Under the pieces are notes generated by a model that had not been told where the DNA came from, did not search any database, and saw only the letters and a program-made list of their open reading frames with translations. Below are positions 1 to 35,601 of a stretch of 35,601 bases of DNA, in pieces. Position 1 is the stretch's first letter. Every line of letters starts with the position of its first letter. Both the position numbers and the translations under genes were made by a program. The stretch is from Acidiferrobacterales bacterium (lineage in GTDB: Bacteria > Pseudomonadota > Gammaproteobacteria > Acidiferrobacterales > JAJDNE01): the NCBI GenBank assembly GCA_022340825.1, contig JAJDNE010000042.1, positions 1-35,601 of the forward strand, given 5' to 3'.

Positions 1-2975
1 ATTTCTGGGTATTGTTTTTCGCCTACCTGATTATGGCGCCGATCTCGGTGATCTGGGCCGCGCAGCTATATGCTGGTTTCGTTCCTCACCCGGTCGACTG
101 GTTTCGTATCAGCATGGTTGCCCTGATCGTATCCATTATTGTTGGCCTGCCCATTTTCTTTTTGATTCTTGATTTATTCGGGCGTGCGTTGACCGGTGTG
201 CCGCTTAAGCGGCCGCACGTGACGGTGCGCACCAAGGTATTCCTCATTGGCGCACTGGTACCGCTGCTGATCGATACCATGCTCGTGCAGTACTACTGGA
301 GCCGTACCGGATTCTTTACGGCAGAGACCTTTGTTGTCTGGCTGTTCCTCGAGTTGCTGGCCATCGGTGGCAGCCTGATTTTCGTCCGGAGCTTTGGCCA
401 GTCGCTGGCCCCGCTGGAAACCATTGTCGGTGGCAAACGTTCCTTTCATGATCTCGATCTCGAGGCACTGCAGTCCCAGTCGACTGATGAGATCGGCGTG
501 CTCACCACTGCCTACCGTGACCTGTTGAACCACTTGCAGGTGCAGGGCGAGATGCTTGAGCTCAATAACCAGCTGTTGCGCAAAACGGGCAACTCTCCGT
601 CGATGGAAAAGGTTGCCAATACTGTCATTTCCCTTGCCGATCGTGCCATCCAGGGAGATAGCAGCTTTCTCATCTTGCACGAGCCGGGGACAGAAAACCT
701 CTTCTGCGTGGCGGAATCCGGAAAGGAATACCGGTCTGATGGTCATTTTCGGATCGCGATGAATGAAGATTCGCTAGCAATCCTTGCATTCAGCCAGGAC
801 AAGACATTTGCCATTGCCGATGTGCAGACCGATCCTCGCTGCAGCCCCCGGTTGCGGCAGCGGTTTAATATCCAGTCTGCCCTGGCAACGCCCCTGCGAC
901 TCGAGGGCAGACCAATTGGTGTACTCATGGTTACCAGTCGTAAAACGCGGCGGGATTATTCAGAGCGCGATGAAGCAGTGCTCCAGGGACTGGCACGTGA
1001 AACAGCTCTGGCGATTAACACGCAGCGCCTGAATGAACGTCATGCGGCCAGCGAAATCGAACGTCGGGAAAAAGAAGCGCTGATCGAGCTCCTGATGAAT
1101 TCTACTGAAGAGGCAATATTCGGTGTTGATACCGATGGCGTTTGTATTTTTGTCAACCGCGCTTGTGTCGAAATGCTGGGCTATGACAACGAATCGGAAT
1201 TGCTGGATAAGAGTATCCATGAGTTGATACATCACACTCGTGCAGACGGCTCTCACTATCCCAAGGCCGAGTGCTCGGTGCGACGAGCTACGCTGGCACA
1301 AACCAGCGCGCATCGGGATGACGAGGTTCATTGGCGCAAGGATGGCACTAGTTTCCCGGTTGAATACTGGTCGCGACCCATTCGCAAAGACGGGGAAATC
1401 GTTGGCACCGTCGTGACCTTCATTGATATCACCGAGCGTCAGTTGGCAGAAAAATATCTACGCGAGAGCGAGATAAGCCTGCGGGAAAGCAAGGAGCAAC
1501 TCAACAGGGTGATAAACAGTGCTGCGATCGTTCTGTTTGCCATCGATCGTGAAGGCGTATTTATTATCTCCGAAGGTCATGGTTTGAAATCTCTGGGGCT
1601 GGTTCCCGGACAGGTAGTGGGGCGTTCGGTGATGGAAGTCTATGCAGACGTACCCGAAATCCTCTCTGATATTGAGCGCGCGCTGAAAGGTGAAGAATTT
1701 GTTTCCGAGTCAACTGTCGGAGATATTATTTTTGAGGTGAATTATTCACCGCTTTACAACGAAGACGGTCAACTGGCGGGGACCATGGGCGTGGCTGTCA
1801 ATGTGACCGAACGCATCAAGGCGCAGCAGGAGTTGGAGCAGAGTAACGAGCGCCTGGAACTGGCGATTGATGCGGGTGATATCGGGATTTGGGAGTGGGA
1901 CCTGGATACAGGTCGCGTAGACTGGTCGGAAAATGTAGAGAGTATATTCGGACTCGAACAGGGAGAATTCGAGGGAACGCTTGCGGATTATAACAAGCGC
2001 GTTTTTCCGGATGACATCGAGATGCTCGGTCAAGCCATCTCGAATGCACTGGAAAAGGATATGCCGTTTTTCGTGGAGCATCGGATCTTCAGGGGCGATG
2101 GCTCGCTTGGCTGGATTTACGGGCAGGCCAAGGTAAAACGCGACGATGCAGGAAAACCGCTAGGCATGATCGGCGTGGTGGCTGACATCACTGACCGTAA
2201 GACGGCGGAAGAACAGATTCGCCTTCACCAGGAACACCTTGAGGAGCTTGTTGACGAGAGGACAACCGAATTACGTGCTGTTAACAAGGAGCTCGAGGCG
2301 TTCTCGTACTCGGTGTCCCACGACTTACGTGCACCGCTACGTAGTATCGACGGATTCAGCCTCGCACTGCTGGAAGATTATGCAGACAAGCTGAATGAAA
2401 ACGGCCGCGACTACCTGAATCGCGTCCGCAATAGTGCCCAGCGAATGTCTGCGCTAATCGATGATCTCCTGGAGTTGTCTCGTGTCACCCGTTCAGAGAT
2501 TAAACGCGAGACTGTCGATTTGTCGGGACTCGCTCTCGACGTTTTCCAGGAACTCGCGTCTTCAGAACCGGCACGCAAGGTAGCGACGCGGGTTGAAAAT
2601 GGAATAACCGCTGTTGGCGATGCGCGATTGCTAAAAGTGGTGCTGGACAATTTGATTGGTAACGCTTGGAAGTACACGGGCAGGAATGACAACGCAAAAA
2701 TTGAGTTTGGGGTGGTTGAGAAGGACGGACTTGTCTCATACTTTGTGAAAGACAACGGTGCGGGATTTGATATGAAATATGCTGATAAACTGTTTGGCGC
2801 TTTTCAGCGTCTGCACAAGGCAGAAGAATTTCCGGGGACCGGCATTGGCCTGGCAACTGTGCAGCGCATTGTTCATCGTCATGGTGGACACGTTTGGGCA
2901 GAAGCTGCGCCAGGTAACGGAGCAATATTCTATTTCAGTCTGAATACGAGCGGCGGAGGAGACGATGGAAAATAG
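1..2975 (+). CDS. Multi-PAS/GAF membrane sensor histidine kinase (5' partial)
   Basis: The frame is open to the window edge, so the N-terminus is missing; the first visible start is a TTG at 12. Numbering residues from there, about four hydrophobic segments lie before residue 127, then a HAMP-like linker, a GAF domain (about 195-335), three PAS domains (about 353-475, 495-600, 607-735), a HisKA domain with phospho-acceptor His770 in SHDLRAPLR, and a HATPase domain with the N-box DNLIGNAWKYT and G-boxes DNGAGFD and GTGIGLA. The kinase core resembles phytochrome-type (Cph1-like) kinases, but no chromophore-binding domain is visible. The stop overlaps the following response regulator by 11 bases, which points to a cognate pair. 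The input signal cannot be read from sequence. Confidence 0.93.
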   Translation, partial: FWVLFFAYLIMAPISVIWAAQLYAGFVPHPVDWFRISMVALIVSIIVGLPIFFLILDLFGRALTGVPLKRPHVTVRTKVFLIGALVPLLIDTMLVQYYWSRTGFFTAETFVVWLFLELLAIGGSLIFVRSFGQSLAPLETIVGGKRSFHDLDLEALQSQSTDEIGVLTTAYRDLLNHLQVQGEMLELNNQLLRKTGNSPSMEKVANTVISLADRAIQGDSSFLILHEPGTENLFCVAESGKEYRSDGHFRIAMNEDSLAILAFSQDKTFAIADVQTDPRCSPRLRQRFNIQSALATPLRLEGRPIGVLMVTSRKTRRDYSERDEAVLQGLARETALAINTQRLNERHAASEIERREKEALIELLMNSTEEAIFGVDTDGVCIFVNRACVEMLGYDNESELLDKSIHELIHHTRADGSHYPKAECSVRRATLAQTSAHRDDEVHWRKDGTSFPVEYWSRPIRKDGEIVGTVVTFIDITERQLAEKYLRESEISLRESKEQLNRVINSAAIVLFAIDREGVFIISEGHGLKSLGLVPGQVVGRSVMEVYADVPEILSDIERALKGEEFVSESTVGDIIFEVNYSPLYNEDGQLAGTMGVAVNVTERIKAQQELEQSNERLELAIDAGDIGIWEWDLDTGRVDWSENVESIFGLEQGEFEGTLADYNKRVFPDDIEMLGQAISNALEKDMPFFVEHRIFRGDGSLGWIYGQAKVKRDDAGKPLGMIGVVADITDRKTAEEQIRLHQEHLEELVDERTTELRAVNKELEAFSYSVSHDLRAPLRSIDGFSLALLEDYADKLNENGRDYLNRVRNSAQRMSALIDDLLELSRVTRSEIKRETVDLSGLALDVFQELASSEPARKVATRVENGITAVGDARLLKVVLDNLIGNAWKYTGRNDNAKIEFGVVEKDGLVSYFVKDNGAGFDMKYADKLFGAFQRLHKAEEFPGTGIGLATVQRIVHRHGGHVWAEAAPGNGAIFYFSLNTSGGGDDGK

Positions 2976-3408
2976 GAAAATACTACTGGTCGAGGACAAT
3001 CCTGACGATGAGGCCCTGACGCTCAGGGCGCTGAAAAAAAACAATATTGCCAACGAAGTTGTCATTACGCGCGACGGCGTCGAGGCGCTTGACTACCTGT
3101 TCGGGGAGGGTGCGCACCAGGGCCGGGATCTTGCGGATCAACCACAAGTAATATTACTGGACCTGAAGTTGCCAAAGGTCGATGGATTGGAGGTGTTGAA
3201 ACGCATTCGTCAAGACGACCGAACCCGGAGACTGCCGGTAGTTATTCTCACGACCTCGAACGAAGACAGCGACATTGTTAGCAGTTACGACCTGGGCGCC
3301 AATAGTTACATTCGCAAGCCGGTGGATTTCGACCAGTTTATGGAGGCTGTGCGGCAACTGGGATTGTACTGGTTGGTGCTGAATGTCACCGCACCGGACG
3401 GCCATTGA
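2965..3408 (+). CDS. Receiver-only response regulator (Rcp1-like)
   Basis: This 147-residue protein is a stand-alone CheY-like receiver domain. The acidic pair is in VEDNPDD (residues 9-15), the phospho-acceptor is Asp66 in LLDLKLPKVDG, the switch Thr lies in ILTTSNE (96-97) and the conserved Lys is 118 in RKP. There is no DNA-binding or enzymatic output domain. The family usually acts as the partner of phytochrome-like kinases, passing phosphate on or acting by protein contact. The ATG is preceded by GGAGGAG and lies inside the kinase gene, which suggests translational coupling. The downstream target is unknown. Confidence 0.93.
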   Translation: MENRKILLVEDNPDDEALTLRALKKNNIANEVVITRDGVEALDYLFGEGAHQGRDLADQPQVILLDLKLPKVDGLEVLKRIRQDDRTRRLPVVILTTSNEDSDIVSSYDLGANSYIRKPVDFDQFMEAVRQLGLYWLVLNVTAPDGH

Positions 3409-3557
3409 CCCCCAGAAGGCTTCCGTGCAATTGCTGCATCGACTAAATACAGGAAGACGGAAAGAGATGTGTTCGTTCACATCATTCCGATCGACAAAAA
3501 GCCCGGTTCTTGCGTGCGGATGATTCCAGGCCGAGCGGAAAACAAGGCATATCGGCG

Positions 3558-4418
3558 ATGAAAACAGGATCGACCCTCAGGTATATCTTGTTAACGATGG
3601 TGTTGGCGACTAGTTTGATGCGCCCGGTAATCGCTCAGGATCGGTTGGTACTCGGAATTCACCCTTATAAAACTTCGGACAAACTGATCAAGGCCTATAC
3701 GCCGCTGGCGGAATACCTAACTCGCAAGGTTGGGTTACCCGTACACATAATAATTTCACCGGACTATCAGCAGCATATCGATACCATTGGCAGGGATCAG
3801 TTTGACATTGCCTACATGGGTCCAGCAGCCTACGTCAAGTTGTTCGACAACTACGGTGAAAAACCGCTTCTGGCACGGCAAGCCGTTCACGGGAAACCGA
3901 CGTTTCAGGGCAAGATCATCGTTCCCAGGGATAGTTCAATCAGGGAAATCAGGCAACTTAAGGGGAAGCGTTTTGCCTTTGGTGACCCCAACTCAACGAT
4001 GAGTCATCTTGTGCCACGCTACATGATGCTGTCAGCGGGTGTAACCACAAACAACCTCAAGAGCTTTCAGTTTCTCGGGTCTCACGACAACGTGGCACTG
4101 GCCGTACTGACCGGCGACTTTGATGCAGGCGCCGTAAAAGAGGCCGTTTTCTACAAGCATGAGGCAAGGGGCTTGCGTGCCATTGCGACAACACCAGCAC
4201 TGTCGGAACACCTTTTTATTACCAGCAGCAGACTGGATCCCGCGTTGGTTACACGGTTGCGTCAGGCAATGCTGACGGTAAACCTGGATCCGGATGGCAA
4301 AGTGATCCTGACCAGCATCAAGAGTGGTGTTACGGCCATGGTGCCGGTTGTTAACAGTGACTACGACAATCTTCGGGAAATCTTGCGCTCGCTCAGGAAT
4401 TCCGGGGTGATCAAGTAG
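3558..4418 (+). CDS. PhnD-like periplasmic substrate-binding protein
   Basis: Starting at ATG 3558, the 286-residue product has a signal peptide (Lys2 onward, hydrophobic core, likely cut after PVIA). It is followed by a PhnD/phosphonate-type periplasmic binding fold: LGIHPYKTSDKL, a typical FDIAYMGPAAYV motif, and the GKRFAFGDPNSTMSHLVP segment. Upstream in-frame TTG 3510 would put non-hydrophobic sequence ahead of the signal peptide, so 3558 is preferred even though its ribosome site is weak. No permease or ATPase gene is present. The histidine kinase downstream starts inside this stop codon (TAGTG). A role as extracytoplasmic ligand sensor for that kinase is more likely than transport, but this is inferred. 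The ligand is unknown. Confidence 0.87.
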   Translation: MKTGSTLRYILLTMVLATSLMRPVIAQDRLVLGIHPYKTSDKLIKAYTPLAEYLTRKVGLPVHIIISPDYQQHIDTIGRDQFDIAYMGPAAYVKLFDNYGEKPLLARQAVHGKPTFQGKIIVPRDSSIREIRQLKGKRFAFGDPNSTMSHLVPRYMMLSAGVTTNNLKSFQFLGSHDNVALAVLTGDFDAGAVKEAVFYKHEARGLRAIATTPALSEHLFITSSRLDPALVTRLRQAMLTVNLDPDGKVILTSIKSGVTAMVPVVNSDYDNLREILRSLRNSGVIK

Positions 4419-5644
4419 TGCCAAGTGCTTTTAGCAGAACTCGCCGCTCTGTATTGGCATTCACTCTTGCAATGCTCGGCTTTCTGGTGTTAGCCGATGC
4501 ACTCATCATTACCCAGCAATCACGCGCCATCCATGCAGAAATGCAACATCACACTGACCACGAGGTGGATCTCTTCGCAAAGCTGGTTGCAGACTCGTTA
4601 ACCCGTAACGATTATGCGGCGGTGGAGCAAGCGGCTATTAGCTGGGCCAGCGAACAGGAAAATATCCTGAAACTGAAAATTGTTACCAGCAACGGCTTCG
4701 ATCTGGTGAATTATTCGCGCAGCAAGGATGTCAGAAGTCAAGATTCCTATAAAAGGAAGATCAGCTACGGCGATGATCATTCGATAAAAATTGATATTGT
4801 AAAGGACACAAGCGGCATTAGCAGTACGCTAACCAATCTGGTGATACAACTGGTAATTATTTCTATTATCCTGGTCGCATTGCTCGGTCTTATTATTCAG
4901 CGCATCGCACTTCGCCCGCTGCAGCGCGAAATCAATCTGCACCGGAAAACGGAGGAATCTTTGCGACATTCCATCGTCGAGCTTGAGTCTATGAACTACT
5001 CGCTTTCGCATGATCTGCGCACTCCGCTGCGGGCCATCACTGGATTCAGCCAGACACTGCGGGACGATGCTGGCTCCAGATTGAGCGCGGAAGAGAGGCA
5101 GAGCCTGGAGCGTATCGAGAACGCCGGCAAGAGCATGGCGGAATTGATCGATGACATTCTGGAATTATCCCGGATGTCGAGCGCGAGGATGTCCAGATCA
5201 TCAATCGACGTCACGAAACTGGCCAGGCAGTGCCTGGAAAACCTGCTATCGAAATATCATGCTAACGAGATAGTGTGGGACATAAAGGAAGGTATGACGG
5301 CGAGCGCTGACCGGAGATTTGTCATCGTTCTTCTGGAAAACCTGCTCGATAACGCCATCAAGTACACGACGAGAACAGAATCCCCGGTTATAAAAATTGG
5401 TAGCCTGAAAAAGGAAGGTGACACCGTCTTTTACGTCCTGGATAACGGTGCTGGTTTTGATATGAAGTTTGCGGACAAGTTGTTTGAACCTTTCCAGCGG
5501 CTGCATCAGGATCAGGGATACACTGGTACTGGCATTGGCCTCGCAATCGCCACCCGTGTCGTGCAACGACATGGCGGACGAATCTGGGCGGAGTCACAAC
5601 CGGGGATGGGATCGACATTCTATTTTACCCTCCCGAACGAATAG
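4418..5644 (+). CDS. Membrane sensor histidine kinase partnered with the PhnD-like protein
   Basis: The GTG start overlaps the preceding stop by one base, a strong sign of coupled translation. The 408-residue protein has an N-terminal membrane segment (about 12-30), a periplasmic region of about 110 residues, a second membrane segment (about 140-163), a short linker, HisKA with His198 in SHDLRTPLR, and a HATPase domain (ENLLDNAIKYT, DNGAGFD, GTGIGLA). Its kinase core closely resembles that of the large kinase at the start of the cluster, sharing FDMK-ADKLF--FQRLH, so the two probably arose from a common ancestor or share the same response regulator. No response regulator follows directly. The periplasmic loop is where a binding protein could dock. 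Confidence 0.92.
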   Translation: MPSAFSRTRRSVLAFTLAMLGFLVLADALIITQQSRAIHAEMQHHTDHEVDLFAKLVADSLTRNDYAAVEQAAISWASEQENILKLKIVTSNGFDLVNYSRSKDVRSQDSYKRKISYGDDHSIKIDIVKDTSGISSTLTNLVIQLVIISIILVALLGLIIQRIALRPLQREINLHRKTEESLRHSIVELESMNYSLSHDLRTPLRAITGFSQTLRDDAGSRLSAEERQSLERIENAGKSMAELIDDILELSRMSSARMSRSSIDVTKLARQCLENLLSKYHANEIVWDIKEGMTASADRRFVIVLLENLLDNAIKYTTRTESPVIKIGSLKKEGDTVFYVLDNGAGFDMKFADKLFEPFQRLHQDQGYTGTGIGLAIATRVVQRHGGRIWAESQPGMGSTFYFTLPNE

Positions 5645-5954
5645 TTTCGCGATACTTGCCGAATTCGGCGTCCTGCTGGATTAACCATACGATAAGTACA
5701 AGTATTGGAGACTTTTATATCGTCTGCTGACGCGCCATGTTTCAAGTGCGATATTTCTCTCCTGTGCTAGATTTAAATAAGGGGATTGTAAGGGAGGGGT
5801 GCTTGATGTTGAGGTGCGATTTTTGCGTGAGACCAGATTATTTCAGGTGAAAAAAGGCAAAAGTGGCGCTGATATTACCCGGCGGGCTGGGATTCAGGCT
5901 AATATCGCCGATCGGGTGACGGTGCAGGCAGCCGCACTGCAACAGGGAAGTTAG
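5645..5954. other. 310-base leader ahead of the GGDEF-EAL gene
   Basis: No recognised gene lies here and no clear terminator follows the kinase. The last part holds an open frame from GTG 5799 to TAG 5952-5954 (51 codons plus stop), in the same frame as the next gene and touching its ATG. A second tiny frame (ATG 5806 to TGA 5850, 14 codons) sits 8 bases after a strong GGGAGGGG and overlaps GTG 5847 as GTGA. Neither peptide resembles a family I know. They may be leader peptides or chance frames. No convincing -35/-10 pair was found. Confidence 0.5.
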
Positions 5955-7646
5955 ATGTCAATTCCGATTCGCATACTTATAGTCGAAGACTCAGAAGATG
6001 ATGCACTTCTTCTGGTGCGTGAACTAAAGCGTGGCGGTTACACACCGGAACATCGTCGGGTAGAAACCGAGATGGAAATGGCGCAGGAGATGGGTCACCA
6101 GGACTGGGACCTCGTCATCACCGATCACAACATGCCCAACTTCAGCTCCAGCGCTGCACTTCAGGTCGTCAAGGACTCGGGGCGCGATATTCCCATTATC
6201 GTCGTCTCCGGCAGCATCGGCGAGGACATTGCCGTACAAGCAATGAAATCCGGCGCACACGATTACATCATGAAAGACAATCTCACGCGCCTGGTCCCTG
6301 CCATCCGGCGCGAGTTGAGTGAGGCCGAAAATCGCCACGCTCATCGCCAGGCCGAAGAAACCATCCGCCATATGGCATTTCACGATTCGCTCACCGATCT
6401 GGTCAATCGCAGGGAATTTGAACGCCGCGTCGGGCGGGCGCTTGAGCGAGCTCGCGAGCGCGAGTTGACGCATGCATTGCTCTATATCGATCTCGATCAG
6501 TTCAAGATAATCAATGATACAAGTGGCCATATCGCTGGCGACGAACTGTTGCGACAGCTGGCCCATATGCTGAAGAAACATGTTCGCGAGAGCGACACCC
6601 TGGCGCGTCTCGGGGGTGACGAGTTCGGGGCATTGCTGGAAAGCTGCCCGATGAATCGTGCTTATAATATTGCGGAAGCACTACGCCAGGCAATTCGCAA
6701 CTTCCGTTTTGTCTGGGACGGAAAGCCGTTTGCGGTAGGCGCCAGTATCGGCCTGGTAATGATGAATGGCGATACCGTCAGCGCCACGGACGCATTGAGT
6801 GCCGCAGACATGGCGTGTTACGCGGCCAAGGACCTGGGACGCGATCGCATTCACGTATTCGAGAGTGGTGATGAGGAACTCGTACGCCGTCGCGGTGAAA
6901 TGCAGTGGGTAGCGCGTATCAATGATGCGCTGGCGGAAAACCGGTTTACTCTCTACAGCCAGGCGATCCAGCCGCTAAAAAACGGCAACAGAATTCATGC
7001 AGAGTTTTTACTGCGCATGCTTGGCCCGGAATCCCAAGTCGTACCGCCGGGTGCCTTTATCCCGGCTGCAGAGCGCTACAACCTGATGCCAGCGATTGAT
7101 CGCTGGGTAATCGACAATGCCTTTGCCTATCTGTCAGGAGATTCCAGTAAAAAGTCCGGAAAGAAAGATGTGGACAAATACTTCATTAATCTCGCTGGCC
7201 CGTCCTTGAATGACAACAACCTGTTTGACTATATCAAGCGACAAATGGAAAGCTTTCGTCTCGATCCAAAAAAAATCGGTTTTGAGATTACCGAGACGGC
7301 AGCGATCGGCAACATGAGGTTGGCGGTGGAGTTTATCGATGGTATCCGCAAGCTAGGCTGCAGTTTTGCGCTGGATGATTTTGGCAGCGGCCTTTGCTCG
7401 TTTTCCTATCTTAAATCGATCCCGGTTGACTCACTAAAAATAGATGGCTGCTTTGTTCGGAGCATGAAGAACAATCGGATGGACGCTGCGATAGTCCAGG
7501 CGATCAATGAGGTGGGTCATGTGGCCGGGCTAAATACCATTGCTGAGTTCGTTGAAGACAAGGCACTTATTCCGGAGCTTAAGCATCTGGGGGTCGATTA
7601 TGCCCAGGGCTACGGCATTGCGCGCCCGATGCCGCTAAAAAGCTAG
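5955..7646 (+). CDS. Response regulator with GGDEF and EAL domains (cyclic-di-GMP turnover)
   Basis: The 563-residue protein combines a receiver domain (acidic VEDSEDD at 10-16, phospho-acceptor Asp57 in ITDHNMP), a GGDEF diguanylate cyclase domain and an EAL phosphodiesterase domain. The cyclase signature LGGDEF is intact (GGDEF 220-224), with an RESD product-inhibition site five residues before it. The EAL signature reads EFL (Glu350), and the other catalytic positions appear kept: INLAG, FEITE, LDDFGSG, LKID and IAEFVE. Both activities could therefore work, with phosphorylation setting the balance. ATG 5955 has an upstream GGGAAG. It is followed by a PilZ gene, consistent with a local cyclic-di-GMP module. 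Confidence 0.93.
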   Translation: MSIPIRILIVEDSEDDALLLVRELKRGGYTPEHRRVETEMEMAQEMGHQDWDLVITDHNMPNFSSSAALQVVKDSGRDIPIIVVSGSIGEDIAVQAMKSGAHDYIMKDNLTRLVPAIRRELSEAENRHAHRQAEETIRHMAFHDSLTDLVNRREFERRVGRALERARERELTHALLYIDLDQFKIINDTSGHIAGDELLRQLAHMLKKHVRESDTLARLGGDEFGALLESCPMNRAYNIAEALRQAIRNFRFVWDGKPFAVGASIGLVMMNGDTVSATDALSAADMACYAAKDLGRDRIHVFESGDEELVRRRGEMQWVARINDALAENRFTLYSQAIQPLKNGNRIHAEFLLRMLGPESQVVPPGAFIPAAERYNLMPAIDRWVIDNAFAYLSGDSSKKSGKKDVDKYFINLAGPSLNDNNLFDYIKRQMESFRLDPKKIGFEITETAAIGNMRLAVEFIDGIRKLGCSFALDDFGSGLCSFSYLKSIPVDSLKIDGCFVRSMKNNRMDAAIVQAINEVGHVAGLNTIAEFVEDKALIPELKHLGVDYAQGYGIARPMPLKS

Positions 7647-7772
7647 CACCTAATTTGCTCGCAGAAATTGCGGTTTGTACGACCGAAAAAACGCTTTCGG
7701 GCGTATTGATGTCTTGCTTTGGTATAACACTTGCTAAATCAAAGCTCCTAAACAAACAGGCAAATTGAACGA

Positions 7773-8069
7773 ATGACTCAGGCAGATAAAAACAACCCGG
7801 AACGCAGGGAACGTCAACGCAAAAATGACGGTGTAGAAGTGACGGTTGCCATCCCCGGCCGACCGCCTATGACATTGCTGACCTCCGACTATAGTGAGAG
7901 CGGTATATTTTTACTGTACGGTGCCAGGAACAAGCCGGCCGAAGGCAGTGAAATCACTGTCACCTTGGCGGAATTTCTGGGAAGCGACACCCCGATAGCC
8001 ATGGTGGCACGGATCATCCGTGTTGAGGAGCGTGGATTCGCCATCGAATTCGTGGGCCCCGCTGAATAG
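7773..8069 (+). CDS. Single-domain PilZ protein (cyclic-di-GMP receptor)
   Basis: The 98-residue protein is a single PilZ domain. It has an arginine-rich N-terminus (RRERQRKN), a DYSESGIFL segment matching the D/NxSxxG signature, and a closing FAIEFVG strand. These two elements make up the usual cyclic-di-GMP contact surface. It sits 126 bases after the GGDEF-EAL enzyme on the same strand, so it may read the pool set by that enzyme. The sequence gives no clue to the effector partner; some PilZ proteins of this size act on type IV pili or flagella. Ribosome site is poor (ATTGAACG before ATG). Confidence 0.85.
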   Translation: MTQADKNNPERRERQRKNDGVEVTVAIPGRPPMTLLTSDYSESGIFLLYGARNKPAEGSEITVTLAEFLGSDTPIAMVARIIRVEERGFAIEFVGPAE

Positions 8070-8225
8070 GTAATCCGACGCTCCTGCCGGTTCCGGAAGC
8101 TGTTCCAGTCTACTCAAATCAGACACTTGGCCCGTTTCGGGTCAAATCGTCGTCAATGACATTATTTGCTATGATTTGGCCGCCCTTGGGCCAGCACTAT
8201 TCCAATCATTGATGAGCGAGCAGGT

Positions 8226-8792
8226 ATGAGTATCAAGTCTGATAAATGGATTCGCCGGATGGCAGAACAGAATGGCATGATCGAACCGTTTGAACCGGCG
8301 CAGGTTCGGGACGGAGCAGGCGGGCGCGTGGTTTCCTATGGCACGTCCAGTTACGGTTACGATGTTCGCTGTTCCGACGAGTTCAAGATTTTTACCAATA
8401 TTAATTCTGCCATTGTCGATCCCAAGGACTTTGACCACACCAGCTTCGTCGATTTTAAGGGCGATGTCTGTATTATCCCGCCCAACTCGTTTGCACTGGC
8501 ACGTACGGTGGAATATTTCCGAATCCCGCGAAGCGTGTTGACCATCTGCCTGGGAAAATCGACCTATGCGCGTTGCGGTATCATCGTCAATGTCACGCCG
8601 CTGGAGCCCGAGTGGGAGGGTCATGTCACGCTTGAGTTTTCCAATACCACCCCGTTGCCGGCAAAGATCTACGCTAACGAAGGCGTCGCGCAAATGTTGT
8701 TCCTTGAATCAGATGAGGAATGTGAGACGTCCTACGGTGATCGTGGCGGTAAGTACCAGGGGCAGACCGGCGTTACCTTGCCGAAAACCTGA
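8226..8792 (+). CDS. dcd: dCTP deaminase
   Basis: The 188-residue product has the length and sequence of proteobacterial Dcd, which converts dCTP to dUTP and thereby feeds dTMP synthesis. Recognisable elements are SSYGYDVRC near the N-terminus, the active-site stretch GKSTYARCG with its conserved Arg and Ser, [14 protein letters not shown] with the catalytic Glu, and the C-terminal nucleotide-covering tail [12 protein letters not shown]. Together with the dUTPase gene at 11393-11848 it provides the dCTP to dUMP route. It appears to be transcribed alone. TATGAT at 8170-8175 is a possible -10 element but has no good -35 partner. Confidence 0.96.
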
Positions 8793-8869
8793 GCTCAATG
8801 CTTTGATATTTGGCGGCATATTGATCGCTGAAATCCTTATTGGTGTTCCTTCCTGAACCCACGAAAACG

Positions 8870-8891
8870 GTCTATTCTTAAATCAATAGAC
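8870..8891. promoter_or_regulatory. 22-bp inverted repeat in front of the Crp/Fnr gene
   Basis: The sequence GTCTATT-N8-AATAGAC has perfect 7-base arms and ends 17 bases before the ATG at 8909. Twenty-two base pairs with dyad symmetry is the usual footprint of a Crp/Fnr dimer, though the arms are not the classic TTGAT or TGTGA half-sites. Autoregulation by the following gene is a reasonable guess; a chance palindrome in an AT-rich stretch is the alternative. Confidence 0.4.
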
Positions 8892-8908
8892 TTTGTTTCA
8901 GGTTTCCT

Positions 8909-9613
8909 ATGTCCGCAGCCTCAGAAGAACTCAATCGAAAGCACGCGCTTCTCAATGCCTTTCCATCCCTGAGCGCTGTTGATGATCCACTGTGGGCTGG
9001 CATCGTCGCGGAGGCGGGAATCGTCGAGGCACCCCAGGGCATGGTGATGATGTGCAAGGGCGATCCCTGCAATAACCTGATGCTGATCAGTGAAGGAACT
9101 CTTCGTGTGCATGAAGTATCGGAAGGCGGTCGGGAAATCGTTTTGTATCGGGTCAACCCGGGTGACCTGTGTGTTTTGTCGCTGACCAGCCTGGTTGATG
9201 ATGTCCCCTATGCCGCCGAGGCGGTAAACGAGACCCCGGTCACCGGGCTGGTGATATCGCAGGCGCAATTCCAGGCAGCGCTGGCCGGTTCCGCTGGATT
9301 CAGAAACTTCGTGTTGTCCACCCTTGCGCGACGTCTGTGTGATGTCATGTCATTGGTAGAGGAAATTGCCTTCCGGCGGCTGGACAATCGCCTGGCTTGT
9401 ACGCTGTATCAGCTATTCGATAAGGACGACAGCGGTACCCTGAAGATTACCCACCAGGATCTGGCCAAGGAGTTAGGAACTTCCCGTGAGGTCATGAGCC
9501 GTTTACTCAAGGAATTTGAGCAGTCACGCGGCTGCATTCGTCTGCGTCGCGGCGCTATCGAGCTGGTCTCAAAAGACGGTTTGGCGGAATACGCCAAGCG
9601 GGATTTCTCCTGA
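8909..9613 (+). CDS. Crp/Fnr-family transcriptional regulator
   Basis: The 234-residue protein has a cyclic-nucleotide-binding-like beta-roll (about 25-140), a dimerisation helix (about 140-170) and a C-terminal winged helix-turn-helix (about 178-205), whose recognition helix contains GTSREVMSRLLKEFE with the Fnr-type E--SR pattern. It lacks the N-terminal cysteine cluster of oxygen-sensing Fnr; the visible cysteines (49, 54, 88, 144, 164, 209) are not arranged as an iron-sulfur ligand set. The sensory input is unclear: redox, nitric oxide, cyclic nucleotide or other. A palindrome upstream and a CRP-like site just downstream are possible targets. Confidence 0.9.
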   Translation: MSAASEELNRKHALLNAFPSLSAVDDPLWAGIVAEAGIVEAPQGMVMMCKGDPCNNLMLISEGTLRVHEVSEGGREIVLYRVNPGDLCVLSLTSLVDDVPYAAEAVNETPVTGLVISQAQFQAALAGSAGFRNFVLSTLARRLCDVMSLVEEIAFRRLDNRLACTLYQLFDKDDSGTLKITHQDLAKELGTSREVMSRLLKEFEQSRGCIRLRRGAIELVSKDGLAEYAKRDFS

Positions 9614-9620
9614 TCGCTTG

Positions 9621-9636
9621 TGTGACCCAGGTTACA
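9621..9636. promoter_or_regulatory. CRP-like box TGTGA-N6-TTACA
   Basis: The site differs from the classical TGTGA-N6-TCACA consensus by one base. It begins eight bases after the stop codon of the Crp/Fnr gene and has no downstream protein gene on the same strand for more than 3 kb. It may control an unannotated transcript in the gap, or be coincidental. Confidence 0.3.
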
Positions 9637-9798
9637 GACTGGGAAGTCCCTCGAACGTATAGTCCTTCTCGTGCTCCGGCGCGGGATTCTTGGCCCCTGA
9701 TCTCGCTACCACGTTCCAGTCCAGCGGAACCGGTAACCGGACAAGTGGACATGGAGGAGGGGAGCCTTTTTTAAAATATATAATAAGTATAAGCGCGA

Positions 9799-9821
9799 CT
9801 GCCCGACGAACTGTCGGGCAG
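9799..9821. terminator. Strong hairpin between convergent genes
   Basis: A perfect 9-bp stem (CTGCCCGAC / GTCGGGCAG) closes a 5-base loop (GAACT). The rightward side continues ATCGTTTATTT, only moderately U-rich; the leftward side has no U-run. It may terminate transcription from the Crp/Fnr side or be the structured end of an RNA in the gap. Confidence 0.4.
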
Positions 9822-9952
9822 ATCGTTTATTTCCCGAACCATCCTTTCCGTTATATGTGAATTGGCACCGCCGGTGTCCCACCCAATACCCTGGAATCTG
9901 GTCTCCAGGTTTCGCGACAATTTCCGTTCGTCACTGGCTGACTGTCACGCCG

Positions 9953-11338
9953 CTAGAAAGGTAATTCAGCGTCCGGCACCACCCGTTGGATCAATTCGCG
10001 AAATTGCTGCTGGATACGCTGCAGCGCGGCTTCATCGTCACCCTCGAAGCGCAACACCAGTACCGGCGTGGTATTGGATGCACGCACCAGGCCAAAGCCA
10101 TCATCAAAGTCGGCACGCAAGCCGTCGATTGTCGTTAGCTTGGCGTGGGGAAAGTCTGCCTCAGCCACCAGTTTTTCTATCGCGGCGAAGTGTTCACCCT
10201 CAGTGAAGCGAATCTGCAGCTCTGGTGTATTCACGGTATTGGGCAGGCTGTCAAAGATTTCCTGCGGTGCTCTCGTATCCTGTGACAACAATTCCAGCAA
10301 GCGCGCTGCAGCGTACAGGGCATCATCAAAGCCGTACCAGCGCTCCTTGAAAAAGATATGGCCACTCATTTCGCCGGCAAGCAATGCACCGGTTTCTTTC
10401 AGTTTCTTTTTAATGAAGGAATGCCCGGTCTTCCACATCGTCGGTTTGCCGCCGGCTTCGCGAATGGCGCGATCCACGGCGCGTGAGCATTTAACGTCGA
10501 AGATAATCTCGCCGCCCGGATTCTTTTTGAGCACTGACTGGGCCAGCAGGATCAGTTGTCGATCCGGCCAGATAACATCGCCATCAGGCGTTACCACGCC
10601 GACACGGTCACCGTCGCCGTCGAAGGCAAGCCCGACATCCACGTCGTCGGTGGATTTGATCGCCTTGATCAGATCTTCAAGATTTTTCGGCTGGCTCGGG
10701 TCCGGGTGGTGATTGGGAAAGGTGCCATCAATCTCACAGAACATTTCAGTAACATCACATTTGAGACGGCGGTACAGTTCCGGCGCGAGCTCGCCGGCCA
10801 CGCCATTGCCACAATCGACAATCACCTTCATCGGCCGCGCCAGTGTGATATCTGATGTGATGCGGTCAAGGTATGCCTCTTTAACATCGGCCTCGGTGAT
10901 CGTGCCATTGCCGGTGGCCAGATCACCGGTTTCGATGCGTTGCCGCAGGGCCTGAATGTCTTCGCCGGACAGGGTCTCGCCGCCAAGCACCATTTTAAAG
11001 CCATTGTAGTCAGGTGGATTGTGGCTGCCGGTTACCATGACGCCGGAGTGGGTCTCCAGCTGGTAAGTGGCGAAATAGAGAACCGGTGTTGGCACCATGC
11101 CGACATTGACGACGTTGCAGCCAGTGCTGGCGATTCCTTGCGCCAGTGCCTTTACCAGGTCCGGCCCGGAGAGGCGTCCATCGCGACCGACGGCAATTGC
11201 TTGCTGCTTGCGTGCCAGTGCTTCCGATCCAAGTGCCTGGCCGATGGAATAAGCTGTGTCGTTTGTTAATGTTTTACCGACGATGCCACGGATATCGTAA
11301 GCCTTGAATATTTCGGGTGCTAATGCGGTGCTGGACAT
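9953..11338 (-). CDS. algC: Phosphomannomutase/phosphoglucomutase
   Basis: The 461-residue enzyme belongs to the alpha-D-phosphohexomutase superfamily and interconverts hexose 1- and 6-phosphates for envelope polysaccharide precursors. The phosphoserine loop TGSHNPPDYNG has catalytic Ser105, the metal loop is DGDGDR (Asp240, 242, 244) and the sugar-binding loop is GEMSGH. Length matches Pseudomonas AlgC (about 460), and the coaBC-dut-algC order is the same as there. The gene follows dut by 54 bases on the same strand and is probably the last of that operon. Either mannose or glucose phosphates may be the main substrate. Confidence 0.94.
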   Translation of the reverse strand: MSSTALAPEIFKAYDIRGIVGKTLTNDTAYSIGQALGSEALARKQQAIAVGRDGRLSGPDLVKALAQGIASTGCNVVNVGMVPTPVLYFATYQLETHSGVMVTGSHNPPDYNGFKMVLGGETLSGEDIQALRQRIETGDLATGNGTITEADVKEAYLDRITSDITLARPMKVIVDCGNGVAGELAPELYRRLKCDVTEMFCEIDGTFPNHHPDPSQPKNLEDLIKAIKSTDDVDVGLAFDGDGDRVGVVTPDGDVIWPDRQLILLAQSVLKKNPGGEIIFDVKCSRAVDRAIREAGGKPTMWKTGHSFIKKKLKETGALLAGEMSGHIFFKERWYGFDDALYAAARLLELLSQDTRAPQEIFDSLPNTVNTPELQIRFTEGEHFAAIEKLVAEADFPHAKLTTIDGLRADFDDGFGLVRASNTTPVLVLRFEGDDEAALQRIQQQFRELIQRVVPDAELPF

Positions 11339-11392
11339 GCCTACCTTCCTTAATCCATAGAACTTGATTCGGGCAGTAACAATTGCCCGTCG

Positions 11393-11848
11393 TTATTTCT
11401 TGCCGGAGTGACCAAAGCCACCGGCGCCACGGTCAGTCTGTTCGAACTCCTCGACGACTTCAAAATCGGCTTGAACAACCGGCACGAACACCATCTGGGC
11501 GATACGATCGCCGGGTTCGATGACGAAACTGGTGTCACCTCGATTCCAGACGGAGACGAATACCTGCCCCTGGTAGTCAGAATCAATCAAGCCGACCAGG
11601 TTGCCGAGCACAATGCCATGCTTGTGCCCGAGTCCCGAGCGCGGCAATAGCACGGCGGCAAGGCCGGGGTCATTAATATGAATTGCAAGACCGGTTGGTA
11701 TCAGGTGAGTCTCACCTGGCTCGATACGGATGTGTTCATCAATACAGGCGCGCATGTCCATGCCGGCGGAGCCGCCAGTGGCATGCTGAGGCAGGGGAAA
11801 TTCGTTACCGATACGTTTGTCGAGAATCTTCAGTTGTATTTTTTGCAT
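11393..11848 (-). CDS. dut: dUTP diphosphatase (dUTPase)
   Basis: The 151-residue trimeric dUTPase hydrolyses dUTP to dUMP, keeping uracil out of DNA and supplying thymidylate synthase. All five family motifs are visible: [28 protein letters not shown] with the catalytic Asp, RIAQMV, and the C-terminal [12 protein letters not shown]. The start matches the conserved N-terminus (QKIQLKILD) and lies inside coaBC, giving a 44-base overlap. Translation is therefore probably coupled to coaBC. Confidence 0.96.
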
Positions 11849-13037
11849 GAAATCCGGTAGCTATATGTTTGATCAATTCCCGCGCGAGACGAGTCTTGGG
11901 TTGTGGTTCGAGTTCAATCTGCCCAGATGTGCTGATCAGTGTCAGCGCGTTCTGGTCCGCATCGAAACCGAGTTCAGTCTGGTCGACGCGATTCGCCGCA
12001 ATCATATCGACATGCTTTTTCTGTAATTTATCGCGCGCATGTTCGAGCAGGTTTTCTGTTTCAGCAGCAAATCCTACGGTGAAGGGGCCATCAGTGATGG
12101 CGGCAACGTTGGCAAGAATATCGGGATTTCGTTCTAGCTCGATCATTAGCGTGTCGGGCCCTTTCTTGATTTTTTGTTCTGCGACAGCTTTCGGTCGATA
12201 GTCCGCTACCGCCGCCACACCGATAAAGATATCAACAGCGGCAACGCGCTCCATTACCGCATCATGCATTTCTCGGGCGCTGGTGACGTTGACCGGTTCG
12301 ACACGTTCCGGCGCCTTCAGGGCGGTCGGCCCAGAAACCAGGATCACCCGGGCGCCAGCTTCAACCGCTGCCTGCGCTACCGCATAACCCATCTTGCCCG
12401 AGCTTCGATTAGTGAAACCGCGCACCGGATCCATGGCCTCCCAGGTTGGACCCGCCGTCACCATCACGGTGATGCCCTGCAATGTGCCCGTGACAAATTG
12501 CCCGGCGACCAGGTCAACCAGTTCCTCTGGTTCGAGCATGCGACCAGGACCGGTTTCGCCACAGGCCTGATCGCCTGAACCCGGGCCAAAAAGCTTGATG
12601 CCGAGTTGCTTGAGCCCGAATACGTTGCGCTGGGTCGCTGGATTCAGCCACATCTGTTGATTCATCGCCGGTGCCACCGCGAGCGGCGCGTCAGTTGCCA
12701 GGCACACTGTACTTAACAGGTCGTCGGCACGCCCCTGGTTAAGCTTGGCCAGGAAATTTGCGCTGGCCGGTGCCACCAGGACCAGGTCGGCCCAGCGCGC
12801 CAGCTCGATATGATCCATACCGTTTTCCGTGGTTTCGTCGAGCAGGGTCTGTTGTACCGGATGGCCGCTGACGGCCTGCATGGTCAACGGCGTAATAAAC
12901 CCGGTAGCAGCCTGGGTCATTACCACGCGCACTTCGGCACCGGCGTCACGCAGACGCCGCGCCAGGTCGGCACTCTTGTAGGCGGCGATGCCACCGGTGA
13001 TGCCGAGCAGGATACGTTTATTGGTCAGACTGGCCAT
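11805..13037 (-). CDS. coaBC: Bifunctional phosphopantothenoylcysteine decarboxylase / phosphopantothenate-cysteine ligase
   Basis: The 410-residue protein carries out two steps of coenzyme A synthesis. The N-terminal FMN-binding CoaC half (about 1-185) shows [10 protein letters not shown], the catalytic His76 in [11 protein letters not shown] and the PAMNQQMW motif. The C-terminal CoaB half (about 188-400) shows the [25 protein letters not shown] nucleotide-binding region in part and the conserved KIKK segment. It is the first gene of a leftward coaBC-dut-algC operon and diverges from radC across 57 bases, the arrangement typical of gammaproteobacteria. Its 3' end overlaps dut by 44 bases. 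Confidence 0.96.
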
Positions 13038-13094
13038 GTGCTAGAGTTTACTGCCCGAATCGGGATAAAGATAGAAAGCTACAGGGAGGTAGCC

Positions 13095-13769
13095 ATGTCC
13101 ATTTGTCATTGGCCTGAGGCCGAGCGGCCACGGGAAAAATTGCTGCTTCGCGGTGCAAGCGCGCTCTCCGACGCCGAACTCCTGGCAATATTTCTTCGAA
13201 CTGGCGTTGCCGGCAAGACCGCCGTTGACCTGGCCCGCGACCTGCTGGGTCGCTTTGGCAGTTTGCGCGCGTTGCTTGCGGCCGACCAGGCGGAATTTTG
13301 TCAGGCTCCGGGTTTGGGCCGTGCCAAATTTGCCCAGCTGCAGGCGGTGCTCGAAATGGCGCGCCGGTACCTGGGCGAATCGCTGGAGCGTGGCCAGTCC
13401 CTGGCCTCGCCAGCGGATACCCGGAACTATCTGCGGGCTCTGCTGCGAGATCGTCGGAACGAGGCCTTTTGCTGTCTCTATCTGGACACCCGGCACCGGG
13501 TATTGAGCTTCGAGGAGCTGTTTCAAGGCACCGTCGATGGCGCCGCCGTTTACCCGCGAGAGGTGGTAAAAAAGGCCCTGGGCCACAACGCCGCAGCCGT
13601 CATCCTGGTCCATAATCATCCCAGCGGCGTGGCCGAGCCCAGCCGCGCGGACGAGGCCCTTACGCGACGTCTGCAGGAGGCATTGGGGCTAGTGGACATA
13701 CGGGTGCTGGACCATCTGGTCGTGGGGGACGGAGAGATCGCCTCGTTCGCCGAGCGCGGCCTGTTATAA
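13095..13769 (+). CDS. radC: RadC family MPN/JAMM-domain protein
   Basis: ATG 13095 is chosen because GGGAGGT lies just before it and [17 protein letters not shown] matches family N-termini. A longer open frame upstream would run back into coaBC. The 224-residue protein has a helix-hairpin-helix region (about 60-80, [12 protein letters not shown]) and a C-terminal MPN domain with the JAMM-type signature HNHPSG (His173, His175) and Asp186. Family members are commonly called DNA repair proteins, but their biochemical role is not settled. The position between coaBC and rpmB is conserved in gammaproteobacteria. Confidence 0.94.
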
Positions 13770-13811
13770 GTATGGAAATCGTGGCGAAAGGCTACCCAAG
13801 GGGGGTGGATT

Positions 13812-13820
13812 CTGGTATAA
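13812..13820 (+). promoter_or_regulatory. Extended -10 promoter for rpmB-rpmG
   Basis: TGGTATAAA provides an extended -10 element (TGn plus TATAAA), about 80 bases before the rpmB ATG. No good -35 hexamer lies 17 bases upstream, as is common for extended -10 promoters. The leader between it and rpmB is long enough for regulation by structure. Confidence 0.45.
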
Positions 13821-13901
13821 AGCGTCCCTCTTTTGCCCCGGAAAAGGGCTGAAATATCCAATTAATTAGCATTTTATCGGGATTAGTAAGGATTCAGAAC
13901 A

Positions 13902-14138
13902 ATGTCCAAGGTTTGTCAGGTTACCGGAAAACGCCCCATGACGGGAAACAACGTGTCTCACGCGAATAACCGGACGCGTCGCCGTTTCTTGCCCAATTTG
14001 CATCACCGTCGTTTCTGGGTAGAGAGCGAGAATCGCTGGGTTCGCCTGCGTGTGTCCCATAGTGGCCTGCGCACGATCGACAAGAAAGGCATTGATACCG
14101 TGCTGGCGGAAATTCGCGCTCGCGGCGAGAAGGTATAA
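13902..14138 (+). CDS. rpmB: 50S ribosomal protein L28
   Basis: The 78-residue basic protein is a standard proteobacterial L28, beginning [20 protein letters not shown] and carrying the [12 protein letters not shown] core. It has no zinc-binding CxxC pair. ATG is preceded by AAGGATTC. It is followed nine bases later by rpmG, and the pair forms a short operon ending at a strong terminator. Confidence 0.98.
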
Positions 14139-14147
14139 GGAGACGTC

Positions 14148-14312
14148 ATGGCAGCTGTACGTGAAAAGATCAAGCTGGTTTCCAGCGCAGGTACCGGTCA
14201 CTACTACACCGCGACCAAGAACAAGCGCAACCATCCCGAAAAGATGGAAGTGAAAAAATTCGATCCGCGTGTTCGCAAGCACGTGATGTACAAGGAAGCG
14301 AAAATTAAATAG
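14148..14312 (+). CDS. rpmG: 50S ribosomal protein L33
   Basis: A 54-residue frame begins at ATG 14148, with AAGGAGACGTC as ribosome site, and ends with TAG at 14310-14312. The protein starts [19 protein letters not shown] and contains [18 protein letters not shown], the L33 pattern. It lacks the four cysteines of zinc-binding L33 and is thus the zinc-independent form. It is the second gene of the rpmB-rpmG operon. Confidence 0.97.
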
Positions 14313-14330
14313 CTCCTTGAGCGCAAATAC

Positions 14331-14361
14331 AAAAAACCCGGCCTTCGTTGCCGGGTTTTTT
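14331..14361 (+). terminator. Intrinsic terminator of rpmB-rpmG
   Basis: A 12-bp perfect stem (AAAAAACCCGGC / GCCGGGTTTTTT) with a 7-base loop ends in a run of six Ts, 18 bases after the rpmG stop. The mirror-image A-run means it could also act on leftward transcripts. Confidence 0.92.
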
Positions 14362-14381
14362 GTGCGTGACGAAACCTGACA

Positions 14382-14939
14382 CTAGATCGTTCCTGCCTGG
14401 CGCGCCAACAATGCAGTCTTCGCAGACAACTCCAGTGAGCACGTCCATTTGTAAGCCAGGTTGATCGACTCGGCGCAGGCGTAAACACCGTGCCCGCGGA
14501 CCACGGCCACCGGATGCCTTGCCAATGTGCGGCTAACCAGTGCAGGCGATTCATCCAGGTAATCCTGGTAGGCGATCGTCAGTACCGGAATCGACGAAAA
14601 GTAATAGGCACCTTCAAAATCCGGCGGCACGAAGTTCTTGCCGTCCATAGTTATCGCGACCGTGTTGGGGCCATGGCTGTGCAGGATGCAGGTGGCATTT
14701 GGGTTTGCCCGGTATACTGCCAGGTGCAGCGCGGTATCCAGTGACGCGCCATCACCGACTGTTCCGTCCATGCCGCAAGCAACCAGGTCGTCTGCCACAA
14801 GGGTATCCGCACACGCGCCGGTAGGTGTCACCCAGATGAGGTCACCATCCCGCACTGATGCATTCCCGCTGTGTGAATCATTCAAACCGTATTGGCGCAG
14901 CCATTGATAGGTCTGTACGAGTTCGTGCTTCGGGTGCAT
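14382..14939 (-). CDS. Class II aldolase/adducin family protein
   Basis: The 185-residue protein has the class II aldolase fold: SHSGNASVR (substrate phosphate loop), VTPTGA, zinc ligands His87 and His89 in ILHSHGPN, and a third His150 in VVRGHGVYA. Family members include fuculose-phosphate and ribulose-phosphate aldolases/epimerases and methylthioribulose-1-phosphate dehydratase (MtnB). The usual catalytic Glu four residues before the SSE-motif His seems to be Asp68 (GASLDTALH), which is unusual if the alignment is right. No other sugar or methionine salvage gene is adjacent, so the substrate is left open. It diverges from the HNH nuclease gene. Confidence 0.87.
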   Translation of the reverse strand: MHPKHELVQTYQWLRQYGLNDSHSGNASVRDGDLIWVTPTGACADTLVADDLVACGMDGTVGDGASLDTALHLAVYRANPNATCILHSHGPNTVAITMDGKNFVPPDFEGAYYFSSIPVLTIAYQDYLDESPALVSRTLARHPVAVVRGHGVYACAESINLAYKWTCSLELSAKTALLARQAGTI

Positions 14940-14985
14940 AGCGTTCTGACAAGTCGAGGAAACGATTAACTGGAAGCACCGTTAT

Positions 14986-14999
14986 AGCGATTAATCGCT
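14986..14999. repeat. 14-bp perfect palindrome in a divergent promoter region
   Basis: AGCGATTAATCGCT is fully self-complementary and lies between the divergent aldolase and HNH genes. It is flanked by a wider 6-base inverted pair, GCACCG and CGGTGC. This is a possible operator for either gene; no regulator is known. Confidence 0.35.
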
Positions 15000-15075
15000 T
15001 TCTGGTCCATTCCGGTGCATGTGTACAAACTGACTAATATCTGCGATAACTAGCTGCGCTTAGGTTGTTTTTCAG

Positions 15076-15693
15076 ATGGGTAGGTTTATGTATTCACTCG
15101 ATCAACAAGTCTTGAGAACCGATGCAGCAGGCATGCCGTTGGAATGGATCAATTTTCGCGACGCGGCTCGTATCTATCACCTCGGCCAGGTAGCATATTC
15201 TCTCGGATCAACGCTTTACCGTATTCACGGGGGCATCAATGCGATTACCGGTCAGCGCAGTGTTATCGAAGTCAGCTCCATTATCGCTACCCATGGCAAC
15301 AGTCACGCGGTCAAAAAAGCACGCCGCGATTACACACCACCACTGAGTAACCCGGCACTATTCTCACGTGATGCCAGGTTGTGCCTGTATTGCGGCGATC
15401 AATTCCCGATTTCGATGCTGTCCCGCGATCATGTCAATCCCCTGAGCCAGGGAGGGCACGATACCTGGAACAATGTGGTGACTGCCTGCAAACGTTGCAA
15501 CAACCACAAGGCCGGTCGCACACCCGAACAAGCAGGAATGGAGCTCCTGGCGATTCCATTTTCGCCGACTCATGCGGAATATATCTATCTGCAGGGCAAG
15601 AAGGTGCTTGCTGACCAAATGGAATTTCTGCTGGCACATTTCCCGCGTACCAGCCCATTGCACCAGCGGCTGCGTCAAGCTGCCGCCATCTAG
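15076..15693 (+). CDS. HNH endonuclease
   Basis: The 205-residue protein carries an HNH nuclease domain at about 100-150. It has a zinc-binding CxxC pair (Cys103, Cys106), the catalytic SRDHVNPLSQGG segment (Asp118, His119), the central Asn in DTWNNVV, a second CxxC pair (Cys138, Cys141) and the closing CNNHK. The N-terminal 95 residues show no known domain. Similar stand-alone chromosomal HNH proteins are widespread and mostly uncharacterised. There is no phage or restriction partner next to it, so its target is unknown. ATG 15088 is an alternative start. Confidence 0.9.
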   Translation: MGRFMYSLDQQVLRTDAAGMPLEWINFRDAARIYHLGQVAYSLGSTLYRIHGGINAITGQRSVIEVSSIIATHGNSHAVKKARRDYTPPLSNPALFSRDARLCLYCGDQFPISMLSRDHVNPLSQGGHDTWNNVVTACKRCNNHKAGRTPEQAGMELLAIPFSPTHAEYIYLQGKKVLADQMEFLLAHFPRTSPLHQRLRQAAAI

Positions 15694-15699
15694 TCGTGC

Positions 15700-16899
15700 T
15701 TAGGCCGAGGCGCTAGCCGGGGCCAGGGTATAAGTGCGGATCCTGCTCGAAAATTCTTCAAGTGCCCTGATACCCGTTGCCTCTGCCTGATGACACCAGT
15801 CTTCGAGGGCGCGAAGCAAATTTTCCTGGGTGGCAGTTCGACTTTCCCAGATAGCCTGCAATTTCTTTTTCATCTGATAGACAGTGTTGAGAGTCTGACT
15901 CTTGTCCAAAACACGCTGCAATCGTTCGCGGTTGGTCTGGTTAAGATGGCTTGGCTCACGTTTCAGTAATCGGCGTGCTTTTTTAACAAGCGCCCAGCTT
16001 TCGCGATCTGTTCGATCCAGTTTGCGCAGTTCTTCGCGATGGACGTTCTTGAGCACGTCACGACTGAAGCGTGCCATGATCTGGAATCGATTGCGGACCA
16101 CCGCCCGAACCGTATCAAGGTCAATTGTTTTCTTGTTTGGATCCGAGAGTAATTGTGGTGGCAGCTTCTTCACCCGGGCAAGACCGAACGCTTGCAGTAT
16201 CCGGATATACATCCAGCCAATATCAAATTCCCACCACTTGGCAGAGAGCTTGGCCGAGCTGCCGTAGGTATGGTGGTTGTTGTGAAGCTCTTCGCCGCCA
16301 ATAAGAATGCCCCACGGCACAATGTTGGTGCTGGCGTCGGCAACTTCGAAGTTGCGATAGCCCCAGAAGTGACCGATACCATTAATGACACCCGCGGCCC
16401 AGAACGGAATCCAGACCATTTGCACCAGCCACATGATGCTCCCCGCCAGTACGCCAAATAGCGCCAGGTCGATCCCGAGCATTAGCACGATGCCGAGCCA
16501 GTTAAGCGGTGTATACAGGTGATGTTCCAGCCAGTCATCCGGTGTACCGAAACCGTATTGTTCAATCGTATCCCGGTTCTTTGCTTCGTCGTGGTACAGG
16601 AATGCGCCGGTCCAGAGTACGCGGTTCAGGCCCTTCTGGATCGGGCTATGCGGATCGTCGGGTGTCTCGACCTTGGCGTGGTGCTTGCGGTGAATCGCTG
16701 CCCATTCGCGCGTTATCTGGCCGGTGGTCAACCAGAGCCAGAAACGAAAGAAGTGGCTGACAAGAGGATGCAGCTCCAGTGCCCGATGGGCCTGGTGACG
16801 GTGCAGGAAAATGGTGACGCTGGCAATGGTGATATGGGTAAGCGCGAGCGTTGTCAGGACGTAGCCCCACCAGGGCATGTGCAATAGGCCGTTTAGCAT
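15700..16899 (-). CDS. Membrane fatty acid (acyl-CoA delta-9 type) desaturase
   Basis: The 399-residue integral membrane diiron enzyme has the three histidine boxes of the family: HRHQAH (His33-38), HRKHH (70-74) and HNNHH (206-210), plus an additional His177 in IGHFWG. Hydrophobic segments flank the boxes (about 12-32, 45-60, 132-170). The enzyme puts a double bond into saturated acyl chains and so adjusts membrane fluidity. The C-terminal 140 residues are helical, charged and beyond the catalytic core. A perfect TATAAT lies upstream at 16952-16957. It converges with the HNH gene, six bases apart. Confidence 0.94.
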   Translation of the reverse strand: MLNGLLHMPWWGYVLTTLALTHITIASVTIFLHRHQAHRALELHPLVSHFFRFWLWLTTGQITREWAAIHRKHHAKVETPDDPHSPIQKGLNRVLWTGAFLYHDEAKNRDTIEQYGFGTPDDWLEHHLYTPLNWLGIVLMLGIDLALFGVLAGSIMWLVQMVWIPFWAAGVINGIGHFWGYRNFEVADASTNIVPWGILIGGEELHNNHHTYGSSAKLSAKWWEFDIGWMYIRILQAFGLARVKKLPPQLLSDPNKKTIDLDTVRAVVRNRFQIMARFSRDVLKNVHREELRKLDRTDRESWALVKKARRLLKREPSHLNQTNRERLQRVLDKSQTLNTVYQMKKKLQAIWESRTATQENLLRALEDWCHQAEATGIRALEEFSSRIRTYTLAPASASA

Positions 16900-16951
16900 T
16901 CTGTGGAATTCCTCTGAGATCGGGGAGCGTTTCGGGTGAGCATTATGCTTA

Positions 16952-16957
16952 ATTATA
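16952..16957 (-). promoter_or_regulatory. TATAAT -10 element for the desaturase gene
   Basis: On the minus strand a perfect TATAAT lies 52 bases before the desaturase ATG. The -35 region 17 bases further up does not fit the consensus well, so an activator or a chance match in AT-rich DNA is possible. Confidence 0.4.
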
Positions 16958-17040
16958 GTTAATATGGAGGCGGGCAGACTATCTACAAGCGCTGCCTGTT
17001 ATCCTATTGAATTACTTGAACTTCTTCACAGGTGCCTGCC

Positions 17041-17481
17041 ATGCCCAGACCGGAAACGCCCAGCCTTGCTGCCGACACGATCATCGAGCTCAAGGACCGG
17101 CCCGGTCGGCCGATTGTCCTGATTGAGCGCAAATTTCCACCTTACGGCTGGGCGATTCCGGGTGGCTTTGTCGACATCGGGGAGTCGCTGGAACAGGCGG
17201 CTGCCCGTGAGGCAAAGGAAGAGACCACGCTGGTGGTTACGCTAATGCGATTGCTTGGCGTGTATTCGGATCCACGCCGCGATATCCGTGGCCATACCGT
17301 GTCAGCGGTCTATGTGGTCGAGGCCAGCGGCGAGCCGACGGCGCAAGACGATGCGAAAAATGTTGGCGTATTTGATCTGGATGACCTGCCGGCGGAGTTG
17401 GCGTTTGATCATGCCCGCATACTGGACGACTACCGGCATTTGCGCGAAACCGGGGAACTGCCGCCTATTCAAGACCGGTAA
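17041..17481 (+). CDS. NUDIX hydrolase
   Basis: The 146-residue protein (from ATG 17041, preceded by AGGTG) contains a NUDIX box at 42-64: GFVDIGE, seven residues, then REAKEETTL. The usual Gly in EExGx is a Thr, while the metal-binding Glu residues remain. It resembles ADP-ribose pyrophosphatase/NUDT-like enzymes with PYGWAIPGGFVDIGE, but the substrate cannot be decided. GTG 17032 is an alternative start, three codons earlier. It appears to be a single-gene unit. Confidence 0.9.
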   Translation: MPRPETPSLAADTIIELKDRPGRPIVLIERKFPPYGWAIPGGFVDIGESLEQAAAREAKEETTLVVTLMRLLGVYSDPRRDIRGHTVSAVYVVEASGEPTAQDDAKNVGVFDLDDLPAELAFDHARILDDYRHLRETGELPPIQDR

Positions 17482-17493
17482 AAGTTACAGGCG

Positions 17494-17520
17494 AAAAAAG
17501 AGCCCGCACTAAGGCGGGCT
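17494..17520 (-). terminator. Intrinsic terminator of the sigma/anti-sigma/DsrE operon
   Basis: Read leftward, a 7-bp stem (AGCCCGC with GCGGGCT, 6-base loop) is followed by C and a run of six Ts (complement of 17494-17499). It lies 44 bases after the DsrE stop. In the rightward direction there is no U-run. Confidence 0.85.
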
Positions 17521-17563
17521 GAGGAGGGGAAATCTTTATTAAATTATAGTTATTAGTGCTGGC

Positions 17564-18007
17564 TTACGGACGAATGTAAGCAAAGCCCTTCTTCTGCAGG
17601 TGAGCGATTTCAGCAACACCGCTTGGTACCTTGTCTTTGGCTGGATCAAAACCGAACAGCTTGTTTTCGTCCAGTTTCTTGCCGCGGATGGTGTTGGCAC
17701 ACAGCTGGAATTTAACGCCCTTGTCTTTCAGGGAGATGATGCTGTTCTGCAACTCTAGATCGGTGTTGGCAGCTTCCAGCAGGGTGTAACCCTTGCCGTG
17801 CATGACGACGCGCAGGTCCAGCTTGTCGGCACCAACAGCCTTGATGTGATTGTTGATGTTACGCAGCATGCCTTTCTGGCGCTTCGGGTTGTCATAGTTC
17901 AGGTGATAAACAACTTTCTGCTTGCCATAACCGCCGGCAACGGCGCTGGTGGCGCTGAAACCTAAGGTGAGCATAGCAGCAACTGCGATAGCGATAACTT
18001 TCTTCAT
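17564..18007 (-). CDS. Secreted DsrE-family protein
   Basis: The 147-residue protein starts with a clear signal peptide (MKK, hydrophobic core, cleavage near SAVA-GG, residue 24). The mature part is a DsrE/DsrF-like domain with one conserved cysteine, Cys103 in LCANTI, and an ending SGVAEIAHLQKKGFAYI. The same Cys-x-Asn-Thr-Ile and Val-Ala-x-Ile---Gln--Gly-x-Ala-Tyr-Ile patterns occur in the membrane anti-sigma protein upstream, so the two are paralogues. DsrE relatives bind or transfer sulfur through a cysteine in the cytoplasm; a periplasmic form suggests handling of a sulfur or redox signal outside the membrane. The start has AGGAG before it. Confidence 0.9.
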   Translation of the reverse strand: MKKVIAIAVAAMLTLGFSATSAVAGGYGKQKVVYHLNYDNPKRQKGMLRNINNHIKAVGADKLDLRVVMHGKGYTLLEAANTDLELQNSIISLKDKGVKFQLCANTIRGKKLDENKLFGFDPAKDKVPSGVAEIAHLQKKGFAYIRP

Positions 18008-18044
18008 AACTCGTAGCTCCTGTAAACGATTGTAGTAATAATGT

Positions 18045-18059
18045 GTGGTTGAAAACCAC
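18045..18059 (-). other. Short hairpin between the anti-sigma and DsrE genes
   Basis: GTGGTT and AACCAC form a 6-bp stem with a 3-base loop, overlapping the end of the anti-sigma stop codon. There is no U-run, so it is unlikely to terminate. It could protect the downstream DsrE message after processing, letting the two proteins accumulate at different levels. Confidence 0.35.
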
Positions 18060-18808
18060 TAGACCTGGATATAGGCCCAGCCCTCTTGTTGGCGCCGCAT
18101 GATCTGCGCCACCCCAGAGTCGATCACGACAATACCAGGCAGCAGGCTTGCGGTAATACCGCGCTCGCTTTTCAGTCTGTCGATTGTATTTTGACAAGTA
18201 ACGAAAGTCAGATTTTTATATTTCTTCTGTAGCGCGAGGATCCGATCAGGGTACGGCGAGGTATCCTTGCGAAGCAAATCAATGCCACCTCCGTTGGTGA
18301 TCATTTCTACGCGCGCCTTTTGGCCGGTTCGCTTGTAAAAAGCCAACACACCTTCAAGTTCGTCCAGGGCCTCGTGCACCTTTTCCGGGTCGCGGCTGTT
18401 CAGGTGAAACAGAACCTTGGTGCTATTGTCGGCGGCAACCGTCGTGGCGGTCGTACGTTCACGCGCGTTGCTGGCGCTGTAGATACTACCATCGCTTTGT
18501 ACCGGACCGATTTGCCATCCGATCAATACGCCGACGGCCAGCAGAATGCTCGCGGCGATACCGGTGATCCAGTGGCGCGAACCGGACCCATTCGGACCGC
18601 TGTTATCACTCGAGCCACCAGGTGAGGCGGGTAGTCCCTGATATGCAAGCTGGACCAGGTCCTTGCAACTACGCAATTCGCATACGCCTTTTTTTATATC
18701 ATCGTCTTTCGTAAGTGAGACGTAGAGCTGTTCCTTCTCTTCAGTCGTCAACTGACCGTCGACAAAGGCGTTTAGCATCTCGTCTGAAACCCTGATTTTG
18801 TCGTTCAT
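18059..18808 (-). CDS. Transmembrane anti-sigma factor with periplasmic DsrE-like domain
   Basis: The 249-residue protein has an anti-sigma-like N-terminus (residues 1-60; LNAFVDGQLTTEEKEQL is typical), a Gly/Ser-rich linker (62-78), one membrane segment (about 79-101) and a C-terminal DsrE-like domain (about 125-249) that would face the periplasm. Its Cys205 in TCQNTI aligns with Cys103 of the secreted paralogue, and the two C-termini are clearly alike. The His-x3-Cys-x2-Cys zinc motif of ZAS anti-sigmas is absent, although Cys43 and Cys48 are present. The start overlaps the sigma gene stop (ATGA), as usual for such pairs. Reading: the DsrE domain is the sensor that controls sigma release. 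This is inferred. Confidence 0.85.
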   Translation of the reverse strand: MNDKIRVSDEMLNAFVDGQLTTEEKEQLYVSLTKDDDIKKGVCELRSCKDLVQLAYQGLPASPGGSSDNSGPNGSGSRHWITGIAASILLAVGVLIGWQIGPVQSDGSIYSASNARERTTATTVAADNSTKVLFHLNSRDPEKVHEALDELEGVLAFYKRTGQKARVEMITNGGGIDLLRKDTSPYPDRILALQKKYKNLTFVTCQNTIDRLKSERGITASLLPGIVVIDSGVAQIMRRQQEGWAYIQV

Positions 18809-19359
18809 TTCACTCTCCGGAGGATCGCTTCCTGCAGGCCGGGTTGTTTTTCAAATTCGGTGAGCAGGCGCTCTTTCAGCGCATTACGGGCCCGACACAA
18901 ACGGCTCATCACCGTCCCGATCGGAATATCGAGGATGTTGGACACCTCGTTGTAACTGAACCCCTCCAGATCCACCAGCGTCATGACTTGTCGTTGACCT
19001 TCAGCCAGTGTCGCCACTGACCGACGGACTTTGTCGACAATTTGCAGTTGATCGGTTTCCGTTTCCGGGGTGGTATCGTCCACCAGCGTAATGTTATCGA
19101 TGTCTTCGGTTTCCCGGTTCCGGCGAAAATGGTCGTTATAACAATTGGACAGAATGCTGAAGAGCCAGGCCTGGCCGGCTTTCGGGTCACGCAATTGATC
19201 GGATTTGCGATAGGCCTTCAGTAGCGTTTCCTGAACCAGATCATCCGCCAGTGCAGCGTTATGGCACCAGGAAAAGGCAACCCGATAAAGGCGGGCGCGG
19301 GACTGTTCCAGTTGATTCCTGGAATCCCGATTACGGCGAAAAATATCGAATAATTCCAT
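18805..19359 (-). CDS. ECF-type RNA polymerase sigma factor
   Basis: The 184-residue protein has sigma-70 region 2 (about 20-85; LADDLVQETLLKAY and an AWLFSILSNCYNDHFRR segment) and region 4 (about 110-170; LEGFSYNEVSNIL, IPIGTVMSRLCRARNAL), with no region 3, as in ECF factors. It is the first gene of a three-gene leftward operon and overlaps the anti-sigma gene by four bases. A candidate ECF promoter lies 53-80 bases upstream, so it probably activates its own operon. The regulon outside the window is unknown. Confidence 0.95.
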   Translation of the reverse strand: MELFDIFRRNRDSRNQLEQSRARLYRVAFSWCHNAALADDLVQETLLKAYRKSDQLRDPKAGQAWLFSILSNCYNDHFRRNRETEDIDNITLVDDTTPETETDQLQIVDKVRRSVATLAEGQRQVMTLVDLEGFSYNEVSNILDIPIGTVMSRLCRARNALKERLLTEFEKQPGLQEAILRRVK

Positions 19360-19411
19360 GCAGTCTCGATTCAGCTTCCGGAGATCGCAGCTTGCGATTG
19401 TTATGGTGTTC

Positions 19412-19439
19412 TAGACGCCGGCCTACTGGCTTTTATTCC
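19412..19439 (-). promoter_or_regulatory. Candidate ECF promoter of the sigma operon
   Basis: On the minus strand, GGAATAA (complement of 19433-19439), a 15-base spacer and CGTCTA (complement of 19412-19417) match the general ECF pattern of a GGAA-type -35 and a CGTC-type -10. The expected start is about 45 bases before the sigma ATG. A 10-bp inverted repeat (19420-19429 with 19439-19448, one G-T type mismatch) overlaps the spacer and -35, as an operator might. Confidence 0.45.
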
Positions 19440-19505
19440 CGGTAGGCCATTTTATTTTATTATGTTGATTCAACAAGTTAACACGTTTCCGCGGTTTAGG
19501 CGTAG

Positions 19506-19540
19506 AAAAAACAGTTATTTTTCAGGTATTCAGCTGTTTT
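19506..19540 (-). terminator. Weak terminator after purN
   Basis: Read leftward, AAAACAG pairs with CTGTTTT around a 19-base loop and is followed by Ts (six in total, complement of 19506-19511). The stem is AT-rich and overlaps the last purN codons, so efficiency may be low. Confidence 0.4.
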
Positions 19541-20180
19541 CCAGCCCCTGTTCGTCGACCTGCCTGCCATCGATCAGGACCTTGCCATCGACAACACTCA
19601 GACGGTTCTCGGCAAACCAGCCGACCGCCTTCGGGTAGATCCGGTGTTCCTGTTCCAGTACCCGCTTCGCAAGCTGATCTGCGGTATCGTCACCGGCAAC
19701 ATTAACCGCGGCCTGAATAATGATTGGCCCGACATCAACGTCGTGGGTGACGAAGTGCACGGTGGCACCGTGGCGGGCAGCGCCGGCGGCAATCGCCCGT
19801 TCATGTGTGTTCAGTCCAGGGAAGGCCGGTAACAGGGCGGGGTGGATATTAATGAGTCGACCAGCGTAGTGATCGACGAAGTCTTTACCAAGGATGCGCA
19901 TGAAGCCGGCAAGCACAACCAGCTCCGGGTGATGTTGATCGATAAGACGCGTTAGTTCCAGGTCGAAGGCCTCACGACTGTCAAACTGGTGATGATCGAG
20001 CGCATAGGCCTCGATACCATTCTCGCGGGCATAAACTAGCCCGGCAGCATTGGGATCGTTGCTGATGACTGCACGAACGCTAACCGGTATTTTTTTCTGT
20101 TTGGCTGCTTCAACGATGGCCTGCATGTTACTGCCGCGACCCGAAATCAGGATGACGATTCCCATCAGATCGTTCGTCAT
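19530..20180 (-). CDS. purN: Phosphoribosylglycinamide formyltransferase
   Basis: The 216-residue enzyme transfers a formyl group from 10-formyl-tetrahydrofolate to GAR, the third step of purine synthesis. It shows the N-terminal ISGRGSNMQAI loop, the catalytic Asn/His region INIHPALLPAFPG and the catalytic Asp in HDVDVGPII. The ATG shares one base with the purM stop (TAATG), so translation is coupled. Confidence 0.97.
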   Translation of the reverse strand: MTNDLMGIVILISGRGSNMQAIVEAAKQKKIPVSVRAVISNDPNAAGLVYARENGIEAYALDHHQFDSREAFDLELTRLIDQHHPELVVLAGFMRILGKDFVDHYAGRLINIHPALLPAFPGLNTHERAIAAGAARHGATVHFVTHDVDVGPIIIQAAVNVAGDDTADQLAKRVLEQEHRIYPKAVGWFAENRLSVVDGKVLIDGRQVDEQGLENS

Positions 20181-21223
20181 TAGCGAATGCTGACTGACGC
20201 GGGACCAGGTTGTTCGGTGATATCGCCGATAACCGTGGCGGATTCGCCGGCGGCACTCAGCAGGTCAATTGTATGTTCGGCGTCGTCAGCGCTTACTACC
20301 AGTACCATGCCAATACCGCAATTGAATGTGCGATACATTTCTCCCTGTTCCACCTGGCCATTATCCTGCAGCCACTTGAATACCGGCGGCATGTGCCAGC
20401 GGGTACTGTCAATCGTCGCCCGGGTATTCGCCGGCATCACCCGTGGCAGGTTGCCAGGCAGGCCGCCGCCAGTAATGTGCGCGATCGAATGAACGTCGAC
20501 GGATTTCAGCAGCGACAACACCGACTTCACGTAGATGCGAGTCGGCATCAGCAGGGCCTCGCCTAATGTACCACCATCGAACGCCTGTTCCAGCGAAGCG
20601 CCGGCAGTTTCAATAATCTTGCGTACCAGTGAATAGCCATTGGAGTGTGGGCCGGTTGAACCGAGCCCAATCAGCACATCGCCTGCGGCAACGCGGCTAC
20701 CATCAATAATGCGCTCTTTCTCGACGACACCAACGCAGAAGCCGGCGAGGTCATAGTCACCGGCCCGGTACATCCCTGGCATTTCCGCGGTCTCACCGCC
20801 AATCAGTGCGGCACCGGCCTGGCGGCAGCCTTCGCCGATGCCCTCGATGACTTCTGTCGCTGCCGCCTGGTCGAGTTTGCCGGTGGCAAAATAGTCGAGA
20901 AAAAACAGCGGCTCGGCACCCTGCACCACAATATCGTTGACACACATTGCCACCAGATCAATACCGATCGTGTTGTGCCGATTCAGATCAATCGCCAGCT
21001 TGAGTTTGGTGCCAACGCCATCGGTGCCGGATACCAGAACGGGTTGCTTGTACTGGCCGGGGGGAATCTCGAACAGGGCGCCAAACCCGCCCAGACCATC
21101 AAGCACACCAGGCCGTTTCGTGCTCTTTGCTACCGGCTTGATGGCCTCGACCAGTGCGTCGCCCGCGTCGATATCAACGCCGGCATCGCGGTAACTCAAA
21201 GATTTTTTATCTGACGTGCTCAC
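20180..21223 (-). CDS. purM: Phosphoribosylformylglycinamidine cyclo-ligase (AIR synthetase)
   Basis: PurM closes FGAM to AIR using ATP, step five of purine synthesis. GTG 21223 is chosen as the start because it yields 347 residues beginning just before [15 protein letters not shown], the conserved N-terminus. A TTG 60 bases upstream would add 20 residues of no family resemblance. Recognisable segments are [42 protein letters not shown] and [12 protein letters not shown]. It is followed directly by purN and diverges from the phosphatidyltransferase gene. Confidence 0.95.
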
Positions 21224-21332
21224 AAACTGTCTCGCAAAAGGGGTGCGTATGGTAAGCGCACGCAGGTCATCAGGCAAATACAAGATTGGCCACTACGCCG
21301 GTCGCGGAGAATACGCATATAATAGGTTCACC

Positions 21333-21899
21333 ATGAGTTTTGCCCAGGTCCCCAATATCATTACCATCGCCCGACTCGTGATGGTACCGCTGCTGATACT
21401 GCTGCTGAAACAGCAGGACTACCAGGCGGCGCTGATACTGTTCGTGGTTGCCGGTCTGTCAGACGGCCTCGACGGGTTTATTGCAAGGCGCTGGCACCTG
21501 GAGAGTCATCTTGGCGGCGTACTGGATCCGCTGGCGGACAAGCTGCTGATGCTGAGTGCCTATGTTTCGCTGGCATTACTGGGCCACATCCCCTTCTGGT
21601 TGTTACTGGTGGTCATTTCCCGGGATTTTCTGATTGTCGCCGGCTACCTGATCGTGACCAGCCAGTCCGGTGCGGTAAAAATGGAGGCCAGTTACTTCAG
21701 CAAATTTAATACGGCGGCCCAGATTGCGCTGGTCGCGATCGTGCTGGCCGAACAGGCGGCGGTATTGCGTGTTCCACTACTGTCCGAGCTGATGATTTAT
21801 ACGGTACTCGTGACCACCCTTGTTAGTGGCGCGCACTATTACTGGTCGTGGATTGTGAAGAAGCGCATCGAGCCGCTGAATCCGTCCGACGACAACTGA
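21333..21899 (+). CDS. pgsA: CDP-alcohol phosphatidyltransferase (phosphatidylglycerophosphate synthase-like)
   Basis: The 188-residue membrane protein has the full family signature D-x2-DG-x2-AR-x8-G-x3-D-x3-D at DGLDGFIARR through DPLAD, the metal and CDP site. About five hydrophobic segments follow the topology of PgsA, which joins CDP-diacylglycerol and glycerol 3-phosphate to start phosphatidylglycerol and cardiolipin synthesis. ATG 21333, with AGGTT before it, gives the natural N-terminus (VPNIITIARL). Neighbouring hda and purMN are usual in this group. Alcohol specificity cannot be proven from the motif; a second paralogue elsewhere in the genome could be the main PgsA. Confidence 0.88.
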   Translation: MSFAQVPNIITIARLVMVPLLILLLKQQDYQAALILFVVAGLSDGLDGFIARRWHLESHLGGVLDPLADKLLMLSAYVSLALLGHIPFWLLLVVISRDFLIVAGYLIVTSQSGAVKMEASYFSKFNTAAQIALVAIVLAEQAAVLRVPLLSELMIYTVLVTTLVSGAHYYWSWIVKKRIEPLNPSDDN

Positions 21900-21932
21900 C
21901 CGGTTTAACCAATCGACTATCGATTTCCTGCC

Positions 21933-22628
21933 ATGGATCGCCAGCTCATTCTCGATGTACAACTGAAGGACGCCTGTTCGTTCGAGAACTACGTGGTCGG
22001 CGAAAATCGCGAGGCGCTGCTGTTACTGCAGCAGATGGCGCAAGGCGAAAAGCCATCGCACCTGCTCTACCTCTGGGGCGCCGACGGTGCCGGTAAGACT
22101 CACCTGCTGCAGGCCGCATGCCGTATACCGCAGCGCTCGGGCAGGTCTGCAATCTATCTACCAATGGCGGAGCTGGTAGACAGTTCGGCCACGGTACTTG
22201 ATGGGTTGTCTGACTGCGCACTGGTGTTGCTCGACGATATTGATGCGATTGCCGGAAAAGCCGCATGGGAACGTGCATTGCTGGCAATGTATGAGGAACT
22301 GAAAGACCGTGTTCCGATGGTGATATCTGCCATGGGCAACGCACGCCACATCGGATTACAGTTGCCGGACCTCGTGACTCGCCTGGGCAGTGGGCTGGTA
22401 TATCAACTTCAGCGCCTTGACGACGCCGGCAAGCAGGAGGCGATCAAACAACGCGCCGCCAACCGGGGTCTGGAGATCGCGGACGATGTCATACGTTACG
22501 TTTTGAGTCGTTACCCGAGGGATATGCACGGTTTGTTCGATTTGCTCGATCGACTCGACAAGGCCTCACTGGCAGAGCAGCGACGTCTGACTATCCCGTT
22601 TATCCAGTCCCTGGAAACTCAGGGTTGA
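21933..22628 (+). CDS. hda: DnaA regulatory inactivator Hda
   Basis: The 231-residue AAA+ protein starts with a sliding-clamp-binding motif (QLILDV, residues 4-9), then Walker A GADGAGKT (49-56), Walker B LVLLDDID (about 97-104) and a DnaA-like lid domain. Hda bound to the loaded clamp stimulates hydrolysis of ATP on DnaA and prevents re-initiation. The length and lack of a DNA-binding domain IV separate it from DnaA. It is 33 bases after the phosphatidyltransferase and probably co-transcribed. Confidence 0.95.
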   Translation: MDRQLILDVQLKDACSFENYVVGENREALLLLQQMAQGEKPSHLLYLWGADGAGKTHLLQAACRIPQRSGRSAIYLPMAELVDSSATVLDGLSDCALVLLDDIDAIAGKAAWERALLAMYEELKDRVPMVISAMGNARHIGLQLPDLVTRLGSGLVYQLQRLDDAGKQEAIKQRAANRGLEIADDVIRYVLSRYPRDMHGLFDLLDRLDKASLAEQRRLTIPFIQSLETQG

Positions 22629-22645
22629 ACTGATAGCCGTCTGTA

Positions 22646-23041
22646 TTATCGATTCTCCCGGTTTTTTCCCTGCATGCGGATAAACATTCCCGCGCTGACG
22701 ATATAGGCGACGCTCAGGAACGTCTCGGTGGCGGCGTAGAATAACTCGCTATGCAAATGCCAACCCTGATCCTGTTCGCTGTAGGTCAGCACCACGCCTT
22801 CTGTGAAGTAAAGCAACATCAGCAGGGTAGCAGTCATGTGTGCCATTACCCGGCGGCGTAGAATTCCCGGTAGCAACAGGGCCAGCGGGATTGTCTTTAG
22901 CAGTAAACCGTAATACACAGATGCCTGTCTTGCTGGCGCACCCCATGATTCCCATACCAGGATAGTCAGTATCAATAGCAGGTAGGCGGCAATCGCAAGT
23001 TGATGCCACTGGCGGGTTCCGATGGTGAGCAATGTGATCAA
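22646..23041 (-). CDS. DUF2069 membrane protein
   Basis: The 131-residue protein has four hydrophobic segments (about 14-31, 43-60, 66-84, 100-120) and matches the DUF2069 family pattern by length, topology and position after wrbA. Its function is not known. It starts two bases after the wrbA stop and is probably the last gene of a leftward arsC-wrbA-DUF2069 operon. It converges with hda, 17 bases apart. Confidence 0.85.
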   Translation of the reverse strand: MITLLTIGTRQWHQLAIAAYLLLILTILVWESWGAPARQASVYYGLLLKTIPLALLLPGILRRRVMAHMTATLLMLLYFTEGVVLTYSEQDQGWHLHSELFYAATETFLSVAYIVSAGMFIRMQGKNRENR

Positions 23042-23043
23042 CC

Positions 23044-24001
<958 letters not shown>

Positions 24002-24067
24002 TCGATCTCCGGAAGTTGTGCGCCGACGGGCGGCGTGGTGATTCACGCCATTGTAACGCCCCTTTTC

Positions 24068-24096
24068 TTGACAGCCTATAGGGGGGGTGTTAGCTT
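24068..24096 (+). promoter_or_regulatory. Sigma-70 promoter for the LysM lipoprotein gene
   Basis: A perfect TTGACA (24068-24073) is followed after 17 bases by TAGCTT (24091-24096), which keeps the key first two and last positions of a -10 element. It lies about 100 bases before the start codon. A run of seven Gs sits in the spacer. Confidence 0.5.
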
Positions 24097-24194
24097 AAAT
24101 TACAGAGTTTACGCGCTTGCACCACGCGAGCTACAACAAGAAAACCAACGCCATCCCGTTGGTAGTACCTTACGAATATAGGAGATAAACGGTG

Positions 24195-24620
24195 ATGAAA
24201 TCCGTAAGCGGTAACTGGAAAGTATTACTTGTCCTGCTGGGTGTAATGGTTGCAGCAGGTTGTCAATCCAAGAAAGCTGAAGAAGAGGCTCCGGCTGAAG
24301 CAGCACCTGCTGCTGAAGCGGCACCTGCTGCTGAAGCGATGCCTGCTGGTGAAACATACAGCGTTGTTCGTGGCGATCACCTTTGGGGTATCGCTGCAAA
24401 ATCCCAGATCTACGGTAATCCTTATCAGTGGCCGCTGCTCTACAAGGCTAATGCAGACAGTATCGCTGATGCCGATCTGATTGAGCCTGGCCAGGTGCTG
24501 AACGTTGCACGTGGCTCTTCCGCCGATGAGGTGGACGCTGCTGTGCGCCATGCCAAGACCCGCGGCGCATGGTCTCTCGGTGTTACCGAAGAGTCTGACA
24601 AGGCCTATCTGGCACAGTAA
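24195..24620 (+). CDS. LysM-domain lipoprotein
   Basis: The 141-residue protein (ATG 24195, with GGAG ten bases before; GTG 24192 is the alternative) has a lipoprotein signal with lipobox VAAGC, an Ala/Glu/Pro linker built from 18-base repeats, and a LysM domain (about 52-106; ETYSVVRGDHLWGIAAK, ILINP-like spacing replaced by DADLIEPGQVLNV). LysM binds peptidoglycan glycans, so this is an envelope protein anchored in a membrane and reaching the wall. The last 30 residues are charged and of unknown role. It stands alone with its own promoter and terminator. Confidence 0.88.
   Translation: MKSVSGNWKVLLVLLGVMVAAGCQSKKAEEEAPAEAAPAAEAAPAAEAMPAGETYSVVRGDHLWGIAAKSQIYGNPYQWPLLYKANADSIADADLIEPGQVLNVARGSSADEVDAAVRHAKTRGAWSLGVTEESDKAYLAQ
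24294..24347 (+). repeat. Three 18-bp tandem repeats in the lipoprotein linker
   Basis: Three near-identical copies of an 18-base unit, beginning GCTGAAGC and ending CCTGCT, encode Ala-Glu-Ala-x-Pro-Ala. In-frame copy number may vary between strains and would change the linker length between the lipid anchor and LysM domain. Confidence 0.85.
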
Positions 24621-24639
24621 CTCTTTAAGTTAAGTCATA

Positions 24640-24667
24640 AAAAAGGCCCGCATCTGCGGGCCTTTTT
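24640..24667. terminator. Bidirectional intrinsic terminator
   Basis: A 12-bp stem (AAAAAGGCCCGC / GCGGGCCTTTTT) with a 4-base loop sits between the LysM gene and the convergent 560-residue protein gene. It has a T-run on both strands and can end both transcripts. Confidence 0.93.
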
Positions 24668-24697
24668 CTTTTTCATTGCCGGGGTCACCTTTACGGC

Positions 24698-26380
24698 TCA
24701 GCCGATTTCGTCGTACTCAAAGTGCTCGAAGACGGGTGTGGTCTCGACCAACCGGGTGACCATGGCCTTGACCAGCCTGTAGCCGTCATCAAAAAATATT
24801 TCGCGGCCCGGTTTAAATACTCCCTTGTAGGTCAACAATCCGTGTTTCTGTTTTATCGCGGCCAATTCCGGGACCATGATCGCGGGCATGAAGTCCGACT
24901 CGGTATTGTCGTCAGCCATCATTTTCAATTGCACCGGTCGTGCTACTGGCGAAATACGCTTCATGCCGACGCTGAGCGTGCCCGTGTCTGTCGTTTTGAC
25001 CCAGCGAATACTGCTGACCTCCCATAGCCCTTCTTCGGAGGAGCGTACCGAGATCAAGTCACCGACCCGAACGCGCTGGTGTTTGACGCCGTCTTTTGCG
25101 ATTGCAAGGCCGCCGGCACTCTCATCCTGGATATTCCAGCTTGCATAAATAAGCTCAGGATCAATCTCCATCGTCTGGCTGTCGGTGCTGTTGCCCATTG
25201 CCATCAGATCGATTTCGGTGGTGTCGACAAACTTGTTGCCTAGCCGTGCGCGCTGCTGTGGCATCGGGCCGACGAATTCCGAACTAAGAATGAACGGGCG
25301 ACCGTGGTTCAACCAGTGATTGATTGCACGAATACCGATGGCGACATCGACGTGACTGCCACGTTTTGGCGTCCGGTTAAAGTTGCGCTTGGGAATGACA
25401 CCCCAGGAGCTGAGCAGTCGCTTCAGCATTTCCTTTGTAGTCCGGTCATCGAAGAAATCACTGTGTAGACCTTCCGTTGCCGGTTTTTCGCCCTTCTGCA
25501 ACTGAGTCAATTGGGAATGAATCAGTTTCGCCAGTTCGAGTGTATTCAGTAGTCGGTACTGCTGTTCGCTAAATGTAACCTCGGTCGGAAACATGATTTC
25601 GCCGGCCCGGTCGTTATGTAAATCGACCAGGAACTGACAATTCTTTCCGGGGACGGGTGAAGGCGGGCCAAGTTTGGCCAGTGAGGCCCAGCGATTCAGG
25701 TAGTGCTGGATCATTTCGACCAGCCTGACCGGCAGATGATATGGGTCACTGAAGTCGACCAGCAGCGCCTGCTTGTAGACATGGGAAACTGTGGACTGTG
25801 GTTGTGTCTGGTTGAGGGCATCGTCGACGTTCTGTTCGCTCACGCCGTAGGCGTCCGCCAGTTGGTACAGTTGATGTATTTCATGCCAGATGTTGTCGGG
25901 TGGTTTTGCGTAGTACTGGTAAGACTTCACCAGTGTCTCGGCAAGATAACGAATGGCGCGTTGCAGCAGGATGGCCAGTGATCCCATTGCCCGGGTACTC
26001 GGACGACCCTTTAAGGAATCCATGGCATTAATCACCAGGCGCTTGTAGCCGAAGGCCATTTCGATTTGCAGGGAGCGCGCGCGTTGCGCTGCCTGGTGTC
26101 CCTTGTGCGGCAACGGCAAGGGCAGGCCAATGTAGTCACCCTTTAGTTCCGTGCACATGCGCGCGACAGGCTCGCGATATACCTCAAGCAGCCTGAAGCG
26201 GGTCTTGTCGTCAATTTCCATCCGGTTGAGTGCTGCCAGCGCGTTATAAATCTGGTAACTGGTCTCAGTGGGATTGAGCAACGGAAGCCCGGCGAGCCAT
26301 TGCTCCGCTTTCGCGGGCTTGGTCTCAACGAGCGTCATGTTCTCGGGATCCATCTCCGGAACGATTAGATTTAAATCCAT
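24698..26380 (-). CDS. 560-residue protein with PilZ-like signatures
   Basis: I do not recognise this protein with certainty. The first 300 residues look alpha-helical and soluble, with no signal or membrane segment. Near residue 332 there is an arginine cluster (RNFNRTPKR, fitting RxxxR) followed by VDVAIGIRAINHWL. After an insert of about 55 residues comes WNIQDESAGGLAI (Asp419, Ser421, Gly424), fitting DxSxxG, then a beta-rich stretch ending VGMKRISP. Together these fit a PilZ-type cyclic-di-GMP site split by an insert. Homologous proteins are often annotated vaguely. It has a good sigma-70 promoter and is a single-gene unit. A cyclic-di-GMP receptor role is inferred only. Confidence 0.72.
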   Translation of the reverse strand: MDLNLIVPEMDPENMTLVETKPAKAEQWLAGLPLLNPTETSYQIYNALAALNRMEIDDKTRFRLLEVYREPVARMCTELKGDYIGLPLPLPHKGHQAAQRARSLQIEMAFGYKRLVINAMDSLKGRPSTRAMGSLAILLQRAIRYLAETLVKSYQYYAKPPDNIWHEIHQLYQLADAYGVSEQNVDDALNQTQPQSTVSHVYKQALLVDFSDPYHLPVRLVEMIQHYLNRWASLAKLGPPSPVPGKNCQFLVDLHNDRAGEIMFPTEVTFSEQQYRLLNTLELAKLIHSQLTQLQKGEKPATEGLHSDFFDDRTTKEMLKRLLSSWGVIPKRNFNRTPKRGSHVDVAIGIRAINHWLNHGRPFILSSEFVGPMPQQRARLGNKFVDTTEIDLMAMGNSTDSQTMEIDPELIYASWNIQDESAGGLAIAKDGVKHQRVRVGDLISVRSSEEGLWEVSSIRWVKTTDTGTLSVGMKRISPVARPVQLKMMADDNTESDFMPAIMVPELAAIKQKHGLLTYKGVFKPGREIFFDDGYRLVKAMVTRLVETTPVFEHFEYDEIG

Positions 26381-26414
26381 TTTATTATTTATATAGTCAC
26401 CCCAGAATCAGACG

Positions 26415-26443
26415 ATTCTATCTGGCATTATCTTTGGTGACAA
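26415..26443 (-). promoter_or_regulatory. Sigma-70 promoter for the 560-residue protein gene
   Basis: On the minus strand TTGTCA (complement of 26438-26443), a 17-base spacer and TAGAAT (complement of 26415-26420) each match the consensus in five of six positions with ideal spacing. The predicted start gives a leader of about 28 bases. Confidence 0.65.
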
Positions 26444-26522
26444 TTTGGCCGGCGGTCGCCGCCCGGGGCAGGTGTCCGGTCGCCCGGACGAAATCTGGAA
26501 CGATACTAGTTTGGTAGCAGTA

Positions 26523-27917
26523 CTAGTCGATACGGCCATCGCGCGCGGCTTTTTCAACCATTTGATCGAACTGATCGGTCGTCAACAGGCCTCGTTCGGC
26601 GACGATCTCTCGGACCGGGCGTCCACTCTTTTCGGATTCTTTTGCTACCTCCGCTGCTGCAGCATAACCGATCGAGGTATTCAGCAGGGTAGCCAGCCCG
26701 ACACTGGCGTGGGCGAACTGCCGGCATTGTTCCCGGTCAATCTGCAATCCTTTCAGGTTCTTCTCAACAACAATATTGATGGCGTTGGTTAGCCAGTCCA
26801 TCGCATCAAACAGGGCCGAGCCCAGTGCCGGCATCATGACGTTCAGTTCCAGCTGGCCAGCCTGCACCATCATGCTGATCGCTGCATCCTGACCCAGCAC
26901 CTGGTAGCAGGTCTGGTTTAGCATCTCGAACATCACCGGATTGACCTTGCCCGGCATAATGCTGGAGCCCGGTTGCACCGGCGGTAACAGAATCTCGCCG
27001 AGACCGGTACGTGGGCCGGAGGCCAGCAAGCGCATGTCATTACTGATGCGCGTGACCTCTAGCGCGAGTTGTCGAATGGCGTTGGACAGTTCCTGCAAGT
27101 CAGTCATCGACTGCATCTGGCCGGCCAGGTTGCCGGCAGCACGTATCGGTTCGCCGGTTAGACTGGCCAGTTCGGCCGCGACCCGATCGGTATAGCCCGG
27201 AGACGTGTTCAGGCCGGTGCCGGCGGCAGAGCCGCCAAGCCCGATCTCGCACAGGTGCTCGCGTGTCGCCTGCAGGCGTTCGCCGCAGCGATGCAGTATC
27301 CAGCCGTAGGCGCCAAACTCCCTGCCGACCGTTGTCGGAACCGCGTCCTGCAGGTGGGTGCGGCCGGTCTTGACCGTGTCGGCCTCTTCACCCGCGATGC
27401 GTTCATACTCAACCGCCATTGCCGTTACTGCTGACAATAAACGCGGTAGCTTTGCCAGCGCGGCCAGTCGGATTGCCGTGGGGATAGTGTCGTTGGTGCT
27501 TTGCCCCATGTTGACATGATCGTTGGGGTTTACCGGGTCGTAATGCCCGCGTTCACCACCCAGGGCGACATTCGCCAGGTTGGCGATGACCTCATTGGTA
27601 TTCATGTTGTGGCTGGTACCGGCGCCTGCCTGAAACCGGTCGACGACAAACTGTTCGTGATATTTACCATTGACGATTGCGACGGCAGCATCGACGATCG
27701 CGCCCGCTTTGTTGTCCTCGAGCCAGCCCGCCTCGCGGTTGGCGATGGCAGCGGCCTGCTTGATACGGGCGTGGGCAACGATGAAATCGGTGTCGGGGCC
27801 GCGGCCCGAAATCGGAAAGTTTTCTACCGCCCGCGCGGTCTGAATGCCGTACCAGGCGTCGTCAGGTACCTGGTATTCACCCAGACTGTCTTTTTCGATG
27901 CGGAATTTTTTGGCCAT
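26523..27917 (-). CDS. aspA: Aspartate ammonia-lyase (aspartase/fumarase superfamily)
   Basis: The 464-residue enzyme (ATG 27917, with GGAG six bases before) belongs to the aspartase/fumarase superfamily. The signature GSSIMPGKVNPV carries the catalytic Ser loop, with TGRTHLQDAVP and GAGTSHNMNTNEV also present. The N-terminus (RIEKDSLGEYQVP), the AGAGTSxNMNTNEV form and the C-terminal ERGLLT look more like aspartase than class II fumarase. It would convert aspartate to fumarate and ammonia. A fumarate hydratase assignment is the main alternative. It diverges from the thioredoxin-efflux gene run. Confidence 0.85.
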   Translation of the reverse strand: MAKKFRIEKDSLGEYQVPDDAWYGIQTARAVENFPISGRGPDTDFIVAHARIKQAAAIANREAGWLEDNKAGAIVDAAVAIVNGKYHEQFVVDRFQAGAGTSHNMNTNEVIANLANVALGGERGHYDPVNPNDHVNMGQSTNDTIPTAIRLAALAKLPRLLSAVTAMAVEYERIAGEEADTVKTGRTHLQDAVPTTVGREFGAYGWILHRCGERLQATREHLCEIGLGGSAAGTGLNTSPGYTDRVAAELASLTGEPIRAAGNLAGQMQSMTDLQELSNAIRQLALEVTRISNDMRLLASGPRTGLGEILLPPVQPGSSIMPGKVNPVMFEMLNQTCYQVLGQDAAISMMVQAGQLELNVMMPALGSALFDAMDWLTNAINIVVEKNLKGLQIDREQCRQFAHASVGLATLLNTSIGYAAAAEVAKESEKSGRPVREIVAERGLLTTDQFDQMVEKAARDGRID

Positions 27918-28060
27918 TTCATGCTCCAAGAGATAGGTGGACGATTATAGGTAGGAAGAATGGGGAATGCATCTGTTGGCTGCCGCGTCTTTAACAAAGG
28001 CGCGCTATTTGCCGGGCGGTAAATCGGGTGCAGTATTCGTTGAACTAACAGGAGTAGAAA

Positions 28061-28579
28061 TTGAAGACCCTGACAAAAACGGCAATAACGCTGTTGTTAC
28101 TGTTGCCTCTGGCATCGTTTGCCGCACCGGATCTGCTGCTGAAGACGGTGGACGGTGAGCAGCAGAACGTTTCCGAGTACATTGGCAAGGGCAAGTGGAC
28201 CGTGGTCGCCATCTGGGCACACGACTGCCACATCTGCAACGACGAAATCCCGGCCATGACGTTCTTCCATGATGCCCACAAGGATAAGGACGCCATTGTC
28301 CTGGGTGTTTCCATTGATGGCTGGAACAAGCGCCGGGAGGCAAGACGTTTTATTGAAACGCATGCGCTCAATTTCCCCAACCTGATTGCCGAACCGCGCC
28401 AGGACGTTATCGGGAAATTTGGTGGCGGCGAGTTTTATGGAACCCCGACATTTTATGTGTACTCTCCCGAGGGTGAATTGCTGGCGCGCCAAATCGGCCC
28501 TGTTTCGGCAGAAGAGATTGAAAAATTCATGCAAAGCGTTGATCGGGCAAAACGAGAGAAATCAGACGCGAACGGGTAA
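28061..28579 (+). CDS. Periplasmic TlpA/ResA-like thioredoxin
   Basis: The gene starts at TTG 28061, with AGGAG 7 bases before it. The 172-residue product has a signal peptide (about 1-21, ending SFA-AP) and a thioredoxin fold with active site CHIC (Cys56, Cys59) and cis-Pro in YGTPTFYVY. The CxxC residues and AhpC/TSA-like layout (VSIDGWNKRREA) fit TlpA/ResA-type reductants of periplasmic thiols, for instance in cytochrome maturation. It is the first of five closely spaced rightward genes. Its partner is unknown. Confidence 0.88.
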   Translation: MKTLTKTAITLLLLLPLASFAAPDLLLKTVDGEQQNVSEYIGKGKWTVVAIWAHDCHICNDEIPAMTFFHDAHKDKDAIVLGVSIDGWNKRREARRFIETHALNFPNLIAEPRQDVIGKFGGGEFYGTPTFYVYSPEGELLARQIGPVSAEEIEKFMQSVDRAKREKSDANG

Positions 28580-28621
28580 AATGGGATCGAGTTTTGACAC
28601 GGTGCTTCCGGAGTAATGGAT

Positions 28622-29173
28622 ATGAACAAGCTGCTGTTTACGTTGATGATCAGCCTGGCGATGCTGGCCGGGCCTGCTGCCCATGCTGCCGCCGAAACCC
28701 GAGATCCGGGGGATCATTTCTTCAGTCAGAGTTTTGGTGACTTGCGGGAGGAGCTGGCGACGGCGCGCAAACAGGGCAAGAAAGGCCTGTTCATCATGTT
28801 TCATAACACCGAATGCCCCTGGTGCGAGAAGATGCGGACCAATGTCCTCAACCAGGTATCCGTTCAGGATTACTTTCGCCAGTATTTCATTAATCTGCAG
28901 ATCGATACCGAGGGTAGCGAGATGGTTACCGATTTCGATGGAAAGCAAATGATGGAGAAAGACTTTGCGCTGAAGCACAACCGGGTGCGCGCAACACCGG
29001 TATTCATTTATCTTGATACCAATGGCCAGCAGCTGGTCAAATACACCGGTGCCACGCGGGATGTTCAGGAGTTTATGTGGCTGGGCGAATTTATCGTCGG
29101 TGAGCACTACAAGAACAAACGTTTTGCGATATACAAACGCGAGCGTCAACAGGCAGCAGGAAGTCAATCCTGA
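28622..29173 (+). CDS. Periplasmic thioredoxin-like protein (SoxW-like)
   Basis: ATG 28622 is favoured over ATG 28616 because GGAG lies 8 bases before it, rather than 2. The 183-residue product has a signal peptide ending AHAAA and a thioredoxin-like domain with CPWC (Cys65, Cys68), the TECPWCEKMR layout of the SoxW/thioredoxin_2 group, and a cis-Pro in RATPVFIYL. SoxW supports sulfur oxidation in some bacteria, but no sox genes are visible here. It follows the TlpA-like gene by 42 bases. Confidence 0.87.
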   Translation: MNKLLFTLMISLAMLAGPAAHAAAETRDPGDHFFSQSFGDLREELATARKQGKKGLFIMFHNTECPWCEKMRTNVLNQVSVQDYFRQYFINLQIDTEGSEMVTDFDGKQMMEKDFALKHNRVRATPVFIYLDTNGQQLVKYTGATRDVQEFMWLGEFIVGEHYKNKRFAIYKRERQQAAGSQS

Positions 29174-29210
29174 CCAACGCTATCTTTTCTGACTGATTCA
29201 GACTGTGCCG

Positions 29211-30512
29211 ATGCAGATTCGATTCCTGACAGGTTTACTGTACGGCATCGTGTGGGCTGGTATCGTGCAAGCCGATACCACCGCCCCCGAGCCGCTACCA
29301 AGCCCGTTGACGCTGGAGCAGGCGCTGGCGCTGGCGGATGATTCACACCCGGATATTGAACTGGCAAAGGCCCGCCTGAGTATGAGCCAGGCACAGGCGA
29401 GTGCGGTACAGGCGCAAACCGGTTTGGAAATTACCGGTCAGATCCTGCCGCAATATGTACAGCGAACATCCCCGGCGCTGGCATTCCAGAATTCAGACAA
29501 TCAGGCACATTTGCTCATTACCAAACGGCTGTACGACTTCGGTGCCAGCGAAGCGCAGCGCGACGCGGCTAACAGCCTGGTCGCCAGTAGCAGCCTGGAC
29601 TTCCTCGATGTCAGACAGAAGCGACGGATCGAGATCATGCGCTACTTTTTTGACGTGCTCCTGGCCGATATGCGCTACATGGTTGATAACGAGGCGATGG
29701 CGGCTGCCTACGTGACCTACGATCGTATTCGCGAGCGGCACCAGCTTGGACAGATTTCCGAGGTGGATCTTGCCGCCAGTGAAACGCGATATCGGGAATT
29801 CCTGGTTCGCCGAAACAAGTCGCAAATCGAGCAGCGCAGCAGTCGTCAGCGCCTGGCGAATGCACTTAACAGGCCGGGCGAGCTGGCAGACAAATTGTTG
29901 CGTCCGGCGCTTAGCGGCAATGTACGCGAAATCCCGGAATTCGAGGCATTAATCCAGACGGTGCAAGAGTCCAATCCGGGTATACAACGTCTCCGGCAGG
30001 AGGTTGAAGCGGCGGAGGCGGCAGTGGTCGCCGCACAGAAGAAGAGCGGACCGACACTGGATGCCGAGTTTGCGACGTCCTATTACGAACGGGAAGCGGC
30101 CACACGTGACAAGGTACGGGCGGCCCTGAACCTGCGGATTCCAATCTATCAGGGTGGTCGAGACGATGCCGATGTGGCGGCTATGCAGGCGCAACTTCAC
30201 AACAAGCAGGCAGAGTTGAAAAAGGCAGAATACGATTTGCGCCAGAAGCTGCTGGACCTGGTGCAACAGCTCGAACTTTTAAAAGTTGAACAACAAACCG
30301 CGCGCACCCGAAGTGACTATCGTGATCTGTATCTTGATCGTAGTCGTGCACTTTACGAGATGGAAGCACAAGTGACACTGGGTGATGCCATGACCAAGAT
30401 GACCGAGGCCCAGTGGCGGGCTGCCAAAGTGGAATTTGATCTGGCGATTGCCTGGGCTCGACTGGATGCAATGCGCGCCACCCTGATCACTGAGCCCAAT
30501 GAGAAAAAGTAA
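29211..30512 (+). CDS. TolC-family outer membrane efflux protein
   Basis: The 433-residue protein (ATG 29211; GTG 29205 two codons earlier) has a short signal peptide ending IVQA-DT and two OEP repeats of long heptad-like helices, starting LTLEQALALADDSHPDIELAKARL and again near SNPGIQRLRQEVEAAEAAV in part. These form the trimeric channel-tunnel. It lacks a lipobox, so it is not lipid anchored. It lies 37 bases after the thioredoxin and 14 bases before the membrane-fusion gene, thus in one operon. The cargo is unknown. Confidence 0.9.
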   Translation: MQIRFLTGLLYGIVWAGIVQADTTAPEPLPSPLTLEQALALADDSHPDIELAKARLSMSQAQASAVQAQTGLEITGQILPQYVQRTSPALAFQNSDNQAHLLITKRLYDFGASEAQRDAANSLVASSSLDFLDVRQKRRIEIMRYFFDVLLADMRYMVDNEAMAAAYVTYDRIRERHQLGQISEVDLAASETRYREFLVRRNKSQIEQRSSRQRLANALNRPGELADKLLRPALSGNVREIPEFEALIQTVQESNPGIQRLRQEVEAAEAAVVAAQKKSGPTLDAEFATSYYEREAATRDKVRAALNLRIPIYQGGRDDADVAAMQAQLHNKQAELKKAEYDLRQKLLDLVQQLELLKVEQQTARTRSDYRDLYLDRSRALYEMEAQVTLGDAMTKMTEAQWRAAKVEFDLAIAWARLDAMRATLITEPNEKK

Positions 30513-30526
30513 GCGGAGAGACCACC

Positions 30527-31294
30527 ATGCGTAATACAAGACTTGTGCTATCGGTAATGTCGTTGTTCATTACCAGCGCGGCCATGGCAGCCGGATTCGA
30601 TGGCAAGGTGGAATGGGCGAGACGTGTGGCTGTTAGTGTCCCGGTCTCCGGAATCGTTGAATCGATCGCAGTGGACACCGGACAGCCGATCAAGAAAGGG
30701 CAATTGCTGTTGCAGTTGGAACAAACACCATTCGTTGCCGAGCTGGAAGAAGCCAAGGCGGCGCGGAACCAGGCGGCCGGTGATCGCCGCGAGGCCGAGC
30801 GAGACTATAAACAAACGAAGGAACTCTACGATCGCGGGCTGATTTCCAACGTCGAACTGGAAAATGCAGAACTCAAGGCCAAGCGGGCTAGCGCTGCCTG
30901 GAACGCGGCCGGTGCGCGGCTCAAACGGGCTGAATACGACCTCGGACACAGCCGGCTGGTGGCCCCGTTTAATGGCTGGTTACTGGGGCGCAACGCCCAG
31001 GTCGGACAGACAATAATCAGTACGCAGCAGGCACAAACTCTGCTGGTGATTGCCGCGGCAAACGAATATCTCGCCCGTGCCGAGGTGCCCGGCAAGAAAC
31101 TGCGTGATTTGAAAATGGGTGATCGTGCGGTAGTCGAGGTTGCTGACAAGAAGTTTAACGGCGTGATCACCGTACTGGGTCTGGAACCGGTTGCCGGCAG
31201 GAAGAAAGACGACACCTACTATGAAGTCGCTATTTCGTTCAACAGTGGCGGTGCGTTGTTGCGTGCGGGTCAACAGGCAGAGGTTAGTTTCTAG
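30527..31294 (+). CDS. HlyD/RND-type periplasmic membrane-fusion adaptor
   Basis: The 255-residue protein has a signal peptide (ending MAA-GF), a split lipoyl domain (VSVPVSGIVESIAVDTGQPIKKGQLL in part; LVAPFNGWLLGRNAQVGQ), a coiled-coil hairpin (about 70-130, rich in Ala/Glu/Lys/Arg) and a beta-barrel. It would bridge an inner membrane pump and the TolC-like channel. It is short for the family (usually 330-400), missing the membrane-proximal domain. No pump gene follows, so it may serve a pump encoded elsewhere. Confidence 0.9.
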   Translation: MRNTRLVLSVMSLFITSAAMAAGFDGKVEWARRVAVSVPVSGIVESIAVDTGQPIKKGQLLLQLEQTPFVAELEEAKAARNQAAGDRREAERDYKQTKELYDRGLISNVELENAELKAKRASAAWNAAGARLKRAEYDLGHSRLVAPFNGWLLGRNAQVGQTIISTQQAQTLLVIAAANEYLARAEVPGKKLRDLKMGDRAVVEVADKKFNGVITVLGLEPVAGRKKDDTYYEVAISFNSGGALLRAGQQAEVSF

Positions 31295-31313
31295 ATTAAC
31301 AGGGAATTCCCGG

Positions 31314-31586
31314 TTGACTATTTGTCGCCAGTATCGAATCTCGGGTCGGGTGCAGGGCGTATTTTTTCGCGCCTCGACGCAGTCTGCCGCCAGCGATTTG
31401 GGCCTGACCGGTTGGGTAAGAAACACCGCATCAGGCGAGGTCGAGCTGGTTGCCTGTGGCGATGATGCACAGCTTATGCAGCTGGAACGCTGGTTGTGGC
31501 AGGGTCCGCGGCATGCACAGGTAGAACAGGTGGTTGTTGCCCCGGCCGAGGCGCAAACCGTCAGCGGATTCGAGATACGTTACTAG
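31314..31586 (+). CDS. acyP: Acylphosphatase
   Basis: The start is set at TTG 31314, with AGGGA 8 bases before. This gives a 90-residue protein, the normal size. The catalytic Arg19 is in GRVQGVFFR and Asn37 in GWVRNTASGEVE. The enzyme hydrolyses acyl phosphates such as acetyl phosphate or 1,3-bisphosphoglycerate. The gene ends the rightward run (19 bases after the adaptor) and converges with the transglycosylase gene. Confidence 0.94.
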   Translation: MTICRQYRISGRVQGVFFRASTQSAASDLGLTGWVRNTASGEVELVACGDDAQLMQLERWLWQGPRHAQVEQVVVAPAEAQTVSGFEIRY

Positions 31587-31603
31587 TAAGAAGTGTTGCG
31601 TCG

Positions 31604-32179
31604 CTAGTTGGGGAACCAGCGACTATCCAGCGCGTGATATACCTTGCCGGGATATTTCCATTTTCCCAGGCTGCCGTTGTAACGACCCAGGGCCCGGGTC
31701 AGATTGCCCTGTTCCTTGTCCATGTAGTATTTCAGAATCGTGCAGCCATAGCGCAGGTTGGTCTTCATGCGGAACAGATTGTCATCGGTACGCCCGATCA
31801 TCTTCTTCCAGAACGGCATCACCTGCATCAGTCCGCGCGCACCAACACTGGAAATAGCGAACTGGTCAAAATTGCTTTCGACTTCGATAACTGCCAGTAC
31901 CAGCTCGGGCCGAACACCTGCCAGCGTCGCCTCACGGTGCACTCCTTTCAGAAGTTTGATGCGATATTCAGGATCGGGGATGCGGTGGCGCAGGCGGTGC
32001 GACATGTCTGTTAGCCACACGGCCGCCTCGTAGTGGTCCTCGAAGCTATCGGCTTCGGACGCGGCTTTTTTTAGCAACGCTGCCAGTTCGGCATCGTGTG
32101 ACGGCTCACTATCTGCCGCCGGTAGCGAGAGGGGCGCCATGCCAAGTCCGATAATCAGTATTGCGAGCCATCGTGACAT
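31604..32179 (-). CDS. Lytic transglycosylase (SLT domain)
   Basis: ATG 32179 is preferred, six bases after AGGAAG; the frame also opens at GTG one codon earlier. The 191-residue protein has a signal peptide (about 1-21) and an SLT domain with the catalytic Glu in EVESNFDQFAI (residue 101), GARGLMQVMP and the AYN-like RYNGS motif. It cuts peptidoglycan to make anhydro-muropeptides in the periplasm. It follows proS by 25 bases on the same strand and could be co-transcribed. Confidence 0.92.
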   Translation of the reverse strand: MSRWLAILIIGLGMAPLSLPAADSEPSHDAELAALLKKAASEADSFEDHYEAAVWLTDMSHRLRHRIPDPEYRIKLLKGVHREATLAGVRPELVLAVIEVESNFDQFAISSVGARGLMQVMPFWKKMIGRTDDNLFRMKTNLRYGCTILKYYMDKEQGNLTRALGRYNGSLGKWKYPGKVYHALDSRWFPN

Positions 32180-32204
32180 CACGGGCTTCCTGCTTTTGTT
32201 TTTC

Positions 32205-33932
32205 TTATAACAGTTTAATACGTTTTTGCATTAAGGGAACCACCTCATCGAGTTTGAGTTCCTCGGCTTCCCCGGTACCACGTTGCTTGTATTCGACGAT
32301 GCCCTTGTCCAGACCGCGTTCACCCAGCACCAGGCGGTGGGGAATACCCACCAGGTCCATATCGGCAAACATCACACCGGGCCGCTCATTGCGGTCATCC
32401 AGCAGGACATCAAAGCCGGCAGCTTTCAACGCGTCGTACAGCTGATCAACTGCCTGCGCCAGCCGTTCAGACTTGTTATAGCCGATCGGTACCAGCGCAA
32501 TATGGAATGGCGCGATGGTGTCGGGCCAGATAATGCCATCATCATCGTGATGCTGTTCGATGGCAGCGGCCACCACGCGCGAGACACCGATGCCATAACA
32601 CCCCATGGGCATTACCACGCTCTTGCCGTTTTCATCGAGCACAGTGGCCTGCATGGCTTCGCTGTACTTGGTGCCAAGCTGGAAAATATGACCGACTTCG
32701 ATTCCACGTTTCAAGGTGAGGTTGCCACCGCAGGCCTGGTCGGGTTCGGATCGGGGACAGGGGTCACCGGCGACCACGTTTCGTAAATCGGCCACCTCGG
32801 GTTCGCCGGCATCACGGCCCCAGTTCACATGGAGCAAGTGTTTGCCATCCTCGTTGGCGCCACAAACGAAATCCGACAACCGCGCCGCGCTCTCGTCGGC
32901 GATAACTGGGATGCTGAGGCCGACCGGACCAATCGAACCGGGTTCGCAACCGGCTTCGAGTTTGACTTCTTCCGGCGTCACGAATACCAGCGGCTTTGCG
33001 ACTTGTGGCAGCTTCTCTGCCTTGATTTCGTTCAGTTCGTGATCGCCGCGCAAGACCAGGGCGATGGCGCCACCGACGCCTTTCACCAGCAAGGTCTTGA
33101 CGGTCTGGGCGGGGTCGACCTTCAGGAACTGGCTAACTTCCTCGATGCTGTGTTTGCCCGGTGTGGCTACTTCCTCTATTGCTGAACCCGGTACCTCGCG
33201 CTTGCCGACCGGGGGCAGCGCCGGGGCCAGCTCGACGTTGGCGGCGTAATTACACTCATTGCAGATGGCAATACTGTCTTCACCCGAGTCGGCAAGTACG
33301 TGAAATTCGTGCGAGGCGTTGCCGCCGATGCTTCCGGTATCCGCTTCCACCGGCCGATACTCCAGGCCGGCGCGTTCGAAGATGCGCGAATAGGTCCGGT
33401 ACATCTGGTCGTAGGTTTCCTGCAGTGACTGGCCGTCCACATGAAACGAATATGCGTCTTTCATCAGAAACTCGCGCGCCCGCATGACACCGAAGCGTGG
33501 ACGGATTTCATCGCGAAATTTCATTTGAATTTGGTAAAAGTTGGCAGGCAATTGACGATAGCTGCGCACCTCGCGTCGCACCAGGTCAGTAATTACCTCC
33601 TCGTGCGTCGGGCCGAAGCAGAATTCGCGGGCATGGCGATCCTTCAGGCGCAGCAACTCCGGCCCGTATAATTCCCAGCGCCCGGACTCCTGCCACAGCT
33701 CCGCCGGTTGCACGGCCGGCATCAGTAGTTCCTGCGCGCCGGCTTCATCCATTTCCTCTCGTACGATACCTTCGACCTTGCGCAGCACCCGCAGACCCAG
33801 CGGTAACCAGTCATAGACACCAGCCGCCACCTTGCGAATCATGCCCGCGCGAAGCATCAGACGGTGGCTGATGATCTCGGCATCGGCCGGGGTTTCCTTG
33901 ACGGTGGAAAGCAGGAAACGGGAAGTGCGCAT
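32205..33932 (-). CDS. proS: Prolyl-tRNA synthetase
   Basis: The 575-residue enzyme is a bacterial-type class II aminoacyl-tRNA synthetase. Visible are the N-terminal [19 protein letters not shown] segment (motif 1 region), motif 2 ([21 protein letters not shown] in part), the inserted editing domain (about 230-390) that clears misacylated Ala-tRNA, motif 3 near [10 protein letters not shown] and an anticodon-binding C-terminal domain. Length is as in E. coli (572). ATG 33932 gives the standard N-terminus ([18 protein letters not shown]). Confidence 0.98.
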
Positions 33933-34053
33933 GGAAACCTCTTGTTTGAGTTCTTGATTTGAGTGGGAAAATATCTGTGGGTGAGATTATGCAACAAACC
34001 GCGTGCGACAGTTAGTCTGCACGGCTACGCGAAGGTGGCTTGAGCCAAATTGA

Positions 34054-34083
34054 AACGGCCCCGGAAGTGAGGCCAGGGCCGTT
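34054..34083 (-). terminator. Possible terminator after the small secreted protein gene
   Basis: Read leftward, an 8-bp stem (AACGGCCC / GGGCCGTT) with a 14-base loop lies 15 bases after the stop. The following TTCAATTT is only partly U-rich, so termination may be weak. Confidence 0.45.
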
Positions 34084-34098
34084 GTGGTGTCGGGTTGA

Positions 34099-34404
34099 CT
34101 AGGGTCGACCGCCTTGCCCCATGCCGCCGCCGCCCATGCCGCGACCACGAGGCATCGGTGTGTCAGGCAGTGTCTTGCCCTGTTCCCGTGCGCGCTCCTG
34201 CATGAGCTTATGGTGTTCCTGGCGATAGGCTTCACGCTCCTGTTCCGTGTGGAAGCTTTGCATTTTCTGCTGGTGTTGTTCCCGCTCCTGCTGGGTCATC
34301 AGCTCGTATCCATATATTGTTTCCTGAGCCAGCGTCACCGCGACCGGTGTTGACAGGCTGAACAGGACTATTGCTATTGCAGGTATATAAAACAGTTGTT
34401 TCAT
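34099..34404 (-). CDS. Small secreted Gln/Glu-rich protein
   Basis: The 101-residue protein has a signal peptide (about 1-26, cut after TLA) and a mature charged helical region with repeated ERE/HQQK/REAYRQEHH patterns, then a Gly/Met-rich tail (RGRGMGGGGMGQGG). I have seen similar proteins annotated as hypothetical, with an LMTQQEREQHQQKM-like pattern. A role in metal or envelope stress has been suggested for some such proteins but is not shown here. GGAGGTG precedes the ATG. The start is overlapped by an 11-base palindrome (34415-34425) just upstream of the ribosome site. Confidence 0.72.
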   Translation of the reverse strand: MKQLFYIPAIAIVLFSLSTPVAVTLAQETIYGYELMTQQEREQHQQKMQSFHTEQEREAYRQEHHKLMQERAREQGKTLPDTPMPRGRGMGGGGMGQGGRP

Positions 34405-34565
34405 GTTTCACCTCCGGCTAAGCCGTCAAAGTGCCTTACCTCCCCCGGCTCGAATGGTCATCAATTCCCACTCTGGCCGCTTTGACCAATATCAAGTTAA
34501 CCCTGAGAAAGACGCGCCATTCGTCGTTTGTGCGATGCTCGTGGCTAATAAGTTGATGATGCGAT

Positions 34566-34574
34566 TGCTATACT
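34566..34574 (+). promoter_or_regulatory. Extended -10 promoter for the ADP-ribose NUDIX gene
   Basis: TGCTATACT fits an extended -10 (TGn plus TATACT). It lies about 47 bases before ATG 34621. There is no good -35 at 17 bases; TTGATG at 34553 is too close. Confidence 0.4.
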
Positions 34575-34620
34575 GGATCTTTTACCGGGTGAAGGCGCCG
34601 AATTGCAAAAGAATAAGAAA

Positions 34621-35130
34621 ATGGAATACGAGGGCAGGGTAATTTCTGTTTCGGTCGAAGACGTGGAACTACCCAACGGCAGCACGTTGGTATTCGAGCG
34701 CGTGCATCACCCGGGTGGATCGGTCATTGTCGCCGTGGACGATCAAGACCGAATTTGCCTGTTAAAACAATACCGTCATATTGCCAATGGTTGGTTGTGG
34801 GAATTGCCAGCCGGAAAGTTAGATCCGGGCGAGTCTCCCGACAACACGGCCCGGCGCGAACTGCTGGAAGAGGCCGGGGTCGAGGCGAGCGAATGGACCG
34901 ACCTGGGCAAGGCCTACAGCTCCCCGGGGATATTCGACGAGGTGCTGCATTTCTATTTGGCCCGGGGCCTGCGGGAACGCACGCCGAGTTTCGATGCCCA
35001 TGAGAATATCGAAATTCACTGGCTACCACTGGAAACCGTGCTTGCATTGCTCAGCGAAGGTGACATTGTCGATGGCAAGACTATGATTGGTATATGTCGA
35101 CTTCGAGACCGACTTCAACAAAACAACTAG
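34621..35130 (+). CDS. NUDIX hydrolase, ADP-ribose pyrophosphatase-like
   Basis: The 169-residue protein (ATG 34621; TTG 34603 is an alternative adding six residues) has the NUDIX box at 65-87: GKLDPGE, seven residues, REL-LEEAGV. An N-terminal beta domain and the LLKQYRHIANGWLWELPAGK stretch in part are typical of NudF/ADP-ribose pyrophosphatases, which split ADP-ribose into AMP and ribose 5-phosphate. The SSPGIFDE segment agrees with that group. Exact substrate is unproven. It precedes the GAF-domain gene by 40 bases. Confidence 0.9.
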   Translation: MEYEGRVISVSVEDVELPNGSTLVFERVHHPGGSVIVAVDDQDRICLLKQYRHIANGWLWELPAGKLDPGESPDNTARRELLEEAGVEASEWTDLGKAYSSPGIFDEVLHFYLARGLRERTPSFDAHENIEIHWLPLETVLALLSEGDIVDGKTMIGICRLRDRLQQNN

Positions 35131-35170
35131 GCTATGACAGCATACGCTTATATGCCGGGGTCCGGGTTGA

Positions 35171-35601
35171 ATGACTGAGCATCAGGACTTACTGGATGCG
35201 CTCAACAAGGATATTCCGCTGCGTGAGAAGTTGTCCTACATGCATGACGTACTTTGTCAGCGCTTTGACGTTGTCGAGCGCGTTGCCGTAGCGATCTACG
35301 ATCCGAAAACGGATGTGTTGAGCTCTTACCTGGACAGCCGGCGAGATGAGCGCCGAGCCGAGCGCTACTATGTCGAATTGGGAAAGGCCAATTCACTTCG
35401 CGAGATTCTGAGTGATGGCAAGCCGAAAATACTTACCAAGCTCGACATTTTTTCTGACGAAGATCCCACGCATAACCGTCGCGCGAGCGACAGGGGATTT
35501 CGTGCGAGCTATGCCATGCCGATGTATATGAATAGCAATTTCTTCGGTTTTGTCTTTTTCATGTCGGACAAGGAAGATCCGTTTACCAACGAGGTGCTCC
35601 A
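35171..35601 (+). CDS. GAF-domain protein (3' partial)
   Basis: An open frame runs from ATG 35171 to the window end without a stop, 143 codons. Translation gives TEHQDLLDALNKD, then a GAF-like fold (about 15-143): RFDVVERVAVAIYDPKTDVL in part, RASYAMPMYMNSNFFGFVFF, the last strands before the window edge. Further domains such as a kinase, HD-GYP or GGDEF module are likely but lie outside. No clear ribosome site is seen; upstream reads GGGTTGA before ATG. Confidence 0.8.
   Translation, partial: MTEHQDLLDALNKDIPLREKLSYMHDVLCQRFDVVERVAVAIYDPKTDVLSSYLDSRRDERRAERYYVELGKANSLREILSDGKPKILTKLDIFSDEDPTHNRRASDRGFRASYAMPMYMNSNFFGFVFFMSDKEDPFTNEVL

Follow-up and report, generated by a model that had tools for sequence, protein, structure and literature searches.

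In strain NT-26, the PhnD-family gene aioX overlaps a sensor kinase gene by 4 bp, and the regulator of this system, AioR, is of the AtoC type, according to excerpts of PMC5908839. PhnD-like domains also form part of TtrS and ThsS, where they serve a kinase for an oxyanion, namely tetrathionate or thiosulfate (excerpt of PMC5408782). In the NspS-MbaA system, a periplasmic polyamine input is passed on to c-di-GMP (excerpt of PMC8967002). Many kinases activated by solute-binding proteins are encoded beside a binding-protein gene, with ligands of the amino-acid type such as GABA and aminovalerate (excerpt of PMC11113362), and a kinase encoded beside its binding protein is a known arrangement. Within the binding-protein clan, only SBP_bac_3 is presented as studied in c-di-GMP networks in the excerpted part of a review (PMC8846402). 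Literature searches restricted to open-licence PubMed Central returned no paper on a PhnD-type protein together with a diguanylate cyclase and, judged by title, none on the present pair; among the papers returned, the work on thiosulfate and tetrathionate kinases is relevant.

The stretch of DNA analysed here (the window) comprises 35,601 nucleotides of a contig from an Acidiferrobacterales bacterium. Near one end it carries the following features.

12-2975, plus strand: second kinase, multi-PAS (GAF and PAS, HisKA, HATPase_c), overlapping the receiver gene
2965-3408, plus strand: single-domain receiver, Rcp1/CheY-like (PF00072, E 6.2e-22)
3558-4418, plus strand: PhnD/PtxB-family periplasmic binding protein gene, 286 amino acids, ATG at 3558 and TAG stop at 4416-4418
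4418-5644, plus strand: sensor histidine kinase gene, 408 amino acids, GTG start at 4418, HisKA and HATPase_c, no HAMP match
4514-4837, plus strand: likely PAS/Cache-like periplasmic domain of this kinase, approximately residues 33-140, model pLDDT 94.1
5955-7646, plus strand: Rec-GGDEF-EAL response regulator with GGDEF, RxxD site and DDFG present; the EAL motif reads EFL
7773-8069, plus strand: PilZ-domain protein (PF07238, E 3.3e-08) with RxxxR and DxSxxG motifs

A first-pass annotation had described a PhnD-like protein whose stop codon shares a base with the start codon of a histidine kinase gene. The shared base is G4418, common to TAG and GTG, and GGGGTG is seen by eye approximately 10 bases 5' of the kinase GTG. 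Both family assignments are confirmed by profile matches: the binding protein matches PF12974 (Phosphonate-bd) over residues 32-269 with E 5.6e-69 and scores 156.8 bits against TIGR01098, above the cut-off of 112.05, and the kinase matches HisKA (E 3.2e-17) and HATPase_c (E 3.9e-25). Against the PhnD equivalog TIGR03431 the binding protein reaches 140.6 bits, below the cut-off of 261.1, and its closest solved sequence is PtxB (5o2j, E 1.6e-33). Its N-terminal hydrophobic stretch reads, by eye, as a signal peptide, and the protein is presumably exported. In the kinase, the motifs SHDLRTPL, DNGAGFD and GTGIGLA are found at 197, 342 and 370, respectively, and hydrophobicity scanned in 19-residue windows has its maxima at residues 13-31 and 142-160. 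Since the modelled domain fits between these peaks, the periplasmic loop is approximately 105-110 residues long, in keeping with the 110 or so that had been proposed.

The pair of binding protein and kinase is a conserved unit that recurs in distantly related bacteria, as the annotation had suggested checking. The first relatives found through the binding protein reside in a Thiobacillaceae MAG (L025, 52% identical) and a Nitrospiraceae MAG (L026, 50%), with a third in genome G048 (L030, 49%), and in each the next gene, at -1, -4 and +6 bp, respectively, encodes a kinase whose periplasmic domain is related to that of the window. When the membrane-anchored periplasmic part alone was searched against 369 genomes of the class and 398 of the phylum, matches at E<=1e-4 were found in 31 class and 26 phylum genomes, with the window's genome in both counts. 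We examined 58 loci from this search, a portion of all its matches, and 36 of them hold a phmmer match to the window's domain. A PhnD-like gene lies upstream on the same strand for 27 of these 36 domain proteins, 22 times at -35 to +12 bp, and a PhnD-like gene is also present in 8 of the 22 other, weaker loci. Adding L025, L026 and L030 brings the count to 30 of 39 domain proteins with an upstream PhnD-like gene, 25 of them at -35 to +12 bp, and because 22 of the 30 recurring pairs are spaced at -4 to +12 bp, the pairing is not a matter of chance. The widest-spaced pairs are L079, at 416 bp, and L104, with a 242-bp overlap and an uncertain start codon. Nine of the 39 domain proteins have no PhnD-like gene upstream; L053 and L091 are at contig ends, and the other seven stand without one.

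The reverse search used 18 binding proteins against the same 369 class genomes, with the best few candidates per genome scored. Among those candidates, 16 matches (window included) were detected at E<=1e-80, and the domain is directly downstream in 13 of these 16 close homologues; as 10 of the 16 are query rows, the search chiefly asks whether additional, unpartnered members exist. One homologue, in G149, is at a contig end, and the domain is at another contig end of the same genome, while the homologue in G154:C188 comes after a different kinase. A partnerless close homologue in G293:C9 (L160, 1-571 and 960-1835) is followed by a same-strand 16S rRNA start and then the contig end, a neighbourhood that may be an assembly join. 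The next weaker matches examined comprise 15 loci (L143-L157), six beside a kinase and six beside a GGDEF protein. In the other three, which encode proteins of approximately 630 amino acids in three genomes, at L147 (1498-3396), L148 (1501-3393) and L150 (337-2241), the PhnD-like domain is C-terminal, starting from residue 385-389.

Nearly all binding proteins linked to this domain form a clade of their own. In a tree of 74 proteins, whose rows were selected by neighbour gene, which favours a single-clade result, 30 of 31 domain-linked binding proteins, including that of the window, fall into one clade with support 99/97, and L099 falls outside it. The clade is separate from PtxB, from GGDEF-linked proteins and from AioX and ArrX, the last two being represented by long branches and partial sequences. 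A second PhnD-family clade, in which the pocket serine is replaced by alanine, is found beside single GGDEF genes (L032, L033, L035, L038, L039, L040, L064, L072 and L073) and is probably another sensor family. PhnD-like domains also occur in other architectures. The 543-residue protein at L031 (8503-10134, G022:C69) joins what appears by eye to be a soluble chemotaxis-receptor-like domain, with no obvious membrane segment, to a PhnD-like domain at residues 289-542 that keeps the S-T of the pocket. In the window's own genome (G000:C3), L028 (5086-6702) encodes 538 residues with two tandem PhnD-like domains and overlaps by one base a GGDEF-EAL gene at 2753-5086.

The predicted pocket is well conserved across the 31 domain-linked proteins: S146 is present in 31, T147 in 30, K194 in 29, Y or F at position 37 in 28, M148 and H176 in 26 each, and H218 in 25. 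Compared with the PtxB site, whose residue roles, including the capping function of Y203, are described in an excerpt of PMC5700983, S146, T147 and H176 are kept, whereas M148 replaces S126, K194 replaces S173, H218 replaces the capping Y203, and Y or F at 37 replaces D16. The full set, S-T-M/H/K/H with Y or F, which sets most of these pockets apart from those of PtxB, ArrX and TtrS-like proteins, occurs in none of 38 other family members, among which single residues recur (K194 in 12, H218 in 8). The closest other pockets belong to the kinase neighbours L070 and L074, with Y/F37, S146, H176 and H218. In L047, a protein encoded in a phosphonate-dehydrogenase operon, the PtxB residues D/STS/Y are retained.

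These residues suggest that the ligand may be a tetrahedral oxyanion, or a small compound with such a head, other than phosphite or arsenite. A phosphite-type ligand as in PtxB is disfavoured by Y37, H218 and S-T-M in place of the D16/Y203 cap and S-T-S. The AioX Cys106 column holds Gly88, and the Asp210 column holds Lys194; arsenite was rejected on this missing cysteine and on the separation of the clade from AioX and ArrX. Tetrathionate and thiosulfate were likewise set aside, as the pocket differs in 10 loci matching the TtrS model, all 10 below the TtrS cut-off. Flanking genes gave no shared metabolic gene as a clue to the ligand: in an all-against-all comparison of 23 loci and the first 14 kb of the window, with matches to signalling and transporter queries removed beforehand, no family was present in more than two loci.

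The periplasmic domain of the kinase is predicted to begin with a long and then a short helix, to continue with four strands and to end in another long helix (pLDDT 94.1). The window's domain has no Pfam match, and the 35 members scanned gave scattered weak ones, one of which is CHASE8 at 0.0011. A Foldseek search returned nothing at E<=0.001, with 4u64 best at E 0.013. In VIA-align, where long helices raise Z and ribosomal chains reach 8-8.8, the top row is an integrative WalK-YycH model (Z 13.3 over 186 residues, including membrane helices), followed by the extracellular domain of WalK (4ywz_B, Z 10.3, 110 residues, 2.3 A), and the LapD-type 4u64 (Z 9.8) and CusS (Z 9.0) are also near. By this modelled fold, the domain is likely PAS/Cache-like.

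Distances in the trees of the binding protein and of the periplasmic domain are correlated (r 0.62, 27 pairs, with L060, L081, L082 and L099 excluded beforehand as odd or short), and none of 2000 permutations reaches this value. Shared descent alone could yield some correlation, but the kinase core should then show it too. Among 16 systems with a measurable core, the correlation is 0.66 between binding protein and domain, 0.28 between binding protein and core, and 0.18 between domain and core, the permutations pertaining to the 27-pair set. A structure of the pair was approached through a read-through of five in-frame gene pairs together with 53 single rows, and L056 was predicted. The resulting model has pLDDT 96.1 and pTM 0.78, and the structures nearest to its binding-protein part are ArrX and PtxB. 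One 79-residue helix joins the two parts; because this linking helix is a product of the read-through, the model says nothing on docking.

The PAS/Cache-like domain might itself sense the anion, with the binding protein merely supplying or buffering the ligand. Its predicted fold is that of domains able to bind ligands directly, for example CitA, and some relatives lack an upstream binding-protein gene. The domain sequence is variable, however, with W76 as the sole nearly invariant residue across 35 rows, whereas the pocket of the binding protein is conserved, and we consider direct sensing by the kinase improbable.

The binding protein could also be the substrate-binding component of an ABC transporter, with permease and ATPase encoded elsewhere and the adjacency to the kinase incidental or regulatory. 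It does belong to the Phosphonate-bd/TIGR01098 family, and approximately 14% of the genome is missing from the assembly. No window ORF of at least 80 amino acids matches the one PhnC and one PhnE query used (phmmer, 1e-4), which agrees with the annotation's remark that no transporter lies beside the pair; the efflux-type genes OEP and HlyD, at 29205-31294, are 24 kb off. The assembled genome (2.19 Mb, 86% complete) contains no PhnE above cut-off and one 20-bit partial match. Near the 16 close homologues, no PhnE occurs in the flanking stretches examined, some of which end at contig ends. The annotation had named an ABC transporter beside orthologues as grounds for abandoning its reading, and the closest approach to this outcome is a divergent ABC ATPase near one of the 16 (L117, in G387), which counts in favour of a transporter role. 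The absence of PtxB-type cap residues, the tight pairing and the co-variation with the periplasmic domain also speak against a transporter role, which we regard as very improbable. The proposal that the binding protein serves the kinase in ligand sensing is instead supported by the recurrence of the unit and the lack of PhnE near its homologues, and further by the co-variation.

Two other ORFs of the window may be mentioned here. On the minus strand, a 399-residue ORF at 15700-16899 matches both a fatty acid desaturase (residues 10-219) and an ISL3 transposase (268-390), with no obvious terminal repeats around it in a repeat search. The 560-residue ORF at 24698-26380, also on the minus strand, has no Pfam match at 1e-5.

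The periplasmic module is found on more than one kind of output. Among 39 relatives, some of whose loci are shortened by contig ends, it is carried by 29 kinase cores and by six GGDEF or GGDEF-EAL proteins, and in four the output was not recognised. In the window, the genes flanking the pair are signalling genes as well, and the first-pass annotation was silent on those for c-di-GMP. The second kinase (12-2975), which may start before the contig, has a core resembling that of the kinase at 4418 (3e-65). Both kinases carry phosphorylation and nucleotide-binding motifs, and the two receivers have the motifs expected of receivers; we take the motifs of the kinases, receivers, GGDEF and PilZ proteins to have their customary meanings. 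Judged by its domain and motifs, the receiver at 2965-3408 is a possible phosphoacceptor, the Rec-GGDEF-EAL protein a probable c-di-GMP output, and the PilZ protein a possible c-di-GMP receptor. In 24 other wide loci, phmmer detected no counterpart of the PilZ protein, a search that a diverged PilZ domain could escape.

Of 24 wide loci, some of them shortened by contig ends, five have a receiver and a Rec-GGDEF-EAL gene adjoining the pair (the window, L025, L030, L113 and L123). Close relatives of the window's receiver come after the pair in L025 (9e-78), L113 (3e-65) and L123 (4e-66). A weaker binding-protein match, L163 (E 3.7e-62), is also found with a receiver and a Rec-GGDEF-EAL gene. L030 additionally carries, at 15862-19786, a set of kinase, receiver and Rec-GGDEF-EAL genes that lacks a binding protein; the pair may therefore have been added to output genes already in place, or the set may serve another kinase. 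The same binding protein and kinase might act on gene expression or another receiver, while the Rec-GGDEF-EAL and PilZ genes serve the second kinase or act alone. In the window, the second kinase overlaps the receiver gene and the Rec-GGDEF-EAL gene starts 311 bp past the kinase stop, and several relatives of the kinase have a receiver domain of their own. Such an arrangement is harder to reconcile with the recurrence of both genes after the pair in L025, L030, L113 and L123, and with the six of 39 relatives in which GGDEF or GGDEF-EAL domains are on the periplasmic module itself. Moreover, domain scans of five genes in this neighbourhood turned up no DNA-binding regulator; a Crp-type regulator is at 8909-9613. 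We judge an output other than c-di-GMP unlikely, while granting it appreciable weight.

Our preferred reading, held with somewhat more confidence than doubt, is a three-component sensor in which a signal would pass from the binding protein through the PAS-like domain and the kinase to receivers and c-di-GMP. The exported binding protein would close on a small oxyanion and, either loaded or empty, dock on the PAS/Cache-like domain of the kinase, setting its activity in one direction or the other. The kinase would then phosphorylate the neighbouring receiver, the Rec-GGDEF-EAL protein or both, and the phosphorylated receivers would alter c-di-GMP; in the window, the PilZ protein may act as effector. 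This reading draws on the observed genes, domains, overlap, recurrence, co-variation, distinct pocket and exchange of outputs, and on receiver and Rec-GGDEF-EAL neighbours observed in a minority of loci.

To a broader proposal we give even weight for and against: that this is an output-neutral sensory module, in which a PhnD-fold clade of its own, with an S-T-M/H/K/H pocket and a ligand foreign to known PhnD-family sensors and transporters, is combined with a co-evolving PAS/Cache-like domain that Pfam does not recognise, on kinases, diguanylate cyclases or GGDEF-EAL enzymes. If true, a widespread oxyanion-sensing family would join the small number of PhnD-type sensors whose ligands are known, and one periplasmic input would be reused on kinases and c-di-GMP enzymes. 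It would also caution annotators that, in these bacteria, many binding proteins labelled "phosphonate ABC transporter" may in fact act as sensors. Because the pocket is conserved, candidate ligands can be tested directly.

By analogy, the pair appears to work like AioX-AioS, and it is not a member of that family. As in AioX-AioS-AioR and in ArrX/ArxX systems, a PhnD-family gene overlaps a sensor kinase gene, by 4 bp in strain NT-26 and by one base here. Unlike these systems, the pair belongs to a clade of 30 that excludes AioX and ArrX (support 99/97), with Gly88 and Lys194 in the columns of AioX Cys106 and Asp210. The periplasmic domains of AioS and of the window's kinase are weakly alike (hhalign probability 26.7%). 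Where AioX and ArxX/ArrX-XSR systems have an AtoC- or CitB-type regulator, a receiver and a Rec-GGDEF-EAL protein are found here, with neither type of regulator beside the pair, and no arsenic molybdoenzyme is among the 25 window proteins scanned. TtrS and ThsS differ in carrying the PhnD-like part within the kinase polypeptide, whereas here there are two overlapping genes, and the pocket columns are unlike those of the 10 TtrS-model matches, which are all below the TtrS cut-off and do not include true TtrS. The transporter proteins PtxB and PhnD are alike in being the nearest solved structures by sequence and in sharing the S-T and His oxyanion residues, but D16, S126 and Y203 of PtxB are Y, M and H here, and no permease or ATPase was found by the PhnC and PhnE search of the window or the PhnE search of the assembled genome. 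NspS comes from another binding-protein family, and MbaA is itself the enzyme. The window's pair, with its kinase, differs from NspS-MbaA in this respect, whereas its GGDEF-EAL relatives resemble that system in having the module on the enzyme itself.

Follow-up and report, generated by a model that had tools for sequence, protein, structure and literature searches.

The reverse-strand locus 17564-19359 encodes an ECF sigma factor, an anti-sigma factor that carries one membrane helix and a periplasmic DsrE-fold domain, and a secreted DsrE paralogue. The sigma and anti-sigma factors probably form a switch of ECF26-like type that controls thiosulfate oxidation by Sox, in which the anti-sigma factor would sense a periplasmic sulfur species through Cys205. 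Regulation of the sox genes by the pair, as predicted from the promoter motif, the operon structure, and co-occurrence, is very likely. The predicted architecture and location, the lone invariant cysteine, the autoregulatory promoter, the sox regulon, and the co-occurrence with Sox are well supported by sequence. A membrane switch with a DsrE-type outer domain, present in many sulfur-oxidizing bacteria, is apparently new to the literature. Sox is a main route of thiosulfate oxidation, which is important in the sulfur cycle. To our knowledge, little is known about how sulfur-oxidizing Gammaproteobacteria sense the substrate and switch the sox genes.

The window is the whole stretch of 35,601 nucleotides that was analysed, from an Acidiferrobacterales bacterium. 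Its relevant features are the following.

18805-19359 (-): ECF sigma factor, 184 aa, with Sigma70_r2 and r4_2
18059-18808 (-): anti-sigma factor, 249 aa, with a cytoplasmic helical domain, a transmembrane helix, and a periplasmic DsrE-fold domain
18638-18808 (-): cytoplasmic anti-sigma domain, residues 1-57, with helices at 9-16, 22-34, and 36-57
18515-18571 (-): membrane helix, anti-sigma residues 80-98, from hydropathy
18062-18427 (-): periplasmic DsrE-fold domain, anti-sigma residues 128-249, from the model, the PDB match 1l1s, and BLASTP
18194-18196 (-): Cys205 codon of the anti-sigma factor, invariant in 71/71 distinct relatives
17564-18007 (-): secreted DsrE paralogue, 147 aa, with the signal peptide at about residues 1-24
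17699-17701 (-): Cys103 codon, the sole cysteine of the secreted DsrE
19414-19439 (-): ECF promoter GGAATAA-N15-CGTC, conserved across relatives
17491-17520 (-): intrinsic terminator 3' of the secreted DsrE gene, AGCCCGCCTTAGTGCGGGCT CTTTTTT
27964-27989 (+): weak candidate site GGAATGC-N15-CGTC, second-best in the window

The three genes run leftward. The sigma and anti-sigma genes share four bases (ATGA, 18805-18808), and a gap of 51 bases (18008-18058) separates the anti-sigma gene from that of the secreted DsrE, exactly as an earlier sequence-only reading had it. The sigma factor matches PF04542 and PF08281 above cut-off and, being small (184 aa) with regions 2 and 4 only, belongs to the ECF group. 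The neighbouring purM, purN, Nudix, and desaturase genes were rejected as functional partners. They differ in other lineages while sigma and anti-sigma remain paired, indicating ordinary synteny within the order.

The anti-sigma factor and its DsrE-fold domain

Judged by its sequence features, the anti-sigma factor fits the membrane class of ECF anti-sigma factors: the gene adjoins the sigma gene, and the protein has a putative helical sigma-binding domain and one transmembrane segment. In accordance with the single helix proposed before, the 19-residue hydropathy at residues 80-98 is 2.04. The cytoplasmic part lacks the HxxxCxxC zinc motif in all 71 anti-sigma relatives, and zf-HC2 matches only below cut-off.

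The C-terminus of the anti-sigma factor scores 16.5 bits against PF02635 in Pfam, under the cut-off of 22.7, and the C-termini of the other family members scanned likewise fall below it. Its assignment to DsrE is therefore based on comparisons of profiles, sequence pairs, and structures. The secreted DsrE scores 36.6 bits against the same model and has both the fold and the cysteine. In BLASTP between the window proteins, the two share 26% identity over 131 columns (E = 1e-9), and a search of the window's own genome with the secreted DsrE returns the anti-sigma factor as the best relative (E = 6e-7), consistent with the paralogy first noticed from shared motifs. In AlphaFold2 models built from shallow alignments of six sequences, anti-sigma residues 128-249 adopt the DsrE topology (block pLDDT 81-94), the same fold as in the secreted protein. 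The top Foldseek match for both models is the DsrE-family structure 1l1s (TM-score by target 0.91), further matches in the family are 2pd2, 2qs7, 3mc3, and 2hy5, and a six-sequence profile finds 1l1s at 3e-28. The nearest solved relatives are 1l1s (MTH1491) and 2pd2 (ST0148). With a DsrE fold and a conserved active-site cysteine, the C-terminal domain is a member of the superfamily. The outer domain postulated by the sequence-only reading is thus recovered by profile and structure, though not by the Pfam cut-off.

If the protein is oriented N-in, as anti-sigma factors usually are, the membrane helix would place the DsrE domain in the periplasm. Cys205, the cysteine of the motif singled out earlier, is the only cysteine in the periplasmic part of 71/71 distinct anti-sigma proteins. 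Trp244 is likewise invariant among them. One cysteine per domain would rule out an intramolecular disulfide and would favour either an adduct or a disulfide between molecules. On balance, we favour Cys205 as the sulfur sensor.

DsrE/DsrF/TusBCD and DsrE3A (PF02635; PMC4175335) have the same fold and the same position of the active cysteine. The characterised DsrE-type proteins are cytoplasmic carriers or enzymes, whereas at this locus one is a secreted protein and the other is part of a membrane anti-sigma factor. The generalisation that DsrE proteins act in the cytoplasm, from which the sequence-only reading had started, fails for this secreted subfamily. Cytoplasmic DsrE3A of Metallosphaera reacts with tetrathionate only, not with thiosulfate or polysulfide, to form a Cys-S-thiosulfonate that is handed to TusA (PMC4175335), which provides a precedent for the proposed chemistry at Cys205, while the restriction to tetrathionate weighs against the proposal. 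The suspicion that anti-sigma factors with such a sensor are an undescribed class agrees with our search of the open-access literature, where no description of a DsrE-type anti-sigma class was found.

In locus L040 and its relatives in family f4, the place of the secreted DsrE gene is taken by a gene for a lactonase/NHL beta-propeller (L040:5333-6457, minus strand), which overlaps the anti-sigma gene at its end.

Distribution and co-occurrence with SoxB

The anti-sigma/DsrE fusion is matched in 53/60 related genomes, and in full length it is present in 66 of the 369 sampled Gammaproteobacteria, in 41 families. Such recurrence throughout the class goes far beyond chance, and the arrangement is no peculiarity of one genome. 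Of the three outcomes that the sequence-only reading had named as fatal to it (no DsrE fold, no paralogy, a single genome), none was observed. In the loci read among relatives, the fusion adjoins a sigma gene. No full-length fusions were found outside Gammaproteobacteria in the phylum sample. In plasmid records the anti-sigma query is matched in its DsrE domain only, with no match covering 80% of the query, and a search of genome contigs yields three loci, one of which is a full relative.

SoxB is encoded in 65/66 fusion genomes, compared with 87/303 others (Fisher p about 2e-28). Counted by family, the figures are 40/41 and 40/142 (p about 8e-17); this collapse limits the effect of kinship on the statistic and is short of a full phylogenetic test.

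Several genomes have two or three sigma/anti-sigma-DsrE pairs, and an apparent tandem of two pairs is seen in two loci (L173, G165:C22; L174, G281:C26).

Promoter motif and predicted regulon

The sigma gene in the window is preceded by the promoter GGAATAAA-N14-CGTC (19439-19414), with the -10 element 54 bp before the ATG. GGAA[TC]-N-CGTC is present upstream of the sigma gene in 38/45 available regions, of which 36 have a 17-nt spacing and 2 a spacing of 16, and its commonest form is again GGAATAAA-N14-CGTC. Where the secreted DsrE gene is divergent, two divergent motif copies are found (L181, L182, L184, L186, L188, and L192), which could serve both transcripts. Because the motif is conserved before both sigma and divergent DsrE genes, positive autoregulation of the sigma operon is likely, with the secreted DsrE itself as a predicted target.

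In 60 related genomes, the exact motif has 182 matches, compared with 29 for a reversed control pattern. At class level, motif and control number 133 and 50 in fusion genomes and 77 and 111 in fusion-negative genomes (counted on G058-G200), so the excess over control is limited to fusion genomes. We examined 60 sites other than autopromoters and read the downstream genes without prior gene choice. Nine encode YeeE/YedE sulfur transporters (PF04143), for which the nearest NCBI models are the thiosulfate transporter TsuA, and six encode YeiH-type transporters (PF03601). Four SoxY, SoxB, and SoxX, all exceeding NCBI equivalog cut-offs, are also found, as are secreted DsrE (three), one porin, and one thioredoxin-like protein. 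At part of the 60 sites a convincing target is missing, and some sites lie inside coding sequence.

In two loci (L211 and L212), the motif, sigma, anti-sigma, soxX, soxY, soxZ, soxA, and soxB form one co-directional run, with DsrE and porin genes divergent from it. In a third (L213), a motif-driven soxXYZAB cluster lies beside a motif-driven sigma/anti-sigma pair. Elsewhere the motif precedes soxX (L165, L214, L215, and L219), soxB (L168, L170, L172, L216, L218, L220, and L221), or soxYZ (L162 and L164). In unselected samples, 9/20 fusion genomes and 2/20 fusion-negative genomes have a sense-strand motif in the 5.5 kb preceding soxB, with none on the antisense strand; about half of the fusion genomes in this sample (n=20) are without an exact motif before soxB. 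The typical distances from soxB are ~2.6 kb, for motifs before soxX, and ~100 bp, for motifs directly before soxB.

The motif upstream of sox could serve another ECF26-like sigma factor, with the pair here controlling only itself and the secreted DsrE. The presence of more than one such pair in some genomes and the motif before sox in two fusion-negative genomes are compatible with this. However, the single run of sigma, anti-sigma, and soxXYZAB in L211 and L212, the adjacent motif-driven units in L213, and the single exact motif of the window's own genome, which lies directly ahead of this sigma gene, make it very unlikely.

The window's own genome, 86% complete, has soxXYZAB on contig C18 and a second soxYZ on C72. 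When it was scanned with a matrix from which the window's own site had been left out, imperfect variants of the motif were found ~120 bp before soxYZ (GGAATAAAATCCCGCGTTTCGCGGTC) and 65 bp before soxB (GGAATATTTTCAGCATTTAACTCATC). A higher-scoring site near YeeE (C18) was discarded, as it falls within the queC coding sequence. In the window, the site at 27964 (+) lies 71 bp before a gene pair encoding a TlpA/AhpC-like and a thioredoxin-like protein (28061-29173), and a relative of the thioredoxin-like protein carries the exact motif in another genome. These own-genome sox sites and the 27964 site are only suggestive as sigma targets.

Many single-cysteine sensors respond to oxidants or metals, and the candidate site at the thioredoxin-like gene pair would suit a general sensor of envelope thiol-redox or metal stress whose link to Sox is secondary. 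Such a sensor is highly improbable, given that SoxB accompanies the fusion in all but one of 66 genomes and that sulfur genes are the strongest among the recurrent targets of the motif.

The window promoter matches the consensus GGAAT/CGTC of ECF26. Alphaproteobacterial ECF26 sigma factors recognise promoters with a -35 GGAAT and a -10 CGTC, and turn on sulfite dehydrogenases in response to sulfite derived from thiosulfate, taurine, or tetrathionate (PMC3511301, PMC6527743). Like the ECF26 pairs S. meliloti RpoE4 and S. novella SigE (PMC3511301, PMC6527743), the locus combines an ECF sigma factor, a membrane anti-sigma factor, and GGAAT/CGTC promoters. The ECF26 pairs of Alpha- and Betaproteobacteria control the oxidation of inorganic sulfur upon induction by thiosulfate or sulfite, a role in common with the one predicted here. 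The common promoter and the common control of sulfur oxidation suggest that the sigma factor works like an ECF26 factor. The two systems also differ. The targets of ECF26 are the sulfite dehydrogenases sorT and sorAB, whereas the predicted targets here are sox genes. The periplasmic part of the ECF26 anti-sigma factor is of the COG5662 type, whereas that of the present protein is of the DsrE type and thus outside the COG5662/sulfite-oxidizing-enzyme definition; in accordance, both alphaproteobacterial plasmid anti-sigma relatives examined lack a DsrE match and a periplasmic cysteine. Finally, no secreted DsrE partner has been described for ECF26 systems.

These comparisons bear on the nature of the signal. 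As in the alphaproteobacterial systems, it could be sulfite, with the DsrE domain sensing sulfite from sulfur oxidation, rather than the substrate, as an S-sulfonate. The promoter consensus is shared with the sulfite-induced RpoE4 and SigE (PMC6527743, PMC3511301), and one cysteine could form an S-sulfonate. Nevertheless, the periplasmic domain of the examined alphaproteobacterial anti-sigma factors is different and without cysteine, and the regulon consists of sox genes and uptake transporters, not sulfite dehydrogenases. Therefore, a substrate signal fits better, and sulfite as the signal is rather unlikely.

ECF control of sox has a parallel in Arcobacter butzleri, where ECF sigma-2 activates soxCDXYZAB (PMC3445524); that system is campylobacterial, whereas the present one is gammaproteobacterial. 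The other sox regulators TspS/TspR, a sigma-54 two-component system of Acidithiobacillia (PMC12194929), and SoxR of Rhodovulum (PMC9230146) are unrelated to the sigma/anti-sigma pair in protein family and mechanism. The sequence-only reading was incomplete: it included neither the ECF promoter conserved before the sigma gene nor the sox regulon, the spread among taxa, or the likeness to ECF26.

Motif copies are also seen beside genes outside these groups. In family f4, an exact copy whose spacer is variable is found at the phosphomannomutase 3' end and runs antisense into the gene, with a secreted DsrE nearby (L088:901-926, plus strand, and L090, L091, L094, L096, L098-L101, L103, and L107); in L088 the copy lies just past the stop codon. 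Another copy is upstream of a gene for a phosphonate-binding (PhnD-like) periplasmic protein (L111:901, plus strand). A PhnD-like protein adjoining a histidine kinase is encoded at 3510-5644 of the window.

Proposed switch and the secreted DsrE paralogue

The following scheme is our inference as to which ligand is sensed, how it reacts covalently, how the signal crosses the membrane, and what the paralogue does. At rest, the cytoplasmic helices of the anti-sigma factor would keep the sigma factor at the membrane, a sequestration proposed by analogy with the family. Through Cys205, the periplasmic DsrE domain would sense a sulfur species that is reduced or partly oxidized (thiosulfate, tetrathionate, polysulfide, or sulfite), and the likeliest form of sensing is a covalent adduct such as a persulfide, S-thiosulfonate, or S-sulfonate. 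A conformational change or regulated proteolysis of the anti-sigma factor may then free the sigma factor. From GGAATAAA-N14-CGTC promoters, the freed sigma factor would transcribe its own operon, creating positive feedback with the secreted DsrE as one product. Its further targets would vary among species and comprise soxXYZA, soxB, soxYZ, a porin, and sulfur transporters of the YeeE/TsuA-like and YeiH-like kinds. The secreted DsrE would probably bind the same periplasmic sulfur species, and may feed the sensor or remove sulfur from it.

The secreted DsrE carries a signal peptide assigned by eye (MKKVIAIAVAAMLTLGFSATSAVA), and 31/33 mature relatives have a single cysteine. The secreted DsrE gene adjoins the fusion in 22 of the first 30 loci among relatives and in 17/26 class-wide loci, and is thus not adjacent in about a quarter to a third; several genera without an adjacent paralogue have secreted DsrE genes elsewhere in the genome. 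Across the class the gene is either co-directional downstream or divergent upstream of the pair. The arrangement varies while the partner stays, indicating a linkage beyond ordinary synteny.

A relay of sulfur from the secreted DsrE to the anti-sigma factor is a tentative proposal that we consider less likely than not. In such a relay, the secreted DsrE might load sulfane sulfur or thiosulfate on Cys103 and pass it to Cys205, and the loaded anti-sigma factor might free the sigma factor for transcription of Sox. The earlier suggestion of a sulfur sensor has gained strong indirect support from the predicted sox and transporter regulon and from the co-occurrence with SoxB, but delivery by the paralogue, suggested at the same time, is not established: the predicted regulon includes the paralogue's own gene, which in about a quarter to a third of loci is not a neighbour.

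Alternatively, the secreted DsrE could be the true sensor and the DsrE domain of the anti-sigma factor only its docking site, as for RseB on RseA. The anti-sigma factor would then be switched by the paralogue binding to it or leaving it, and not by a reaction of Cys205. The paralogy and the gene linkage in two arrangements are consistent with docking, and known DsrE-family proteins form oligomers. However, mere docking has no need of the cysteine that is invariant in every sensor domain, and the adjacent paralogue is missing in several genera, though these have secreted DsrE genes elsewhere. We regard docking as unlikely and prefer sensing at Cys205.

A named sensor, one mutable residue (Cys205), and a promoter sequence are now at hand, and the system is carried by the cultured, genome-sequenced species Sulfuricaulis limicola HA5 and Sulfurifustis variabilis skN76. 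With the proposed role, the DsrE fold, known from sulfur carriers, would also serve as a sensor for transcription, and would do so outside the cytoplasm. If the relay is true, covalent sulfur transfer would govern transcription from the periplasm throughout sulfur-oxidizing Gammaproteobacteria.

In many families (L045, L047, L049-L052, and L211-L213), the secreted DsrE gene is followed by a Porin_O_P-like porin gene, the two being divergent from sigma. The motif is found on the porin in L169, L222, and L055, which suggests an outer-membrane channel for a sulfur substrate. The window's own genome encodes a further secreted DsrE-like protein of 197 aa (L056:6997-7590, minus strand, G000:C85). 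Its N-terminal region is longer, it shares the FCQNT cysteine motif, and a relative (L110) has the promoter motif upstream.
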